From positions 45,137-109,136 of IMG/VR virus record IMGVR_UViG_3300020193_000005: a stretch of DNA of 64,000 nt. One strand, written 5' to 3'. A program made the position numbers and the translations under genes. Positions 1 through 64,000 of this stretch are shown piece after piece. How positions within the stretch are numbered: the first letter of the stretch is position 1; each line of letters begins with the position of its first letter. The notes beneath the pieces are model-generated. The model ran no database searches, was not told the DNA's origin, and saw nothing but the letters and a program-made list of their open reading frames with translations. This DNA comes from a virus.

Positions 1-3000
1 AGAGACGACGAAAAGATCATCATGGAGAGCTTGGAGATCTCCAAGGACGAAGTCTTCGCTTACGTCACGCGACGTGGCGAGGACGAAATAATACTGGACA
101 TACGCAACGTCGTGGAGAGAACGGCGAAGAAACAACAGTTGCCACGGAAACCAAAGACGAGAATACCCTCCAAAAATAGGAACCTGACTCCCCCCGGCGA
201 CAGCGGAGCGATGAGTTCGCTAAGCAAGGAACAGATCGACGAAATGACGCAAAGATACAAAGACGGAGATTCCGTTCTGGAGTTGGCTAACGATTACTCA
301 GTAACCCAGGGCACCGTCTACTATCACCTGAGAAGAAAAGGCGTCGCCAGAAGGCCGGTCGGAAGGCGGAAAAAGCCCGGGGGATTTTCTGCCATAAAAC
401 GAAGATTGAAGGATTCCCTGGGACAAATCGGACTATTCGCCGCCTTCTCCAACGATCCGCAAAAAACTCTGAGATCTTCCAACCAAATGAAAACTTACTT
501 GCTTTCCGAACCCGTCCGAACACCGGACGACCTACATCCGGACGAGTTCGCATTGCGTCCGAATTTCGTTCGAGCCGCGATAGCCGCCGGATTGGGACTA
601 TTCAAGGCATTGAACCATAAAACCTTCAAAGTTCAGGGTCCGATAGCTAGGGAATTCACGGAACTAATGGTCGGACCCAAGATGGTCAACGACGCCATCG
701 GAACGACGTACCCGACGCTCCAGGAATTGGGGGAAATATTCGCGGCCAACGCAATCGTCAGGGCGCGAATCAGGTCTCTTTTCGGAATCAATGATCCGAC
801 CGCGCTCGCGTGGGCGATCCAATCGGGAGCTCCACTCCGCGAAGGCGGAGAGAGGATATTCGACATACCCGAATCGCCTCCGTACACAAGAAACCTGGTG
901 GGGGGTGGCTATGTCTATTTCGAGGGAATCGACAATAGAAGACCGTTCGTTCTATCGGTCATGGCGAATATGCCCGAAGCGGTGAGGAGCAAGTTGTACT
1001 GGGATAGTGACAAGATTCCGTGGAGCAAGAGAGACGTGCCCATAACTGTGGAGAAGGGGGAACTACCAGGCGGTAGGAAATACGAACGATCGCCCGTGGA
1101 CGAAGTTTTACCGCTTTTTGTTCCCGGTCACGATACGAGTCGATTGGATTTAATCAAGACGAATCACTCTTCGCCGGACGGAGCGAGGCTGGCCCAATAC
1201 GTGGAAATGGCGAAGGAAGAAATACGACAGTGGGCGGCGGATCACGACGAATGGGCCAGGAGATGGGCACAAAGCGTATATCGAATCATGAGCGAAGCTG
1301 GTCTGAGCGACGACGAAATAGCGGAAGTGATAAACAGGGACTGGTTGCAAAACATAACTTTCGGAATCGGAGATGCGGGAGACATATTGCAAAACGCCAT
1401 GTTTATGGCACTCCTTATGACGAGATCCAAGTTCGCCCCGGTGGTGCATCTAGAAAACGGATTTGACGATCCGAATTTGGCTCTTCATGAGTTCTTTCAC
1501 GTCCACCTCGGTCAAGGCTTCACGAGACACGGCGAGTACGTCGCCTTCAGGGGACCCGCGGAAGTTTACGACTCCTGGTATCCCCACACGCTATTCGCCT
1601 TAACCTTCAACAGCGCTTTTTGGCAAAACGTAGTGAAAGAGTCGGGAGGAACGGAAGAGCTCAGGAAAGAAATGCGAAAAGCCGTCGAAAAAATGCTCGC
1701 CCCGGAGTACGACTCGGACGTTCGTCTTCTTTTTGAGCTTTTCCCGGAATATCAGCGCGCCTCGGCGGAAATCAGAAAGAAACTCAACGAAATGATCATG
1801 GCGGAAATAATTGAGGACTTCGAAGACTCCACGGGATTCAGGAGGGTAGCGGGAATGCCCAGAGCAACCGAAATAATAAATGCTCCTGGTTTCAGGATTC
1901 CCAAAAGACTATGGCCGTGGGGTTCCAGCTACGGAGGCAAGGAAAGAATCGCCGACGTCCAGGGTAAAACATACGCGAAGTTCGAGGAGAGAATTTTCGG
2001 GGTTCCGGATCCGACGTCCGGCGACGGCGGGAATACGGGGAAAATGTCGCTGGAAAGAACTCCGAAATTCGACGGCGGTCACAGTAGTAGGGGAAGGGGA
2101 ACTCCGTTGGGTGACGGAAAGGACGTCGCAATGAGGGAGGTCGCCGACAGCGCGATCGTCGAGCTGGTCGGCAACCGAGGAAGTAGCTCGCTCACGACCC
2201 TAAGATTTCTCGGACCCTATAGGGCTGGAAGCAGGGTCGTGATGCTTGCGAGGAACGGCGAGTTACGTGGCGTGCCGTTGAAGAACGAAACCAGATCGGC
2301 GATAGCCAACGCCCAGAGGAACGGAGCGAGATTCGTCGTGGGGGACATGCCCGACGTGGATTCTCAGTTCGTGGACTTTTTGGAGGAGATCGGAGCCGAC
2401 TACACGATTTATCACGCCGGAAACTCCCCGAGATTCCGTCCCGGATCGAAAATCCCCGGGACGAACGCGGGAACATTGTCCGAGACGAGAGCCGGCGAAT
2501 CGGATTCTCCGAGTAGGTTGGAGACGATCGGAAGAAACTTGGCCACGGCGGCCGCCGAAGTGGTCGCCGCCGGTTTCGAAGTCAAGGTGTACGGAGGGCG
2601 ATCCGACTCCCAGTCTGGCTCGAATCCGATCGGCGGGATGCTCTCCGCCCTGAACAAAATGAGGGAAAACCCCGATGCTCCTACGGGAAGAAAATTGGCG
2701 GGGTTGACGATGATGATGAGCGCTATGGAAAAATACCTGACGGATTCAACGAACCAACGCCTAGTCGTCGTCTCGAGGGGAGATCGGGTCGTCGGGGCGT
2801 CGTTGATCAAATTCCCGGAAAAGGACTCCGTGGCCGAACTCAGATACGCCGGTTCGTTGTCTCCCGTGAGGGGGGTCGGTAGCGCCATGGTCGCCGAAAT
2901 CATGAGGCTCGCGGCGGACTCGGGCAGATCCATAATCGGAACTTCGTCTCAAGATTCGGTATCCTTTTGGAGAGGGGTCGGCGGGAAAGACGCCGATTGG

Positions 3001-3135
3001 GACGGTCCATATCGCGGAAATACGATATTTGAAATCGACGACGTGAGAAAGGTCGTCGCCGCGATAGACGCCCGTCGCAAGGAATTGAGAGCCCAAAAAC
3101 TACTAGGCACGACCGACGGGGGGAACCCTAGATGA
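1..3135 (+). CDS. Multi-module virion-type protein: HTH, HExxH metalloprotease, GNAT acetyltransferase (5' end cut)
   Basis: The frame is open from base 1, so the true N-terminus lies outside the window; the ATG at 22 may be internal. A D-S-G-A-M junction motif is at 199-213, followed by a helix-turn-helix-like stretch (SVTQGTVYYHLRRKG, about nt 297-341). A zincin motif HEFFH lies at 1486-1500, with upstream context fitting a zinc metalloprotease. A variant junction ending T-G-K-M (2035-2046) precedes a module containing VVGDMPDVDSQFVDFL and GADYTIYHAGN, which I know only as a recurring phage domain of unknown role. The C-terminus resembles a GNAT acetyltransferase (SPVRGVGSAMVAEIM, about 2860-2905, carrying an R-G-V-G-S-A acetyl-CoA loop). 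The gene ends in an ATGA overlap with the next one. Position in the virion block suggests a packaged multi-enzyme protein. The domain calls are by motif only; the virion role is inference. Confidence 0.75.
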   Translation, partial: RDDEKIIMESLEISKDEVFAYVTRRGEDEIILDIRNVVERTAKKQQLPRKPKTRIPSKNRNLTPPGDSGAMSSLSKEQIDEMTQRYKDGDSVLELANDYSVTQGTVYYHLRRKGVARRPVGRRKKPGGFSAIKRRLKDSLGQIGLFAAFSNDPQKTLRSSNQMKTYLLSEPVRTPDDLHPDEFALRPNFVRAAIAAGLGLFKALNHKTFKVQGPIAREFTELMVGPKMVNDAIGTTYPTLQELGEIFAANAIVRARIRSLFGINDPTALAWAIQSGAPLREGGERIFDIPESPPYTRNLVGGGYVYFEGIDNRRPFVLSVMANMPEAVRSKLYWDSDKIPWSKRDVPITVEKGELPGGRKYERSPVDEVLPLFVPGHDTSRLDLIKTNHSSPDGARLAQYVEMAKEEIRQWAADHDEWARRWAQSVYRIMSEAGLSDDEIAEVINRDWLQNITFGIGDAGDILQNAMFMALLMTRSKFAPVVHLENGFDDPNLALHEFFHVHLGQGFTRHGEYVAFRGPAEVYDSWYPHTLFALTFNSAFWQNVVKESGGTEELRKEMRKAVEKMLAPEYDSDVRLLFELFPEYQRASAEIRKKLNEMIMAEIIEDFEDSTGFRRVAGMPRATEIINAPGFRIPKRLWPWGSSYGGKERIADVQGKTYAKFEERIFGVPDPTSGDGGNTGKMSLERTPKFDGGHSSRGRGTPLGDGKDVAMREVADSAIVELVGNRGSSSLTTLRFLGPYRAGSRVVMLARNGELRGVPLKNETRSAIANAQRNGARFVVGDMPDVDSQFVDFLEEIGADYTIYHAGNSPRFRPGSKIPGTNAGTLSETRAGESDSPSRLETIGRNLATAAAEVVAAGFEVKVYGGRSDSQSGSNPIGGMLSALNKMRENPDAPTGRKLAGLTMMMSAMEKYLTDSTNQRLVVVSRGDRVVGASLIKFPEKDSVAELRYAGSLSPVRGVGSAMVAEIMRLAADSGRSIIGTSSQDSVSFWRGVGGKDADWDGPYRGNTIFEIDDVRKVVAAIDARRKELRAQKLLGTTDGGNPR

Positions 3136-3380
3136 AATCAGACGACAAGAAAATTGGACAACTTCCGTCCCTGGAATGGTTGGACGAGGCGGCCGACGGA
3201 GCGGATGTTCCGATCGTGAAGGTAGTTCCGGATCCCAGGCACAGGGAGGCCGCCCTAAGGGAGGCTTATGCGTTGCTCGGCGAGATGAAACCCTACTTTG
3301 AGGCGGTTCGGGAGGATTTTTTGTCCGAGTCCAATGCCGTCGGCAAGATGATCAAAGATCGTAAATATTCGGTTAGCTAA
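3132..3380 (+). CDS. Small hypothetical virion-block protein (82 aa)
   Basis: I do not recognise the family. The ATG at 3132 overlaps the TGA of the preceding long gene (ATGA), a sign of translational coupling. The product is charged and largely helical by eye, with no signal peptide or membrane segment. A 70-base gap follows before the next long gene, holding no clear terminator; its end carries an AGAGGA ribosome-binding site for that gene. Confidence 0.65.
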   Translation: MKSDDKKIGQLPSLEWLDEAADGADVPIVKVVPDPRHREAALREAYALLGEMKPYFEAVREDFLSESNAVGKMIKDRKYSVS

Positions 3381-3450
3381 GTTGATTATGTCTATAATTG
3401 TTGAAGTAGATCGCCAGAACCTCCCCCGCCAAGCAGAGGAACGACGCTAA

Positions 3451-6400
3451 ATGTCGCCGATATTCGAGAACATACCACCCAACTCAAAGGTGATAGCCAA
3501 GCACGGGTCGAAGGTCCTTTTCGGTCTTAGGAACGGGTCAACCGCCTTATACGATTCGAAAAGCGGATCCTTCAGGCGAGGGGACGACGCGGATTTGATG
3601 GCCATGGACGACTTTTCGTCGTCGCACAACGGCGAATGGGCGGACGACAGATTGAGGAGATTCGCCGCTTCTCGAAAAACCCTGAACCTGGGCTCCGATA
3701 TTTCCTTCAAGGTGGTTCAAAAGCCTAGAAAAAGTTCCTCCCGAGACGACGTCGCACAACCACAAGACCTGGCCAACATGCTCCCCAGGGAGTTCGTCAA
3801 CTGGGCCAGATCGTACGTTCCCGGGCAACGTTTACCGATCTCTCCCCCGGGTTACAGCGGAACCGATTCGTGTCTGGGTCAGAACGCCGGCGGTCGATCC
3901 TCCGCAAAAATGCCGAACGCCGACGAGTTGACTTCGATGATTCTGAGAACTTACGGTTTTCCGCAAACGGCGCCGGTCGACGCCACGAAGGAAATGCGCT
4001 CCGCTTACGAAAAGGGTCTCCTGGGCAGAACGATTAGGGAAATGGCGACCCCGAACATTCTCTCGATGGTCGCCGCGGCCAGGGGATTATGGGTTGACAG
4101 GTTGAACAAGATTCGCTGTTTGGGCGGACCCGCGGCGAACAGATTCACGAATATCTTCGGGGTCGGTTGCGACATTCCGTCGTCCCCGGCGGAATTGGCG
4201 CGCGACGCGGCTTCCGCGGCGAGAGAAGCGGCCGGAGACGCCTCTCGCGCCGTCGGCGAGGCAATGGAGAGAGTCGGAGAAGCGCGAGCCGGAGTGGGAA
4301 TAGCCAAAGAAAGAGTCGGCGAGACGATAGAAGCGACCGACGAGATTCCGGGCGATCTCTCCGTGACCAGAATGATCGGAGAGCTCCGACAGTCCGAACA
4401 AACGTTATTCGATACCGATACGGGACAAATGACCAGGCGCGCAGGGGGAAACCAACCGCTCCTCATCAACTCGGCGAACGCGGTCGCCGATGAGACGAAC
4501 AAGAAAGCCACGCGTCGCGTGCTTATTCACGAGGGCGCCCGCAGATGGATAAATTCCTGGGTCGAAAGACAAAAGGGCGAAGATCCGTCCAACCCCCTCG
4601 GCGTTATCAGATCGGCCATACGCAGACGCAGGAGTCGTCAACAGGCGACGACCACGGGAGCGCTGACGCCACAGCAGCTCAACGAGCAGGAAGTGAAGTT
4701 GTACGCACAGGGAGTGATTGAACTCATCAGACTAACGGATCCGGAGCTGGCGGACGAATTGAGCGAACCAAGCCATCTTTTGAACGACATCAACGATCCG
4801 GTCGCAGTGCGTAACGCAGGTAACCAAAATAGCAAAAACGTAATAGAAATGATGCTGACCGACGCCCTCGGCCCAGACGCCGGAAGGGACAGAGCGAAGC
4901 TACAGCGCTACGCGGCGAATTTATTCGCCATCTATCAGCCGTACATCGAAGATAGGCAAAATCATCCCGAATTGAAACAAACTCCCGTCAACTTTGCGCC
5001 GCAGAAAAATTTGTGGGAAACATCGAACGTCGTAGCTTTCTTTACGGTTCCGGGTTTCGGCGGAGGCAGAAATCAGCCTCTTAGCAACTACGTCGCCCCA
5101 ACGCCGACGAATCCAGGATATGCGGGTTCTGGGATGCTTGACCTTTTGGACAGGGGAGAGTTTCCCTTATTCGGAATGGGTTATCCGGGCAACAACGTCG
5201 TCGAGGCGGTAACGAGGAGCGGCGTAACCCCGCTGGACGGATACAAGCACACCACGGATTCGTTCTACAACAAAGTGGTCAAAAATATTGGATCAGGAAA
5301 CGCTCCGTTTCACGGCGTGTACCTTTTTGACTCGAGACTCATAACCGAGCCCGAAAGTTTGATGCGACTATTCGATTCCCCGGACGGACATTTGCCCGTT
5401 TCGGGTTTGTCGCCGGCGGCGGTCCTCCAGCACACCTTGGAACACGAACCCAAACACTTGGTCGCGTTTTCGCAGAGGTTGAGATCGAATCTCGGATACA
5501 CGGAAGCCGAATGGGCGGAAAGACTCGGAAGACAGTTCAAACTCGGGGGATCGGGATTGGAGGACTCGAGGTTCGGCGATCCCATTCTGGGAGAGAATCC
5601 GGATCACGTTTACGGACCGATAGATCTTTTTAGGGACGCTAGGAGCGGGACTTTCATTCGTAGGCAGGTGGACGAACTGATGATAGCGCTACGACATCCG
5701 GACTACGAGGGGGTGGTTTTGCCCGACGGCCTGCGGGGGTGGAAAAGTACGGATCCGGTCCTCAACGGAGCTCAAAAAATTGCGCTTCTATGGAAATTTT
5801 ACGCCAACAACATATCCTGGGATCGCACTACGGCCCAAAACGTCCAGAACTTATACGCGTTGAAAGCCGGCAAGCAAGCGGCGGCGCAACTCGTTGCGGA
5901 AATAGACGAATCGCTCAAGAGACGCGGGTTCGACGACGGCGTTCGGCGAATACTCCAGCAAGCGATCAGAGAAGATTTGATGTATTACGAAGACGGTCCC
6001 CTTGACCGAAGACGGATACTCGGTAGTTCCAGCGAAGACGCGTTGCATCAATCAATAAACGAAGCCGCCATCGACGCCGAGATAGCCCAACGAATCAGCG
6101 CGGGAACGCCCAATCCCGACAGAGATCAGGTAATAAACGATTTGATAGCGCAAGGAAGGGTGATTCCGCTCGGCAGTCGACCGGATCCCGGTCGACCAGT
6201 AACGGGGCCACTGTCGCAACACAATCGACTTTCGGGACAGAACAGGTTGACGGAAAAGCAAATAGTGCTGGCGCAGAATTTCGTCGGCGACGCCTACGCC
6301 ATGTCCTCGGCGATCGAGTTGGACGCCGAATTCAACACGGCCATTGCGCAACCCGATGCCCCGGAAAGAGTAAAACAATTTATCGCCGCTTACAGAGCAG

Positions 6401-9400
6401 TCGACCCGAACTTTACCGATAACGATTTTTACGACATCATAGAATTGATGGCCGGAAGAGAAGCCAGATACAGGTTGCAACATCCGAATCGGCCGAGTCC
6501 ACCTCGGGCATCGGCCGCGCCGAATAGAAATTTGATCGGTGCGCCACCCGCTCAAGCGCGACAGGCATCCCCGCCCCAGGCACCCCCTGCGCTGGGCGGA
6601 GGATTGGGTCCGGGCGGAACTCCGCCGCCACCCGGTGGTGGTGGTGGTGGTGGTGGTGGTGGTGGTGGTGGTGTTACGCCGTCGCCTGGAGGAGGCACGC
6701 CGTCGCCTGGTACGCCGTCGCCTGGTACGCCGTCGCCCGGAGGAGGCACGCCGTCGCCTGGTACGCCGTCGCCTGGGGGCGGTACGCCGTCGCCTGGTAC
6801 GCCCGCCAAAAAACCTCGCAAAAAAAGAACGCCGAAACCCAAGCCGGGCGCGCAAACTCCCCCCGCTTCGCCGACACCTGGCGGGCAAACTCCCCCCGCT
6901 TCGCCGACACCTGGCGGGCAAACTCCCCCCGCTTCGCCGACACCTGGCGCTACGCCGGCGACCCCTAATCAGTCGCCGCTGCCTCAAGGCGGATCACCCG
7001 TTCCGAGACCCAGACCCACGACTCAACGCCCGCCGCAGGCGAAGAGAACCGGTCCGAAACCTTCCTCAAAGGCGGATACAACTACGGTGCAGAAAGCCGG
7101 AGCCTTGTCTGCCGATATAGTACAAACGATAGCGGTCGGCGACCCGAACGATTCGCAGTGGTTGCAGAAATCTCTCGACTCGTTGGACTCCGACGATCAA
7201 GCCGCCTCGGATCATAGGGCAAGGGCCGTTCAGAAAGTCGATCGAGCGTTGGACGATGTTGTCGCGTGGGCGAACGGTCGGCTGCTGCCGAAACCGGTCG
7301 GAATCCATCCCCATTACCCCATACAAATAGTTGCCGGTCCGGACGACAACCCGGCCGTGCGAGAGCTTAGACAGTCGACCGGTCCAAAAGACTTGTTGGA
7401 CAGAATGGATCGACTCGGATACATCGTTCTCGATACCGAAACGGCGGGTCCCGACCTCGAGATTCACGGCGGAGCAATATTCCATTTCTACGCCAAAAAA
7501 AGAAATCCGGACGGCACCGTCGAGGAGCTTGATCTCTACATCAAACCGACCGTCACTCCGGCGATGCCAGTCGATCGCTATCCGGACGCTTTCGAAACCC
7601 TTCCCGACGGAACGAGGATAGCGCGACTCTCCGAGGAGTTGACGAGCGGTCCCCAAAAAATGCTCGACAGAGCCGAATACGACAGAGCCGTAAGCCAGGG
7701 AATCGACAGAACCGAAGCGGCGGCGAGAATAGCCGCGTTTTTGAATCCCGATATGCCGGTCGTGACGATGAACGGAAACAACTTCGATCTTCCGTTGCTG
7801 GACGAAATGCTCGACGAAGGCAGGGCGGCCGGAACCGTCGACAACGACTTCGGGCTTATCGATCTAGCCAGCGTCGACTTGTTGGCGATAGGTCACAACC
7901 TTCTTCGGGGTCGCCACGAACGTCACGATAGAAATCGCAAAGTTGCCGACTTGGCGAGACGTCTATATAACGGGGATAAGATCCCGAGCGGACCAGAACT
8001 AATCGGTCCGTGGATGACTTCCAAAATAGGATCTCCAAAAGGAAGCGTGGAAGGTTACAATCCCGCGACTGCGGATATAAAAGAATTTTGGTCGGAAGAC
8101 GGAGTCAAACACTTCGTAGAAACCCTTCCGGACGGGACGAAAATCAAGGGCGAGGCCATGACGATGCTCAAGACGAACAACAAATTGGACGCTCTCGCCA
8201 ACTACGCGGGAGTCCGCGCCCGCGCGACGCACGACGCCAAGGTGGACGTGGGCAAAACCGAAGAAACGATGAGAGCACTTCTCGAGCAAGGCGAAATACA
8301 AGGAATGAGCAAATACGCCTTCGATCACGAGGCGGCCGCCAAGGCCCAGGAGGCGCTCGGAATGGGCCCACCGCAGGGAGGAACCCTAGACAGGAAACGT
8401 CCGGGAGACGTAAGAAAAGCCAAGGGGACGGCGCAGAGACTCGCCGGTGGTCCGGGAACGAGATCGTCCCGGACGGACACCGATCTCGACTTGGAACAAG
8501 ACGAAAGAGTCGACGCGTTCGCTCCGTGGCCGGATGCCGCCTCGCGGACGGGAATGTCGGCTAACCCCAATCTCCAGGTCATCGAACCGCAAGACGGAAT
8601 GACCTCCGCGGAGAAAAATGAAATGACTACGTTGCTGGAAAAGCTCGAGGGATTGGATCAAATCAAGCAAGTAAGAAAAGCGACGAACCTCACCCCGGAG
8701 GAGAGACAACGACTAAAAATTCTCCTGACCAAAGCCGCGGACGCCTACAAAAAAGCGAAAACTCGCATCAGTGATTCGCAAGGAGATTTGACCGATGACG
8801 AAGGAATCCGAGCTTGGTTGGCCCAACTTGCGAAAATGGAAAAATTCATGAAGGAAAATCCGGATTTGTACAGCGAGGAGGCGATACAGCTGATGGTCGA
8901 CGGCGTCATCAACGGGGCGGGAAACCTAACCCCGGAATCGCTCGTGGCGATGGAAAGACGCGTGAACGATTTGATTACGAAGCTCGGATATCAGGGAGAA
9001 TTTTTTCAAGATATGGTCGCGGCTCATTTGTCCGTCGCGCTCGACAGGGCCGTGCGGGAAATGCGTCGCCGAAACCCGTCGCTTAGCGCGAACGAAATCC
9101 GCGAACTTCTAGGCATGGATCCCGACGATACTCCGTTGGTTGTGGCCATACTCGGCGACTCTGGGGCGATGCGATCGGCGCGAAGAATCGCCGGAACACG
9201 CAGAATCGACGATATCGCTCCAGACTCGGGGGCGATGCGATCGACGCCGGTAGTCGCCAGAAACCCCGACTCCTCCAGAAAGACGGCGGAAAAGACGGCG
9301 TCGATCCTGGGGAGAGCCGAATCCGTCGGGGTGGATATCGACAGACAAGAAAGAGAAGTAGTCCCCCGAATGGCTCAGAATAGAAAAAATGAGATTTTGA

Positions 9401-11034
9401 ATCCTCAAATACTGGAAAGAAACAAACAAGACATCATCCAGGGACAAAATTTGCCGGATCACGTTGACAAATTCGTCGATCGTGCGGTCGGCGAGGGGAA
9501 AACCGATTTAGAAATACTCCAAGATCCTATTTTGAAAAGCGCAAATTCCAAGGATAGCTACGGCAAGCGTTTGGGGTTGGCTAGGCGAATAGCTATCGCC
9601 CGCGGCGACGAGAAACTCGTCGAACAAATAGACGAGTTCGTGGACGAGTTGCAGCGTTTCACGCCCGAACAGTACAACTCGGCGCTAGAGGAGGCCGTCG
9701 AAAAATTCAATAGCCCGTTCGACGAGCGACCGGTAGTCCTCGTACAAAGCCCGCTGGAAATAGTTTCCTCCGGCAGATATCGGACCGTTCACGACGGGAT
9801 GTCTTCGCAGAACAACGAGAACCCCATGACCCGCGGAACGAACGTCCCGGAATTACGGAGGACAGCCGAGTCGATGACTTTGAACATTCCCTTCGAGGAC
9901 GACGAACAAATCAGGTCGCTCAGACCCGCGTCGGCGATGGTGGCGCAAAGAACATCCAGCGAGGCCAGAAACGCGAAACTGCGCGAAATTTACGGCGACG
10001 ACGTGGAGATCATGCACGACGGCCCCTCGATCGGGAAAGAAGCAAACTTGGAAATCACGGAGGGAACCAGCGCAGAACAAAAAGGGCAAGGGCGGCAGTA
10101 CGGATTCAGCTCCATCATTCTCCGCCCCGAAACGGCGAACAGAACGCTCGCCGTCGACGGGGACGTGATAAGCGATCAGGGCGAATCTGGCGGCAGAATC
10201 TCCGCCGCTGGCGCAAGACTGACGAATCTTTCCCGAAAAGGCGAAATCGCCTCGCTGTTCTTCGATCCGCTGGCGCTACTGTTCGAGGAGAGAACCGGAA
10301 GAAGGGACACCGTCGCCAGCGTAAGAAACAGTCAAAACAAAAGATACGTAGAGGGTATGGTTCTTGGGTCTTTCGAGGTTTCCGACATCGAATCGGTGGT
10401 GGCTAATCCGTTATACCTTCGCGGATCCGGCAAAATTTGGGATTTCGATAAGAAAAAAACGAACTTGGTCGGAGTTACTCCGCAGGCTAGTTTCACGAAC
10501 CTAATCGCCGCCGCCAGACAGCGCGAAGACCTGGTTGACCGGTACGGAATAGACGTGGTGATCGATTCGCCGTATCTGCCGTTGGACGAGGTCGAACCGT
10601 TCAACGCCCAAATGACCGAAACCTGGGTGGGCAGAAAAATCGCAAACGGGGATTGGACAGGGGTCACGAAGTCGGATCTCATAAAAAACAGACGAACCAC
10701 CCCGTACGAAGCGTTGTTGAGATATCGAAAAGTGTTGGCGGAACGAGAGGGAACAATGGGGCTTCCGATTTTTGATCACCCCGACAACGACTTCAGGGAC
10801 GAACCAGGACAAGTCAAAAATTTCGTCTCCATGATTGACGAAGAGTTGGCGAGAATCGGCGGGTTTGGCGGGGTTTCGGATTCGGGAGCGATGCGAAGCG
10901 CACGGGTAAAGATGCTCATTCAAAGAATAAAAATGGGACAAATGAGCGTAGGTGAAGCGGCCGAGCAACTGGGCGTATCGCCGTCGACCATTTACGCGTT
11001 GATGAGGAAGCCCGCCGAAGCGGTCGGGAGGTGA
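3451..11034 (+). CDS. 2527-residue modular virion protein with DEDDh exonuclease module and C-terminal HTH
   Basis: One uninterrupted frame begins after an AGAGGA site. Residues about 1-1030 are unrecognised. About 1030-1210 is a low-complexity linker: 13 GGT codons in a row (6634-6672), then TPSPG-type and GGQTPPASPTP repeats. A DEDDh 3'-5' exonuclease module follows: VLDTET near nt 7430 (residue about 1327), NGNNFDLPLLDE (about 7770) and HDAKVDVGKTEET (about 8230), which supply the acidic and His residues in the expected order. D-S-G-A-M junctions are at 9157-9171, 9223-9237 and 10879-10893. After the last comes a short helix-turn-helix (MSVGEAAEQLGVSPSTIYAL). Between junctions two and three, the YGFSSIILRP...YVEG pattern faintly recalls ADP-ribosyltransferase-type toxin domains; this is weak. 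Probably a packaged polyprotein; the nuclease call is the firmest. Confidence 0.8.
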   Translation: MSPIFENIPPNSKVIAKHGSKVLFGLRNGSTALYDSKSGSFRRGDDADLMAMDDFSSSHNGEWADDRLRRFAASRKTLNLGSDISFKVVQKPRKSSSRDDVAQPQDLANMLPREFVNWARSYVPGQRLPISPPGYSGTDSCLGQNAGGRSSAKMPNADELTSMILRTYGFPQTAPVDATKEMRSAYEKGLLGRTIREMATPNILSMVAAARGLWVDRLNKIRCLGGPAANRFTNIFGVGCDIPSSPAELARDAASAAREAAGDASRAVGEAMERVGEARAGVGIAKERVGETIEATDEIPGDLSVTRMIGELRQSEQTLFDTDTGQMTRRAGGNQPLLINSANAVADETNKKATRRVLIHEGARRWINSWVERQKGEDPSNPLGVIRSAIRRRRSRQQATTTGALTPQQLNEQEVKLYAQGVIELIRLTDPELADELSEPSHLLNDINDPVAVRNAGNQNSKNVIEMMLTDALGPDAGRDRAKLQRYAANLFAIYQPYIEDRQNHPELKQTPVNFAPQKNLWETSNVVAFFTVPGFGGGRNQPLSNYVAPTPTNPGYAGSGMLDLLDRGEFPLFGMGYPGNNVVEAVTRSGVTPLDGYKHTTDSFYNKVVKNIGSGNAPFHGVYLFDSRLITEPESLMRLFDSPDGHLPVSGLSPAAVLQHTLEHEPKHLVAFSQRLRSNLGYTEAEWAERLGRQFKLGGSGLEDSRFGDPILGENPDHVYGPIDLFRDARSGTFIRRQVDELMIALRHPDYEGVVLPDGLRGWKSTDPVLNGAQKIALLWKFYANNISWDRTTAQNVQNLYALKAGKQAAAQLVAEIDESLKRRGFDDGVRRILQQAIREDLMYYEDGPLDRRRILGSSSEDALHQSINEAAIDAEIAQRISAGTPNPDRDQVINDLIAQGRVIPLGSRPDPGRPVTGPLSQHNRLSGQNRLTEKQIVLAQNFVGDAYAMSSAIELDAEFNTAIAQPDAPERVKQFIAAYRAVDPNFTDNDFYDIIELMAGREARYRLQHPNRPSPPRASAAPNRNLIGAPPAQARQASPPQAPPALGGGLGPGGTPPPPGGGGGGGGGGGGGVTPSPGGGTPSPGTPSPGTPSPGGGTPSPGTPSPGGGTPSPGTPAKKPRKKRTPKPKPGAQTPPASPTPGGQTPPASPTPGGQTPPASPTPGATPATPNQSPLPQGGSPVPRPRPTTQRPPQAKRTGPKPSSKADTTTVQKAGALSADIVQTIAVGDPNDSQWLQKSLDSLDSDDQAASDHRARAVQKVDRALDDVVAWANGRLLPKPVGIHPHYPIQIVAGPDDNPAVRELRQSTGPKDLLDRMDRLGYIVLDTETAGPDLEIHGGAIFHFYAKKRNPDGTVEELDLYIKPTVTPAMPVDRYPDAFETLPDGTRIARLSEELTSGPQKMLDRAEYDRAVSQGIDRTEAAARIAAFLNPDMPVVTMNGNNFDLPLLDEMLDEGRAAGTVDNDFGLIDLASVDLLAIGHNLLRGRHERHDRNRKVADLARRLYNGDKIPSGPELIGPWMTSKIGSPKGSVEGYNPATADIKEFWSEDGVKHFVETLPDGTKIKGEAMTMLKTNNKLDALANYAGVRARATHDAKVDVGKTEETMRALLEQGEIQGMSKYAFDHEAAAKAQEALGMGPPQGGTLDRKRPGDVRKAKGTAQRLAGGPGTRSSRTDTDLDLEQDERVDAFAPWPDAASRTGMSANPNLQVIEPQDGMTSAEKNEMTTLLEKLEGLDQIKQVRKATNLTPEERQRLKILLTKAADAYKKAKTRISDSQGDLTDDEGIRAWLAQLAKMEKFMKENPDLYSEEAIQLMVDGVINGAGNLTPESLVAMERRVNDLITKLGYQGEFFQDMVAAHLSVALDRAVREMRRRNPSLSANEIRELLGMDPDDTPLVVAILGDSGAMRSARRIAGTRRIDDIAPDSGAMRSTPVVARNPDSSRKTAEKTASILGRAESVGVDIDRQEREVVPRMAQNRKNEILNPQILERNKQDIIQGQNLPDHVDKFVDRAVGEGKTDLEILQDPILKSANSKDSYGKRLGLARRIAIARGDEKLVEQIDEFVDELQRFTPEQYNSALEEAVEKFNSPFDERPVVLVQSPLEIVSSGRYRTVHDGMSSQNNENPMTRGTNVPELRRTAESMTLNIPFEDDEQIRSLRPASAMVAQRTSSEARNAKLREIYGDDVEIMHDGPSIGKEANLEITEGTSAEQKGQGRQYGFSSIILRPETANRTLAVDGDVISDQGESGGRISAAGARLTNLSRKGEIASLFFDPLALLFEERTGRRDTVASVRNSQNKRYVEGMVLGSFEVSDIESVVANPLYLRGSGKIWDFDKKKTNLVGVTPQASFTNLIAAARQREDLVDRYGIDVVIDSPYLPLDEVEPFNAQMTETWVGRKIANGDWTGVTKSDLIKNRRTTPYEALLRYRKVLAEREGTMGLPIFDHPDNDFRDEPGQVKNFVSMIDEELARIGGFGGVSDSGAMRSARVKMLIQRIKMGQMSVGEAAEQLGVSPSTIYALMRKPAEAVGR

Positions 11035-11038
11035 CGAA

Positions 11039-13909
11039 ATGATTGAATCCGCCACGCAAAGATTCATTTCGGCGATGGGCGAAATCGACGCGACCAGAAT
11101 GGAATCCAAGAAAAAGTCTCTCGGTCGGGACATGAATCCGTACACCGCCAGGGACGCCGATTTGGACAGATTGGTCCTCGAGGGAATAGCACGCGTAAAC
11201 ATGGGTAGGGGCATCCCCGATCCGACGCCGTTCGGAAACGTCGGAGCGATGACGCGGAATCAACCCCCCCCGGCGAGACCCGAGAACAGATTGCGCAGGG
11301 CGGTCAGGCGTTCCATGCGCGACACCCCGAAGAGGGTCGCGAGGGGAACCAGCTCATTGCGACGATACCTCGAGTCGAGCGACGGCGTCTCGGGGAGGAT
11401 GGCCTCGGAAAGACCGATCGATCAAATTTTCCAGAATTTCAAAAGGGTGTCCATCGACGAGATACGAAGCGGCGTAAATTCAGTCGTCGGGAAAGTCGAT
11501 TCAGTCATGGGGCAACGACCGAGAACGATCGGCGAAATATTGAGAAATCTGAAAAGTTTGGAAAATCTCATCAACGGAATGAATCCGGACGGATCGCCGA
11601 CCCCGAACGGAGAGAATAGGAATTTTCGTTTGCTTCCCCTTTTTTTCATGGCGTCCACACAGAATGCTCTTAGGGAAGCGATGGGAGATAGATTCGACGG
11701 AGAAAAAACGATTCCGTCGAAGCACGACATCGGCGTGTACTACGCGACGGCGTACTCGATGCTGGAGAATCCGGAGGCTTTTCGGGACGTCGATTTCATA
11801 ATTCAGCCGATGTCCATGCCCGACATCTTCGGTCATCCGGGCGCAGAAGGATCAGTTTCGATGGTTCCGTCGTATTACTCCTTCCACGCGCGGCCGCCGA
11901 AAAGCAGCGTTAGGCGTGAAAGGGGCGGCGGGTTCGATACCTCCGGAGTAGCCGACACCTACGTGGCGTTCTCGCCGGTCAAGGACTATAGCGAAGGTCT
12001 AATGATAAACGTGACCCATAATCCAAGGATCGTCGGCGGTCGACTGCCGGTGCTCATGAGATTGGCGATGTACGGAGAAGAAGGGGACAAAGAAACGGTC
12101 GTCAAGGGTTTCATTGTGCCGAAGTCGCAAACCGGAAAACGATCCGTTACCGAGAAGTTTCAGGAGACGGAATTCGTGCACGAACGGCGGACCGGCGAAA
12201 GGGCGACGTTTCAGAGACTTTTGAAGGAAGCCAACGATTTCATGGATGCCTATTCGGAAGAAATTTCTCCGTCGTTCGTTGTGGAGACGACGGGACTTGA
12301 CATAGTGCTTTCGCTGATCGAAGAGGCTCAACGAATTTTCAAAAAAGCGAACGACGCGTTGGCCGAAGATCCATCCGTTTCGCCGTCAATGGTGGAAGCC
12401 ATGCGCGACGAGGGCAAGCGGCTTATTGATCTGGCCGACATGACGGCCTCCATGGCTTTGGCTTTTCACGAATTCGGTCACTTTTTTGACAAAGTTGGCG
12501 ACTACAAAAATAGTCCCGCCTACCCGGAGGCGTCCGATACGGGGGGTAGGGGTTTGAATACCGCGTACGAGTACAGAAGGGATCTGGCGATACTCGAATC
12601 GCTGAAAAAGGGAGAACCTTCGCCGTATCTTGAATCCGTCGCCGAAGAGCTTATGCACGGCAAAGTGAAGAACATTTTGAAAAACTTTTTGACCACGTAC
12701 GTCGATATGACGGCCGCCCTAACGGCAATGGAGAGATTGTCGCTGGTCAGATCCTCCCTGAATCCGTTGATCGGCGACGTGGCGAAATTGGTAAACGACA
12801 ACGACGGTTTAGCCGGCTGGGCCTGGGTGAAAATGGTAGTGACCGGACAAACCAAAACGGTCGAAGACGCGGTTTCTACGATCAAAATGGCGGGGCTCGT
12901 CAAAGTAAACCCGGATAATTCGCCCTCCAGGGTCGAAGCGGAGGCAAGGCGAATCATAGGGGAATTGCGAAAAATATTCAGCTACGGGGCGGCCCGTGGC
13001 GTCGCTTGGGATATGCGCTCGCGCGCGTCGCGCCTGTTGACCCCCTCGGCTTTTGCCGCGCAAGCTATGGATAACGAAAATTTTAATTCCCTTTTGGCCA
13101 AGGCGGACGATCGGCAAAGAGCGATGATGCTCGCAGTGATGGCGGACGCCCTGGTTCGCGGCTACGACAACCAACTAAAAACATCCATAGAAGCCACGAA
13201 AGAGCGAATCATCGAAAACGAAAGGTTGTTCAAGGGTGAAGGAGAGGTGCCCGATAAATACATGGGACTAAGAAGAAACGCGTGGCTTTCGGAGTGGCTG
13301 TCCGGGCAGTCGTTCAACGTCGACGGGTATGCGACGGGCTGGAGTAGTCTCATGTCCGAATTGATTTCATCCAATCCCGACGTCGTCGTTGAGTTTCTGG
13401 AACTATTCGGCAGAAAGAACGCGATAGACGGTTGGTTTGACGCCGACGGCTCCTTCAGTAAAAAAGAATTCGTCAAAAGGGAAATAACAAGAAAACACGT
13501 AGACCAACCCAGTTCGTATAGTCCGATTCTTCACGCCATAAATAACGCCGTAAACGGCAGGGGTTATTCCGGATGGAAGGATCTGACCGACGACGAATCG
13601 GCGACTTTGGCCGCCGTGATCGGGAAAATAACTCAGTATGCGGATCAAACGGATTACGACATGGCGAATCCGAGACCCAAGCACGTTCAGGTCTCAAACG
13701 CCGAAACTTACGCGGAACTCAACGCCATCCTAAGCCTGAATATTCTTTCCTTCCTGAATGGGTTGACGCAAAGAGAGAGGGACATCGCCCTAAAATTGCG
13801 TTCGCAGATGATGTCAAGAGTAAACGAAATGCGAGGACGAATGTTGCGTAATTCCAGGCGATTGCGAACCCCCGAGGAACAAATGCGAACCCCCAAGGAG
13901 CAAAGATGA
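11039..13909 (+). CDS. 956-residue virion-block protein with HExxH metalloprotease motif and shared PDPTPFG motif
   Basis: The start follows GGGAGGTGA, four bases after the previous stop. Residues 31-66 (11129-11236) carry the shared motif DADLDRLVLEGI then NMGRGIPDPTPFG, found also in the 2040- and 6466-residue proteins. Soon after comes N-V-G-A-M, which may be a degenerate junction. Residues 477-481 are HEFGH (12467-12481) within AFHEFGHFFDK, a zincin signature. The rest is unrecognised, predicted helical, with no transmembrane segment. It overlaps the next gene by ATGA. With the HEFFH module of the first protein this is the second putative zinc protease of the block; it could be an effector or a capsid-maturation enzyme. 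Protease activity is inferred from the motif only. Confidence 0.75.
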   Translation: MIESATQRFISAMGEIDATRMESKKKSLGRDMNPYTARDADLDRLVLEGIARVNMGRGIPDPTPFGNVGAMTRNQPPPARPENRLRRAVRRSMRDTPKRVARGTSSLRRYLESSDGVSGRMASERPIDQIFQNFKRVSIDEIRSGVNSVVGKVDSVMGQRPRTIGEILRNLKSLENLINGMNPDGSPTPNGENRNFRLLPLFFMASTQNALREAMGDRFDGEKTIPSKHDIGVYYATAYSMLENPEAFRDVDFIIQPMSMPDIFGHPGAEGSVSMVPSYYSFHARPPKSSVRRERGGGFDTSGVADTYVAFSPVKDYSEGLMINVTHNPRIVGGRLPVLMRLAMYGEEGDKETVVKGFIVPKSQTGKRSVTEKFQETEFVHERRTGERATFQRLLKEANDFMDAYSEEISPSFVVETTGLDIVLSLIEEAQRIFKKANDALAEDPSVSPSMVEAMRDEGKRLIDLADMTASMALAFHEFGHFFDKVGDYKNSPAYPEASDTGGRGLNTAYEYRRDLAILESLKKGEPSPYLESVAEELMHGKVKNILKNFLTTYVDMTAALTAMERLSLVRSSLNPLIGDVAKLVNDNDGLAGWAWVKMVVTGQTKTVEDAVSTIKMAGLVKVNPDNSPSRVEAEARRIIGELRKIFSYGAARGVAWDMRSRASRLLTPSAFAAQAMDNENFNSLLAKADDRQRAMMLAVMADALVRGYDNQLKTSIEATKERIIENERLFKGEGEVPDKYMGLRRNAWLSEWLSGQSFNVDGYATGWSSLMSELISSNPDVVVEFLELFGRKNAIDGWFDADGSFSKKEFVKREITRKHVDQPSSYSPILHAINNAVNGRGYSGWKDLTDDESATLAAVIGKITQYADQTDYDMANPRPKHVQVSNAETYAELNAILSLNILSFLNGLTQRERDIALKLRSQMMSRVNEMRGRMLRNSRRLRTPEEQMRTPKEQR

Positions 13910-14208
13910 CCGAAACGAACGAAATGCCCCCGAAAGAAGAGATTGATCCGCTCAAGCAGAGGGAGATGGACGTCGCCGACGACATGTTCGGTTTTGGCAG
14001 AAAGAGCGCTAAAAAGGTTTTCCTTTCACTATTGACGGACAAAATGATGGAAAATGGAGTAAAGCCGGAATTAGCGAAGGACGTGGTGCTCTCGTTGTTG
14101 CCGGATTTGACCGAAATCGAAAAAGCCATCAGCGAAAATATAAGCTTTGCCGATCTGGCGAAAAGATACGAAAATTTCATGGATGGGGAATTGAGGGAAA
14201 ATGAATGA
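13906..14208 (+). CDS. Small acidic hypothetical protein (100 aa)
   Basis: ATGA overlap with the preceding long gene. The product is acidic and Lys/Glu-rich (PPKEEIDPLKQREMDVADDMFGFG, given here only as a descriptive stretch split: PPKEEIDPLKQ, REMDVADDMFGFG), likely helical, without recognisable domain. It overlaps the next gene by eight bases. Its place between virion genes suggests a structural or chaperone role, but nothing in the sequence proves this. Confidence 0.65.
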   Translation: MTETNEMPPKEEIDPLKQREMDVADDMFGFGRKSAKKVFLSLLTDKMMENGVKPELAKDVVLSLLPDLTEIEKAISENISFADLAKRYENFMDGELRENE

Positions 14209-14770
14209 GTTCTTGAACTCAAAAGCCGATCCGCTCGGAGGTCTTTTGCCCCAGGAGGTCGTAACCGGCGACGTCATGCGCGGATACGGTCCCAGAAGGG
14301 GAAATCTGGAGAGATTGCTTCGCTACTGGAGACCGATCATGAAGAAGCCCGGCGGATTCAGGAGGTGCAGGGTCATTCTCGCCGATCATCCCGAGCTGTA
14401 TCCGCTCAACAACATATGCGCCTGGTTGCATCACGAAACGACCGGATTATGGCCGAACGAAGGCTGTCACCACCCGGGCATGAAAAACTGCAGAAGAAAA
14501 CTGCGCGGCGTCGTCAACGGATCGATCTGGAGCGACTCGGATTTCAACGACAGGCTCAAGAAAATTACGAGGAGAAGGGGAAAGAAGGATCTCAGATCCA
14601 GTGGCGGTATCGACGCGGCCCAGACCTACGATCCGTTCGTGCCGGTCATAACGGACGACGACTGGAATCACGCCTGGGTGGTTTTGGACGACTTCGTAAA
14701 GATGGAACCGACCTTCGTCGCGTACGTTTGCTCGGACGATAACTGGGAGATGTTCGATTCGGATGTCTGA
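14201..14770 (+). CDS. Phage structural-block protein with conserved CAWLHH / TGxWP motif (189 aa)
   Basis: Overlaps both neighbours by eight bases. The N-terminal third contains PGGFRRCRVILADHPEL and NNICAWLHHETTGLWP. This pattern (G-G-F-x-R-C, then C-A-W-L-H-H-x-x-T-G-x-W-P) is familiar to me from actinobacteriophage proteins near the capsid genes, where no function is established. The C-terminal part has a basic run (KKITRRRGKKDLR) and an acidic tail. The conserved Cys and His could bind metal, but I cannot show it. The gene is probably translationally coupled to the 697-residue gene that follows. Confidence 0.7.
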   Translation: MNEFLNSKADPLGGLLPQEVVTGDVMRGYGPRRGNLERLLRYWRPIMKKPGGFRRCRVILADHPELYPLNNICAWLHHETTGLWPNEGCHHPGMKNCRRKLRGVVNGSIWSDSDFNDRLKKITRRRGKKDLRSSGGIDAAQTYDPFVPVITDDDWNHAWVVLDDFVKMEPTFVAYVCSDDNWEMFDSDV

Positions 14771-16856
14771 CGCTATGGGCAACGACGACTGTTGCGGGAG
14801 TAGAACTCTCGTCAAGAGGACAATTTCGCCGGCGCTCGCCGTCATGCGAACAAACGTATACGACGTGCCGCTGTATTTTTTTCGCAATAGACAGAAAACC
14901 GTGGACTACAAGTGTCTGATGACGAAATCCATATCCGAGAGAAGGACGACGAGTCATCAAATCAGCGTCAAGTCGGGGATAATTTCGTCGGACGACCCGG
15001 TCTCCAGGGCGGTTCAAACCGTGGGCGGAATTTTGATTCCGGGGAATATGTCCAGGATCAGGAGGCCTTTCAGATCCACCATCGGTTCGGCCGTGGTTAC
15101 GGGACCACGGGGTCTGATTCCGTCCACGGTTTCCAGACTTTCGCCGGGAATGATCCCGAAACCGGACAGGGGATTTAGGTGTCCGGAGGGTTTTCAATTC
15201 GGGGGACAATTCACGGACAAGTACTACTCGACGTGCGGGAAAAAACTCTTTCAGCTAGCCCTGACCGTGGGAGCGAATTTCGACAGATACGTAAAGCTGT
15301 CCTCCGCGGGCGCCCTGAGAAAATTCAGGATAAACGGATTCGAATTGTCTCCCATCTCCAGGGAGAGACAAATATCGGCATCGGATCAAATCTCGACCAT
15401 TCGGAATCCCCAAATTGATATACCCGAAGTCGGCTCGTATAGCGTGTCCAAATTCAGGGAAGCATTGCAATCCGTCGTGAAGGATATGACGGACAGGGGA
15501 GAGTCCTTGTCCCGCCTGGTGAGAAGGGACGGGTTGGTCCTGGAACCGCTCGTATCCGCCAAAGTCCTGAGGACGGTTCCGGACAACAAAAGCATGGAGG
15601 AATCCGCCTACGTGACGTTCGCTAAAAATCCCGCATACATAGGCGGAGACGAAATGTGGATGTTCTCCAACAGCGGAGTGAATTCGCTCGTTTACGTACT
15701 CCCCAACGGCGGAACCCTGACACTAAGAAAGAAAAGGAATCTATCGAACGGGGAACGAAGGAAGCTCGGGAGAACGATATCCGACGCCAGGAAAATGACC
15801 CTGTCCGACAATCCAGCGATCAGGTTGGAACACGTTTCCTCGGAAATGGACGGACCGATAGCGTACGAACAAAATTTTAGCGACATAGATTTTCCCAACG
15901 ATATGGTGATCGTGTTCGACGCGAAGACCAAAAAACAACGCCAGGTTCGCAAATGGCACAGGGACGCATATCTTCTGGATCCGAAAAAGAGAGTGATCTC
16001 CGAAAGGTCTACGCAGATAGAGGACGTCGCCGGGATGCAGGACGATCTCGGCGAGGCCGTTTCCATGCTGAACGACGGAGGGCAAATCGGAAACATAAGT
16101 CCGGAAATACGGATACCGGCTATGGAAAGATCCGGGGTTTTTAGAGCCAGGCGCGCCGGCGACCGCGCCACGGAGTATTACAACGGTCGGCAAAAACTCG
16201 TCGCCATGAGTTCCAGGGTCGAATTCGAGCACATCGGAGCAATGACGACCGCAGAAATACAGTCGCAATTGGGGGCGGTCGCTCCGTACGTTTGGTTCGC
16301 CGGATCGGGGATAAGAAGACCCTACATATATTCGATGCCCGACGGCGACAAGAACGCAACCAGAACCTCGAGGGTAAGCGACGAAAGTTTCGCAAACGCG
16401 GAAGATATGACTCGACTGATGATCGCCGACATCCTCACCGATTCTCTGTCGAGAAATCCTTCGCTGATATACACCTCGCAGTTCGACGGAAAAAACAGGA
16501 CCTATTCGGCGCCTCTTTCGCTGTCGGCGATGTCGGGAATGAACAGGAAGGAAAAAGAGAAGAGAATATCCGAGACTTCCGCGGAGGTAATGCGCGATCT
16601 TCGGGTCTCCATATATTCGGATTACTTCCGTTCGTTGAGGGCAGCTCAAAGAAAAAGATCCCTGTCGTTGCTGGAGGAACTCCTAGAGAGAGCTAAAATG
16701 TTCTCGTTCGCCGATTTTGCGAGAAGAATGGCCATAGACGGAAAAATGTCGGAAGCCGAACGCATTCATCTCGAATCGGTGAAAAGACTCTACGAAAATA
16801 GGGTTCAACATCTGTACTCGGGCATAAAGACGATCAGGGAGATAATCGGTGAATAA
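14763..16856 (+). CDS. 697-residue virion-block protein with FRCPEGFQFGGQFTD Cys motif
   Basis: Starts inside the end of the previous gene. Near residue 140 is FRCPEGFQFGGQFTDKYYS followed by TCGKKL, a C-P-x-G-x-x-x-G-G-Q-F-T-D...C pattern I associate with large actinobacteriophage virion proteins. The remainder is unrecognised, with a helical, basic C-terminus (LEELLERAKMFSFADFARRM). No D-S-G-x-M junction is present, although HIGAM occurs once. The stop overlaps the GTG of the following 2040-codon gene. Likely a structural or packaged protein by position; the function is unknown. Confidence 0.7.
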   Translation: MSDAMGNDDCCGSRTLVKRTISPALAVMRTNVYDVPLYFFRNRQKTVDYKCLMTKSISERRTTSHQISVKSGIISSDDPVSRAVQTVGGILIPGNMSRIRRPFRSTIGSAVVTGPRGLIPSTVSRLSPGMIPKPDRGFRCPEGFQFGGQFTDKYYSTCGKKLFQLALTVGANFDRYVKLSSAGALRKFRINGFELSPISRERQISASDQISTIRNPQIDIPEVGSYSVSKFREALQSVVKDMTDRGESLSRLVRRDGLVLEPLVSAKVLRTVPDNKSMEESAYVTFAKNPAYIGGDEMWMFSNSGVNSLVYVLPNGGTLTLRKKRNLSNGERRKLGRTISDARKMTLSDNPAIRLEHVSSEMDGPIAYEQNFSDIDFPNDMVIVFDAKTKKQRQVRKWHRDAYLLDPKKRVISERSTQIEDVAGMQDDLGEAVSMLNDGGQIGNISPEIRIPAMERSGVFRARRAGDRATEYYNGRQKLVAMSSRVEFEHIGAMTTAEIQSQLGAVAPYVWFAGSGIRRPYIYSMPDGDKNATRTSRVSDESFANAEDMTRLMIADILTDSLSRNPSLIYTSQFDGKNRTYSAPLSLSAMSGMNRKEKEKRISETSAEVMRDLRVSIYSDYFRSLRAAQRKRSLSLLEELLERAKMFSFADFARRMAIDGKMSEAERIHLESVKRLYENRVQHLYSGIKTIREIIGE

Positions 16857-19800
16857 CGATCTCGTTTTCGCCCCGATTCGCGACGTCTATACGGATCTGA
16901 TATTTTCCGTGCTGCTGAGCGACGGAATAAAGTGCAAGGCGATAGGAAACATGAACCAGGGCGACGACTGGGCGCGTTGGGCGAACGGGTCGGGCCTGAG
17001 TAGTTCGCTAATACTGGATTCGCTCGACTACACGTTACGAGCCGACGAGTTCTCTCCCCTAACGGAGTCGTCCCTGATCTCCGTCAAGTCGATCCTCACG
17101 GCGGACGCATACGACGCGCTTTCCGTTTCGCTGGATGGCATTTCCATCAAGTCTCAACCCGACGACGACGAATCGCAAGCCGACGAGGATCTCCCGGAGC
17201 CCGAACAGGAGCCCGTTTCCGCCATATCGGTGATCGAGGTGGGGATGTCGTTGTTCGACGCCCAATTCAAGAAATTGGCGGTCGACTACAAGGCGAATTA
17301 TCAGAATACGAAGATAGACGTGTCCTCCTTGGCGCTGAGCGTAAAAGCCACCAAGTCCGTGTGGGCAAATAAAGCGGACGGCGTCGCTTGGAAATCATTG
17401 GTCAGCAACTCCTACTCCGACGATCCTGGCAAATTGATTTACGGAAAGATGTACGGGCGCGGTCTATCGCGGCGTTTCGCCATGTCCGTAAAAGCGGTTT
17501 CCAACATGGATCCGCGAACGGCGAGGGACGCCGATTCGGACAGATTGGTCCTCGAGGGCATTCCCACAGTGAACTTGGGTAGGGGGGTTCCCGATCCGAC
17601 CCCGTTCGGTGCAGCGAGGCTCGCCAGAAGAACCAGAAAAAACCGAGATTACGCCGTAGCCGACGGTAAAAACAGAAAGCGAAGAATGGAGTCCCGTTTC
17701 TCCGCCGAAATCAGGACGGGCGGATTGGATTCAACAGCCGTCGGAGGGCGCGATTACTTAAAAGACGACGAATCCGATTCCGGAAAAACGACGTTGAACA
17801 GAAGAATGAATCGCAGAACCGCGGGAAGCTCGACGAGCGCGACCGCGAGAGGAACGAGCGCTTCGTTCGATTCGGGCAATCCGGCCCAGTCGGCGACGCG
17901 CTCAACTAGAGGAAGGTTTCCGAAGACTTCCAGGATCATTCAAAAAATAAGGAACAATCCTCCGGTGAGGAGATTGTCGGAAAACGTTTTCGGGGATCGC
18001 AAGATTTCGGGAAAGAAGCCGAGACTCGACAAAAGGACGATGGCCAATCGATCGACCGGGTGGCTGAATAAACTTTCCGAGAGAATAGCCTCCGCCAGTC
18101 CCCCGAAAATGGACACCGGTTCGCCGATAAGGGAAAATAGAAGAAGAAAATCGCCCTTCGCCGGCGAGAGCGACACCGGTCGGATGAGGCGCGTCGTCTA
18201 CAGCCAGACGACACCGATGAGGAGTTTGTTCGGATTGAGAAACTCAATGGACGACGATTCCGCCAACAGAAAGAATCTCTCCGAATATACGCCGACCGAA
18301 AGGGCGCTGATACTCGGAGAGGCGAAAAAGGTCAGAAGCGACCTTCTCTCGCAATGGAGATCGCGTTTGGGTCTATCCGAAGACGCCGACGTACTCGAAG
18401 ACGGAATTTTGACCTATATCCAGGATCAGGAAGCACGTGGAAAAAACGTCTATCCGCTCCAGGTTCAGGCACATAATTTGCTGATCCTCGACGAAATGCT
18501 CTGGGATGCGGAAACGAAACCCGACAAGAACATGGACAACATGTGGTGGAACCTCAAGGAAAACGCTAGAGCCAGAATAGTTTCCGATTCTGGCGTTCTC
18601 GTTCCTAGCGCCCAAAAACAGGGGGACAACGATCTTTCCAGGCCACCGGCTCGTCCGGTAAAAACCCCGATAACCGCTCCTCCTCCGAAGAGCGCCGACG
18701 AAATCGTCAAAACTCAGGTCGCGGCAAACGACAATCCCTGGAAGATGGATAAAAATACGAGAGATCAGGTCATGTCGGATCTGGGCGAATGGTTGAAAAA
18801 CTCTCCGGAATTCCTAACGTTTAGCGATAGGTTCGGCGAAAACGAAACCGAGTGGGACGAATTCAGCCCGTCGGAACAATCCGCGTTGAAGAGGGAAATG
18901 GGATACCGCGAGAATGAATTGGTCAACACCATAAACGAAATAATGACGCCGACGTCTGCGAACCAAAAGGATTACCGAATCAACGGCAGAATCACCCCGG
19001 AATCGTTGAGAAACATGACGAACGATTCCTACGTTTCCCTCAATCCCGGCGGCGCAAATCTCTACCCAGACATCAGATCCCTGATCGCCATCATGGATCT
19101 TCTGGGGGCTCCGAACTGGGACGTAAAAACCCAGAAAGAAGCGTGGAAGGCGATCGGAAACAGAAACAGGAATGTCGTGTCGAAGCGCGCCGACATACTC
19201 CGGAGAGATTTGAGACGCGGGGGTAGGTACGGCGGCGTCGTCGGAGAGCGAACGCAGGTTACGCCTAAATCCAGGGCGACGGAGACCGAAAAGCCGGTAG
19301 AGCGGCCGGTCGAGCCGGTCACGACCGAACCGACGCAAACCCAGAATCCGTCGGTTCGAGCGACGCAGTCGCGTCCGTCCATCAACCTGCCCAGAACCGC
19401 TAGAGGGGGCGCCGTAAAAACGGTGACGCTCGTCGACGAGGACGGGAAAGAAATCGTCAAAGAGGTTTCCGCATTCGGGGATCCCTTCCAATACGACCAC
19501 GAAGATCAGTACGTTGACCGAAACGGAACTCTTTATTTATACGAAAGGCAGAGCAAGCTCTACAGAAATCCCGTCACGGGTGAATATCTCGAGAACTATT
19601 CGGATCCGGGCATGGAAGTTGACGTCGGCATAGATTCCGAACTAGAGCATCCACCGGTAAACCAGAGGGTACAAAAGTCGGCGAAAGTCGGGAATGTCGT
19701 CTCCTACCCGCAACAAAACGTCGGTGGCAAGCAGCAAAAACCCAGGTTCTTCAGTAAAATTTCGAATCTCAGGCTAGCCAGGGACGGGGGGAAAAATTCC

Positions 19801-22800
19801 GACAAACTAAGCCATTTCCAGGTTTTCGCGACGGCTCTCGGAATTTCCGAATCGGAACTGTTGGAGAGACTCGGCATGACGGCGGATAGTGGCGGAAAGG
19901 TCTTTTATCTTGCGCCTGGCGTTTTGGAAGGTCTGAGCCCGGACACGGCGAGACAAGCCTACGAAATTATGTTGATGCTAGACGACGAATACATGACGGA
20001 CGATATGAAAATCGAGGAGTTGACGACCCTCGACGTAATAGACGCAAGCGAGTTGTTCGCCGACGGTCGTCGGGCGACGGCGGCCGAGGTGTACGCCTAC
20101 TACGTCGATCCAGACTTGTTGGATTTGGGTTATTCTGCGGATCCGGGGATTTACGGTCTTGCTCCCGGAACGGCCAAAGAACGAGTTCTGGCCCACTACA
20201 TCTCGGGTTCTCTCCTTCTCCCGAGAGACAAAGATCCAAGCTACGGCGACTCCAACTTCGCGGTGGCGATGCCGGACGGTTCAAAATTGGTCATAGGTCA
20301 CGACGTCGGTTCTAGAGGCAGCGCGCGAGCCATTCAGTATCCGAAATACCTGAACATGGATCTGACGACGAGGCAAATCGTGGTTCCTTTCGATTTATTC
20401 CTCGAAGGACAGAGTCGCTTCGTCAACCGATACAACCAAATCGGGGTTCCGCTCATTCCGGGTATTCCCGACATCGGAGACGTAAGACTGAGCGTTCCGA
20501 AATTGGTCGCCGTTAGGTATCATCCTGCCGGCGTCGCCAGACAGAGGGGCTCGTATTGGAAGGGATCCCCGAACGACGAGCCGATGCGCGTCCTGGCCAG
20601 GAAGGTGAATAAGGCGATATTAGACGACACGGATTCGGATTGGTTTGAGGCCATAAGAGACGCGGTGAGGAAGTACAACCAAGCGTCCAACCAAATGCAA
20701 ACGGCTCTAGCCGAATGGAGAAAAATCAGGGGTAATCGCAGCAGGGTAAAGGGACCGAAACGCTCATTCATCATGGAACAGGAAAAATTGGAGGCGATCG
20801 GAAAAATAATCACCGAAATACTGGCTCCGAACGCGCATAAAGCCCTCAATAGGGTGCGCGGGACCAAGTCCGCTACCGCGAAAACGAGGAACCAGGTTCA
20901 ACGGATGAGGTTCAACAGGTCGTCGAGCGCCGGAGCGAAGAACTCGCCAGATCTGGAAGAACGACAACTTTATCCGACTCACGACGAAGCCGGAAATATT
21001 ATCGTAAGGAGTCCGGAGACGTTGATCGAGTTGTCGAAACTCAACCACACCGAGGGATTTTTGCCCATGATCAAGCTCGACGTAAAACCAGATAGCGATT
21101 ACGAGATTTCTCAACTAACCGAAGATCAAATTAGGAGCCTGGCCAGCATAAGGCTCGCCGAGGAAACGTTGATTGATCCGAGCGACCCGGATTTCGAACT
21201 ATCGGAAGAATTGAAAATAGAGAGCTCCTCTGAACAGAACGAGGAGAGAGTGGCGAGGGCATCGGCCAGAAAAAAAATGTCGCAAAAGGTGGCACTGGAT
21301 CTCGCCGGCTACACCTACAAACCCGTCGCGGCGACTCAGGTTGAATTCATGGAGTTGCTTGCTGACGCCGACGAACTTGACCCCGTACCAGAGGATAAAT
21401 TGCCGACGAATTATCCCTTAGACGCAGACTGGACCGTGCTGCCGATAGTGAGGGGAATAAATCACAAAATAGACGTTAGAAAACCAATTAGAGAAAAATT
21501 ATTTAAATGGTTTTTCGGCGGAAACAAATTTACCGACGAGGCGGCGAAGGAACTTATTGACGGTCCTTATTTCGTTCCCTCCGGCTACAACGGCGCCGTC
21601 GGCGGCGAAGGTTTGAACTTTTATCACGCCAGCGGTGGCGGCTCCGGTGGCTACACTGGCGGGAAAAACGACAAAGTCATGATGGCCGTGATGCCGAACG
21701 CGAGAATTTTCCACCGCGGTTTGTTGAAGTATCTTGCGACGCAAATGACCGTGCTACACCAAATGGTGTCAGCGGCGATCTACTCGGACTCCGGCGTTGA
21801 GAGAGAATTACCGATAGACGAAGACGCCTGGAACTCGAAAAACTTCGATTTCGCAGATAATCCGAAGATCTACTCGCATTTCTACTCGCCGTACGGGGGG
21901 GCTTACCAAAACTACGAAGTCAGGTACATCGACGACGACGGAAGCATCGCGCAATATACCGTCTCGGGCTCTCAGGGTTTCGGCGATTCCCTGGATATAT
22001 CGAACGTTCAGGCACAAGAACAAGAACCCGTTCCGAAGAAACCGAACCAAGAAGACACAAGAACGCTCTCCGAGCAGAGATACGATATTTTCAGAAACCT
22101 GTGGTTCGGTATTTTCGGGGAAGAACCTTCGGAGAAATACAGGGGCCTCGACTCGAGCGACGCCAAAACCATGAACGAACTACTGGAAGAAATAATGAAG
22201 AAACTCGTCACGGTCGTTCCGGCCCAAGCCCAGGAAAGACGAAAAAGGGGCGATAGTTTGACGCCGAAGTCGAGGCGCACGGGGATTGCTGACGACGCCC
22301 CAAATAGAAGTTTTCCGATTGATCCGAGATTTTTTGACATTGACTTCGTAGCGGAGACGAGCTTCAATGCCGACTATTACCTAAGTCCGGAAGAGCTTCG
22401 CGAATATTCAATTGCGGAATGGGCGAAGAGAACCAGGGCGCAGATGCTGTCGTGGTTCATTCAGGCGGAGATAGCCAAGGGTGCCGAAATAGCAAAAGCC
22501 AGATTGGCTGGCAAAATCCCGTGGAACGAAGAAATAAGGAAGTATGTCGCCTTCCAGGAGGTGCTGCTAAGACTTGAGGACGAAGTCGTACTGGGAACGA
22601 TAATAGGAGTCGACGGATACTGGAGCGACGACGACACGGATGAACTGCTCAAACTCACGGAAACACCGGCAATCTCCGAAAGGTCGATTGGGAGAATGTT
22701 TGTTCGGAACAATAAAATGATCTTTTCTCCCGTTTACCAAGGGAACTTGGGCGGGCAATTCATGCTTTTGAACAGAACCGCCGTCGTCGCCAACGACCGA

Positions 22801-22971
22801 ACGTTATATCCGTCACAGGTCGGAGAATTTTTGCAGTCCCTGAGGAGCGCGTTCGGCAAGCCCGGTGGTCGAGAACGGTATGCGCCTACGGGGAACATGT
22901 TCAATAATTCAGTAAGGTCTACTTCCTGGTGGAAGAGGCTAGGATTGAAGGCGCCCTATGGCCGATCCTGA
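16849..22971 (+). CDS. 2040-residue modular virion protein with shared PDPTPFG motif
   Basis: GTG start overlapping the previous stop, preceded by AGGGAGA. The shared motif (MDPRTARDADSDRLVLEGI, then NLGRGVPDPTPFG) is at 17506-17610, residues 220-254. A junction variant D-T-G-R-M is at 18172-18186 (residue 442). Between the motif and about residue 480 lies a low-complexity, Arg/Ser-rich linker. Residues about 825-870 are a second Pro/Thr/Arg-rich linker. Near residues 1580-1620 is GEGLNFYHASGGG then VMMAVMPNARIFHRG, a spacing reminiscent of ADP-ribosyltransferase toxins (G-x-N-F...V-M-x-A...A-R-I); this is a weak suggestion. The C-terminal half is unrecognised. Overlaps the next gene by 14 bases. 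Presumably a packaged multi-domain protein like its neighbours. Confidence 0.75.
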   Translation: MNNDLVFAPIRDVYTDLIFSVLLSDGIKCKAIGNMNQGDDWARWANGSGLSSSLILDSLDYTLRADEFSPLTESSLISVKSILTADAYDALSVSLDGISIKSQPDDDESQADEDLPEPEQEPVSAISVIEVGMSLFDAQFKKLAVDYKANYQNTKIDVSSLALSVKATKSVWANKADGVAWKSLVSNSYSDDPGKLIYGKMYGRGLSRRFAMSVKAVSNMDPRTARDADSDRLVLEGIPTVNLGRGVPDPTPFGAARLARRTRKNRDYAVADGKNRKRRMESRFSAEIRTGGLDSTAVGGRDYLKDDESDSGKTTLNRRMNRRTAGSSTSATARGTSASFDSGNPAQSATRSTRGRFPKTSRIIQKIRNNPPVRRLSENVFGDRKISGKKPRLDKRTMANRSTGWLNKLSERIASASPPKMDTGSPIRENRRRKSPFAGESDTGRMRRVVYSQTTPMRSLFGLRNSMDDDSANRKNLSEYTPTERALILGEAKKVRSDLLSQWRSRLGLSEDADVLEDGILTYIQDQEARGKNVYPLQVQAHNLLILDEMLWDAETKPDKNMDNMWWNLKENARARIVSDSGVLVPSAQKQGDNDLSRPPARPVKTPITAPPPKSADEIVKTQVAANDNPWKMDKNTRDQVMSDLGEWLKNSPEFLTFSDRFGENETEWDEFSPSEQSALKREMGYRENELVNTINEIMTPTSANQKDYRINGRITPESLRNMTNDSYVSLNPGGANLYPDIRSLIAIMDLLGAPNWDVKTQKEAWKAIGNRNRNVVSKRADILRRDLRRGGRYGGVVGERTQVTPKSRATETEKPVERPVEPVTTEPTQTQNPSVRATQSRPSINLPRTARGGAVKTVTLVDEDGKEIVKEVSAFGDPFQYDHEDQYVDRNGTLYLYERQSKLYRNPVTGEYLENYSDPGMEVDVGIDSELEHPPVNQRVQKSAKVGNVVSYPQQNVGGKQQKPRFFSKISNLRLARDGGKNSDKLSHFQVFATALGISESELLERLGMTADSGGKVFYLAPGVLEGLSPDTARQAYEIMLMLDDEYMTDDMKIEELTTLDVIDASELFADGRRATAAEVYAYYVDPDLLDLGYSADPGIYGLAPGTAKERVLAHYISGSLLLPRDKDPSYGDSNFAVAMPDGSKLVIGHDVGSRGSARAIQYPKYLNMDLTTRQIVVPFDLFLEGQSRFVNRYNQIGVPLIPGIPDIGDVRLSVPKLVAVRYHPAGVARQRGSYWKGSPNDEPMRVLARKVNKAILDDTDSDWFEAIRDAVRKYNQASNQMQTALAEWRKIRGNRSRVKGPKRSFIMEQEKLEAIGKIITEILAPNAHKALNRVRGTKSATAKTRNQVQRMRFNRSSSAGAKNSPDLEERQLYPTHDEAGNIIVRSPETLIELSKLNHTEGFLPMIKLDVKPDSDYEISQLTEDQIRSLASIRLAEETLIDPSDPDFELSEELKIESSSEQNEERVARASARKKMSQKVALDLAGYTYKPVAATQVEFMELLADADELDPVPEDKLPTNYPLDADWTVLPIVRGINHKIDVRKPIREKLFKWFFGGNKFTDEAAKELIDGPYFVPSGYNGAVGGEGLNFYHASGGGSGGYTGGKNDKVMMAVMPNARIFHRGLLKYLATQMTVLHQMVSAAIYSDSGVERELPIDEDAWNSKNFDFADNPKIYSHFYSPYGGAYQNYEVRYIDDDGSIAQYTVSGSQGFGDSLDISNVQAQEQEPVPKKPNQEDTRTLSEQRYDIFRNLWFGIFGEEPSEKYRGLDSSDAKTMNELLEEIMKKLVTVVPAQAQERRKRGDSLTPKSRRTGIADDAPNRSFPIDPRFFDIDFVAETSFNADYYLSPEELREYSIAEWAKRTRAQMLSWFIQAEIAKGAEIAKARLAGKIPWNEEIRKYVAFQEVLLRLEDEVVLGTIIGVDGYWSDDDTDELLKLTETPAISERSIGRMFVRNNKMIFSPVYQGNLGGQFMLLNRTAVVANDRTLYPSQVGEFLQSLRSAFGKPGGRERYAPTGNMFNNSVRSTSWWKRLGLKAPYGRS

Positions 22972-23401
22972 TGAAAATAACCTGACCGCGGAAGAAATTT
23001 ATTCCATGATCGCCGATTTTGCCGAACTTTCGGAATCGGCGAAATATCCTCCTTTTTCGGTTTCGCACGTACCGAACCAGTTGCTTGAGGCGTTGAACAG
23101 GGAGTTCGAGGACGTCGTGCTCCGCGGAAAGTCCTACGATTCTTTTGACAAAGTGAAGGAGGAATTCGCCGAGGGCATCTCCGAGGCCAGGGCTTGGTCC
23201 AAATTGTTCGATACTCCGAAGGACGCGGCCATCGAATACCTGAGGAGGAGTTACGAGAAATTGGGCAGGGATCCGAAGAGCACTCTCGCCATGGCGAGGG
23301 GAATGCACGAACGGCTCGGACGAACCTACGATTCCAATAAAATCATTCCACCTCTGGCGGAACATATGGGGTTTGGTCAATACGAATCGCAGGACGAATG
23401 A
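22958..23401 (+). CDS. Hypothetical acidic protein (147 aa)
   Basis: Overlaps the preceding 2040-codon gene by 14 bases and the following gene by four. The sequence is acidic, helical, and lacks Cys or membrane segments. I do not recognise it. Similar small acidic genes (82, 100 and 147 residues) follow long modular genes in this block, which may mean each accompanies the long protein before it, for example as an assembly partner; this is inference from order only. Confidence 0.65.
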   Translation: MADPDENNLTAEEIYSMIADFAELSESAKYPPFSVSHVPNQLLEALNREFEDVVLRGKSYDSFDKVKEEFAEGISEARAWSKLFDTPKDAAIEYLRRSYEKLGRDPKSTLAMARGMHERLGRTYDSNKIIPPLAEHMGFGQYESQDE

Positions 23402-24261
23402 TGTCCGACGACCCCAACTCGAAAAGACAAGTGGCGAAAATAGCCAGATACATGGGGTGCAGGGGGGTTCATTTATCCTCCGAAGGAAAATGGCTTCCGT
23501 GCGCGGATGCCGAAACCCTGAGAAGACTGAGCACCGCCGCCGAGGACGATTCGTGGATAAAAAAGTACGAGAAGTCGCTGTTCCTGCTTCCCGGCGGGAT
23601 CGTGGCCGAAAAAACGGCTTACACCAAACCCAAATTGAGGGAGTCTATAAAGAACAGAATCATGGCGGGATCGCGCGGCGGAAAACCGGGTCAATGGTCG
23701 GCTAGAAAAGCCCAATTGGTGGCCATTGAATACCGTAAGGCCGGCGGCGGATACAGGGGGAAGAAAACAAAAAAACAAAGATCTCTCTCCAAGTGGACGA
23801 AGGAAAAATGGACCACGTCCGACGGCAAGCCGGCGATAAGAAAAGGAGGGACCAGACGGTATCTACCGTCCAAGGCGTGGCGCAAGCTGACGCCCGCACA
23901 GAAAAGAGCCACCAATCGCAAAAAAATAAGCGGCAGCAGGAAAGGTAGGCAGTTCGTCGCCAATACCGATGCCGCCGCGGAAGCCAGACGATCGGCGACT
24001 AAATCTCTGATTTCCCAAATGTCAACCAAATCAATCGTCGTACAGAATTTCTCCGAGCTCAACGGTCGCGGTTCCAAGAGAAAAAAGAGGGGGAGGCGCT
24101 GGGAAAAATTGCACGAAAGGGGTCCTTTCTCCGCCCTCGGAACGCCCGGTCTTGGGATCACCTCAAGCCCGGGAGTGATCTCGGCATCGCTGACCAAGAG
24201 GCTCTACGACGCTAGCGACGACGTCAAAAATTATCTGGATATCAAAAGACGTAGCTACTAA
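23398..24261 (+). CDS. Basic protein with GCxG...WxPC motif and DUF5872-like domain (287 aa)
   Basis: Two consecutive ATGs (23398, 23401) overlap the previous stop. Residues about 15-40 hold ARYMGCRGVHLSSEGKWLPC, matching the N-terminus of the next, giant protein (LGCIGIRQYSSTAGGLIWMPC split as LGCIGIRQYSS, TAGGLIWMPC). Residues about 80-185 contain GSRGGKPGQWSARKAQLVA, EYRKAGGGYRGKK, SLSKWTKEKW and RYLPSKAWRKLTPAQ. This order matches the DUF5872 pattern I know from uncharacterised proteins of large algal and amoebal DNA viruses. The protein is strongly basic, fitting nucleic-acid binding. A 77-base gap follows with an imperfect hairpin (TACCGA 24271-24276 with TCGGTA 24293-24298). Family call moderate; function unknown. 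Confidence 0.7.
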   Translation: MMSDDPNSKRQVAKIARYMGCRGVHLSSEGKWLPCADAETLRRLSTAAEDDSWIKKYEKSLFLLPGGIVAEKTAYTKPKLRESIKNRIMAGSRGGKPGQWSARKAQLVAIEYRKAGGGYRGKKTKKQRSLSKWTKEKWTTSDGKPAIRKGGTRRYLPSKAWRKLTPAQKRATNRKKISGSRKGRQFVANTDAAAEARRSATKSLISQMSTKSIVVQNFSELNGRGSKRKKRGRRWEKLHERGPFSALGTPGLGITSSPGVISASLTKRLYDASDDVKNYLDIKRRSY

Positions 24262-24338
24262 CGCCACGGATACCGAGGAAAGAGTATCCTTATCGGTACG
24301 ATAAGCGCGCCGCGCCGTCGATACACACGGAAGAAACG

Positions 24339-27300
24339 ATGACCGAAGATCACGAACAAGGCGATTGTTGCCCGCTCTCGCCGGACGGGCATTCGCCCGA
24401 GGAAAAATCGTTTTCTTTCGGTCCGAGACAAGTCAGGCCCGACGAATTTGACGCATTTGTTGACAAGGAATCCGCTAGATCGAGGGCTCGACAACTCGGG
24501 TGCATAGGAATCAGGCAGTACAGTTCGACCGCCGGCGGTTTGATATGGATGCCCTGTAGTAACGAATCGGACTACAGAAGGGTGACCGGCAGAAGTCCCC
24601 TGGGAAGAAGGGAAAGAAGACGGATTCTTCGAAACGAAATTGAATCCGTCATGAAGAAAAAAGATCTGGGCCCGTCACTCGGAATGAGCGACGCAAGGGA
24701 CATGAACCCCGCCACGGCCATAGACGCCGACCTGGACAGACTCGTACTCGAGGGAATACCGACGATCAACCTCGGTCGCGGGGTGCCGGATCCCACTCCG
24801 TTCGGAACGGAAATTCCGAAAATTCCGGAAACTCGAAGAGTGTTGGACGCGCCGGAAAAAATTGAGGCGAGAACGCCGGACGAACCCAGGAAGAAAAAAC
24901 TGAAGCGGATACGCAAAATAATCGAACCCGTCGTCGCGCCAAAGGCGTCCCCTCTTTCGTCTGCGGCGAAAAAATTCGGAAAAATCAACTTTCAAAAAAT
25001 AACGAAGAAAAAGAAACCGAAGAAGAAAAAACTCAACTATTCGACGGTTATCGGCAACATGGAGAAACTCCTGACGGATTTTCCCGTCGACTACTCCTTC
25101 GTTCCGAAACCGATCTCCGACGATGCGAGATCGAAGCTCGGCTTGACGGGGGCGGCGGGACTACCGGCCGAAAGAATAAGATCCGGCGCGGCGATCGCGG
25201 AAATTTCGGAACAATCCATAAACTCCATGAAAAATATTTTCCAAATGATCGGATCGCAGACCGGAAATCAATACGCGTCCTTGATTGATTCGCGAATAGC
25301 GAAGATGAATTCAGCCCAGAGACCCGTCGCCCCTCGGCCGCCGACCGGATCGGCGACCTTACTGGGCGCCATTCTCTCCGTTCAGCGTTCCAATAACGAG
25401 GAGTTCATCGGAACATACGGAGTTGGGGATTCCGATTTGTTCTCGGAGAATTACGTATCGTCCATGGAGAAACTCATATCGCAGGGATTTTTTCCGGAGA
25501 CCGCGTCCTATCTGGTTTCCAATTTCAACGACATGGACGGAGGGCAGAGAAAAGCGGCGAACATGCTCGGCATGTCGGATCGCTCCCTCAGGAGACTGAG
25601 GCGGGCGGCCGAGAAATCGAACAAGGTCTTCGGGGTCGGTACGGAAACGATCGGCTTGGCGAAGGTGGACTCGGATCCTTTTGAGGTGGCGACCGCGGTC
25701 CTATTGGCGAGAAACTATCTTCTAGAGAACGCTCGCAAAAACGGCGTCGATTACGACATGTGGCGGGCCGTCAGCGAATTGACCGGGGCGAACAAGCAGG
25801 TCACGCGCCGAATGTTTTCCTCGATTTTTTCCGCGAACAGAGATTATCTCGGGGAGGTTTACGGGGACTCTCGAAACGTCTCCGAGTACGGTAACGGGCT
25901 ACTGAGGCTCGCCAGCGGCGCGGCGGCGAACATGTCGGAGAACGACGCGACCGACCTGAACTCGATGATGAACGACAGCGATTCCGGGGCTATGGCCATA
26001 TACATTCCCCCCTCGAATCGGAGACCGAGGGATATCAACCCCAAAGCATCCCTGATTTACCCGATGCACAAACGTCAATCCGGTAGTTGGAGCGAAATAG
26101 CCAAAGACGTTCAAAAAATTCTGCGAAAGATAAAGAAGAACTTTCGCCACGTGGGGGACGCAGAACCGAAGCGATTCTCGTCTCTGGAAAAAGACATCGG
26201 GCAGATCCTGTTGGAATTGTTGCCCTACAGTTTCACCGACTACGCGAGGGAGATAGCGATACTTCAGGCGATACTGAGGGATAGGGTCGAATTCAATCTT
26301 CTTCCCATCGGAGAAGTGGGGAGTAACATCGGAGGAAAATTCGTTCCGGACGTACAGAAACTCTCCGTGTTGGGGCAAAACGGATTGTTGGATTTGTTCG
26401 AACCGATCAATGCGGTCAACGCTAGAACGCCAGAAAGAGACCTCGTTCCGAAACCCCTAAGTCTCGTGAGGGCGATATCTCTTCTAACGGAGGCGCTCGA
26501 TATCGCCTCCCGAGCCGCTTCCGAAATTCTCGCCACGACCGGCAGGGAGCGATTTTACGGTGACATCGGTTTGAGAACGAGACAGGAACTCGAAAGGCGA
26601 GACAAGTCAGCAGTCAATTTTCTAGTTTCCGACGCCTACCGCACCAGAGACTACGCCGAAGACGTGGATGGGTTCTCCCCGTATGAGCAACTCGTCATTT
26701 TCGGTCGAGGAATGAAGACGACAACGGACGACGTCGGGCAGATTCGCGATTACCTCAGCGATCGCCTGAGAAGATTGGAGAGAATCACCAATTTCGGTGG
26801 CACGATGGATGCCAGCAAAATAAACATGTTCGAAGCGACCGAGTCGGGGCTCGGCGACGAAATTATCGACGCAATCAGGGGCATAAACGAAGCTTGGTTC
26901 AACACTCTTCTCCCCTCCTACGTCAAACCGGTACCGGTGGCGGATCCGTCGACTCGAGAAATTCGCGAATTGTCCCCGGGGAGTACGGCGAGAAGGTACA
27001 GAACGGCGAAACAATTCTCCGACGCGCTGGCCGAGACGTTTGACTCGCTATACATGCGAAACGCTTCGCCGGATCTCCCGTCATCTCTTTTCGACCCGGA
27101 AGGCGAAACGATAGTCAAGGACAGATTCTTCGACGCCTACGAAGAACTTTTGCCGCTGATACTGGATCCCGAGAATCCGAGTCGCCCAGCGTTTACGTAT
27201 TCGGAGATAGATGCGGCGATCCGGGAATCTTTCGCCGAACTATTGGATCGAAAGCCAAGAGGCGTCGCAGAGTTGATGAAGAATCTATTGAACGACGGTC

Positions 27301-30300
27301 TCATGGAGGACGTAAAGAGAAACTTAAGGAATAGGTTCGGCGGTTACGACGCGTCCTTGGGCGGAGATCCGCGGGTGACGGAAAAATTCAGGTTCGTAGA
27401 CGCTCAATCGATCATACCTCGCCTGACCAGGGAGCGTTCGGCGAGAAGGCTCAGGAGGGCGACCGCCTCGGTTTCCGACGACGGAGATTCGGGAAGAATG
27501 GGCGGTTTTTCCGTTCCGAGACCCATCCAGTCGGCGACCGGCGGAACCCCCGGGGGAATCGGCTTTGATAAGAATTACGTGCGATCCGGTGATCTCGCCA
27601 ACGAGATGCGTCAAATAGACGAAAACAGCAAAAGGTTTTGGGACATGGTCGACGACAAGGTGTCGTTACGGGTGGCGGCGCGCGGATTGGCTCTACTCGA
27701 AGACCTAAAAGATCCTCAAAAACTTAGATCACTCATCGACGACATTTCTTCCCTTGCCCCGACGATCAACGGCCAGAGACTGGAGCCCTATTCGAATAAC
27801 GATGCCATCGCCATAGTGAAGGGGATGAAGGATTTATTCGATAGAAACGAATTGTCGGATATTGCGAATAATTCGGTTACCTACGATCCGGACAGACCGT
27901 GGACGGCGAACGTGATGACCTTCCTGATGGGCAGGCAAACGGGGAAAAATCCGCTACCGAAACAGTTTTTCGGGGCGCACCCCGACAAGCTCAGAGACTT
28001 GAGATTCGCGCCCCTTTATTACGACAACAACATGAGAACCCTGAGACCGTTCATGGAGTCTCTAGGAATCGGATCCGACGGAGAGATGATCAAATTCGCA
28101 ATGACGGGAAGACCGATTACCGGGAGTAGAAAGCACACGAGTCCGAAGAACAAGGACAATCAGGAAGCCAATTACGTGGGAGACGTGATGGCGATGTTCG
28201 TAGAGGGTCCGGAATCTTTGTCGAGGTACTCGGGCGGCGACAACGAGAACGATCCGAGAAGAAACTCCGACGTTGGCATAGGTCAGGCTTTCGAATACGC
28301 GTATCAGGTTTATCTGCGCGATCCGAGAAGAAAAATGAACGGTTCCCCGCTTTTGACGGTGGTCGGCGATCCCGCTAGAGAATTCGCGGTGAGGAACGAT
28401 TTCCGTAAACGCATTCACGACCTGTGGAACGAAGCGGAAAGAGTCTACGGCAGAGAGATACAGGGAAGGCCGGCGCCGATTCAGGACGAAGCGTTGTATT
28501 ACGCGGCGACGCAGGCGGTCAAATTGGCGGAGACGAATTCGTCAAGATTGGTCACGAGAGAAGATTTCTCCGAGGTTATGGACGTCATCCTACGAAACGA
28601 TATGGGAAGGGGATTTAGCACCTTCGGAGAAATCGCAACGGCTATTTTGGGAGAAAAAGCCGAAGCTTTCCGCGAACTTTCCGGTGAGGATTTGCGAAAA
28701 GCCGTAATCAACTCCATGACCCCCGAGTTGAAGAAGAAATTGACGGACAAAAAAAAGAGAATGAAAACGGCGGAAGAAATCTTCTTCGCCTCGGCTGTGG
28801 CGATCGCCGATTTCCCGTGGGATTCGGACGACGATCATTCAAATAAGAAGAAAGAGGATTGGATTGAAGTCGGAAAGAGAATCGGGGAGCTGAACCAAGC
28901 CTCGGTTTTTTACGACGAATTTTATAAGTATTTGTCGGAAAACGGAGGGGATAACGCCAAGTATTTTGACGCGCGATTCGGGAAGTTCATCACATCCAAT
29001 CAATTGAGCGTGATAGTCGACGACATAGCGCCAGGATTAACCGAGGGAATCTTCGCCGGAGAATCGGGTCGCATGTCGAAGGGCGAAATGATGAGCGAGG
29101 AAGAATACAAAGCCATTGTCGCGGCTCGCAATGCCATCGTAGAAAGAGTCAGGCGAAGCAGGTTTTTGTCCTCCCTTGATTTCGCCCAGGAAAAAGTCGA
29201 CGAAATCAACGAATTAGCCGAGAAGGCCGACAAGCTGATCGAATGGAAGAGAGCGAGACTCCTGAGCCTTGTCACGCCGCGCGATGGCGCACTGACGGAC
29301 GACGACTGGTTCGTCTACGCCGCGATAGGCGGTTTCTATCGACCCTTCCGATCGATATTCCTGCAAAGATTTGACGAAAAAAGCGCTCCGATCAGCGTGA
29401 CAACGGCGAGAGATAAGCTTCGCACGTTCATAGCCGAGGCCGGATCGGACGTCGTTAGGGAACTGTTCGGATGGGTTTCGACCGCGATCAGGGGGGAGGA
29501 AGACGAGCCGACCGAGGACGGAGAAACCAAGTTTAGAACGGTCTACGAGCTGACCTCCGACGGCGGAGTATCGCCGATTTTGGATCGACCCGACCTATTC
29601 GAGCGATCCGACGACGCAAGAAACGAAATATCGTACATAGATCCGAAGGCCAAAGAACCGATCATGGTGAGAGCCGAAGACGGGAGCCTGATACCGAAAC
29701 AGAAATCCCCGGCCGAATTGAGGAAAGCCAGCACTCCCATCAAGGTATTGACTCCCTACGGAAAACTCAACAAAGCGATACTTGACGGAGCGCTAAGAGC
29801 CGGTCTCGTCGCGATGCCGTCGGCGGACGAGGCCGAGAACGAATTACCCCTAGATATAGCACTCTCCGTCTTCGGGGGAGAATTGCCTCTCATCGAATTG
29901 CCGAAATCCTGGCACGAACCGCTGAGCGACGAGGAGCTTGAGCTCACCTTCACGCGAGCCGATTTGGCCGAAATAAGTAAGCAAGTAAAATTGTTCAACA
30001 GAAGATTTGCGCTGGAGATGCTCACAGGGGAAAAGGTTTCCCCGGACGTTAGCCAGAAGGTAGTCCGCGGAAAAGCGGAATTTATCGCCACGCCGGAACA
30101 GTTGAGTCAGAATCAGGCGTTGGAAGCCATGAACCCGCTGAATCAATCGAGCGTAAAGTCCTTCGTGAATACTCTTTCGCCCGAACAGTTGAAAACGATC
30201 GGTGCGTTGTTCGGATCCGATCAATCCTCCGCCATCAAGCTGACGCCGGAAATGTTGCTCGCCGCCAACGGCGGGTTGGATGAAGTCAATCTGAGCGTCG

Positions 30301-33300
30301 CCAAATTAATCGTTGAGGCGGCGAAAAAAGTCGCATTTCTGAGGAGAACGGAAAACGGCGACGATTTGATAAACCAAAGAGTTGCGACCATCCTCGGCGA
30401 CTCATCTTTGGGCGACAACGAAAAAAAGGTGATAACCGCCGTCGGCTCCGGCGACTCGGACGCGGCGAAAAAAGCCTTCATTGATCTCCCGAGAGAGTCC
30501 GCGGCTTCCTTGTCTCGATCGTTGCTCAAACCCATTTACGACCTATCGGCGAAGGATGCTCAGGGAAATTTGGTCGCCGGGATCGCCGACGTCACGCAGA
30601 CGGACGCGGAATCGGGTCTGCAGTGGACGAGAAATCTACTGGAACATGTTTTGTCGATGCCCGAACCTTTGCAGTTTTTGGAGGAGTTCAGGAAGGGGTT
30701 GAAAACGGGTGCGGCGAGACGCGCGGTGATAGAGGTTGGCACCTCCAGAACGGCAGACCCGGGAGCAGAAACAACGGCTCTCCGAACCGTCAAACTCGAC
30801 GGAGAGTGGATGAAGCGTTTCGTGATCGGAAAACCCGTCGACGGAAAAGGGTACATAATAATGAGAGTTCTGGACGGCCAGGACAGAACGAGATTGGACG
30901 AAATGCGAGAAAAAATACAAAATTTCTCCGGTTCCTCTAGCGAAGCCGCCGAAATAATCTCGTTGATGACCGACGAAGAAGTAACGAATTTTCTCATCAA
31001 CAAGGTTTACCCGGCTTTGGTGGCGAAAGGAATGCGCGACAAATTCTCCTTCGGAATGGCCCAAGTGACGGCGGAACTTGACGCAAAAATGAGATCCATA
31101 GGCAGAAGACTGCGTAAATCCTCTTCCGTTACGGAAATCCTCGACGCGACGGAGGCGGCGATAGCCGAGGCGTTCGACGGCAGAACCAGGGACATGCTGA
31201 CCCGGGAGGAACTCGTACAGTACGGGGATCTCGTTGCGTACTTCGCCGCCGGCGGAAAGCAGATTCTCCCTCCGGAAAAATACCGATCGGCTCTTGCGGA
31301 AATGGCGGCGGAGCGACGAAGAGTGGTGCAAAGAATAAAGGATCGGGCGGACGAGGAAACGAGGGAGGAAGAGGAACTATACGAGGCGATGATGGATCCG
31401 CCCATCGAGCAGTCTCTCCTGGAGGCCTTGCAAAGAGCGAGGGATCCGCAAACCATCGCCGATTTGGCGGAGCAGGAAGAGCTGTACAGGATCATGGGCG
31501 GCGGCAGAATACCCGGATCCGGTTTGAGGCCTTACGACGGAGTAGACGAGAATCTGGGGGAGTCGACTTTCTGGAAAATGTTCCGCCCCGACCCGGTGAC
31601 GGACGACGATTCCGAACAGAACCGTTTCGGGGAGGGCGATCCGTTCGGACAATCCGATACCGGACGCATGACCATGCCGCTGCCTCCCCCGCCCCCCGAC
31701 CCGGCGGTCAACATCGGGGATAGGGAGTATTCGAGACTGACCAAGGAGAACGCCGAAAGAACTTTCGGCGCATGGACATATCAGATGATATTCAGAAACT
31801 ATTCGACCATATTCGGGGGAAGGGGTACCGGGGCACCGCACATATCTCCGCAATCATATCCGACAGCGCCGCTGACCAGAAATCCCTATCATTACGACAG
31901 GGCTCGACGCGCGATAGACGCGATGTGGAGATTGACGACGGGCGACGTGCCGGAGGCCGTCCGTATACGTCTGGAGAACGACGAGAAAGTTCAACTGGAA
32001 CAAGCCAAGGAGTGGTTGGACGATTTGATTTGGGTCACCGCGGAATACATGCGCATGGCGGGCATTGACGTGCCGGACGACTACGACCCGAAATTGGCCG
32101 CGAACAAGAACAATCCGATACAACGCATCTTCTTGGACAACATGGCGGAGGCGACTCTTCTCGCCCTTTACTTCCCGTTCACTTTCAAGATACCGGTGAG
32201 GAGTTCGGGAACGGAAGGCGCCGCCGATTGGGTTCCACAGGACGACCAGGATTTCAATGTGGAAGGGTTGAATTCGGCGGACAGACCAAATCTTATTTAC
32301 GCCGCTTATCACTCGATCGTGGCCGGGGACTTCTCGGTGTCGAGCGGCATCGATTCCGGAGGAAGGGACATCTCCAGGTGGATATTCAACCCGAAACCGC
32401 AAAACGAAGGACCCGTTACCCCGCTCGGACCCATAGAAACGGAAATTTACGGATCACGGGATGACGGAACCCCGCCGACAGACGTCGTGAGCGACGCCAC
32501 TTCGGGCGGCGAACAAGACGACGGTTCGCCGTTCCTGGAGGATCCGCTAATCAAAGAACTTACCGATTTCATCGCCACGATTATCCTGAATCCGTTTGGC
32601 GGCAGTGAATACTCGTTCAACGAATGGCTCGATCAGGCTAATCGGTACTCAAAAATTCTGGGCTCTTCGCACTACGAGAAGAGAGGTAGCGGAAAAGGCC
32701 TGATTGATCTCGTGACAGAAGATCGTAGCGTCATCAACGTGGACAAGGTGTTGTCCGAGATAATCAAGACCGGCGGCGCAGGCGACGAATTCTCGACGCC
32801 GGATTCCCTGATTTCCTTCGGGGATCTATCCATCGCCGATCCGGACTACGGTCCTTCGTTCCCGGGTGTTTCGGACGAAATCAACGCTCCGTCCATGTTC
32901 GACAACATGTCCCCTCAGGAGATATCAAAACAAAGAAAAATCGGAATATCTTCGACCAGCAAGGCGAGCCAGGCCGCGCGAGCGGGATGGTGGGCTTCGC
33001 TTCAGTCCGGAAAACACCCGATGGAGATAGCTTCCTCGGAAAAAACCAGCGACGGAATCAACTGGCATCCGGACATAGTGGAAGAGGGAATACGCAAACA
33101 CGCGAAGCAAAACGGCATTGCGTCTTCTGTCGTTGACGCGGCTTTCGACGCCGCCGAAAAGGCATACGAAGCGAAAAATTTGAGCACGGCGAAACTCAAA
33201 TCGATCGCCGCGATAAGAGAAATAGTCGACGCGAACCCGAACAATCTGGCGAAAGTTTTCAACGATTTGGAAGAACTACTGAAACAAAGAGAGTCGGAGA

Positions 33301-36300
33301 GAAAAGAAACGTCGAATCAATACCAGGAAAGAATAAGAAGACCGATTCTGGCCCACGCCGCGACGCTGAAAGCCTACGAAGAAATCCTGAAGGTAAAGCT
33401 GAAAGAATTGAACGACTTGATGGCCGGCGATAAGACGTCAAAATCCGAGGCGGTAGACAAATACAGAAAAGCAGTCGTAGGCGTGTATGCCGACATCGTC
33501 AATATCACCAGAGCGATCAGGAAGATGCATAGAGACTCCGTTGCGTCGAAAAGGGCATTGGATGCAATCGACGAAGAGATTGAACAAATTCGGGACTACG
33601 TCCAAAGAGCCGCGAAGGCCGTAAACGTCTCGGTAAAAGCAATAAATCAAAGAATGCAAATGATTCGAGCGATAAAGAACGGAATAGCCGCCAGTGGCAC
33701 GGACAGCGGAGCGATGTCGATTCCGATGAAGTTCGGGAGCGAAATTCTCTACATTCCGGCGAATCCGAGAATCACGCGGGAAAAACCGCAGTCCCTTCTG
33801 TCGTCTTTCGAGAAGGCGTTGGTCAGGGCGGCCGCGACCATCGGCGACGGCACCAACGAAATCCCCGAACAGGCCTCGCTGGTTCTCCCGAATCTGCGAA
33901 TGATCCGCTCTGGTTTGTTCGAGGAGTTCGTCGGTTTGCCGAATAGAAATTCGGTTCGGTCGATAGGAAACTCCCTCAGGGTTGCGCTCAACAAATTCGC
34001 CTCGGCGGTTACCGCCGAGGAATTCCTGAGAGAGTCGATGGGCGACAGATTCGTAAATTTCCGCTCCTTGGGCTTCAATCTTCTCCCGGAAAAGACTAGA
34101 AGAATCGCCGAGGACGCCATCCTCGACGGAACCATGGTTTCTTCCGCCAATAACGGCGTCACCGAAAACGACGCCATAGGCGCGATGATCATGCACGCCG
34201 AAGCAACGGAGGCGGTCAGGAACGCCATAATCGGGAGCTCGATACGGGACGCGGCGGAATACCTAAACGTCTCCCAGGACACGGTGCGAGACGCGATAGA
34301 GACGGAAAGCAAGTTGGCCGATTTGACAAGAGACGTGACGAGGGCTCATTCCCTGGCGAGACGTCTATCCAAGTCGAACGATAGGAGATACACGTCGAAC
34401 TTCGTGAGACGAAAGTTTTACGACCTAATCCAGGACGGGTTCCCGGAGGAAAGACTTCTGTATCCCTCAACGTTCTCGAGAAATCAGGCGGTGGCCGCAG
34501 CACAAAATGCCTTGAGGGTCAACGAAATTTACGGTCTCACGGAACAGGAACTAATGGCCGCTTCCGGATCGGACGAAGAAATATCTAGGTTGATTTCCTA
34601 CCTAAGAACCAGGGAAGCCAAAGCGTCGGCGAGAAAGTTCAACGACTTGCCAGAAAACTGGACGAGAATGTCGTTCGCCGAAAAGAACTCTTGGTTGTCG
34701 TCCGAGGAGGGCCTGCGCGCTTTCGGAAGATTTGGAGTAATGGTTCAGGCACAGTTGATTCAACAAGAAATAAACGATTTCGGAATACCCGACGGTCCAG
34801 TTTTTGCGATGGGAACGAAGATATTCGAAAAAGAAACGATGATTCCGTCGATGATAAACGAAAGAGGAGTTAGCAGGCTGTTCGTCGCCGACCCGTTGAC
34901 ATCGTACGATCTGCTTCGTTCGGGGAATAATTCGTACTTGATGCTTGAGGATAGATTGCCGTCGTTGTACGAGATATCCGACGAGGGTATGGCGAGGTTC
35001 CTGAATTCCTCTCCGGAATTGATTTCCGAATTCAGAAACGGAAATCTCATGCTTTCGGAAAAAGCCGCCGAAAAAATTGCCAAAGCCGTCGGCTTGGATT
35101 ACGCGGAAATATGGGGTATGCGCAGACCGCAGATAGCTACCAACGAGGGGAATTTCTACTGGCTGGCGAGCAACTGGGCGCTCGTGGGTCCGACGATATC
35201 GGCGATCAACGACGGAACGCCGACCAATTCCATATCCGATTTGGTGAACGACGGGGGGAGAAAGATACCGCAGAAAGTAAGCGAGTTGATTTCCTCCGGG
35301 GTGGTCGACGCTTTCTACGACGCGGTCAATCCGAACGGAATAACCCAGGCCGACGCCGACGGGTACATCGCGTCGCTGGGCAAAAAGAAACGAAAGGAAG
35401 TAATATCGATTCTGGCTTCCGCTGGTTACGGGGAATCCGAAATCGTGGCGAGCACCGGTTTCAACCCGAACACGGTTAGAAACGTTCTCAGGGAGACGAG
35501 AATGTCGGGCATGGCTCCCGCGGCCGTCGGTTCACGAGAGTGGACGATGAGCAACGCTCGGGCCATCAGGGCGGACTCCAAGAACGGCGTATCCAAGCGG
35601 GAGTTGATGAGAAAGTACGGAATAGGCGCCAGGAGCCTGAACTCGATTCTTTCCGAGGGGTCTTCGGTCGCGTACAGGTCGGCTTACCGTTCGGATTCCG
35701 GAGCGATGGCGAGCAGAAGACTGAACGACGAGGCGAAGGTCGCAAGACGCGAGGCGACGGATCAAGACAAAATCGTCGTCGGCGAGGAGATGGGAATAAC
35801 CAAGGACGTTATGGGGAACGAAATACGGGACATACCCGGATTCCACCCGATAGTCGCGCGCGTGGCGAATCCTTTCGAGGCGGAAAACGGAGCCGGGCTC
35901 AACGCTGACGGAACCAATAAGGTCGAGTCGCCGGAAAATACCGTGATTGAAAACATCGTTATGATGTGGAAGTCAATTACCGATCTCTTCGTGAACTACG
36001 CCCTATCCGGGGGAAGAATAAGACTTCCCTCCGACAAATTCCGTTACGTCGCCGGATTCGGAGAAGACGTCCTGGTGGATCTGGTCTGGGCGGACAAAGT
36101 ATCCAACATGGGTAGGGAGACGAACTCCTACGGAACGACGTACGCTAAAACTCAGCTTGACGCGATGCGGGGGGAATTCAGTTTCGCCATCAAAACTTTG
36201 CTGAAAAAAGTGATGGAAGAAAAAGAACTTCGGGGGGGAATCGACGGTCTTGCCAACGCGATCGCCGGTCAGCTCGGTCTCGTCCCGAGTTTGTTCGGAT

Positions 36301-39300
36301 ACATGTTCGCCATGCACGAAAATTTGGACGAGGTAATACAAGATTCGACTCCGGGTAGATCGCGCACCCCGTTCAAGCCGTTCGGCACGCAATACAAACG
36401 AGCCCTCAAGGCGGTGCTCGCGGCCGACGACCTCTCTCAAACAATTAACGGGGTTCGTAAATCCGAGGACGCAATCAGCCCGCTCTTGCGCGATCCGAGA
36501 CAGATGATGAAGTACATTCCGGAGGATCTGAAGCGACGTTACACGGAGACCATTACAACGACCGACTCCGAACCGGCACAGGTTGAGGTGTCGGGATTCA
36601 ACGGACAAGAAGACGTGCGGGTTCTCGCCTACGTGGCATCCACAATCGCCGACCTCGCAAGTGGCGACGTTGATCGATACTTCGATGAGACGTCCCCTGG
36701 TGACACGACGATGTATTTCAACAGTCCGGAAGGAAAATTCATCGCCCTGATGGTGGCGCTGGGCAACATCAGACCGACATTTAGGTATCTACCGTACGCA
36801 AACACCCTCGGTATGTACTACAGCGGAAACGAAAACGACGAAGTGCTTGACGGTTCGGGTTTCGTGCGTGAGGTAATTTCGGAGATAGAACAAAACTACG
36901 CCGCGTGGGCGGAGCGATTCATTGATCGGTTGACCCCGATGGTGAACGACGGGGATCAAAATATGCGACTTTACGACGTGTCAAATTTCCGTGATCCGCT
37001 TACGGATGGATCGAATTGGGGAAAGAGAGTTTTCCTCGACGGAACAAATTTCAACAACAGCATCAAAGATGCGCTATTCCTGCAAGGGCAAATCGACGAC
37101 TCCGATCAGCCGACTTCCATGGTGTTGCAACTGTCGATGACTGGAGACGGGAGCGTCGTGCCGAGTTTGTCGGTCCTGGATTCGATCATTGCGCCGATGG
37201 AGGAGGCTTATTTTTTCGCTCCAGATATCAGGGACGGCATACCGGTCTCGAATTCGGGATTTTCGTTCGTCATGCCGTCGCCGATGCGGGAAACAATCAG
37301 GAGAGCGAGGGGCGACATAACCGCCGAGGGCATATTGGCGGCCGGAGAAATGGGCATAAGCATCCCTTCGTCCGAGATCGTCGAAGAGAAGTTGAGCAAT
37401 TTCATTACGCCCGAAAATTACGGGGGAGACACCGAATATTATCCGGGCATAGAAAATATGATCCGTTGGATGGTGGAACGAGGACTCGCCTCGGAGATAG
37501 TAAGGGGTCTCGATTCTCAATCGCCCGGCAGTAAGTACTCAGTCGATCCCGCCGTATTGGAAGAAATAGACATTTTGACGAGAAGCGAACCCGACTTGTT
37601 TCCGAGCGGCGGCCGCTCCGCCCCCATAGATTACACGCTCTCCCCGGATTTGGCGGCTTTGGAAAAGCTAGTGAAAGCGCCGAACGTATCCACGTCGGTT
37701 CCGCTATTCAAGAGGCAGGATTACTTCCACCTAAGGGACGCCATCCCCTATCTCGTATCGCTACTCGAGGTGATGAAACAGCGGAATACGGCGACGTTGC
37801 CGCCTTCGTACGATCTCATGCCGATCCTGAACGCAGAAACAGGCGACGTCATAGGTATGTCCCCCGGCAACATTGTTGATTCGGGTATCGATCCGACGGT
37901 ATCCCTGAACCCGAATTACTGGCCGAGGGCGACGAGATTTTCACAGATGATCATAGAAGCCGTACAGCAATCCGAAAAAATCGCCGGCTTTCCCGCGGAG
38001 CTAAAACAAATAGTCAACGAAATGACCCCGAGGGAGTTTGCCCTTCTCGATTGGATCGTTTCCATGAATCAGTCGTTACAACCCATTTTTGAGTTGTGGG
38101 ACACGAGCACGCTTGTGGCATTCGAACAAGAAGGATCGCATCCTTCGTTCAACACTAGGCGCACGATGGCGGGCACAACCGAGTATCCGTCCAGCATCTT
38201 CTCGACTGGCGAGAGGGCGTCCGGACTGCCGCTCGTAGTTCCGCCGAAAAACGTCAGAGGTCAGCAATTGACGGCGTTCGATGGCCAGGATCAGGTGCTG
38301 GATCAGGTTCCTTTCGGTTCGGAAAGAATTGAGTTCGGCGGAACGCAACCCAACAGCGTCGTCGACGATCAGGTCTACGCCTACGCAATGGATCAAATAT
38401 TCAAAAAACTCGCGTCCTACGGATCCAAGTCGTCGGAAACTTTGGTAAACGAAGTGATTTTCAACTCTCCGGTAATCCAAACGCTAAAAAACAAAACGCA
38501 GATAGACGACGACGACCTGAGAACGCTCCTTGACGACGGCAAGGAATCCGGGGAAGTGGTGGCGATGATTTTGTCCGACCTTTTGGCCGAGGGGATCATG
38601 CGGGCGGCCGTTAGAGAATCCGGAGCGAATATAAGGTACGCTCCGTTCTCGAGCGGAGACGAATCAATCAGGGTCGACGGCGTTCGGGGAGAAAATCTCC
38701 GCAAGTTTTTGGACGCGGTCCGACCCAGGCGAGATTTTTACGGATTTTGGTCGATGTACGGACCCGACGTCGTTTATTCCCTTCCCAACAACGACGAGCC
38801 TTATCTTCCGATTTGGGAAGACGACCGCAAACTGACGGAGTTTTTCGGCGTTCGACCTTACGCACCGGAAATTTTCTTCCCATACGGATCAACGGAAAAA
38901 CTGGAGAACGACGCCTCCCTGAAGGGCAGTCTCGTAGGAACCAACGAATTGTTCGACGCTCTACAAAGAAGTCCGTCCCGCTGGTGGTGGGATAGACAGG
39001 CGCCGCTAATCGGATCAACGGCAGACGATGGAAACGTTACGACCCCGGAAGCGATCGTCGACGATGCCGAAAGAACGGCGTCCCAGTACGTATTGAACAT
39101 GTCCCCGGACGAGCTGATCGAATACCTTCTCTCCGTCCAAGAGAGCGCATCGGGAAGAAGAACGGAAGAATCGGGAGTCGCAGTTAGACCGCCGAATTTA
39201 CCGTCGATTTTGCGACGAGCTTTCGGCGACATGAACGATTTGACTTTCGAAAACATTCCGTATAACAAACTGGACGAATGGACCGGCACGATAGTTTCGG

Positions 39301-42300
39301 AGCTCAACCCTCGCGACGTTACGCCCGAAAGAGTGATGGAAGAACTGCGCAGAATATTCCCGTACATGGGCAACGGAGACGAGGACTATTTCCCAGTAGT
39401 CGGAACGCTCTTTGACGAAGCGATGGAGACACTGTCCAGGTTCGGCGACGAAAGTGACCCGCTAAAGATGAGTCCTTCGCAATTTTTCGGCGGAGAAAAA
39501 CTGGACGAGCTCGCAGAAATTAGTTCGCGTACCCGAGAAGAAATAGAATCCAGAATAAGGGCGATCATGCGTTTTCCTGAGATTTTCAACGACCAAACGT
39601 TGATTTCGGACAACGATAGTTTGCTCAAAGCAATCGGCTACGTGGAAAGCGAAACCGTCAGGAAAGCCCGCTTCAGCAATCTGATGTCCCAGCTGAGACA
39701 ATCCCTCGATACGCAAATGAGAAGGGTCGCCGAGGGTCAGAGGATGTTGAACGATTTGAGGAGAGCCGCGGCCGTACTGACGAAACCCGACGATCAATTT
39801 GCGAAAATGTCCTCGGTGGCGATGGCGATAAACGAATACATAGATTCCCGTCGGGTGGCCGGGGACATAAACGACGTCACCGCTTTTAGGTTGAAGTCCG
39901 AACTTCAACAAATCATAATCAGAAACGTCTTCGGTACGGAAATTGACGGCGTCGGAGGTAGCGCGCTCATGATGCAATTCGCAGACATGATTCCGTACAT
40001 ACCGGAAAGATTGGAGTCCTTCTCTAGAACGCGGGACGAAGCGAGAAGCGGTTACAAGACCATCTACGACTCAATCATATCCTCGGGAACCTCTCCTTTC
40101 GTCGGCGTCAAGGCGACCTTTCCCACCCTGGCCGACGTGGAAAATTTCATGTCCGAGTTCGAGAAAGAAACGGGTAGACCCTTCGATCCGGACAAAGACA
40201 TGAATGCGATCCCGGCGGGTGGCAACATTCCGTCGAACATTTTCGTCAGAATATTGGCGCAAAGAATCAACGACGACGCGACGGAAAGCTTGGTGGATCG
40301 CGGCCTGCCGCTACCACAATCCGAGAACGCGGAATTGCTGGCCATTCTCGACGCTCTTTCGCAGGCACAGACGATGATCTACGCAAAACTTAGGGGTTTT
40401 GAGCGGGCGGACGCCAACGCGGGGGTCTTCGGAAACGTCAAGACGATGAAGGACGTCGGCAGGGAGATATCGGAACTGACCGCCAGAAACGAAGCGGTAA
40501 AAGCTCGATACAAGCTGATAGGTCGCTATAAAGCCGAGGTCGTGGATCCGATGCTCGAGTCTTTCAACGACAACCAGGAAGAAAACCTGCAGAAGATGAA
40601 GACGTTCAGGGAATGGTTGGCGGACTCGGGTTACGAGGACATGTTGGGAGACGGTTCCGACTCGGATTCGGGAGCCATGTCGACTCATGCCATGGTCGTG
40701 TCAAGGTTCAACGATCCGGCGAGAGCGGCGATTCTTTACGGAGCGGACGAATCCATGGCAGACAAGACGGATTTCGTGACGACCGGTCACTTGCTCATCG
40801 GGGCGTGGAGAGCGGTGGAATCCGTCATGGAGGAAGAAGGATCCTTGAAGCTTTCTCAAATAGCCTCCGTTACGACCCTGAGAAATGTTCTCGCCAACAT
40901 GAACAAGGCCGCCGGAAAAGACAGGGGAAACAAGCCGAGAATCACCGACTTTACCGCGCACGCGAAAAAAGCCATGACGAACGCAATTCTCGTCGCTTCG
41001 CAAAGGGGATCCGATCTAATAGACGTAGCGGATCTCGTGTCAGCGATTCTTAGACCGTCCCTGAACGAGGGCAAAGACGACGGTTTGGGCGACGCGCTTT
41101 CCGAGGCGGGAATATCGGTTGCCGATACCCTTCTGGCTTTCCAGGGGTACTTGACGGCAGCGACCGCCCCCGCTCAAGCCGACTCCGGCTCGATGACCGT
41201 GGGAAGAGCCGTAGACGCCAGAAGAGAATCGGTCAGGGAAAGAACAAGGGCGCGTCTAGCGCATAAGGCGGCGTGGTTCAACCCGTACGGAGCTTATTTG
41301 CTCGGGAAGAGCGACGACGGCGAGATTCCGCCCGGATTCTCGCAGATAAATATTTCGCCCGAAAAAATCAACGACGAAGCCCTGGTTAGGGAAGTCTCCA
41401 GACTGGGCGACATCTACGCCATGTCGATAACGTCGGGCGCGCTTCCTGCGGAGGATTTCCGATCCGGCGAATCGCCGTTCGACGACGTACCGGAACGACC
41501 GTTCAATTCAATATCGACTTTCGGGGAGCTCGGGCAAAGACCGACGGATCTGGTCGGAGCCATCCGTGACGCGATAACGAGGGCCGACGCGTTGATCGTC
41601 GATCAGACGCAACGGGACAGGTTGAATCAATACCTCGCCGACATGAAGTTGATGTTCGACAATTACCTGCACGTCGACGAAGTAATGGGTGGCGATTCCG
41701 GGGCGATGAGAAGAAGAAATCCCCGTACCATCGCCGAAATAATAGAGCCGATCAGGGACATGTTCGCGAAGGAAGAAAAATACGGACAAAAGAAGTATTA
41801 CGAGCACATCTACGGTCCCGTTTACGATACTCAAAGCCAGTTGAACAAGTCCGCTAGATACGAGGCGTATAGGTCGCCGTTCGAGCTGTCCAATAATCTC
41901 AGGATAGAAAAAGACGACATTCAGTGGAGCACCAACGACTGGGTCTACAAGAAGGACGACAAATTCATAGAGGCCGCGGACGCCGTGATAATCAAAATGC
42001 GGGACGGAAACTTCGCCACCGCACAAGTGGCCATGATCACCAGGAAGAGCGGTCCGTTCAGGGGATCCATATCTACGGTCGGAGGTCTGAGGGACGGCGA
42101 CGAAGATTTGATGACCACCGCCATAAGAGAGGCGACGGAAGAAGTCGGACTGCCCGAGGAGATGATCCTGCAGGCGGTTCCGCTCGGAATGATAGAAGCC
42201 CCGGACTGGGATCCGCGATTCGCGAACGGAATAAGAGTGGCGGCGGGAATGTTCGTCGTCCCCTGGGATACGGATCTTTCCGCCGGATCCGACGCAAGCG

Positions 42301-43739
42301 GAGCCGAGTGGATTCCGCTATCCGAAATAGCATCGGGACAAAGATCGATCGGTTTCGGACACGCCGAGTGGTTGAGAAGGGCGGTTGCGTCGATGACCAT
42401 AGATCCCGATAGCGATCCGTTCGGGGAGCTGAGAACGTCGATAGCCAGAAGGCTCTCCTTGCTTTCCAAGGCGGCGAGATTACGCAACCAAAGAATGATC
42501 GAGAGAATAAACGACATCCGCAGAGCCACCGGTAAGCCCCTGCTTCTCCAGTCCGGAAAGATGCCACACCCCATGATGCCGTGGGGGAAGAAGGTCGCCA
42601 GGTCGGTTTGGTCTTTCGGTAAATCGGAGAGCTCCGGCGACTCGGGTGCGATGTCGGCGGAGATGGGACGCGATCTACGAAAAGCTCTCGGTCTGGGGGA
42701 CGAAAACGGCGCTCCTAAATCCGAATACATATCTTCCCAGGAATGGAACGGTGCGAATTCCGCATCCCTTCCGAGCACGTTAGGTTTTTACGGAACTCCG
42801 CAAATTTCGTTCGGAGAAAAATCCGAGGTAGAACAATCAATCGCCGGATTCATGGATCCGACGCAGTATTCCGTTCCGAGTAGAGCAACGGGCCTCTGGA
42901 TACCCTACATAGACAGGAGCGTCGCCAGGGCGGCGGCCAATAGAACAACGGATCCCAAGGCAGTGCCGACGGCGTACATTATCGGCGGACCCTCCGGCGC
43001 CGGAAAGTCCTATCTGAGGACTTCCGGTTACGACGGAATACCGGGTTACGATTTCGCCGTTACGGCGGATCCGGACGACGCAAAGATCGTTTCCCCCGAA
43101 TTCGCTTACTTTGCCGAAGCCATAGGCAAGAGAGAAAACGGAAAACCCATATACCGTGGACCCTCCATAGCGGCCGCGTTGCATGAGGAGACTAGATCCG
43201 TATCCAACGCTCTCTATATGTCAGGCATGAATTCCGGTCTGGACGTCGTGTACGACACCAGCGGTCAGTTCAGGGACGGCAATACCCTGGGACTGACGAA
43301 GGCGTTCGGTTATTCAATCAAGGGTTATTACGTATTCGGTCAGCCGGGAATACTGGAGAGCAGGGTCGCCGAAAGAGGGGATACCAGTGGAAGATTCGTG
43401 AGCAGAGGCATGTCTGAAACCATAGGAAACAACCTGGCTAGCATCATCCCGCAAATTGTTCAGTACTTCGACGAGTTGAAGATTCTCGACTCATCGACCA
43501 ACGTGGAGAGACCGAAGGTCGTGGCGATATACAAGAAGTCCCCGGACGCCATTCAGGGCAAACCCGATAACGGACAACTAATCGGTCAATGGGAAGTTTT
43601 GTCGCCGATATTCTTCAAGTACGTCAATGTCGTCGGTCCGGCTGGCGCGGGAAGCCAGGAGATGCAAAAAAACTTCAGACAATACAAGATCATCCCTGTG
43701 ACATTTGACTCCAGAACCATGTTGTGGCCCGATCAATAA
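24339..43739 (+). CDS. 6466-residue modular virion polyprotein with Clp-N, Nudix and zeta-toxin modules
   Basis: A single uninterrupted frame of 19.4 kb, about 30% of the window. The N-terminus has a G-C-x-G...W-M-P-C motif and then the shared DADLDRLVLEGI/PDPTPFG motif (24699-24806). Ten junctions of the D-S/T-G-A/R/S-M type (one has E for D) fall at residues 548, 1050, 1575, 2440, 3122, 3786, 5443, 5615, 5786 and 6101, dividing it into 11 modules of about 170-1660 residues. Module 1 has HTH-like segments (QRKAANMLGMSDRSLRRLRR). Module 6 has two or three HTH segments (DAAEYLNVSQDTVRDAI; VASTGFNPNTVRNVL). Module 8 is Clp-N-like, module 10 Nudix, module 11 zeta-toxin-like. Modules 2-5, 7 and 9 are unrecognised. 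Location directly before the capsid gene and the linker-separated enzymes suggest a capsid-packaged, ejected and perhaps proteolysed polyprotein. No RNA-polymerase motif was seen. Confidence 0.85.
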   Translation: MTEDHEQGDCCPLSPDGHSPEEKSFSFGPRQVRPDEFDAFVDKESARSRARQLGCIGIRQYSSTAGGLIWMPCSNESDYRRVTGRSPLGRRERRRILRNEIESVMKKKDLGPSLGMSDARDMNPATAIDADLDRLVLEGIPTINLGRGVPDPTPFGTEIPKIPETRRVLDAPEKIEARTPDEPRKKKLKRIRKIIEPVVAPKASPLSSAAKKFGKINFQKITKKKKPKKKKLNYSTVIGNMEKLLTDFPVDYSFVPKPISDDARSKLGLTGAAGLPAERIRSGAAIAEISEQSINSMKNIFQMIGSQTGNQYASLIDSRIAKMNSAQRPVAPRPPTGSATLLGAILSVQRSNNEEFIGTYGVGDSDLFSENYVSSMEKLISQGFFPETASYLVSNFNDMDGGQRKAANMLGMSDRSLRRLRRAAEKSNKVFGVGTETIGLAKVDSDPFEVATAVLLARNYLLENARKNGVDYDMWRAVSELTGANKQVTRRMFSSIFSANRDYLGEVYGDSRNVSEYGNGLLRLASGAAANMSENDATDLNSMMNDSDSGAMAIYIPPSNRRPRDINPKASLIYPMHKRQSGSWSEIAKDVQKILRKIKKNFRHVGDAEPKRFSSLEKDIGQILLELLPYSFTDYAREIAILQAILRDRVEFNLLPIGEVGSNIGGKFVPDVQKLSVLGQNGLLDLFEPINAVNARTPERDLVPKPLSLVRAISLLTEALDIASRAASEILATTGRERFYGDIGLRTRQELERRDKSAVNFLVSDAYRTRDYAEDVDGFSPYEQLVIFGRGMKTTTDDVGQIRDYLSDRLRRLERITNFGGTMDASKINMFEATESGLGDEIIDAIRGINEAWFNTLLPSYVKPVPVADPSTREIRELSPGSTARRYRTAKQFSDALAETFDSLYMRNASPDLPSSLFDPEGETIVKDRFFDAYEELLPLILDPENPSRPAFTYSEIDAAIRESFAELLDRKPRGVAELMKNLLNDGLMEDVKRNLRNRFGGYDASLGGDPRVTEKFRFVDAQSIIPRLTRERSARRLRRATASVSDDGDSGRMGGFSVPRPIQSATGGTPGGIGFDKNYVRSGDLANEMRQIDENSKRFWDMVDDKVSLRVAARGLALLEDLKDPQKLRSLIDDISSLAPTINGQRLEPYSNNDAIAIVKGMKDLFDRNELSDIANNSVTYDPDRPWTANVMTFLMGRQTGKNPLPKQFFGAHPDKLRDLRFAPLYYDNNMRTLRPFMESLGIGSDGEMIKFAMTGRPITGSRKHTSPKNKDNQEANYVGDVMAMFVEGPESLSRYSGGDNENDPRRNSDVGIGQAFEYAYQVYLRDPRRKMNGSPLLTVVGDPAREFAVRNDFRKRIHDLWNEAERVYGREIQGRPAPIQDEALYYAATQAVKLAETNSSRLVTREDFSEVMDVILRNDMGRGFSTFGEIATAILGEKAEAFRELSGEDLRKAVINSMTPELKKKLTDKKKRMKTAEEIFFASAVAIADFPWDSDDDHSNKKKEDWIEVGKRIGELNQASVFYDEFYKYLSENGGDNAKYFDARFGKFITSNQLSVIVDDIAPGLTEGIFAGESGRMSKGEMMSEEEYKAIVAARNAIVERVRRSRFLSSLDFAQEKVDEINELAEKADKLIEWKRARLLSLVTPRDGALTDDDWFVYAAIGGFYRPFRSIFLQRFDEKSAPISVTTARDKLRTFIAEAGSDVVRELFGWVSTAIRGEEDEPTEDGETKFRTVYELTSDGGVSPILDRPDLFERSDDARNEISYIDPKAKEPIMVRAEDGSLIPKQKSPAELRKASTPIKVLTPYGKLNKAILDGALRAGLVAMPSADEAENELPLDIALSVFGGELPLIELPKSWHEPLSDEELELTFTRADLAEISKQVKLFNRRFALEMLTGEKVSPDVSQKVVRGKAEFIATPEQLSQNQALEAMNPLNQSSVKSFVNTLSPEQLKTIGALFGSDQSSAIKLTPEMLLAANGGLDEVNLSVAKLIVEAAKKVAFLRRTENGDDLINQRVATILGDSSLGDNEKKVITAVGSGDSDAAKKAFIDLPRESAASLSRSLLKPIYDLSAKDAQGNLVAGIADVTQTDAESGLQWTRNLLEHVLSMPEPLQFLEEFRKGLKTGAARRAVIEVGTSRTADPGAETTALRTVKLDGEWMKRFVIGKPVDGKGYIIMRVLDGQDRTRLDEMREKIQNFSGSSSEAAEIISLMTDEEVTNFLINKVYPALVAKGMRDKFSFGMAQVTAELDAKMRSIGRRLRKSSSVTEILDATEAAIAEAFDGRTRDMLTREELVQYGDLVAYFAAGGKQILPPEKYRSALAEMAAERRRVVQRIKDRADEETREEEELYEAMMDPPIEQSLLEALQRARDPQTIADLAEQEELYRIMGGGRIPGSGLRPYDGVDENLGESTFWKMFRPDPVTDDDSEQNRFGEGDPFGQSDTGRMTMPLPPPPPDPAVNIGDREYSRLTKENAERTFGAWTYQMIFRNYSTIFGGRGTGAPHISPQSYPTAPLTRNPYHYDRARRAIDAMWRLTTGDVPEAVRIRLENDEKVQLEQAKEWLDDLIWVTAEYMRMAGIDVPDDYDPKLAANKNNPIQRIFLDNMAEATLLALYFPFTFKIPVRSSGTEGAADWVPQDDQDFNVEGLNSADRPNLIYAAYHSIVAGDFSVSSGIDSGGRDISRWIFNPKPQNEGPVTPLGPIETEIYGSRDDGTPPTDVVSDATSGGEQDDGSPFLEDPLIKELTDFIATIILNPFGGSEYSFNEWLDQANRYSKILGSSHYEKRGSGKGLIDLVTEDRSVINVDKVLSEIIKTGGAGDEFSTPDSLISFGDLSIADPDYGPSFPGVSDEINAPSMFDNMSPQEISKQRKIGISSTSKASQAARAGWWASLQSGKHPMEIASSEKTSDGINWHPDIVEEGIRKHAKQNGIASSVVDAAFDAAEKAYEAKNLSTAKLKSIAAIREIVDANPNNLAKVFNDLEELLKQRESERKETSNQYQERIRRPILAHAATLKAYEEILKVKLKELNDLMAGDKTSKSEAVDKYRKAVVGVYADIVNITRAIRKMHRDSVASKRALDAIDEEIEQIRDYVQRAAKAVNVSVKAINQRMQMIRAIKNGIAASGTDSGAMSIPMKFGSEILYIPANPRITREKPQSLLSSFEKALVRAAATIGDGTNEIPEQASLVLPNLRMIRSGLFEEFVGLPNRNSVRSIGNSLRVALNKFASAVTAEEFLRESMGDRFVNFRSLGFNLLPEKTRRIAEDAILDGTMVSSANNGVTENDAIGAMIMHAEATEAVRNAIIGSSIRDAAEYLNVSQDTVRDAIETESKLADLTRDVTRAHSLARRLSKSNDRRYTSNFVRRKFYDLIQDGFPEERLLYPSTFSRNQAVAAAQNALRVNEIYGLTEQELMAASGSDEEISRLISYLRTREAKASARKFNDLPENWTRMSFAEKNSWLSSEEGLRAFGRFGVMVQAQLIQQEINDFGIPDGPVFAMGTKIFEKETMIPSMINERGVSRLFVADPLTSYDLLRSGNNSYLMLEDRLPSLYEISDEGMARFLNSSPELISEFRNGNLMLSEKAAEKIAKAVGLDYAEIWGMRRPQIATNEGNFYWLASNWALVGPTISAINDGTPTNSISDLVNDGGRKIPQKVSELISSGVVDAFYDAVNPNGITQADADGYIASLGKKKRKEVISILASAGYGESEIVASTGFNPNTVRNVLRETRMSGMAPAAVGSREWTMSNARAIRADSKNGVSKRELMRKYGIGARSLNSILSEGSSVAYRSAYRSDSGAMASRRLNDEAKVARREATDQDKIVVGEEMGITKDVMGNEIRDIPGFHPIVARVANPFEAENGAGLNADGTNKVESPENTVIENIVMMWKSITDLFVNYALSGGRIRLPSDKFRYVAGFGEDVLVDLVWADKVSNMGRETNSYGTTYAKTQLDAMRGEFSFAIKTLLKKVMEEKELRGGIDGLANAIAGQLGLVPSLFGYMFAMHENLDEVIQDSTPGRSRTPFKPFGTQYKRALKAVLAADDLSQTINGVRKSEDAISPLLRDPRQMMKYIPEDLKRRYTETITTTDSEPAQVEVSGFNGQEDVRVLAYVASTIADLASGDVDRYFDETSPGDTTMYFNSPEGKFIALMVALGNIRPTFRYLPYANTLGMYYSGNENDEVLDGSGFVREVISEIEQNYAAWAERFIDRLTPMVNDGDQNMRLYDVSNFRDPLTDGSNWGKRVFLDGTNFNNSIKDALFLQGQIDDSDQPTSMVLQLSMTGDGSVVPSLSVLDSIIAPMEEAYFFAPDIRDGIPVSNSGFSFVMPSPMRETIRRARGDITAEGILAAGEMGISIPSSEIVEEKLSNFITPENYGGDTEYYPGIENMIRWMVERGLASEIVRGLDSQSPGSKYSVDPAVLEEIDILTRSEPDLFPSGGRSAPIDYTLSPDLAALEKLVKAPNVSTSVPLFKRQDYFHLRDAIPYLVSLLEVMKQRNTATLPPSYDLMPILNAETGDVIGMSPGNIVDSGIDPTVSLNPNYWPRATRFSQMIIEAVQQSEKIAGFPAELKQIVNEMTPREFALLDWIVSMNQSLQPIFELWDTSTLVAFEQEGSHPSFNTRRTMAGTTEYPSSIFSTGERASGLPLVVPPKNVRGQQLTAFDGQDQVLDQVPFGSERIEFGGTQPNSVVDDQVYAYAMDQIFKKLASYGSKSSETLVNEVIFNSPVIQTLKNKTQIDDDDLRTLLDDGKESGEVVAMILSDLLAEGIMRAAVRESGANIRYAPFSSGDESIRVDGVRGENLRKFLDAVRPRRDFYGFWSMYGPDVVYSLPNNDEPYLPIWEDDRKLTEFFGVRPYAPEIFFPYGSTEKLENDASLKGSLVGTNELFDALQRSPSRWWWDRQAPLIGSTADDGNVTTPEAIVDDAERTASQYVLNMSPDELIEYLLSVQESASGRRTEESGVAVRPPNLPSILRRAFGDMNDLTFENIPYNKLDEWTGTIVSELNPRDVTPERVMEELRRIFPYMGNGDEDYFPVVGTLFDEAMETLSRFGDESDPLKMSPSQFFGGEKLDELAEISSRTREEIESRIRAIMRFPEIFNDQTLISDNDSLLKAIGYVESETVRKARFSNLMSQLRQSLDTQMRRVAEGQRMLNDLRRAAAVLTKPDDQFAKMSSVAMAINEYIDSRRVAGDINDVTAFRLKSELQQIIIRNVFGTEIDGVGGSALMMQFADMIPYIPERLESFSRTRDEARSGYKTIYDSIISSGTSPFVGVKATFPTLADVENFMSEFEKETGRPFDPDKDMNAIPAGGNIPSNIFVRILAQRINDDATESLVDRGLPLPQSENAELLAILDALSQAQTMIYAKLRGFERADANAGVFGNVKTMKDVGREISELTARNEAVKARYKLIGRYKAEVVDPMLESFNDNQEENLQKMKTFREWLADSGYEDMLGDGSDSDSGAMSTHAMVVSRFNDPARAAILYGADESMADKTDFVTTGHLLIGAWRAVESVMEEEGSLKLSQIASVTTLRNVLANMNKAAGKDRGNKPRITDFTAHAKKAMTNAILVASQRGSDLIDVADLVSAILRPSLNEGKDDGLGDALSEAGISVADTLLAFQGYLTAATAPAQADSGSMTVGRAVDARRESVRERTRARLAHKAAWFNPYGAYLLGKSDDGEIPPGFSQINISPEKINDEALVREVSRLGDIYAMSITSGALPAEDFRSGESPFDDVPERPFNSISTFGELGQRPTDLVGAIRDAITRADALIVDQTQRDRLNQYLADMKLMFDNYLHVDEVMGGDSGAMRRRNPRTIAEIIEPIRDMFAKEEKYGQKKYYEHIYGPVYDTQSQLNKSARYEAYRSPFELSNNLRIEKDDIQWSTNDWVYKKDDKFIEAADAVIIKMRDGNFATAQVAMITRKSGPFRGSISTVGGLRDGDEDLMTTAIREATEEVGLPEEMILQAVPLGMIEAPDWDPRFANGIRVAAGMFVVPWDTDLSAGSDASGAEWIPLSEIASGQRSIGFGHAEWLRRAVASMTIDPDSDPFGELRTSIARRLSLLSKAARLRNQRMIERINDIRRATGKPLLLQSGKMPHPMMPWGKKVARSVWSFGKSESSGDSGAMSAEMGRDLRKALGLGDENGAPKSEYISSQEWNGANSASLPSTLGFYGTPQISFGEKSEVEQSIAGFMDPTQYSVPSRATGLWIPYIDRSVARAAANRTTDPKAVPTAYIIGGPSGAGKSYLRTSGYDGIPGYDFAVTADPDDAKIVSPEFAYFAEAIGKRENGKPIYRGPSIAAALHEETRSVSNALYMSGMNSGLDVVYDTSGQFRDGNTLGLTKAFGYSIKGYYVFGQPGILESRVAERGDTSGRFVSRGMSETIGNNLASIIPQIVQYFDELKILDSSTNVERPKVVAIYKKSPDAIQGKPDNGQLIGQWEVLSPIFFKYVNVVGPAGAGSQEMQKNFRQYKIIPVTFDSRTMLWPDQ
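40680..41180 (+). other. Clp-N-like module of the giant polyprotein
   Basis: Between junctions at 40665 and 41181 lies a 172-residue module with two similar helical repeats (TTGHLLIGAWRAVE near the start; AKKAMTNAILVASQRGSDLI and LVSAIL further on). This matches the two-repeat layout of the Clp N-terminal domain (pattern G-x-x-H-L-L-x-G...AK-x-A...I-x-x-x-x-L-x-x-A-L-L). In Clp ATPases this domain recruits substrates and adaptors. Without an AAA module, it could mimic ClpC and divert host proteolysis; that role is inference. Confidence 0.6.
41709..42638 (+). other. Nudix hydrolase module of the giant polyprotein
   Basis: A complete Nudix box lies at 42081-42152: GGLRDGDEDLMTTA then IREATEEVGL, fitting G-x5-E-x7-R-E-x-x-E-E-x-G-hydrophobic. 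The module is bounded by junctions at 41694 and 42639. Nudix enzymes cleave nucleoside diphosphates linked to a group X (ADP-ribose, NADH, capped RNA, damaged nucleotides). The substrate cannot be read from sequence. Sited with a zeta-like kinase and Clp-N module, it is plausibly an injected metabolism effector. Confidence 0.8.
42654..43736 (+). other. Zeta-toxin / P-loop kinase module at the C-terminus of the giant polyprotein
   Basis: A Walker A motif GGPSGAGKS is at 42984-43010, followed by DAKIVSPEF, LHEETRSVSNAL, DVVYDTSGQFRDG and later RVAERGDTSGRFVS. The order (P-loop, D-x-x-K, H-E-E-x-S/T, hydrophobic-Y-D-x-S/T-G, R-x-x-x-R...T/S-G-R) matches zeta toxins, which phosphorylate UDP-N-acetylglucosamine, or related phage kinases. 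No epsilon-like antitoxin gene was recognised next to it, which fits a packaged protein held inactive or acting in the new host. Fold call good; substrate is inference. Confidence 0.75.
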
Positions 43740-43809
43740 ACCCTTTCCGACGATGTCGTTTCGGGATACTTTAAACTACCGATTCCGAATTTGGTGGTAG
43801 ACTGAAGAC

Positions 43810-44001
43810 ATGCGAGAAAGAAGCAAAGCGACCTCCGGTCTGAATCCGCTGGAAGCCATACAACTCGTCGCCCTGGGGATGGGTTCTTTGAAAGACTACG
43901 GATTGGCCGACGACGAAAAAAATCGGAAAACGGTTGACGACCTAAAGAGGGAATATTCCGAGGCCCTCGAACAAGGTTACTGGGTTGACGTAATAGCCTG
44001 A
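43810..44001 (+). CDS. Small hypothetical protein before the capsid gene (63 aa)
   Basis: The frame encodes an acidic, helical peptide ending YWVDVIA. It has no Shine-Dalgarno sequence. Instead TAGACT (43798-43803) lies six bases before the ATG, as at several other genes in the window, suggesting a leaderless transcript. No good -35 box is visible. The family is unknown. A 126-base gap then leads to the capsid gene. Confidence 0.55.
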   Translation: MRERSKATSGLNPLEAIQLVALGMGSLKDYGLADDEKNRKTVDDLKREYSEALEQGYWVDVIA

Positions 44002-44127
44002 TTTTGAAGCTACTTACACTACGGACTCAAGTATTCTGCTAACTTTGAATGCAGACGCAAGCAGCGGGTGCTTACCTGGCGCTGTCTAATCAAGCAGCAA
44101 CAACAACCATGCCCAGGAGGCAAAATC
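44002..44127 (+). promoter_or_regulatory. Leader region of the major capsid gene
   Basis: The 126-base gap holds a stem of GCAGCG (44061-44066) with CGCTGT (44080-44085) enclosing an inner GGT/ACC pair, then an A-rich CAGCAACAACAACC stretch and the Shine-Dalgarno AGGAGG (44115-44120). I find no promoter with both boxes at correct spacing, so the capsid gene may be transcribed from further upstream. Confidence 0.4.
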
Positions 44128-45501
44128 ATGTCGGAAGACACGAGCAGACTCCGCGAGTTGCAGTCAGCGCTCCGCGAGAAGATGCAGCAAAACAAGGACA
44201 TCGCGGATTCCTTCCGCGTTGACAACGGAGCGGTCGTCGTTACGACCGAGCAGAAGTCGGCGTTCGACAAGAACATGTCCGACATCCGCGAGATCAAGGG
44301 ACTCATCGAGGGTCTCGAGTCGCTGAAGAACATTCAGGACTGGGGTTCGGCTCCGGTCGACGCTTCGGTCGCTGCTCAAGCAGCCGCCCATGCTCCTCAG
44401 CAGGCTCCCCGCCCGTCAAGCGTCGGACAAGCGTTCGTCGAATCGGTCGAGTTCAAGGCGCTCAACAACGGACGCAACGGCGCGAACATGCCGTCGGCGT
44501 TCCAGTACCAGGGTGCCCTGACGGCCTACGGTCAGAAGGACATCTACACGGCGCTGCCGACGACGGGTCTCGTGGCTCGCGCCGGCGGTCTTGATGACTT
44601 CGGCACGATCCAGCGCGATCCGATGGTCACCCCACCGCAGCGCACGAAGCGCGTCCGCGACCTTTTCCCGGTCCGTACGACTTCGGCCGCGGTGATCGAG
44701 TACTTCCAGCACATCGGCTTCACCACACCGGTGACCGGTGCCGTTGGCGCTGATCGCACTCGCGGAACCAACAACGCAGCCGCGGTCGCCGAGCGCACCA
44801 GCGGAGCGTTCACGTCCAAGCCGCAGTCGAGCTTCCAGTTCGTCGGTCAACAGGCTCCCGTTCGCACTCTCGCGCACTGGGAAGCCGCGCACCGCAACGT
44901 GCTGGCGGATGAACCGCAGCTTCGTTCGATCATCGACAACGAGCTCATGTACGGCTTGCGCCTTCAGGAGGACTCGCAGATTCTCAGCGGAGACGGCACC
45001 GGCGAGAACCTTCTCGGCGTGCTGAACACCCAGGGCGTTCAGGAATACTCCTGGTCGTCGGGTGCCAACGCTTCGGCGAACTCAAAGGCGGACACCAGGG
45101 CGGATGCGATTCGTCGCGCCGCTACCTTGGCGTTCCTCGCCTACTACGAACCAAGCGGCGTGATTCTCCACCCCAGTGACTGGGAGAGAATCGAGCTGGC
45201 GAAGGACGGAAACGGTCAGTATCTCGTGGCGGTCTCCGTCGCGTTGGGCGGCGAGCCCCGCGTCTGGCGCATCCCAGTGGTCGAAACCCCGGCGATCCCG
45301 GTGGGTACGGCGCTGGTCGGTGCGTTCGGCACCGGAGCCCAGCTGTACGACCGCGAGCAGGCGAGCATCAGGGTCAGCGAGCAACACGCCGACTTCTTCG
45401 TCCGCAACGCAATCGTCATCCTGGCCGAGCAGCGCCTGGCGCTGGCGGTCAAGCGTCCGGAGTCGTTCGTCAAGGTCACGTTCGACAACGCGCCAGCCTG
45501 A
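44128..45501 (+). CDS. HK97-fold major capsid protein
   Basis: 457 residues starting at the ATG behind AGGAGG; an in-frame ATG at 44068 has no such site. Residues 1-80 form a charged, coiled-coil delta-like scaffold region (REKMQQNKDIADSFRV, EIKGLIEGLESLK). The capsid core follows: VRDLFPVRTTSAAVIEYFQ, a middle with WEAAHRNVLADEPQLRSII, the E-loop/A-domain segment DSQILSGDGTGENLLGVL, GVILHPSDWERI, and a C-terminal FVRNAIVILAEQRLALAVK. These are typical for the phage HK97 capsid family; a ring-shaped coat of hexamers and pentamers is built after removal of the delta region. Codons favour CGC/CGT for Arg, unlike the AGA/AGG-rich neighbours, which fits very high expression. The gene is followed by a strong terminator. 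Confidence 0.93.
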   Translation: MSEDTSRLRELQSALREKMQQNKDIADSFRVDNGAVVVTTEQKSAFDKNMSDIREIKGLIEGLESLKNIQDWGSAPVDASVAAQAAAHAPQQAPRPSSVGQAFVESVEFKALNNGRNGANMPSAFQYQGALTAYGQKDIYTALPTTGLVARAGGLDDFGTIQRDPMVTPPQRTKRVRDLFPVRTTSAAVIEYFQHIGFTTPVTGAVGADRTRGTNNAAAVAERTSGAFTSKPQSSFQFVGQQAPVRTLAHWEAAHRNVLADEPQLRSIIDNELMYGLRLQEDSQILSGDGTGENLLGVLNTQGVQEYSWSSGANASANSKADTRADAIRRAATLAFLAYYEPSGVILHPSDWERIELAKDGNGQYLVAVSVALGGEPRVWRIPVVETPAIPVGTALVGAFGTGAQLYDREQASIRVSEQHADFFVRNAIVILAEQRLALAVKRPESFVKVTFDNAPA

Positions 45502-45519
45502 TCTGATCTGAGCTGACGC

Positions 45520-45579
45520 AAAAGCTTCGTCCCCGTCCTAGCCGAGGAACATTCGGTCGGGGCGGGGGTGTCGCTTTTA
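45520..45579 (+). terminator. Rho-independent terminator after the capsid gene
   Basis: A long stem runs from AAAAGC through CCCCGTCC and GCCGA, loop GGAACAT, back through TCGGT, GGGGCGGGG to GCTTTT (45573-45578), followed by more T-rich sequence with TTTTTT near 45590. The A-tract on the 5' side and T-tract on the 3' side would let it work in both directions. It isolates the capsid transcript from the downstream genes. Confidence 0.85.
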
Positions 45580-45613
45580 ACGGCTTTATTTTTTCGTCGT
45601 TATTTTGAAGTTG

Positions 45614-45619
45614 TATAAT
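45614..45619 (+). promoter_or_regulatory. Consensus -10 box TATAAT
   Basis: A perfect TATAAT lies 12 bases before the ATG at 45632, giving a predicted 5' leader of only about six bases. The region at -35 (TTTTCG) is a poor match. No Shine-Dalgarno fits between, so the following gene is probably translated from a very short leader. Confidence 0.55.
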
Positions 45620-45631
45620 TTGTATTGAGCC

Positions 45632-46030
45632 ATGAACAATCCTTTGGACATCCTTAATGGAATAATGTCGGGGAAATTGAAGCTCGTCGTCGTGGACGCT
45701 CCGCCGGAAAAACCGAAGCTTTCTCCGGACGAACAGGCTCTCTCCGACGCTCTCGTGGCGATCGCCGACAGATACGGAAAATTCAACGAGGACGAAACCG
45801 GGATTTGGGCGGGCTACGACTCCCCGAAGGAGAATCTCGTCAAGGAAATAGGGGTCAAATGCGCTAATTGCGCGCTCTACCAAGGCAACGGAGTCTGCAG
45901 AATAATCGCGCAAAAGGTGGAAGATGAGGGTAAGTGCAGGTTCGCCGTAATACCGGACGGCGTGGTCAAAGGAATATACGATCCGAGTAAATCAGTTTTT
46001 TCTTCGCGTAAGAAGAGAAGAAAGAAATGA
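45632..46030 (+). CDS. Small Cys-motif phage protein (132 aa)
   Basis: After a Lys/Pro/acidic N-terminus, residues about 75-110 read KCANCALYQGNGVCRI, then EGKCRFAVIPDG: a C-x2-C-x7-C...C layout. Similar four-cysteine modules occur in phage proteins and may bind iron-sulfur or zinc; the ligand is unknown. The C-terminal tail is basic (SSRKKRRKK). It overlaps the thermonuclease gene by ATGA and starts just after a TATAAT box. Confidence 0.65.
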   Translation: MNNPLDILNGIMSGKLKLVVVDAPPEKPKLSPDEQALSDALVAIADRYGKFNEDETGIWAGYDSPKENLVKEIGVKCANCALYQGNGVCRIIAQKVEDEGKCRFAVIPDGVVKGIYDPSKSVFSSRKKRRKK

Positions 46031-46434
46031 GCAAGGAAAGATTCTGGTACGGAGCGAGAGTGCTGAACGTGGTTGACGGGGACACCGTGGACCTCATGAT
46101 CGACCTCGGGTTCAACATTCACCACAAGATCAGGGTCCGCCTCTTCGGAGTGAACACCCCCGAGTCGAGGACCAAGGACGCGGCCGAGAAGGAGATGGGC
46201 CTGAAAGCCAAGTCGTTCACCAAGGACTGGCTGGACAGGCACCAGTGGGTTTTCGTCAACACCATTCCGGACAAGAACGACAAGTACGGAAGGATCCTCG
46301 CAAAGGTCTACTCCTCGGACAAGGTGGACGACCCGACGACGGCGTGCCTCAACGTCGACATCGTGCAGGCGGGTTTCGCCAGGGAGTACTATGGCGTCGG
46401 CGACAAGACCTGGGCGGAGTACAAGACCAAGTGA
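46027..46434 (+). CDS. Thermonuclease (staphylococcal nuclease family)
   Basis: 135 residues, nearly the size of the SNase core. Visible family motifs are VVDGDTVDLMIDLGF (calcium-binding Asp residues), RVRLFGVNTPESR (catalytic Arg and Glu) and KYGRILAKVY (second catalytic Arg). The enzyme would hydrolyse DNA or RNA with calcium. No signal peptide is present, so it acts in the cytoplasm, possibly in host DNA breakdown or nucleotide salvage. It overlaps the genes on both sides (ATGA upstream, GTGA downstream). Confidence 0.88.
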   Translation: MSKERFWYGARVLNVVDGDTVDLMIDLGFNIHHKIRVRLFGVNTPESRTKDAAEKEMGLKAKSFTKDWLDRHQWVFVNTIPDKNDKYGRILAKVYSSDKVDDPTTACLNVDIVQAGFAREYYGVGDKTWAEYKTK

Positions 46435-46640
46435 AGAAAAACGAACAGTACGAGCTCGACGATCGTTTCTCCCTACTGGAGGAGAGAATAAGAAGACTCG
46501 AGTCGGTCATCGAGGCAATCGTCGAATCCAAGACGGAACCGGATCGAGGATTCGCGACGAAACCGGATATCGAGTCTTTCAACGCCCTGGGAATAGCTAC
46601 GGTCGCCCAGATATACCTGGCGAAGAAAGCGAACCGGTAA
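46431..46640 (+). CDS. Small coiled-coil protein (69 aa)
   Basis: GTG start overlapping the nuclease stop (GTGA). Residues about 8-35 (DDRFSLLEERIRRLESVIEA) form a heptad-like coiled coil; the C-terminus ends AQIYLAKKANR. No family recognised. The coupling suggests a partner of the nuclease or simply shared transcription. It converges with the minus-strand methyltransferase 14 bases later; no terminator is visible between. Confidence 0.65.
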   Translation: MKKNEQYELDDRFSLLEERIRRLESVIEAIVESKTEPDRGFATKPDIESFNALGIATVAQIYLAKKANR

Positions 46641-46654
46641 ACGGAGAGCGGAAA

Positions 46655-47566
46655 CTAACGCAGTTCCCTTAGAAGGCAAATTCCGACGACGCGGGCGAGC
46701 TCCACCGGAACCGCGTTCCCGATCATTTGTTCGATCTCCGATTTGTTTCCTACGAGCCGAAATGAGCGCGGAAAGGTTTGGATGCGAGCTCGCTCGGCCA
46801 TCGTGAGCGGACGAAGGATCGGCGTCACTTCGCACGCGTCGTTTGGATGACCCGGGTAGCCAGGGGGAACCGGACGATTCACTCCGCGAATCGTTGCGCT
46901 GGGCTCGTCGATCGAATAAACCGCGCGCCTTGAATAATTTCGGGGGTGTCGGTAGTAGTACTCGATACCGAACTCGTCGCCCAAGTACTCCCTGACGGTC
47001 ATCGGTTGCGAACTGGCCATTGCCGCGACTTTCTTGGCGATACCGCCTTCATCCGCGCCGTTGAGAATACCTACGCAGAAAAGCCTTTTCCTTATCTGCG
47101 GAACACCGAAGAAGCTGGCGTCGAGAAGCAACTCCGTTATCCGATAACCCGATTTTGAAAGGATTGATTTCGCCTTGGCATAGGCAACGCTCAGCCGCGC
47201 TCGTTCAACGTTCTCCATCACGAACGCCGCTGGTTTTATTGTCGCAACAATTTGAGCGAAAGAATTGGTTAGATCGGCACGACCGGCTTCAATTCGTTTT
47301 CCGGCGCTCGAAAAGTCCTGACAGGGCGGACCGCCGATGATTACCTCCGGTCGCAGGATCTTCAGTTCGGGCACGACCGAGGTCACCCTGGAGAGGTCGG
47401 TCTTGAGAATCGGGTGATTGAAGTTGGTCGAGTAGCAGTTGACGGCAGGATCCCAGGAGTCGAACGCGGCGACGACTTCAAACCCAGCTCTCTCAAAACC
47501 GAGACTCATGCCACCGCAACCGGAAAATAGGTCGACCACGCGTGGTTTGGCTCGTCGTCCCGTCAA
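46655..47566 (-). CDS. DNA (cytosine-5) methyltransferase
   Basis: 303 residues with the C5-methyltransferase motifs in order: I VVDLFSGCGGMSLGFERAGF, IV GGPPCQDFSSAGKR (catalytic Cys), VI ENVERARLS, VIII QIRKRLFCVG, a target-recognition stretch around ATIRGVNRPVPPGYPGH and X MIGNAVPVELAR. It transfers a methyl group from S-adenosylmethionine to cytosine in DNA. The start is TTG overlapping the upstream helicase stop (TTGA); a GTG nine codons in is an alternative. No matching restriction endonuclease is nearby, so protection against host restriction or marking of phage DNA is the likely job. Specificity unknown. Confidence 0.9.
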   Translation of the reverse strand: MTGRRAKPRVVDLFSGCGGMSLGFERAGFEVVAAFDSWDPAVNCYSTNFNHPILKTDLSRVTSVVPELKILRPEVIIGGPPCQDFSSAGKRIEAGRADLTNSFAQIVATIKPAAFVMENVERARLSVAYAKAKSILSKSGYRITELLLDASFFGVPQIRKRLFCVGILNGADEGGIAKKVAAMASSQPMTVREYLGDEFGIEYYYRHPRNYSRRAVYSIDEPSATIRGVNRPVPPGYPGHPNDACEVTPILRPLTMAERARIQTFPRSFRLVGNKSEIEQMIGNAVPVELARVVGICLLRELR

Positions 47567-49509
47567 GACTCAAAGCCCCTGTCCAGGAACGACATGACGA
47601 GTCGCCTGACCGACTCGTCCTCTCCCTCCTCGTGGTTCCCGTCCACGGCCGCGTTGACGACCTCTCGCTTCGACTCGATCAATCCGTAGATACTTTCGTC
47701 CACGGTGCCGTCGGCGATGGAGTAGGTGACCATCACCGATCCCTTTTGTCCGATCCTGTGACATCTCGAGTAAAGCTGATCCACGTCGGCGGGAGTCCAC
47801 GGCAATTCCACGAAGAGAACTTTTTGCGCCGCCGTAAGCGTGTGACCGGTTTTCGCCGCCTGAATGGACAAAACTATCACCGGCGCATCCTCCACGGATA
47901 GCGTCTGGAACTTCTTCTTCGCCTCTTCCACCTCCTCGACTTTCATACCGCCCTGAATCTTGAGACCCCCGAACTCGGCGGCCAGCTCGTCGACGACGTC
48001 CCTGTGGTGGGCGGCGATGACGACCTTCTGGCCGGCCTCGATGTTCGCCTGCACCCACTCCTTGATGGATTCCATCTTCGCCTTGGCGGCGAGTCTGCGC
48101 AAAACCGAGATCTTGACCAAATGTAGGTGCGACTCGGCTTTCATTTTCGCCATCACGGCGGCCGAACGCGGGGACTTACCGAGCTCCTTGGCTATCTCCT
48201 TGGCTCGTTCGACGAGATACTCGACGATATCGTCCTCGGCTTTGGCGTATTCTTTCGCTTGCTTCTCCGTCATGCCCACGTGATACATATCGTGTACGAC
48301 GTCGGGTAGTTCGGTCAAGACCTGATCCTTGGTTCTTCTGATGTAGCAGGAGGAGCGGAGTTTGTCGTTCAACTCCTCGAGGTTGGAAGATCCGGTCAGA
48401 ATCCAGTGACCGAACTTGTCCTTGAAGGCGGCGCAGTAACGGCGATAGAACCCCCACTCTCCCCCGAGTTCGTTGATTCTGCCGATGATGGACAGCTGGC
48501 TGGCGTACTCCATGGGCCTATTGGTGACCGGGGTGCCCGTGAGACACAGGATCAGACCGTCGTTTATCGACTTGGATATCTTTGTGGCGGCCCTCGTGCG
48601 CTGAGCTTCCTTGGTTTTTAGGTAGTGGGATTCGTCACAGACGAAACTTTCGTAGTTGCCACTTATCAATTTGTGCCAGTGATGAATGTTGGAATATCCG
48701 ATCACCAGTACGTCGTGTCGCTCGTCGACGGGGAAATTCTTTCTATCCGTGACGACGGATATCGTTCTGTGCGGAGCCCACCTAGAGAACTCGGCTTTCC
48801 AGTTCAGAACCAGGTTCGGGGGACAGGCGACCACGACAGGATAGGCGACCCCGCCGTTTTGTTCGTGGTACTCCAAGCTGGCTATCGCCTGCAAAGTCTT
48901 TCCGAGACCCATGTCGTCGGCGATGAAACACCTTCTGGCGTTTACCGCGTACGCCACGCCGGCTCGCTGGTACGGCATCAGATTCCCGACGATCTTTTCT
49001 ATCTCTATGTCCGAGCTCTCGGCGCGCGAAGCCTCACGCATGGCTTTGCTCTTTTCGAACAACCTACCCACCTCGCTCCTGAGCGAGTCCGGAACGGAAA
49101 TTTTGTGCGAGTCCGCCCAACCGACGACCTCGCGCACGGAACTTTTCGGGGCTCGCCAAGCCTTGGTCTGTTTGTCCCAGGTAACCCCGGGTATCTTCTT
49201 GATGTGGCGAACCTTCACCTCGTCGAAACCGACGTCAATATGTATCCACTCCTCGCCGAACGTTATTCCGCTCGGATCGTGCAATTTTTTCGGAGCGTCG
49301 AATCTGGCCACGGCGGCGGTCATGCGAAAACCCCTCGCCATGGCGAATTCTCTGGCTTCGACTATGGAAGTGACTGGAATTCTCCATATTTTGCCCAGCT
49401 TGTCCCATTTTGCGCCTTTGATTTTTTTGATCGCTTCAACGTCGTCCTTCTCGTACGGGAAAACGAGAAATAGATGATCGTCGCCGAGATCTATGAGTTT
49501 CTGGTTCAC
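47563..49509 (-). CDS. SNF2-family helicase with HARP-like N-terminal repeats
   Basis: 648 residues from a GTG that overlaps the upstream WhiB stop (GTGA). The N-terminus has two related modules (KIKGAKWDKLGKIWRIPV and KIPGVTWDKQTKAWRAPK), like the HARP repeats of SMARCAL1-type annealing helicases. Superfamily 2 motifs follow: I FIADDMGLGKTLQAIAS, II VCDESHYLKT, III LTGTPVTNRPME, and VI LYSRCHRIGQKGSVMV. It should be an ATP-driven double-stranded DNA translocase or fork-annealing enzyme in replication or repair. It is co-transcribed with WhiB upstream and a methyltransferase downstream. Confidence 0.88.
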   Translation of the reverse strand: MNQKLIDLGDDHLFLVFPYEKDDVEAIKKIKGAKWDKLGKIWRIPVTSIVEAREFAMARGFRMTAAVARFDAPKKLHDPSGITFGEEWIHIDVGFDEVKVRHIKKIPGVTWDKQTKAWRAPKSSVREVVGWADSHKISVPDSLRSEVGRLFEKSKAMREASRAESSDIEIEKIVGNLMPYQRAGVAYAVNARRCFIADDMGLGKTLQAIASLEYHEQNGGVAYPVVVACPPNLVLNWKAEFSRWAPHRTISVVTDRKNFPVDERHDVLVIGYSNIHHWHKLISGNYESFVCDESHYLKTKEAQRTRAATKISKSINDGLILCLTGTPVTNRPMEYASQLSIIGRINELGGEWGFYRRYCAAFKDKFGHWILTGSSNLEELNDKLRSSCYIRRTKDQVLTELPDVVHDMYHVGMTEKQAKEYAKAEDDIVEYLVERAKEIAKELGKSPRSAAVMAKMKAESHLHLVKISVLRRLAAKAKMESIKEWVQANIEAGQKVVIAAHHRDVVDELAAEFGGLKIQGGMKVEEVEEAKKKFQTLSVEDAPVIVLSIQAAKTGHTLTAAQKVLFVELPWTPADVDQLYSRCHRIGQKGSVMVTYSIADGTVDESIYGLIESKREVVNAAVDGNHEEGEDESVRRLVMSFLDRGFES

Positions 49510-49748
49510 GCGACGACCTTGTTTTTGGATCTGATTTTGCGGCGCTGATTTTCCGTGGTTCCACCCCAAATACCGTAGAGAATCTCGTTGTCCAACGCGT
49601 ATTTCAAACACTCCTCCCTAACTACGCAAGCGCTACACAGGGCGAGGGCGCCTTTCACGGAATGCTTGTTGGCTGGGAAAAAGGACACTTTCGGGGTGTC
49701 GGCGCAATTGGCTTTCTTGCGCCACGATTGACCGGGTACGAAAAACAT
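49506..49748 (-). CDS. WhiB-like iron-sulfur transcription regulator
   Basis: 80 residues from an ATG behind AAGGAG. Four cysteines are placed as in WhiB proteins (C15, C38, C41, C47: CSACVVREEC), followed by GIWGG and a basic C-terminus (ENQRRKIRSK). WhiB proteins carry a 4Fe-4S cluster and bind the principal sigma factor of actinobacteria to change promoter choice; phage copies can act against host WhiB2. It is the first gene of the helicase-methyltransferase operon and has a promoter of the GGG-TTGxxx-17-TAGyGT type. Confidence 0.9.
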   Translation of the reverse strand: MFFVPGQSWRKKANCADTPKVSFFPANKHSVKGALALCSACVVREECLKYALDNEILYGIWGGTTENQRRKIRSKNKVVA

Positions 49749-49776
49749 GATAATTAGCTCCTTATGAGTAGCAACA

Positions 49777-49805
49777 ACACTACCCCTCCCGTACGCCGAA
49801 AACAA
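49777..49805 (-). promoter_or_regulatory. Promoter of the WhiB-helicase-methyltransferase operon
   Basis: On the minus strand GGGG-TTGTTT (49805-49800) is followed after exactly 17 bases by TAGTGT (49782-49777). The transcript would have a leader of about 20 bases with AAGGAG. The GGG before the -35 box is shared with three other promoters in the window. Confidence 0.65.
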
Positions 49806-49816
49806 CCCCAAAACAC

Positions 49817-49822
49817 TAGAAT
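49817..49822 (+). promoter_or_regulatory. -10 box TAGAAT of the leaderless thioredoxin gene
   Basis: TAGAAT sits six bases before the ATG at 49829, so transcription would start at or next to the start codon. There is no Shine-Dalgarno sequence and no convincing -35 box. Confidence 0.5.
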
Positions 49823-49828
49823 TTAGAC

Positions 49829-50179
49829 ATGCGGATCGTACACGAAATTACAGATTCCGAGATGCTTGACGATGCCATAAACTCGGGTCTGAACGTCGTC
49901 GTGGACGTATGGGCGGAGTGGTGCGGTCCGTGCGCCGTCGTCGCACCGATGTTGCTGGAGTTGTCCGAGTGGAATCCGCATATCCTCTTTTACAAGCTGA
50001 ACGTCGACGAACTTCCGGATTTGGCCAAAAGGTTCAACGTCATGAGCATTCCGACGCTTCTGTTCTTCAAGGAAAAGAAACTCGCCGATACGATCGTCGG
50101 GGCGACGAGTAGACAGGCGCTGGGAGAAAAAATCTACGGTGCGTACGGTCGCCCGCCGTATTGGATGGTCGCGCCGTAG
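49829..50179 (+). CDS. Thioredoxin-like protein
   Basis: 116 residues with VDVWAEWCGPC (redox Cys32 and Cys35), KLNVDELPDLAKRFNVMSIPTLLFF (written in parts: KLNVDELPDLA, RFNVMSIPTLLFF) with the cis-proline, and a thioredoxin-length fold. It would exchange disulfides in the cytoplasm, perhaps as electron donor to a phage ribonucleotide reductase not seen here. It stands alone on the plus strand between two minus-strand operons and appears leaderless. The C-terminus is extended by a short aromatic tail (RPPYWMVAP). Confidence 0.9.
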   Translation: MRIVHEITDSEMLDDAINSGLNVVVDVWAEWCGPCAVVAPMLLELSEWNPHILFYKLNVDELPDLAKRFNVMSIPTLLFFKEKKLADTIVGATSRQALGEKIYGAYGRPPYWMVAP

Positions 50180-50197
50180 TCGGCTCACTGAGCCGAC
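50179..50197. terminator. Palindromic hairpin between convergent genes
   Basis: GTCGGCT, loop CACTG, AGCCGAC overlaps the stop codons of the thioredoxin gene and of the opposing DUF1599-type gene. No T-run follows, so it may be a weak bidirectional terminator or simply a stable 3' end. Confidence 0.45.
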
Positions 50198-50802
50198 AGT
50201 TGTCTCAGGAACTCTCCGCGCTCCCACATGATCCCTAGCGCCGAGTAGCCCATGACGTCCACGACGCTGTCGTAGATGGACTCGTTTTCGGCTTCTTCGT
50301 CGGCGACGCCCTTCGAAATGAGGTTTTCCAACCTTGCGACCTTGTCCTGCATCCTGATGATGAGACCGATTCGTCCGAATCTGGATATGTTGCCGTGACC
50401 GTAATCCTTCTGTTTTTTGACGAGCACGTTGTGGATCTCGGAAAGGACTTTGTCGCTCTCCAATCCGTTCCTGTAGCAAGCGATGAGACCGAATTCGTGT
50501 CCGAAAATCCCGACGCTTTGCCATAACTGAGAAATTTGTTCGGAATCGTTTTCGCGGCGTTCCAAACTTGAGCCGTCGTCGGAGAACTGCGTGGCGATCA
50601 GTTTGTCCACGGACTTCCTGAGTCTCCCGAGTCGCTCGGCGACGTCCTCTCCGGAGTACTCCATCCTCGTCAACCAGTGCGACAACGACCACCCCTTACA
50701 GGAATACTGGGAGTTCGATTCGGGCAAAAACTCCGCGAGAGCCAGGTAGGCGGACTCCTGCCACGAACCTCGGATTTGGTCAGTTGGAGAGTATCGCGGC
50801 AT
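50185..50802 (-). CDS. DUF1599-type (nucleotide-modification-associated) protein (205 aa)
   Basis: The C-terminal 90 residues contain KKQKDYGHGNISRFGRIG, IIRMQDKVARLENLIS and YDSVVDVMGYSALGIM, the pattern of DUF1599, a domain associated by gene context with phage nucleotide modification and distantly MazG-like (all-alpha, acidic Asp/Glu). The N-terminal 110 residues, with EYSGEDVAERLGRLRKSV, are unrecognised. The start overlaps the end of the methyltransferase gene by 23 bases, placing it third in the SSB operon. A role in handling modified or excess nucleotides is inference. Confidence 0.7.
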   Translation of the reverse strand: MPRYSPTDQIRGSWQESAYLALAEFLPESNSQYSCKGWSLSHWLTRMEYSGEDVAERLGRLRKSVDKLIATQFSDDGSSLERRENDSEQISQLWQSVGIFGHEFGLIACYRNGLESDKVLSEIHNVLVKKQKDYGHGNISRFGRIGLIIRMQDKVARLENLISKGVADEEAENESIYDSVVDVMGYSALGIMWERGEFLRQLSAQ

Positions 50803-52423
50803 ATTGCTTCGCTATCCATTCCGCGACCGGGGAAGCGACCCCGTTGCCGCATTGCTTGTATCTATGGGTGTCACTCAACTCTTCTCCGTCGTCCGTCCAT
50901 CTCGTGTGATCCTTGGGCCAACCCATCAGCGCCTCGCATTCCGACGGCATCAATCTTCTCACGACCATGTTTTGAACTACGCCGTTGGATTGCTTGGTGC
51001 CGGAGCGAAGCGAGTGATGAATTTGTCCGTCCACCAATCTGTCGTTGTATTCGTCGTAAGCGATGGCATGAACGTCGGTGGAGGTGAGGGTGAACATCGG
51101 ATCGCCTTCGTTGGTGTGACCCTTTCCGGCTGGACCGTTGTGATCCTGTCGGCCGATGACGTTCCCCTGGATTCCGTACGCCACGGATTGCGCCCCCGTT
51201 TGATCCAGCGTGTACGAAGGAGCGTCTTCGTCGCCGACTCCGAGACCGTTCTGGTGTTTCTCCATTTCCCTACCGTCTTGTATCGGGAAAGCGACGACGC
51301 TGCGTTCGATGACCAAATTTTCCCCCCTCGACGAGGGGACTCCGCCGTCGCCCCCGGATCTCAGCGTCATCGCCAGACCGTCGTTCATGTCCGGGTGAGC
51401 CACGGCGTGGCCGGCTCCGCCCGTCCTGAGCGTCGGGAAGGCGACCTCGGATGGTTGCGCGTCCAGACATTGCGTATGGGAAAAACCTATCGCCTGAGCG
51501 ACCATTGGGGTGTTGAGACCTCCGGTGCCCATGAACGCGGTAAGAGTGTTGACCGTTTCTCCCTGCATTCTCACGCCGTCCTGCCTGTGCGGATGAAAAA
51601 CCATCGGCCCGTCTTCGGAAACGACGATAGTTTCGCTCCCGCCACCGAGATCGCCGCCGGCCGCCCGAAGAGTGCCGACTCCCTCAACGTATTTGGCGAA
51701 GCTCGTGGCGGTGAAAGTCCCTACGCCGTCTCCGAAGTCGAGTCGTTCTTGTCCCAATCCGGGTTCTTGTCCACCACCGCTTGAAGCGCCGACTTCAGTC
51801 TCTCCGGGAGAATTTTGTTTCTTCTTAGCGCCCTTCTTAGAATTCCTGCGCACGCCCTGGCCGACAAGTAATACCGGGAAGGTACTTCTTCCTGCGGCGC
51901 CAGTATCGAAGAGAGCACACACGAAGACCCTTCTACGTCGCTGGGGGACTCCGAAGTGTTGCGCATCCAGGACTGCCCACTCGACAGCCACAGCCCCTGC
52001 GTCAGCCATTTCGTCGAGGACGACCCCGAAGTCAGCGCCTTTGTTGGAGTTGAGGGCTCCTGGGACGTTCTCCCAAATTGCGAGTCTTGGAAAAGATCCG
52101 TTTGTTGCATCGCGCATCTCCCTGATTATCCGCATTGCTTCGTGAAATAAGCCGGATCGAGAACCGGTGAGACCGGCTCTCTTCCCGGCGACGGAAAGAT
52201 CCTGACACGGCGACCCGAAATTGATCGCATCGACCGGTTCTAGAACCTTTCCGTCGACGTCCTTTACGTCGTAGTACTTCGGGATGTCGGGCCAGTGTTT
52301 CCGGAGAATCCGTTGGCACTGCTCGTCCCATTCGGCTTGCCATCGGCAACGCCAGCCGGCGGCTTCGAATCCGAGATCGAAACCACCGACGCCAGCGAAG
52401 AGACTGCCGAAAGTGAGGGTCAG
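50780..52423 (-). CDS. DNA (cytosine-5) methyltransferase with apparent CTG start
   Basis: Translating upstream of the first in-frame ATG (52135) shows the missing N-terminal motifs in the same frame: I SLFAGVGGFDLGFEAAGW and IV NFGSPCQDLSVAGKRAG with the catalytic Cys. Motif VI IWENVPGALNS and VIII FGVPQRRRRVFVCALF follow, and a C-terminal QCGNGVASPVAEWIAKQ is motif X. No ATG, GTG or TTG occurs before motif I; a CTG at 52423-52421 overlaps the SSB stop as CTGA, the likely start (547 residues). A large middle region (about 250 residues) with repeated PTLRTGG- and MTLRSGG-like elements forms the target-recognition domain. Predicted to methylate cytosine in phage DNA and block host restriction. 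Confidence 0.85.
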   Translation of the reverse strand: MTLTFGSLFAGVGGFDLGFEAAGWRCRWQAEWDEQCQRILRKHWPDIPKYYDVKDVDGKVLEPVDAINFGSPCQDLSVAGKRAGLTGSRSGLFHEAMRIIREMRDATNGSFPRLAIWENVPGALNSNKGADFGVVLDEMADAGAVAVEWAVLDAQHFGVPQRRRRVFVCALFDTGAAGRSTFPVLLVGQGVRRNSKKGAKKKQNSPGETEVGASSGGGQEPGLGQERLDFGDGVGTFTATSFAKYVEGVGTLRAAGGDLGGGSETIVVSEDGPMVFHPHRQDGVRMQGETVNTLTAFMGTGGLNTPMVAQAIGFSHTQCLDAQPSEVAFPTLRTGGAGHAVAHPDMNDGLAMTLRSGGDGGVPSSRGENLVIERSVVAFPIQDGREMEKHQNGLGVGDEDAPSYTLDQTGAQSVAYGIQGNVIGRQDHNGPAGKGHTNEGDPMFTLTSTDVHAIAYDEYNDRLVDGQIHHSLRSGTKQSNGVVQNMVVRRLMPSECEALMGWPKDHTRWTDDGEELSDTHRYKQCGNGVASPVAEWIAKQYAAILSN

Positions 52424-52890
52424 AAGGGATCTTGCCCTTCGAACGCCTCCTGTGATCCGCCGCCGACCCGCGCCGTCTGCTTGGTTTGCGGCTTCGAACG
52501 AGACTGTTCCTTGCCGTTGCCATCGCCCTGCTGGCGTTGCTTACGCTCGAACTTGTCTATCGATCGCACGGAGATACCGATTTCGTCGGCGAGCACGTGC
52601 ACGGCCGAACGCTTCTTGCCGGTCTCCTTGTCGTCCCAGCTCTCCTGCTCGAGGCGACCGCTCACGGTGACGCGCACTCCCTTGACGAGCACGGCGGCGC
52701 CGTCCTCGGCCAGGTTCCTCCAGGCGACCACGTTGAAGAACGAGGTTTTCTCCTGCTTTTCTCCCTTGGAGTCCGTCCAATAGTGATTTACGGCCACCGA
52801 AAAGGTGAGCTTGGCGGAGCCGGAATCGAAGTATTTCACTTCGGGATCCCCCGTGAGATTGCCGATGATTGTTACTGGCGCTAGTGACAT
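52420..52890 (-). CDS. ssb: Single-stranded DNA-binding protein
   Basis: 156 residues from the ATG behind AAGGAGG; a longer frame upstream lacks such a site. The OB fold is clear: VTIIGNLTGDPEVKYF, LTFSVAVNHYW, KTSFFNVVAWRNLAEDGAAV, VKGVRVTVSGRLEQESW and HVLADEIGISV. A Gln/Lys-rich disordered linker leads to the tip EGQDPF, a short version of the acidic C-terminus that recruits partner proteins. It coats single-stranded DNA during replication and repair. It is first in an operon with the methyltransferase and DUF1599-type gene. Confidence 0.92.
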   Translation of the reverse strand: MSLAPVTIIGNLTGDPEVKYFDSGSAKLTFSVAVNHYWTDSKGEKQEKTSFFNVVAWRNLAEDGAAVLVKGVRVTVSGRLEQESWDDKETGKKRSAVHVLADEIGISVRSIDKFERKQRQQGDGNGKEQSRSKPQTKQTARVGGGSQEAFEGQDPF

Positions 52891-52929
52891 GTTAGTATCC
52901 TCCTTGTGTCGGTTGATTTCGCCACTTGC

Positions 52930-52958
52930 AGCATACCACAAGTACTAGGATGTGTCAA
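52930..52958 (-). promoter_or_regulatory. Near-consensus promoter of the ssb operon
   Basis: On the minus strand TTGACA (52958-52953) and TATGCT (52935-52930) are 17 bases apart, the best sigma-70-type promoter in the window. It overlaps the -10 box of the divergent plus-strand gene, so the two promoters probably exclude each other. Confidence 0.8.
52946..52951 (+). promoter_or_regulatory. -10 box TAGGAT of a leaderless gene
   Basis: TAGGAT lies six bases before the ATG at 52958 and inside the divergent ssb promoter. The would-be -35 (CACTTG) is weak. Confidence 0.45.
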
Positions 52959-53224
52959 TGCCAATAGAAAGAACCCCAGAAAACGCAAGAATCATACTCG
53001 TTAGACAGTTGCAGGATGCGCTGTTCGACCTCTCCTTCGATGCCAACGAATCGGACGACAAGAACGAGGAGCTACTCGACAAGCTCGCCGTCGTCGCCGA
53101 CCAATTGGTAGAGCTCACGGGGGCGAAGGTAACTCAAATCGACGAAGACGGAAACGCCTACGTGAAATTCATTTTTTCTCACGTCTGGGACGACGAAAGG
53201 TTCAAGAGTATCTTCCTTTCGTGA
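52958..53224 (+). CDS. Small acidic hypothetical protein (88 aa)
   Basis: The ATG at 52958 is preferred over an in-frame GTG at 52952 because it stands six bases after a -10 box. The product is acidic (FDANESDDKNEELLDKL) with a helical first half and ends VWDDERFKSIFLS. No family recognised. It overlaps the next gene by GTGA. Confidence 0.6.
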   Translation: MPIERTPENARIILVRQLQDALFDLSFDANESDDKNEELLDKLAVVADQLVELTGAKVTQIDEDGNAYVKFIFSHVWDDERFKSIFLS

Positions 53225-53466
53225 TGAAGGACGAGAACAGCCTTGATCCGGCTTTCGTCAAATCGGAATTGGACGAAGCAGAAAAGAAGATCAACAACAT
53301 CGTCTGCGAACATCACTGGTTCGCGTCGGAGTTCGGTCCGTATTCGCCACTACACCCCAACAGCGACGGCGGAAAAGAAGACGAGTTTCTTCACGCCCTC
53401 GGAATGGCTCACGATTGGCTGAGACAGGCGATGGTGTACTACGACGAAATGCACGAAAACGAATAG
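53221..53466 (+). CDS. Small hypothetical protein (81 aa)
   Basis: GTG at 53221 overlapping the previous stop, with an ATG at the next codon. It is acidic and rich in His and aromatic residues (CEHHWFASEFGPYSPLHP; HDWLRQAMVYYDEMHENE). No known family. The stop codon abuts the 3' end of the opposing tmRNA at 53467. Confidence 0.6.
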   Translation: MMKDENSLDPAFVKSELDEAEKKINNIVCEHHWFASEFGPYSPLHPNSDGGKEDEFLHALGMAHDWLRQAMVYYDEMHENE

Positions 53467-53849
53467 TGGAGCTGGGGGGAATCGAACCCCCGTCCGAGCG
53501 GATACCGAGGAAATCGCTACGACCGTTCCCGTTTCGACGCTGACGCTACGTCGCCGACGGGTCGGCTACCCGGTCGCCCGAGTCGCGTCTCGTCTTTCCG
53601 AGATGTCGTCGGGCTTTCGTTCCCCGAGGTCAACGGTCTTTCTCGTCGTCATCCCCGCTTCTGTTGCCGGGCTGCGGTGGATCGGCCCCGTGCGACCTTG
53701 CGGCTCACGAGTGCTCTCCGACGCCTAATGAATTAGGCGGCGAGAGCGAACTGCTTGTTGGCAGTTGTTTGGTTGCCCTGTTTTGCGAGTCTGAGCAACT
53801 CGGGTCGCGCCTTCTCCGGACAGACCGATCGTCGAAACCTGTCAGCCCC
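53467..53849 (-). ncRNA. ssrA: Transfer-messenger RNA (tmRNA)
   Basis: About 383 nt. The 5' end GGGGCTGACAGGTTTCGAC (53849 downward) and the 3' end GGGGGTTCGATTCCCCCCAG followed by CTCCA are the classic tRNA-like halves; GGGGCTG pairs with CAGCTCC. CCA is not encoded. The tag frame lies at 53786-53733: AKQGNQTTANKQFALAA then TAA, with resume codon GCA. It ends in ALAA as usual for proteolysis tags. The stop codon is inside a perfect hairpin (CGCCTAAT, ATTAGGCG). tmRNA frees stalled ribosomes and tags the unfinished peptides. Phage copies are known from some actinobacteriophages. Its own promoter lies inside the preceding gene. Confidence 0.93.
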
Positions 53850-53858
53850 TTGAAATTG

Positions 53859-54059
53859 CTATGTAATCATACCATCGTTTAGTTCCTTCAGCAACTTGAT
53901 CCCGCACTTCTCGGCCAGGTCGGCTCGCTTGTGGCTGTGGTGACAATCCACGACGACGTTTTCGCCGCGCGACAACCTGGCGAAGTAGGGAGGGTTGGAC
54001 GACCAGCTCGGTCTCAAAAGTACCGTCACGACGACGGGTTCTTGATGTTCATCGTTCAT
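53859..54059 (-). CDS. Small hypothetical protein with HSHK motif (66 aa)
   Basis: Start at the ATG behind TGAGGA; a longer frame upstream runs through a hairpin and is unlikely. The sequence has VVVTVLLRPSW, then PYFARLSRGENVVVDCHHSH followed by KRADLAEKCGIKLL. Conserved-looking Cys and His could bind metal. I do not recognise the family. Its end overlaps the tmRNA promoter. Confidence 0.6.
   Translation of the reverse strand: MNDEHQEPVVVTVLLRPSWSSNPPYFARLSRGENVVVDCHHSHKRADLAEKCGIKLLKELNDGMIT
53866..53894 (-). promoter_or_regulatory. Promoter of the tmRNA gene
   Basis: Minus-strand TTGCTG (53894-53889) and TATGAT (53871-53866) are separated by 17 bases and end 17 bases before the mature tmRNA 5' end. 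The promoter overlaps the last codons of the small gene upstream. Confidence 0.65.
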
Positions 54060-54090
54060 GACGTCCTCATTACGTTGATGTAAGATGAAA

Positions 54091-54135
54091 TCGGTCCCCG
54101 AGACCTTGCTTGGGAGGGAGGGATCCGGGGACCGA
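54091..54135 (-). terminator. Long hairpin ahead of the 66-aa gene and tmRNA
   Basis: TCGGTCCCCG (54091-54100) pairs perfectly with CGGGGACCGA (54126-54135) around a 25-base purine-rich loop. On the minus strand it is followed by ATTTCATCTT, so it could end the upstream operon or act as an attenuator in front of the 66-aa gene. Confidence 0.5.
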
Positions 54136-54183
54136 CTCATCCCAGGCGTCGCTAGGGGGAGCCAAACGCGCCAGGAAGGGTAC

Positions 54184-54234
54184 TTAGGCGAACCAAATCG
54201 TCGCCAAGGCGAACAGGAAGATCACCCAGTCCAT
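54184..54234 (-). CDS. 16-residue hydrophobic micropeptide MDWVIFLFALATIWFA
   Basis: The ATG overlaps the stop of the XRE gene (TAATG) and is preceded by AAGGGAA. The peptide is a single membrane-spanning stretch. A sister gene at 61475-61534 encodes MDLMTWFVFLTALGVVWFS in the same TAATG arrangement; both share W-x-x-F-L-x-A-L-x-x-x-W-F. The similarity and identical coupling argue that both are real, although the length is below normal gene-calling limits. Function unknown; a small membrane peptide could act on lysis, exclusion or membrane proteins. Confidence 0.6.
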   Translation of the reverse strand: MDWVIFLFALATIWFA

Positions 54235-54467
54235 TAGATTCCCTTGGTTACGGCGGAGACCTTGATGTTCATCACGGCGCACAGCCTGACGAGGGTGTCC
54301 ATGGACGGAGAGAAATGACCGTTCTCGATGCGGTTGACCGTCTTGCGGTCAATGCCGGCGGCGCCGGCGAGGCCCTCCTGGCTGAAGCCAGACTTCAACC
54401 TGGCGTTCCTTAGTCGTTCGGAGACGATGCTCTCGGCTCGCTCCAGTCTCTTCTTGTCAATTTTCAT
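54234..54467 (-). CDS. XRE-family helix-turn-helix regulator
   Basis: 77 residues from an ATG behind GAGGAGG; the longer frame upstream is out of keeping with the ATGA overlap seen here. The HTH is SGFSQEGLAGAAGIDRKTVNRIENG, given in parts (SGFSQEGLAGAAGI, DRKTVNRIENG), followed by PSMDTLVRLCAVMNIKVS: a typical Cro/CI-type single-domain repressor. It is third in the operon from 55134 and may control that operon or the neighbouring early genes. No oligomerisation domain is present beyond the HTH. Confidence 0.85.
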   Translation of the reverse strand: MKIDKKRLERAESIVSERLRNARLKSGFSQEGLAGAAGIDRKTVNRIENGHFSPSMDTLVRLCAVMNIKVSAVTKGI

Positions 54468-54727
54468 ATCGCGCCTCCTCGTTTGGCGTATTCGTTGATG
54501 GCATCCCCGAACTCTTGTTCGAAGAAGTAACTCCCCCGATGGCAGGAGAGAAATTTTTCGCCCGTTTCCGAGCTTTCGTTGCGGCAGTTCCACACGACGT
54601 AGGGGGTGAAATCGTTCCAGCGCTGAGCCAGCACCACCCATCCGCTCCCGACGGCGGTGCAATGCACCACCGTCGCTCGTTGTTTCTCGAGCGGTAGACC
54701 GACTACCGGCGCAAGCGTGGCGGTCAT
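54464..54727 (-). CDS. Hypothetical protein (87 aa)
   Basis: Linked to both neighbours by overlaps (TAATG upstream, ATGA downstream). The sequence has GWVVLAQRWNDFTPYVVWNC and a C-terminal SYFFEQEFGDAINEYAKRG. This beta-strand then helix layout, with a W-x-D-F-x-P-Y-V-V-W segment, recurs in small phage proteins that I cannot name. No membrane or signal segments. Confidence 0.65.
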   Translation of the reverse strand: MTATLAPVVGLPLEKQRATVVHCTAVGSGWVVLAQRWNDFTPYVVWNCRNESSETGEKFLSCHRGSYFFEQEFGDAINEYAKRGGAI

Positions 54728-55134
54728 TAGGCGTTCACGGCCTTCACGTCGGAAATCATCACCGACACGACCGGGGTCACTTCGGTGGCTTGATCCACCA
54801 CCGCCTGCGAGACGAGATTCATGGATACGGCGCTGGCGACCAGCTTCTGATCCACCTCCTCCACCACGAGCTTCTTCAGCACGGCGGGCTTGACGAGCTT
54901 ACGCAGCTTGTCGAGGATGATTTTGGTACGCACGGTACGGCGGATGTAGACCTTGCGGCTGTCGTCCCCCTGACCTGTGATGACCGACTCGAGACCCTCC
55001 TTGGTGCAGGCCTCGATGAAGTCCTGCTCGGCGATCTTCTTCGCCTTGCTGGCGATGTCGTACGAAGTTTTGGCTTCGGCGAAAGCGATGGCGGCCTGGG
55101 CCGCGCTTGTCGGTTTCTTGCGTTTGTCGTTCAT
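54727..55134 (-). CDS. Hypothetical Lys/Ala-rich protein (135 aa), first gene of its operon
   Basis: ATG behind AAGGAG. The N-terminus is KKPTSAAQAAIAFAEAK and a helical body contains FIEACTKEGLESVITGQGDD, RRTVRTKIILDKLRKLVK and a valine-rich C-terminus. It may be an all-helical DNA-associated protein, but no family is recognised. Promoter TTGCAA-17-TAGCGT lies upstream. Its stop overlaps the next ATG (TAATG). Confidence 0.65.
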   Translation of the reverse strand: MNDKRKKPTSAAQAAIAFAEAKTSYDIASKAKKIAEQDFIEACTKEGLESVITGQGDDSRKVYIRRTVRTKIILDKLRKLVKPAVLKKLVVEEVDQKLVASAVSMNLVSQAVVDQATEVTPVVSVMISDVKAVNA

Positions 55135-55172
55135 GATTGCTCCTTAGTAACTAGATGGATAACTTGTGGGAC

Positions 55173-55201
55173 ACGCTAGCGAGTCATCCTTGGTATTGCA
55201 A
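55173..55201 (-). promoter_or_regulatory. Promoter of the XRE/micropeptide operon
   Basis: Minus-strand GGGG-TTGCAA (55201-55196), 17 bases, TAGCGT (55178-55173). Identical boxes and spacing occur twice at the divergent promoter near the right end. A leader of about 30 bases with AAGGAG follows. Confidence 0.7.
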
Positions 55202-55447
55202 CCCCAAACCGAAGTTTTTTGTAAATACCTACGCAGAAATTGATATGACATGAGTCACGTCACTTTTACCGAACGTTCGTCCGTTTACGTCGTCAGATAT
55301 GGGTGAGACGTCGGGGGCGGCGCCTTTCCCGTCCTCGGCGTCTCGTGAAGCCTTTCACTTGCGTTTATTGCGTTTGGAACCCCGAAACGGTAGTGATCGG
55401 GTAGCCGAAATTGGAGCGTTACCGAGAGACGAGCATCCCCACCGATA
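55202..55447. other. Intergenic region with possible operator palindromes
   Basis: No convincing gene is seen here; a plus-strand frame at 55299-55604 lies across the opposing wHTH gene and is probably chance. Symmetric sites are TGAC-ATGA-G-TCAC-GTCA (55246-55262, one mismatch per half) and CGAACGTTCG (55270-55279, perfect). The latter recalls half-sites of the actinobacterial SOS box but lacks the four-base spacer. A hairpin GTGAA-AGGC-TTCAC lies further on. They may bind the nearby HTH proteins. Confidence 0.4.
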
Positions 55448-55885
55448 TCAGAAAAGGTCTTCCTCTTTCCCGACCCCCAGCATCCTGAGAAGCGCCCCGA
55501 ATCTCCTGATATCGCTCGTCTCGGCGACCTTTTCCGGGACGATCACGAGAATGTTTCGGTTCTTGACTTTTGTCTTTGCTAGCAACCCGGCGGCGACGAG
55601 CTGATCGACCGACTTTCGTATCGCCCCCTCGCTCACCCCCAGGAAGACCGCCAGCGACCTCTGCGTGGATTCCGGAGTCTCGGCGACCGCCACCAGGAGC
55701 CTACCCGCGGCGCTAAGAAGGCTTATCTCGTCGTGTCCCGAGTAATAAAGCAAGCGATGTCTGTCCAGTTGCCTCATCACCTTGTCGGCTATTTCGGCGG
55801 CCCCTTCCTCGCCTCCTACGCTTTCGGCGATCGCCTTCTTCAAAGCGTCGTCTATGGAGTGCTTTCTGTATTCCCTGGGAGCCAC
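55448..55885 (-). CDS. Winged-helix DNA-binding regulator (145 aa)
   Basis: GTG start; TAGGAT lies six bases upstream on the minus strand, so the mRNA may be leaderless. Residues about 60-115 form a MarR-like winged helix (LLVAVAETPESTQRSLAVFL, GVSEGAIRKSVDQLVAAGLL, then a wing KTKVKNRNILVIV). The N-terminus is basic and helical (YRKHSIDDALKKAIAES). It is divergent from the next operon and so a candidate regulator of it. The call is by HTH pattern; the ligand and targets are unknown. Confidence 0.75.
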   Translation of the reverse strand: MAPREYRKHSIDDALKKAIAESVGGEEGAAEIADKVMRQLDRHRLLYYSGHDEISLLSAAGRLLVAVAETPESTQRSLAVFLGVSEGAIRKSVDQLVAAGLLAKTKVKNRNILVIVPEKVAETSDIRRFGALLRMLGVGKEEDLF

Positions 55886-55897
55886 CGCCCTATCCTA

Positions 55898-55925
55898 TTG
55901 CGCGAACCCCTCTCCGTGGTATAAG
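55898..55925 (+). promoter_or_regulatory. Promoter of the plus-strand regulator/phosphoesterase operon
   Basis: TTGCGC (55898-55903), 16 bases, TATAAG (55920-55925), with AGGAGG about 15 bases later and the GTG start at 55947. It faces the divergent wHTH gene, whose -10-like TAGGAT overlaps the -35 region. Confidence 0.6.
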
Positions 55926-55946
55926 GTTGTTCGCCTAGGAGGAGAC

Positions 55947-56276
55947 GTGGCCAAAGACTCAAAAAAGACGCTGAAGATAGACCGGAACATAGATCGACTC
56001 GCCCAAAGGCTCAGAAAAATCAAAACGAAATCCGAAATGGAAAACCAACACATCGTGTGTCCGATGGCGAAGCTTCTTCAAAAACTCGACGACGAAACGG
56101 GTAAATGCCTGTACGACGTGCTCAACGACAACGTGACCACGACCAGCGACATAATACGGGAGATGCGGGTATCGGGAATCAGGGTGGCTCGTCAAACCAT
56201 CTACGACTATAGGGCGAGGGTTTGCTCCTGCGCCCACGAGGACAGGTGCGGATTAGACGAGAAATTCAAACAATAA
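55947..56276 (+). CDS. HTH-type regulator with C-terminal Cys pair (109 aa)
   Basis: GTG behind CTAGGAGGAGAC; a longer frame upstream overlaps the divergent gene and is rejected. The N-terminus is basic and helical. Residues about 60-95 form an HTH-like unit (NVTTTSDIIREMRVSGIRVA then RQTIYDYRARVC). The tail CSCAHEDRC could bind zinc. It may sense and control the early operon. Family not identified; a small terminase-like or ParB-like role cannot be excluded. Confidence 0.65.
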   Translation: MAKDSKKTLKIDRNIDRLAQRLRKIKTKSEMENQHIVCPMAKLLQKLDDETGKCLYDVLNDNVTTTSDIIREMRVSGIRVARQTIYDYRARVCSCAHEDRCGLDEKFKQ

Positions 56277-56294
56277 ATCACATCGGGAGGGCTA

Positions 56295-57512
56295 GTGGAG
56301 ATCAAAAAAACCGACAGCGAGAGACTGTCGGCCGGCGTCAAGAGAATGAAGGAAAAAGCCGAGAACGAAGTCAAATCCAAGAAGGTTCTCAACGCCATAG
56401 AGCAGATGATAAGGGCCAAGGGCATAGACCTCGCCGACATCGGGTCGATCAAAAAGGTATCGATTTATCAGCAGGTAACCAAGGACGCCGAAGGCGACTT
56501 CCAGGTGCACGACCTGCAGGCGATCCAGTTTTCCCCGGCTTGGGAAGAGGGTCCGAAGTGGGAGCTCCCCAAGCCGGGACCCTCGGTGCAAATACAAAAG
56601 TCAACGGTTAAACCAATCGTAAAAACCGGCGGGAAAACGGCGATCATCGTACCCGATATACAAATCGGTTATTTCCGCAACGAGGACGGGGAACTCGTCG
56701 CCACGCACGACGAGAGAGCTATCGCTATAGCGATGGCGATGGTGCGCGATATACAACCGACGCAGATAATTCTCCTCGGCGACAACCTGGATCTCCCGGA
56801 GTTCGGCAAGTACAGGCTCAGTCCCGCTTTCGCCCTCACTACGCAGGCTTCGGTGGACAGGGCTACGACGCTTTGCGCCGAACTAAGACAAGCGGCACCG
56901 AAAGCGAAGATCGTATGGCTCGCCGGCAACCACGAAGAGCGACTAACCAACTACATCCTCGACAACGCAAAGGCGGCGTTCGGCATCACCAAGGGGAACA
57001 CGCCTAAGGCGTGGCCGGACATGTCCGTTCCCTCCTTGTGCAGGATGGAGGAGTATGGCATCAATTTCGAGAGCGGATATCCTGCCGGCTACTATCTCGT
57101 CAATAAGCAGTTGGCGTGCATCCACGGCAACAGGGTTCGTTCCAAGGGTTCCACCGCTCACATCTACCTCAACGAGCAAAAGATGTCGGTCATCTACGGG
57201 CACATTCACAGGATAGAGCTAGCTTACCGAACTCGTCGTGACTGGGACGGGGCTAGGACGATCATGGCGGCGAGCCCCGGCACTCTAGCCCGAATAGACG
57301 GCGCCGTGCCCTCCACCAAGGGCGGGGTGGACGCCTGGGGGCGCCCCAAAACGGTCGTGGAGGACTGGCAACAGGGGGTCGGGCTCGTGACCTACGAGGA
57401 CACCGGCAAGGATTTGTTCACGTACGAGGTGGCGACGATATACGACGGTTGGACCAGGTTCCGTGGAGTGGAGTATGACGCAAGAAAAGTCAAATTTCCC
57501 GTTGTAAAATAG
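56295..57512 (+). CDS. Calcineurin-like metallophosphoesterase
   Basis: 405 residues from a GTG behind GGGAGGG. The phosphoesterase core shows the five signature blocks: VPDIQIGYF (D-x-H/Q), LGDNLDLPEFG (G-D), LAGNHEERL (G-N-H-E), CIHGNR (H) and IYGHIHRIE (G-H-x-H). The first block has Gln instead of the usual His, a variation seen in the family. An N-terminal 110-residue coiled and basic region (KKTDSERLSAGVKRMKEKAE) is extra. It would hydrolyse phosphodiesters or phosphomonoesters with two metal ions, possibly in DNA processing. It follows the HTH gene by 18 bases. Confidence 0.85.
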   Translation: MEIKKTDSERLSAGVKRMKEKAENEVKSKKVLNAIEQMIRAKGIDLADIGSIKKVSIYQQVTKDAEGDFQVHDLQAIQFSPAWEEGPKWELPKPGPSVQIQKSTVKPIVKTGGKTAIIVPDIQIGYFRNEDGELVATHDERAIAIAMAMVRDIQPTQIILLGDNLDLPEFGKYRLSPAFALTTQASVDRATTLCAELRQAAPKAKIVWLAGNHEERLTNYILDNAKAAFGITKGNTPKAWPDMSVPSLCRMEEYGINFESGYPAGYYLVNKQLACIHGNRVRSKGSTAHIYLNEQKMSVIYGHIHRIELAYRTRRDWDGARTIMAASPGTLARIDGAVPSTKGGVDAWGRPKTVVEDWQQGVGLVTYEDTGKDLFTYEVATIYDGWTRFRGVEYDARKVKFPVVK

Positions 57513-57633
57513 CCTTCATGAAAAGGCCCGTACTCGCTCAGGCATCCGTTACGAGACGGCGTGAGTCGCTGAATTCCCTCCATGGTTTGCGGGGCTCGGA
57601 TAAACCCACCCTACGACGGGAAGAAGACCGAGA

Positions 57634-58287
57634 ATGACGACGATAATAGGGGTACAGGGAGAAGGATGGTGCGTCATCGGGTGGGACTCGCGCATCTCCA
57701 ATACCTCCGACGACGGGGACTCCGAGACCCACGTACTGTCGGACAGCCAGAAGAAGGTCGTCCAGAACGGACCCTGGCTCGTCGGAGCGGCGGGAGACCT
57801 GAGGGCGATCAACATCCTCTCCCACAACTTCACCCCGCCCGTCCCCAGACCGACGCTCGTCGGCGCGGCGCTGGATAAGTTCGTCTCCACCGACTTCATA
57901 CCCTCCCTCAGGGAGGTCATGGAAAGATCCGGCTACGCCCCGATCCACAAGGAGTCCCCGGGCAAGTGCGAGTTCGAGAGCGAGCTGATAGCCGCGGTGA
58001 ACGGCAGGATCTACGGCGTGGACGGCGACTACAGCTGGATCAGCGAGTCTTCCGGTCTGTACTCGATCGGTAGCGGATCGCGCTACGCGCTGGGAGCCCT
58101 GACGGCCACCGGATGGGGAAGATCGGTGCTCACCGCCCGCAACTCGGTACTCAAGGCGTTGTCGGTGGCGAGCAAGTTCGATCCGGGGACCGGGGCTCCG
58201 TTCCACGTGTCGGCGCAGTACGCCAAGGAGCGTAATAAAAGTAGCGGCGGTAAAAAAGGCTCTTCGCGAAAAGCCAGAAAAAAATAG
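57634..58287 (+). CDS. Proteasome-beta-like Ntn hydrolase (217 aa)
   Basis: Begins MTTIIGVQGEGWCVIGWDSR, where Met removal would expose Thr2, the usual catalytic nucleophile of proteasome-type hydrolases; WDSR corresponds to the conserved Asp region. GAAGDLRA and GLYSIGSGSRYALGAL match the beta-subunit SGSG loop region. The C-terminus is a Lys/Arg/Ser-rich tail. Such subunits occur in actinobacteriophages, whose hosts carry 20S proteasomes or HslV; the target is unknown. Ribosome site GGGAAGAAG. A 121-base gap upstream shows a short GCCTT/AAGGC hairpin but no clear promoter. Confidence 0.8.
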   Translation: MTTIIGVQGEGWCVIGWDSRISNTSDDGDSETHVLSDSQKKVVQNGPWLVGAAGDLRAINILSHNFTPPVPRPTLVGAALDKFVSTDFIPSLREVMERSGYAPIHKESPGKCEFESELIAAVNGRIYGVDGDYSWISESSGLYSIGSGSRYALGALTATGWGRSVLTARNSVLKALSVASKFDPGTGAPFHVSAQYAKERNKSSGGKKGSSRKARKK

Positions 58288-58318
58288 CCAGATCGTAAGG
58301 TAGCGATTACCCGATAGT

Positions 58319-58342
58319 CCTCCGGTAAGTTGTGCGCGGAGG
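58319..58342 (+). promoter_or_regulatory. Hairpin covering the ribosome-binding site of the second WhiB gene
   Basis: CCTCCG (58319-58324) pairs with CGGAGG (58337-58342), which is the Shine-Dalgarno sequence of the gene starting at 58350. The 12-base loop holds a GTG. Such a stem could lower translation until opened. Confidence 0.45.
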
Positions 58343-58349
58343 GAAAAAC

Positions 58350-58703
58350 ATGGTCAAGCGAGAGGGTAAGCGGCCGACCAAAACCGCGTCCAAGAAACCG
58401 GCGAGCGCGCCGAAGACGCTCGATATGCCAAGATACGAGTGGATGGCGAGGGCCAGGTGCAGGGGGGAAACTGACAAGATGTTTCCCAAGGGGCATAAGG
58501 ATATTAGCTACATTCAGGAGGCTCGCGAGATGTGCGCCAATTGCACCGTTCAACCGCAGTGCCTGGAGTACGCGCTGGAGTTCCCGGCCGCCGACATGCA
58601 CGGCGTGTGGGCGGGATTGACGAGCAGACAACTGGCCGCCGAGCAGAAACGAAGGAAGATCTCCCCGACGAGACCGACGCTCAGCCAGATGTGGGGAGAA
58701 TGA
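58350..58703 (+). CDS. Second WhiB-like regulator
   Basis: 117 residues from the ATG behind GGAGGG; an upstream in-frame GTG at 58332 is within the hairpin. A basic Lys/Pro-rich N-terminal 25 residues precede the WhiB domain: C37 (RARCRGETDKMF), then C62, C65 and C71 in MCANCTVQPQC, followed by HGVWAG and the basic QLAAEQKRRK. The longer N-terminus distinguishes it from the 80-residue copy at 49506. Expected to bind the host sigma factor through an iron-sulfur cluster. It overlaps the next gene by ATGA. Confidence 0.88.
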   Translation: MVKREGKRPTKTASKKPASAPKTLDMPRYEWMARARCRGETDKMFPKGHKDISYIQEAREMCANCTVQPQCLEYALEFPAADMHGVWAGLTSRQLAAEQKRRKISPTRPTLSQMWGE

Positions 58704-58900
58704 ACGACTCGCTCTCCACCCCGAAGCGAGAAAGGAGCGCCGGGGACGACGGCGACGAATACGCCGGTTGGTATCGCTGGGACGAGGCGACGAGGACCTG
58801 GGTGCCGCATCCCGATCCGTCGGTCGCCGCGTCGCTGAGCGAACGGGAGATCGCCGCTCCGCTATACGAACGCAGGAGGGCCGCCGGAATACCCACGTGA
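58700..58900 (+). CDS. Small acidic hypothetical protein (66 aa)
   Basis: ATGA overlap with the WhiB gene. It includes EYAGWYRWDEATRTWVPHP, a W-Y-x-W-D-x-x-x-x-x-W-V pattern as in short beta motifs, and a Glu/Arg-rich end. No family recognised. It is the last gene of this operon before a convergent minus-strand set. Confidence 0.55.
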   Translation: MNDSLSTPKRERSAGDDGDEYAGWYRWDEATRTWVPHPDPSVAASLSEREIAAPLYERRRAAGIPT

Positions 58901-59007
58901 GCGGCCGCGAAGCCGGTGCGAGCCTCGAGCCAGGATTTTGTATTTGTTCGGATCGGCGGGAGAGAGAAAGCGGCCAGCCTAAAGCGGCGAAAAAAAAAAT
59001 TGTAGCC

Positions 59008-59074
59008 ACGCGTGCGCGGACTAATTTATACGAGACTAAAAAAAATAGAACTACGCGTGCGCGTCCCGATTTAT
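59008..59074. repeat. Tandem pair: ACGCGTGCGCG plus ATTTAT, each behind an A-tract
   Basis: ACGCGTGCGCG is at 59008-59018 and 59053-59063, and ATTTAT at 59024-59029 and 59069-59074, both offset by 45 bases. Each unit follows eight to ten A residues. On the minus strand the units read as GC-rich core then T-tract, like tandem weak terminators after the gene ending at 59071. The rest of 58901-59070 holds no gene. Confidence 0.5.
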
Positions 59075-59412
59075 CCGACTCTGATTCCGCACTCGTCGCA
59101 GAACTCGTATCCGTCCAGACTTACGATCCTCTGATCGCATTTGATTCTCCCGCAGGGTCTTACGAGTTTGTCCCCGGTGGCGTAGGCGGCGAGTACCTCG
59201 GCTATCGTCGGATTGTAACGGCCCTCCGGCGGGGACGGTAGACCGCGGTCGGCCCTCTCGGCTTCCCTGATCGCGTTGGAGACGAAGGCGTTGATCGAGA
59301 CGCCGTCCCGCTCGCATACGGCGAGCATCCTTCCCTTCAGCCAGCCCGGGATCCGCACGCAGATCTGGTGGAGCTCGTCGTCGCTCCTAGGCGGAGTCGG
59401 TCGGTGGGGCAT
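59071..59412 (-). CDS. Ribbon-helix-helix protein with C-terminal zinc-ribbon-like motif (113 aa)
   Basis: N-terminal ELHQICVRIPGWLKGRMLAV followed by ERDGVSINAFVSNAIREAE is a ribbon-helix-helix DNA-binding fold. The C-terminus CGRIKCDQRIV then FCDECGIRVG has two C-x4-C/C-x2-C pairs like a zinc ribbon. The start overlaps the end of the other RHH gene by 26 bases. Likely a dimeric transcription repressor. The two genes resemble each other in the beta-strand (LRVPSWFKNHL vs VRIPGWLKGRM), suggesting duplication. Confidence 0.75.
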   Translation of the reverse strand: MPHRPTPPRSDDELHQICVRIPGWLKGRMLAVCERDGVSINAFVSNAIREAERADRGLPSPPEGRYNPTIAEVLAAYATGDKLVRPCGRIKCDQRIVSLDGYEFCDECGIRVG

Positions 59413-59569
59413 CCCTCAGTACCAGCGTCCTGAGATACTCGGTGATCGACATATCGTATCCCTCCGACACGTCGATGAGATGGTTCTTGAACCAGGACGG
59501 AACTCTCAGAGTGAGGGTACAATCCTCGCCTACGGCCCTCTTCGCCGGTCTTCCTCCGCGTCTATTCAC
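59387..59569 (-). CDS. Ribbon-helix-helix protein (60 aa)
   Basis: GTG start. CTLTLRVPSWFKNHLIDV, then GYDMSITEYLRTLVL match an Arc/CopG-type fold. The N-terminus is basic (NRRGGRPAKRA). It overlaps the larger RHH gene and is 17 bases after the replication-type gene. A small repressor of this operon is plausible. Confidence 0.7.
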   Translation of the reverse strand: MNRRGGRPAKRAVGEDCTLTLRVPSWFKNHLIDVSEGYDMSITEYLRTLVLRDAPPTDSA

Positions 59570-59585
59570 GCGGAAAACGCTACTA

Positions 59586-60062
59586 CTATTCCCTTTCCTT
59601 ACCGGGAAGACCGTAGTTCTCGGTCTCCCACGCGGCGAGATTCTCGCGATAGGCGCGGAAGAAGAGCTCGCGATCGCCGTTGGTGTGCAGTTCCAGGGCG
59701 TTGCGACCGCCCAGCGCGGCGAGCGTTTCGGCCACTACGGGGTGCATCTTCTCGGAGGATCCGACCCCCGAGTGGGAAGCCTCGGATATCCTGCGGAGCT
59801 GAGCCCACGCCTCCCATTCCTTCGGCGGTCTCCCCGGTCTGGTCGATAGCGCCAGTCTGCGGACGGTGCCGGGTCTGGGGAGCCACGAGGCGTCCTGCGC
59901 CACGAGGGTTCTATAGGCGTGGCGAGCCTCCTCCACGGATACGTCGGACAAGAAACGACTCCAGGTGGAGAGTAACTCGTCCCAGTCGGATCCTTTGGGG
60001 ATGCGTTCGTTCCAGGCGTTGTAGAAAGCCACGACTACTTTGCCGGCCGAGTCGGAGTCCAC
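59586..60062 (-). CDS. Putative replication accessory / helicase-loader-like protein (158 aa)
   Basis: GTG start overlapping the upstream stop (TAGTG). The helical sequence includes AFYNAWNERIP, WDELLSTWSRFLSDVSVEEA, RTLVAQDASWLPRPGTVRRL and a Trp-rich C-terminus. The spacing of a helical bundle followed by W-L-P-R-P-G-x-V-R-x-L recalls the P-P-T-x-x-E-I-R segment of phage helicase loaders. The match is loose, so the call rests mostly on the neighbour, which resembles a replication-protein domain. Confidence 0.45.
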   Translation of the reverse strand: MDSDSAGKVVVAFYNAWNERIPKGSDWDELLSTWSRFLSDVSVEEARHAYRTLVAQDASWLPRPGTVRRLALSTRPGRPPKEWEAWAQLRRISEASHSGVGSSEKMHPVVAETLAALGGRNALELHTNGDRELFFRAYRENLAAWETENYGLPGKERE

Positions 60063-60478
60063 TAGAAGTCGGCTCCCTTCGGTCGGGATCGGTTCTCTCT
60101 CGCTATTTCGCAGAACCGCTCTATTTTGGCCGCGTCGCGCAGTATGAGCTCCACGTCGTCGTACTTACGCCGGCGATCGTTGTCGCCCTGGTGGAACGGA
60201 CTGAGCTTGCAACCCTCTATCGCTTCTACGCACGCATCGACTCCGTAAGTGACCACGGCCCACGAGATTCTTTCCCGGCGCTCCTCGGTGAGTTTGACCC
60301 TGTTCTCCTGACCGGGGCGATGTATCCGGACCCACTCGTTCCACACGAAATCGACGTCGTCCCGATTCGCCAGTTCGATCTTCTTCCTGCGCCGCGCGTA
60401 CTTCCGTTGCGCGTGGTTTCTCCTAGGTTTCGGTTCCGTCACGAACAATACCCCCTGCACGATTCGATCATACGCCAT
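60062..60478 (-). CDS. Putative replication-protein C-terminal-type domain (138 aa)
   Basis: A basic N-terminus (RRNHAQRKYARRRKK) precedes VDFVWNEWVRIHRPGQ, KLTEERRERISWAVVTYG, ACVEAIEGCKLSPFHQGDN and YDDVELILRDAAKIERFCE. The order W-x-x-W...L-T-x-x-R-x-x-x-I...A-I-x-G...H-x-G-x-N...L-I-L-R-D matches a domain I know from the C-termini of phage replication initiators. Here it stands alone with a basic arm. It is first in its operon and borders the hairpin-rich region 60479-61250. Confidence 0.6.
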   Translation of the reverse strand: MAYDRIVQGVLFVTEPKPRRNHAQRKYARRRKKIELANRDDVDFVWNEWVRIHRPGQENRVKLTEERRERISWAVVTYGVDACVEAIEGCKLSPFHQGDNDRRRKYDDVELILRDAAKIERFCEIARENRSRPKGADF

Positions 60479-60908
60479 CGGACGCGATAAATCAAGGGGA
60501 ATCGGCCGAATTAAGCACGGACCCCCACTCGTCTCTTACGAACGCCTCGTACGAACCCCTTGTAGAGAATACGTACCATAAGTTGTATTTGCTAAACGTC
60601 TCTCGTAATCGAGACCCTTAGCGTCGTATCGGAACGACGGTTCGTCGTTCCAGTACGACAACTTACCGACCCGATCGCTTCGTCGTCCACGAAGACGGGT
60701 AGGCATCACGACTAACTTTTTACGAAGTTTTCTAGCGCGAAACCCGTACGCACGTCAAGTATCCTTGTCCGCCCTACTCCGGGGGTTCCGGTGCCGGCAC
60801 CCGCCGATGGTCTACAATTTTCCCGCTCCGTATTGACCCCCCTTGTCGGAGCGGATTGGGTCGTCACCCGGGTCTTTTCTCCTTTCTTCCCGGGTGGCGA
60901 CTCGCCGT

Positions 60909-60978
60909 TCATCCGCCACCGTCGTCCCCTTTAGCCGAGGGCTCTCGATCGATCTGGTCATCCGCCACCGTCGTCCCC
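60909..60978. repeat. 21-base direct repeat pair
   Basis: Two identical copies, 60909-60929 and 60958-60978, each beginning TCATCCGCCACC and ending GTCGTCCCC, 49 bases apart. Iteron-like in spacing, though only two copies are present. Confidence 0.75.
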
Positions 60979-61203
60979 GATTGCCAAACGACCCCGGCGC
61001 GCGCTCCGAAGTCCAAGAGTAAGTGAAATCGCTCACGAGTCCAGGGGTCAACCGAGGCTTGGACTTCCGACCTTTTTCGGTAGTCGAGGCTTCTGGACTA
61101 CGGAGCGAAAGTCCGCGCGGGAGCGCCACGGGAGGCGAAAAGGTAGATCGAAGAGCGCCTTAAAACGAAAAAAGCGCGCCGAACCTATCCTTCCTTTCGA
61201 AAA

Positions 61204-61232
61204 GAGTCGACTCGACGCGCGTCAATCGCGCG
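61204..61232 (-). terminator. Possible terminator of the right-hand minus-strand operon
   Basis: On the minus strand CGCGCG-ATTGA-CGCGCG (61232-61216) is followed by the palindrome GAGTCGACTC and TTTTCG. The stem is stable and the T-run short, so termination efficiency is uncertain. Confidence 0.5.
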
Positions 61233-61250
61233 AAAGCGTTCGAAGAGCGG

Positions 61251-61487
61251 TTAGCCGACTTTTACGGCCACCTTGTGGAATTCCACCCACTGTTCGCCGT
61301 GACCGTTGAGCGGGCCGATCTTGACGTCGAGCCTGCCGTACCTGAATCTCTCGTCGAGAATGGTCACCGGGAATCCCATGTCGTCCACCACGTAGACGCC
61401 TTTGCGTCCGACCAACGATCGGTGGTTGCGCTTCTCCTTGGCGGTGTAGGTCTTGGGTTTTTTGATGAGTTTGTTCAGCTGAACCAT
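61251..61487 (-). CDS. Small basic hypothetical protein (78 aa)
   Basis: The ATG at 61487 lies inside the micropeptide gene; the upstream in-frame ATG is less likely. Sequence MVQLNKLIKKPKTYTAKEKR, then GRKGVYVVDDMGFPVTILDE and RYGRLDVKIGPLNGHG suggests a small beta-barrel (SH3-like) that could bind nucleic acid. No family assigned. Last gene of its operon. Confidence 0.6.
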   Translation of the reverse strand: MVQLNKLIKKPKTYTAKEKRNHRSLVGRKGVYVVDDMGFPVTILDERFRYGRLDVKIGPLNGHGEQWVEFHKVAVKVG

Positions 61488-61534
61488 ACGACCCCCAGTG
61501 CGGTCAGGAAAACGAACCACGTCATCAAGTCCAT
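61475..61534 (-). CDS. 19-residue hydrophobic micropeptide MDLMTWFVFLTALGVVWFS
   Basis: The ATG overlaps the upstream stop (TAATG), with AGGAAGAGG in front. It shares W-x-x-F-L-x-A-L-x-x-x-W-F with the 16-residue peptide at 54184-54234 in another operon. A single short membrane span; its end overlaps the start of the next gene. Function unknown. Confidence 0.6.
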   Translation of the reverse strand: MDLMTWFVFLTALGVVWFS

Positions 61535-61878
61535 TACGACCTCTTCCTGCGGTTGATCTTGCGGGTCCGCTTGATCATCGTCTTGACGTCGGCCACCGAG
61601 AATTCGGCGCGCTTCTCGCCGTCCGGGCCGGCTGGATCCTCCACCTGTACGTGGATGGCGCAGACGAGCCTGTCGATTTCCTCCTGGGTGAGGCGGCGGT
61701 CGGCCGAGAACGACACCGTAGCCAGGTAGGTGTTGTACGGCTTGTTCTTCACGATCGGTTGGCTGTTGTTCTGCAACGACCTCATGATCTGGGCGAAGTC
61801 GTTCTCCAACCTCGCGACCTTGCGCACGAGCTTCTCGGTCTTGTTGGTCTTCTTCTTTTTCTTCTTGTTTACGGGCAT
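61534..61878 (-). CDS. Lysine-rich hypothetical protein (114 aa)
   Basis: ATG behind AAGGAGG. The N-terminus is PVNKKKKKKTNKTEKL, then a helix KVARLENDFAQIMRSLQ, a beta region with LATVSFSADRRLTQEEIDRL and a basic end KRTRKINRRKRS. Both ends are basic, so nucleic-acid or capsid-interior binding is possible. No family recognised. Confidence 0.65.
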   Translation of the reverse strand: MPVNKKKKKKTNKTEKLVRKVARLENDFAQIMRSLQNNSQPIVKNKPYNTYLATVSFSADRRLTQEEIDRLVCAIHVQVEDPAGPDGEKRAEFSVADVKTMIKRTRKINRRKRS

Positions 61879-61899
61879 GATTCCTCCTTGGCTTTGAAG

Positions 61900-61959
61900 C
61901 TATCCGTTTTCTTGTCGTCTTGCAACGTCCAACGGAGTGTCATCCGACACCGTGCTCAT
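61900..61959 (-). CDS. Possible 19-residue peptide MSTVSDDTPLDVARRQENG
   Basis: An ATG overlaps the stop of the preceding gene (ATGA). The peptide is hydrophilic. Such coupling makes expression possible, but at this length chance cannot be excluded. Confidence 0.3.
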   Translation of the reverse strand: MSTVSDDTPLDVARRQENG

Positions 61960-62351
61960 ATCGTCTCTCCGTCCTCGATCAAGTAGGTTTTGGCGAACAC
62001 GCCCGAGCCGTCTTCGGAGACGATCCATCCGAGGATTTTCGTCCTGCCGCCGACGTACAGTTTCAGCGAGTTGCGGGCGTACCTCCTGCCCTTGTGCGTG
62101 ATCCCGGAATCCTCGGTCTCCTCGTACACCGTCCAAACCGCGCCTCGGCGACCTTGCAGCCCCTTACTCGCGTCGATCCTTTCCAGGGTCCGATGGGCTT
62201 CCAAGGTTTTTTGGGTCGGGAGTCCGTCCGCTTCGGCGAGATACGGAGTCATCGGGCTCGTCTTGCCGTACTCGATCCGTAGATCGGAGAGCGTCCCCAT
62301 TCCGTCCATGTGATGCCGGAGGAACTTTTCGAGCTCGGTTTCCGTCCTCAC
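61956..62351 (-). CDS. Hypothetical protein (131 aa)
   Basis: GTG start overlapping the previous stop (GTGA). Features are an N-terminal helix (ETELEKFLRHHMDGM), a basic middle KGLQGRRGAVWTVYEETEDS and beta strands (LKLYVGGRTKILGWIV). No family assigned. Part of the tightly coupled right-hand operon. Confidence 0.6.
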   Translation of the reverse strand: MRTETELEKFLRHHMDGMGTLSDLRIEYGKTSPMTPYLAEADGLPTQKTLEAHRTLERIDASKGLQGRRGAVWTVYEETEDSGITHKGRRYARNSLKLYVGGRTKILGWIVSEDGSGVFAKTYLIEDGETI

Positions 62352-62602
62352 TTCCTCCTCCCGCGCTTCCTCTTCGTCGAGAGCATGCGGCGCAGGCGTC
62401 GGCCCAGGTCGGCGTCCCGATCGGCGACCTTACCCTTCTTGGGGACGCGGAGCCATCCGTCCTCGCCCATGACCCCGTCGTGGTAGATCGACTCGACCTC
62501 GTAGAGGGGTCGGTCGTCGAAGCGGATCATGAGGGTCTCGTCGTCCAGGACGAAGCCGTCCCGCTCGGTCCACTTGACGACGAAGTAGTGCTCGACGGTC
62601 AT
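62348..62602 (-). CDS. Hypothetical protein (84 aa)
   Basis: Start at the ATG overlapping the upstream stop (ATGA). MTVEHYFVVKWTERDGFVLD, then LMIRFDDRPLYEVESIY suggests alternating beta strands; the C-terminus is basic (RRLRRMLSTKRKRGRRK). A longer frame upstream is a shadow of the next gene. Confidence 0.6.
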   Translation of the reverse strand: MTVEHYFVVKWTERDGFVLDDETLMIRFDDRPLYEVESIYHDGVMGEDGWLRVPKKGKVADRDADLGRRLRRMLSTKRKRGRRK

Positions 62603-63168
62603 TGCGAGTCCTCCTCGGGGATGCCCCACGACGCGACTTCTTTCAGCTTGCCTTTCTTGCCCTCGTAGACGACGCCCCAGCCCTGCTCTTCCTCGTTGTA
62701 AAACTCGAACCGCAGACTCGGGTGCTGTTCCACCATCGCCTTGAACGCCTTTTTCGCGGGAGCCCAAGCCGTGTTGAACTCGTAGGTGAGCGCGCGATCG
62801 GTGTCTTCGAGGAGTTTGCATTCGCAGGCATCCCACTTCGTGCCCCAGTTGCGAATGTTCCAGTCGTACCAGTTGTCGGAGAACTTGCTGTCGTGTTCCA
62901 TCCGCTCCTCGAAGGTCATTTCGTCGTGCTCGTCGTCCCTCACCTTGTCGTCGAAGTAGGCGTCCTTGTCCTTCGGTTCGACGAAGTTCCAGAACGACAG
63001 CGGTTGCTTCCATTCGACGACGTTGATCGCGTCGGCGTCGTACTCGCCGTTCTCGCCGGAGACTCCGGTGTGGCGGGTCGTGTACGATTTGGCGGCTTTC
63101 TTCCGGAAGCGATCGATCGATCGCTTGTCGCCCTTGACGATCATTGAGGTGTGGACCCAGTTCGGCAT
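62599..63168 (-). CDS. Api92-like / DUF1281 family protein (189 aa)
   Basis: Starts MPNWVHTSMIVKGDKRSID, the characteristic M-P-N-W...G beginning of Api92-like (YubB ferredoxin-like) proteins. NWYDWNIRNWGTKWDACE is the second family signature, and FNTAWAPAKKAFKAM the third. These proteins are common on phages and plasmids with no known activity. The ATG overlaps the previous stop (TAATG), excluding the longer upstream frame. Confidence 0.85.
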   Translation of the reverse strand: MPNWVHTSMIVKGDKRSIDRFRKKAAKSYTTRHTGVSGENGEYDADAINVVEWKQPLSFWNFVEPKDKDAYFDDKVRDDEHDEMTFEERMEHDSKFSDNWYDWNIRNWGTKWDACECKLLEDTDRALTYEFNTAWAPAKKAFKAMVEQHPSLRFEFYNEEEQGWGVVYEGKKGKLKEVASWGIPEEDSQ

Positions 63169-63536
63169 TAGAAGACCACCTTGATGCAATTATTCGGGTT
63201 ACCGTCCCACTCCACGTTCAGACCGTGGTCGGCGAGGATGCCCGCGCAGGCGGCGATCTCGTCGGGGAACTTCGACGAGTTGTGGTTGAGGTAGATGGCC
63301 GAGTGGCTCTTGACGTTGTCGTCCAGGTCGTATCTGAGAGCGTTGCCCTGGCCGTTGTAGAACCACACGACAGGCACGTCGGCCCAAGGCTTGGTTCCGA
63401 CCTGGGTCATCTCGTACCAGATGCACGATCGGCAGCATCCGGGAACCCCGAGAATCGCCTTGAATCCGTTCTTGCGCATTTCCTTGAAGGCGCCGTGCAA
63501 CATGGCCTGGTCGCTCTTTTTCGCGATCGTTTTCAT
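63168..63536 (-). CDS. Hypothetical protein with GCCRSC motif (122 aa)
   Basis: ATG overlapping the previous stop (ATGA). Sequence includes MKTIAKKSDQAMLHGAFKEM, LGVPGCCRSCIWYEMTQVG, VVWFYNGQGNALRYDLDDN and AIYLNHNS. The layout resembles small phage proteins around DUF6891-type folds, but I cannot assign a family securely. C-C-x-x-C could bind metal. Confidence 0.6.
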   Translation of the reverse strand: MKTIAKKSDQAMLHGAFKEMRKNGFKAILGVPGCCRSCIWYEMTQVGTKPWADVPVVWFYNGQGNALRYDLDDNVKSHSAIYLNHNSSKFPDEIAACAGILADHGLNVEWDGNPNNCIKVVF

Positions 63537-63775
63537 GACGCGAACGTCGCTTTTCGGATTTGCGCGAGGTCGGCGTAGACCACGACCGTGCGGTAGTCCG
63601 TCCAACTCGCGGCCGTGGCGAACTGCACCGCGCCTTCGGCGAGCGAGGTGACCTCGCAGTCCTCGTAGACGGCGGCGTCCGTCTGGATTTCGACGAGGTG
63701 GTCGTTGTCGCGCGCGTATCGCAGGACCTCGTAGGGCGTCATGTTGGGCCACAGGTATCGGTGCGGGTTTTCCAT
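63533..63775 (-). CDS. Small hypothetical protein (80 aa), first gene of the right-hand operon
   Basis: The ATG at 63775 is seven bases after TAGCGT of the minus-strand promoter, so the mRNA is probably leaderless; a longer frame crosses the promoter and is rejected. Sequence MENPHRYLWPNMTPYEVLRY, then VYEDCEVTSLAEGAVQFATA suggests a small alpha/beta protein. No family recognised. Confidence 0.6.
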   Translation of the reverse strand: MENPHRYLWPNMTPYEVLRYARDNDHLVEIQTDAAVYEDCEVTSLAEGAVQFATAASWTDYRTVVVYADLAQIRKATFAS

Positions 63776-63782
63776 GGGCGTC

Positions 63783-63811
63783 ACGCTACGGCGCGCACGG
63801 GCACCTTGCAA
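63783..63811 (-). promoter_or_regulatory. Minus-strand promoter of the right-hand operon
   Basis: GGG-TTGCAA (63811-63806), 17 bases, TAGCGT (63788-63783). It is the mirror partner of the plus-strand promoter at 63847-63875. The -35 box lies within an operator-like CTTGCGGGTTGCAA. Confidence 0.75.
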
Positions 63812-63838
63812 CCCGCAAGGGGGTGACTTGTGCCACTT

Positions 63839-63860
63839 CTTGCGGGTTGCAACCCGCAAG
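63839..63860. promoter_or_regulatory. Perfect 22-base operator palindrome
   Basis: CTTGCGGGTTG followed by its exact reverse complement, centred on TTGCAA, the -35 box of the plus-strand promoter. A shorter copy (CTTGCGGGTTGCAA on the minus strand) overlaps the opposite -35 box at 63806-63819. A dimeric repressor bound here would shut both directions. Confidence 0.7.
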
Positions 63861-63875
63861 GATCGGCGGTAGCGT
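63847..63875 (+). promoter_or_regulatory. Plus-strand promoter of the last gene
   Basis: GGG-TTGCAA (63847-63852), 17 bases, TAGCGT (63870-63875), seven bases before the ATG at 63883. Same boxes and start distance as the opposing promoter. Confidence 0.75.
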
Positions 63876-63882
63876 TTGGGGC

Positions 63883-64000
63883 ATGGAAAAGGAAACGAAC
63901 ACGCTCACCGACGAGCAACGATGGCATTTGGACGAACTCACCCAGGAGTTGGAGCGGGCGATCCGCTACTACCGGGCGATCCTGGACGCGATCAGCGGGG
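63883..64000 (+). CDS. Small helical protein, cut by the window end
   Basis: Reads MEKETNTLTDEQRWHLDELT then ELERAIRYYRAILDAISG and continues past the edge. It is an amphipathic helical, acidic beginning with no recognisable fold yet. It is driven by the TTGCAA/TAGCGT promoter through a probable leaderless mRNA and shares its operator with the opposing operon; a regulator is possible but unproven. Confidence 0.5.
   Translation, partial: MEKETNTLTDEQRWHLDELTQELERAIRYYRAILDAISG

What the first reader, a model, noticed from the sequence alone, without database searches (positions are those of the whole stretch)
54184..61534. Two sister membrane micropeptides (16 and 19 residues) in separate operons
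MDWVIFLFALATIWFA (54184-54234) and MDLMTWFVFLTALGVVWFS (61475-61534) share W-x-x-F-L-x-A-L-x-x-x-W-F. Both start by TAATG overlap with the gene before and have a purine-rich ribosome site. Their resemblance makes chance unlikely; such small genes are missed by annotation software.
Basis: seen in the sequence. Interest (0 to 1): 0.78.

Follow-up and report, generated by a model that had tools for sequence, protein, structure and literature searches.

The report
Paired 16-19-residue phage membrane micropeptides
An uncultured phage, probably of actinobacteria, carries two tiny sister genes for 16- and 19-residue membrane-spanning peptides, and related phages carry their own matching pairs at corresponding places, so these are almost certainly real genes that gene finders miss, although what they do is still unknown.

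Summary
Observation confirmed: both micro-ORFs exist at the stated coordinates, on the minus strand, each starting in a TAATG overlap with the upstream gene's stop. Five further phage lineages in IMG/VR carry 15-21-residue, uncharged-core micropeptides at matching places: (A) after the homolog of gene 54727-55134 or directly after the HTH gene, and (B) beside the homolog of 61251-61487. All but one start by TRATG overlap (one by ATGA). Scans of the held records find two in G000 (window), G014 and G016, three in G005, one in G001 (B-site gene absent from that record). Within each genome the copies resemble each other more than their positional counterparts elsewhere: ..IWFA/..VWFS here, ..FCCVG/..FACVG, ..WLWT/..WLWT, ..WLWS/..WLWS (best of 120 pairings). 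Substitutions are mostly synonymous or conservative. Best explanation: translationally coupled single-pass membrane peptides without a signal peptide that bind a membrane target, probably the host's, both copies tracking the same target. Existence as genes: about 0.9. Mechanism: inferred, about 0.4. No named family fits.

The parts
54184..54234 (-). micropeptide gene A', MDWVIFLFALATIWFA (16 aa), TAATG overlap with the HTH gene
   Evidence: equivalent place in L022 (MEWVALAFVVGLFCCVG) and L096/L104 (MQA[LA]VVLLILWVLFL)
61475..61534 (-). micropeptide gene B, MDLMTWFVFLTALGVVWFS (19 aa), TAATG overlap with the gene before
   Evidence: equivalent place beside the 61251-61487 homolog in L002, L009, L085
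54234..54467 (-). 77-aa Cro/C1-type HTH protein, upstream of A'
   Evidence: PF01381 HTH_3 E=3.9e-14
54464..54727 (-). unknown 87-aa gene of the A' operon
   Evidence: no family
54727..55134 (-). unknown 135-aa gene of the A' operon; in G001, G002, G003-G005 and G006 the A micropeptide follows its homolog
54091..54135 (-). hairpin downstream of A', possible end of the transcript (weak T tract)
   Evidence: fold; one search lists an inner stem at 54093-54105
61534..61878 (-). unknown 114-aa lysine-rich gene upstream of B
61251..61487 (-). unknown 78-aa gene downstream of B; its ATG lies inside the last codons of B
61940..61953 (-). one-mismatch copy of the repeated element ACGGTGGCGGATGA ahead of the B operon, possible regulatory site

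Best explanation
These are two real, paralogous genes for ultra-short single-pass membrane peptides. Each is translated by coupling to the gene before it (the ribosome ends at TAA/TGA and restarts on the overlapping ATG). The product has no positive charge and no signal-peptide n-region, so it would insert as one short hydrophobic helix. The most likely mode of action is helix-helix packing against a membrane protein, probably a host one, to modulate or block it during infection (for example an entry or exclusion factor, a transporter, or a defence sensor). Both copies keep the same lineage-specific signature because they face the same target or each other. Shown by computation: existence, conservation, membrane-like composition, overlap starts, co-variation of the copies. 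Inferred: translation, insertion, target, phenotype.
For: Equivalent micro-ORFs in related contigs found through neighbouring genes. All 18 listed copies have no D, E, K, R or H after residue 4 and negative summed Wimley-White octanol energies. Low-divergence pairs: 3 synonymous and 0 nonsynonymous codon changes (G018_2/G016_2), 4 and 1 (G018_h/G019_h). In the 18-residue WLW group nonsynonymous changes outnumber synonymous ones, but are more conservative than random mutation at equal divergence in most pairs (P 0.0002-0.059 on BLOSUM score). G006_B and L140 differ by one synonymous base within the ORF while the upstream gene's end carries an indel. Within-genome pairing is the best of all 120 A/B pairings over five lineages. 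Flanking DNA of paralogs is mostly dissimilar, 2-14 of 22 bases upstream and 4-15 of 37 downstream, so similarity is largely confined to the ORF. Precedent: IbsC, 19 aa, keeps membrane toxicity when cut to 15 aa with at least 10 hydrophobic residues (PMC8309996).
Against: No expression data. Peptides of 15-19 residues are short for a full bilayer span. No target, no phenotype, no named homolog. In G018/G019 the 3' half of the ORF lies in a terminator-like stem, so conservation there may be RNA-level. The upstream in-frame stretch is open for 66-208 codons in G014, G003, G005, G006_B and G000_B, and 38 in G000_A, so a frame-shifted tail is not formally excluded there, although it is closed within 2-10 codons in G006_A, G002_A, G001_A, G018_2 and G016_2.
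Confidence: 0.5

Rival explanations
1. Growth-inhibiting hydrophobic peptides working like type I toxins of the Ibs class: both depolarise the host membrane, as host shut-off or a lysis aid.
For: Size and hydrophobicity match IbsC (19 aa; 15 aa with at least 10 hydrophobic residues suffices). More than one copy per genome.
Against: Overlap-coupled to unrelated genes rather than a free-standing mRNA with an antisense RNA; the one sigma-70-like site found in 53400-62700 is at 60467-60495, not opposite either ORF (consensus scan only, actinobacterial promoters not covered). The review names cationic, generally C-terminal residues as a common feature of membrane type I toxins; none here. No lysis family among the neighbours scanned.
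Confidence: 0.2
2. The ORFs are cis-acting: their translation controls the next gene or a terminator, and the peptide is a by-product.
For: In L096 and L104 the ORF ends inside a terminator-like hairpin. B overlaps the start of the next gene in the window. Trp near the C-terminus recalls Trp-sensing leaders.
Against: Neighbouring genes differ between copies and lineages, and no downstream hairpin was seen common to all; amino-acid character and within-genome resemblance are kept at two unrelated places.
Confidence: 0.12
3. Secreted hydrophobic signal peptides, working like SHP/ComS pheromones, read by the adjacent HTH protein.
For: Short hydrophobic peptide directly after an HTH regulator in G000, G014, G016-G019; lineage-specific C-terminal signature shared by both copies.
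Against: Described RRNPP receptors are 250-500 aa with TPRs (PMC10075063); the HTH here is 77 aa, and the one TPR model searched (PF13424) has no match in the held record. No basic N-terminus. B sits beside no HTH gene in the window, G014, G006 or G003.
Confidence: 0.04
4. Membrane-anchoring tails added to the upstream protein by -1 frameshifting at its stop.
For: The ORF is in the -1 frame of the upstream gene, and that frame is open far upstream in several copies.
Against: Closed within 2-10 codons in G006_A, G002_A, G001_A, G018_2, G016_2; the ATG at the overlap is kept in every listed copy; upstream genes at the different places are not seen to be related to one another.
Confidence: 0.03
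5. Chance ORFs.
For: Very short; a similar-looking antisense frame (L094 8789-8848) shows that hydrophobic TRATG frames do arise: it is intact in L104 but altered in L096.
Against: 0.047 expected per window, same places in independent lineages, synonymous-biased change in the low-divergence pairs.
Confidence: 0.03

Closest known systems
Ibs toxins of E. coli (IbsC, 19 aa)
   Same: 15-19 hydrophobic residues, single helix, more than one paralog per genome (paralog number from own knowledge)
   Different: Ibs genes are repressed by antisense Sib RNAs; here overlap-coupled, no antisense promoter seen, no cationic residues
Small bacterial membrane proteins such as YohP (27 aa)
   Same: Single helix; insertion after translation by SRP with SecYEG or YidC is a plausible route (PMC7549839)
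   Different: Shorter, phage-borne, paired; no sequence comparison was run; the Pro-SMP finder default floor of 20 aa (PMC10903887) would drop every listed copy except G014_B (21 aa)
SHP and ComS pheromone precursors with Rgg/ComR
   Same: Short hydrophobic peptide next to an HTH regulator in several lineages
   Different: No TPR receptor found with the one model searched, no basic N-terminus, second copy not beside the regulator
Predicted phage small genes (Fremin et al. 2022, doi 10.1016/j.celrep.2022.110984, known here only from the reference list read)
   Different: The paper is not in the library, so whether this family is among its predictions could not be checked

Membership tests
Small single-pass membrane proteins | One hydrophobic stretch without charges, about 15 residues or more | tested here: inconclusive
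   All 18 listed copies are 15-21 aa with no D, E, K, R or H after residue 4, but the uncharged stretch itself is only 11-17 residues; no topology predictor was run
Small single-pass membrane proteins | Translated and membrane-located | not testable with these tools
   Needs ribosome profiling and fractionation
Type I toxins (Ibs-like) | Short hydrophobic peptide of under 60 aa | tested here: met
Type I toxins (Ibs-like) | Antisense RNA antitoxin overlapping the gene | tested here: inconclusive
   No sigma-70-like site opposite either ORF, but actinobacterial promoters are not covered; no Rfam match besides tmRNA in 44000-64000
Type I toxins (Ibs-like) | Cationic residues, generally C-terminal | tested here: not met
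   No K or R in any listed copy; feature from PMC8309996
RRNPP/SHP pheromone systems | Adjacent 250-500 aa receptor with TPRs | tested here: not met
   The adjacent HTH protein is 77 aa; PF13424 has no match in the held record (the only TPR model searched); feature from PMC10075063
Phage holins | Gene beside an endolysin | tested here: inconclusive
   No lysis family among the neighbours scanned; the lysis cassette itself was not located
Attenuator leader peptides | Short ORF followed by alternative terminator hairpins ahead of a biosynthetic operon | tested here: not met
   B runs straight into the next ORF; A' follows the HTH gene and has one strong predicted hairpin behind it

The most novel reading that the evidence does not exclude
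The two micropeptides are among the shortest co-evolving pairs of membrane helices: they recognise each other and one host membrane protein by a lineage-specific code at their C-terminal ends (IWFA/VWFS, FCCVG/FACVG, WLWT/WLWT, WLWS/WLWS), which changes in both copies together when the phage lineage changes host or target.
Probability: 0.2. Interest if true: 0.75.

Novelty: new variant of a known kind. Interest (0 to 1): 0.52.

Why it matters
Genes of 16-19 codons lie below the size limits of common gene finders (general knowledge; the Pro-SMP finder default is 20 aa). Here a pair predicted by eye from raw sequence is supported by relatives that were fetched without using the peptides. The concerted change of two separated copies gives a natural experiment on what such short membrane helices recognise, and the peptides are short enough to synthesise and test directly.

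Tried and rejected
Named phages: no nucleotide match to 44000-64000 and none to gene 54727-55134; helicase and phosphoesterase relatives listed there are at 28-41% identity and were not followed up for micropeptides. Direct pattern scans of IMG/VR: among the 43 hits of the FxFC....WLW pattern I took only those of the same clade as members; the others were judged by reading their frames, not by further tests. The window-type pattern gave 3 hits, none a short overlap-started ORF. GTDB genomes: 3 hits, two that look unrelated and one a phage fragment in a MAG. No phage integrase (PF00589) in the held record. One neighbour query gave no relative, and L007 gave no member in the scans. In one search the extra query labelled MGYY was translated in a wrong frame, so its matches are disregarded. 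Frameshift-tail, leader-peptide, pheromone and chance readings are ranked as rivals. More distant helicase relatives (54-60% identity, L013-L021 and L023) gave no clear member except a candidate in L023 (MTDLIVLLFLIGFVSML). No structure prediction was attempted: the tool's minimum is 30 residues.

Full report
1. Check of the observation. The window is bases 45137-109136 of a 109136-base IMG/VR virus record. The two ORFs translate exactly as stated, both on the minus strand. Each ATG overlaps the stop of the gene before it in TAATG, with GGAAGAGG or AAGGGA a few bases upstream. The ORF at 54184-54234 follows a 77-aa HTH protein (PF01381) and is followed by a hairpin at about 54091-54135. The ORF at 61475-61534 lies between a 114-aa and a 78-aa gene without family matches and overlaps the start of the latter. 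Plus-strand genes 56295-58703 separate the two, so the operons are distinct. In 150 Markov simulations of the window, overlap-started ORFs of 14-22 codons with such a hydrophobic core average 0.047, and none of 150 had two. Residue shuffles of the two peptides never reached the observed similarity in 5000 trials.

2. What the phage is. Tail sheath and baseplate genes and terminase, portal and major head genes mark a contractile-tailed phage. Two WhiB genes, one by Pfam and one by similarity to it, and relatives of the phosphoesterase in Clavibacter, Microbacterium, Mycobacterium and Streptomyces phages suggest an actinobacterial host; this is inference. No phage integrase was found in the held record.

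3. Relatives. Contigs were fetched by the neighbouring genes, not by the peptides: the 135-aa gene, the helicase and the phosphoesterase. Micro-ORFs of the same kind were then found at two recurring places. Place A: directly after the 135-aa gene in G006 (MWELSFFAFCGFMTWLWT), G002 (MWELSFFTFCGLMVWLWS), G003-G005 (MQPILFFAFCGFIVWLWS) and G001 (MYPVFFIGFCGFVVWLWS); or directly after the HTH gene, as in the window, in G014 (MEWVALAFVVGLFCCVG) and G016-G019 (MQA[LA]VVLLILWVLFL). Place B: just upstream of the 78-aa gene's homolog in G006 (MWTLLFFAFCTFMVWLWT), G003-G005 (MWTLQFFAFCAFVVWLWS) and G014 (MTDVPAFLGLVFVIMLFACVG, ATGA overlap), and in a contig filed under a bacterial MAG (L140). In G017-G019 the HTH-linked copy itself lies between the homologs of the two B-flanking genes. 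A second copy, MAAVVAILIVFCVFS, was seen in G016 and G018, and a third copy, MEILTFFTFCVFVVWLWS, in G005. Scans of the held records, some of them fragments, found two members in G000, G014 and G016, three in G005, one in G001; the 78-aa gene is not found in G001.

4. Evidence that the peptide is what is kept. In G018/G016 the second copy differs at three codons, all synonymous; the HTH-linked copy of G018/G019 at five codons, four synonymous. Taking 0.3 as the expected synonymous share (0.29 and 0.32), seven or more of eight has a probability of about 0.001 (my arithmetic, codons treated as independent). In the 18-residue group replacements are commoner than synonymous changes but mostly more conservative than random mutation at the same divergence. 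G006_B and L140 differ by one synonymous base within the ORF while the end of the gene upstream carries an indel. Paralogs share little flanking DNA. A caution: in G018/G019 the 3' half of the ORF also forms a terminator-like stem, and an antisense hydrophobic frame in L094 and L104 that is altered in L096 shows what a likely chance look-alike is.

5. Concerted change. Normalised A-B similarity within a genome is 0.37-0.78; between the window, G014, G018 and the WLW group it is 0.12-0.34 for A-B and 0.10-0.31 for A-A and B-B. G003 and G006 are close to each other throughout (0.65-0.83). The true pairing scores best of all 120 pairings of five A with five B copies. For G018 the HTH-linked copy was entered as A although it lies between B-flanking genes. 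Gene conversion or fresh duplication limited to about 50 bases, or shared selection by one target, would each give this. I favour shared selection because the copies also differ at synonymous sites and the flanks differ, but the data do not decide.

6. Mechanism. Best supported: overlap-coupled translation, insertion of one uncharged helix, action by helix packing on a membrane protein. Insertion after translation by SRP with SecYEG or YidC is known for the 27-aa YohP (PMC7549839). That 15 residues can act in a membrane is known for IbsC (PMC8309996). Target and phenotype are inference. Rivals are a depolarising toxin, a cis-acting ORF, a signal peptide, a frameshift tail and chance.

7. Known or new. 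Short hydrophobic membrane peptides are a known kind. Ultra-short, paired, overlap-coupled ones with lineage-specific concerted signatures match no family that I tested; membership in type I toxins and in RRNPP pheromone systems each fails a defining feature. Whether published phage small-gene catalogues already hold them could not be checked.

Noticed in passing
window 60909-60922, 60958-60971, 61940-61953 (minus strand); also L002 near 1355, 2396, 3137, 3178; L008 near 134, 176; L009 near 914, 1907, 2598; L085 near 1642, 2647, 3320: A repeated element, ACGGTGGCGGATGA and close variants, ahead of several genes in these phages; 3 matches in the window against 0.28 expected. Possible phage promoter or operator.
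   Followed up: partly
window 53464-53849 (minus strand): Phage-borne tmRNA with tag ANKQFALAA; the DNA of L022 reads as tRNA-like and tmRNA-like sequence at the equivalent place (by eye).
   Followed up: no
window 24339-43739; also 3451-11034, 16849-22971, and L005 7989-19241: Giant open frames of 6466, 2527, 2040 and 3750 codons; not searched for families.
   Followed up: no
window 57634-58287: HslV-family peptidase-like gene (phrog_1040) in a phage.
   Followed up: no
L085 about 2887-2997; L096 15459-15539; L097 3671-3742 and L098 13694-13765: Other small membrane-like ORFs in the related phages: MMEFWIHQ... after the 78-aa gene, MSFLDAWRLLGVFIIFALLLVSFFGG, and MIATGTI[VA].. after whiB2.
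   Followed up: no
L096 16202-16249, L104 7162-7209: The micropeptide's last codons form one arm of a terminator-like hairpin with the stop at the loop.
   Followed up: partly
L140 (VGRJ01000183.1): A contig filed under a Deltaproteobacteria MAG matches six of these phage genes, so it looks like a mis-binned phage fragment.
   Followed up: yes
L023 5965-6018: Candidate distant member MTDLIVLLFLIGFVSML, TAATG overlap, in a phage with 55% helicase identity.
   Followed up: partly
L004 18131-19261: Phosphoadenosine phosphosulfate reductase gene (phrog_2302), an auxiliary metabolic gene.
   Followed up: no
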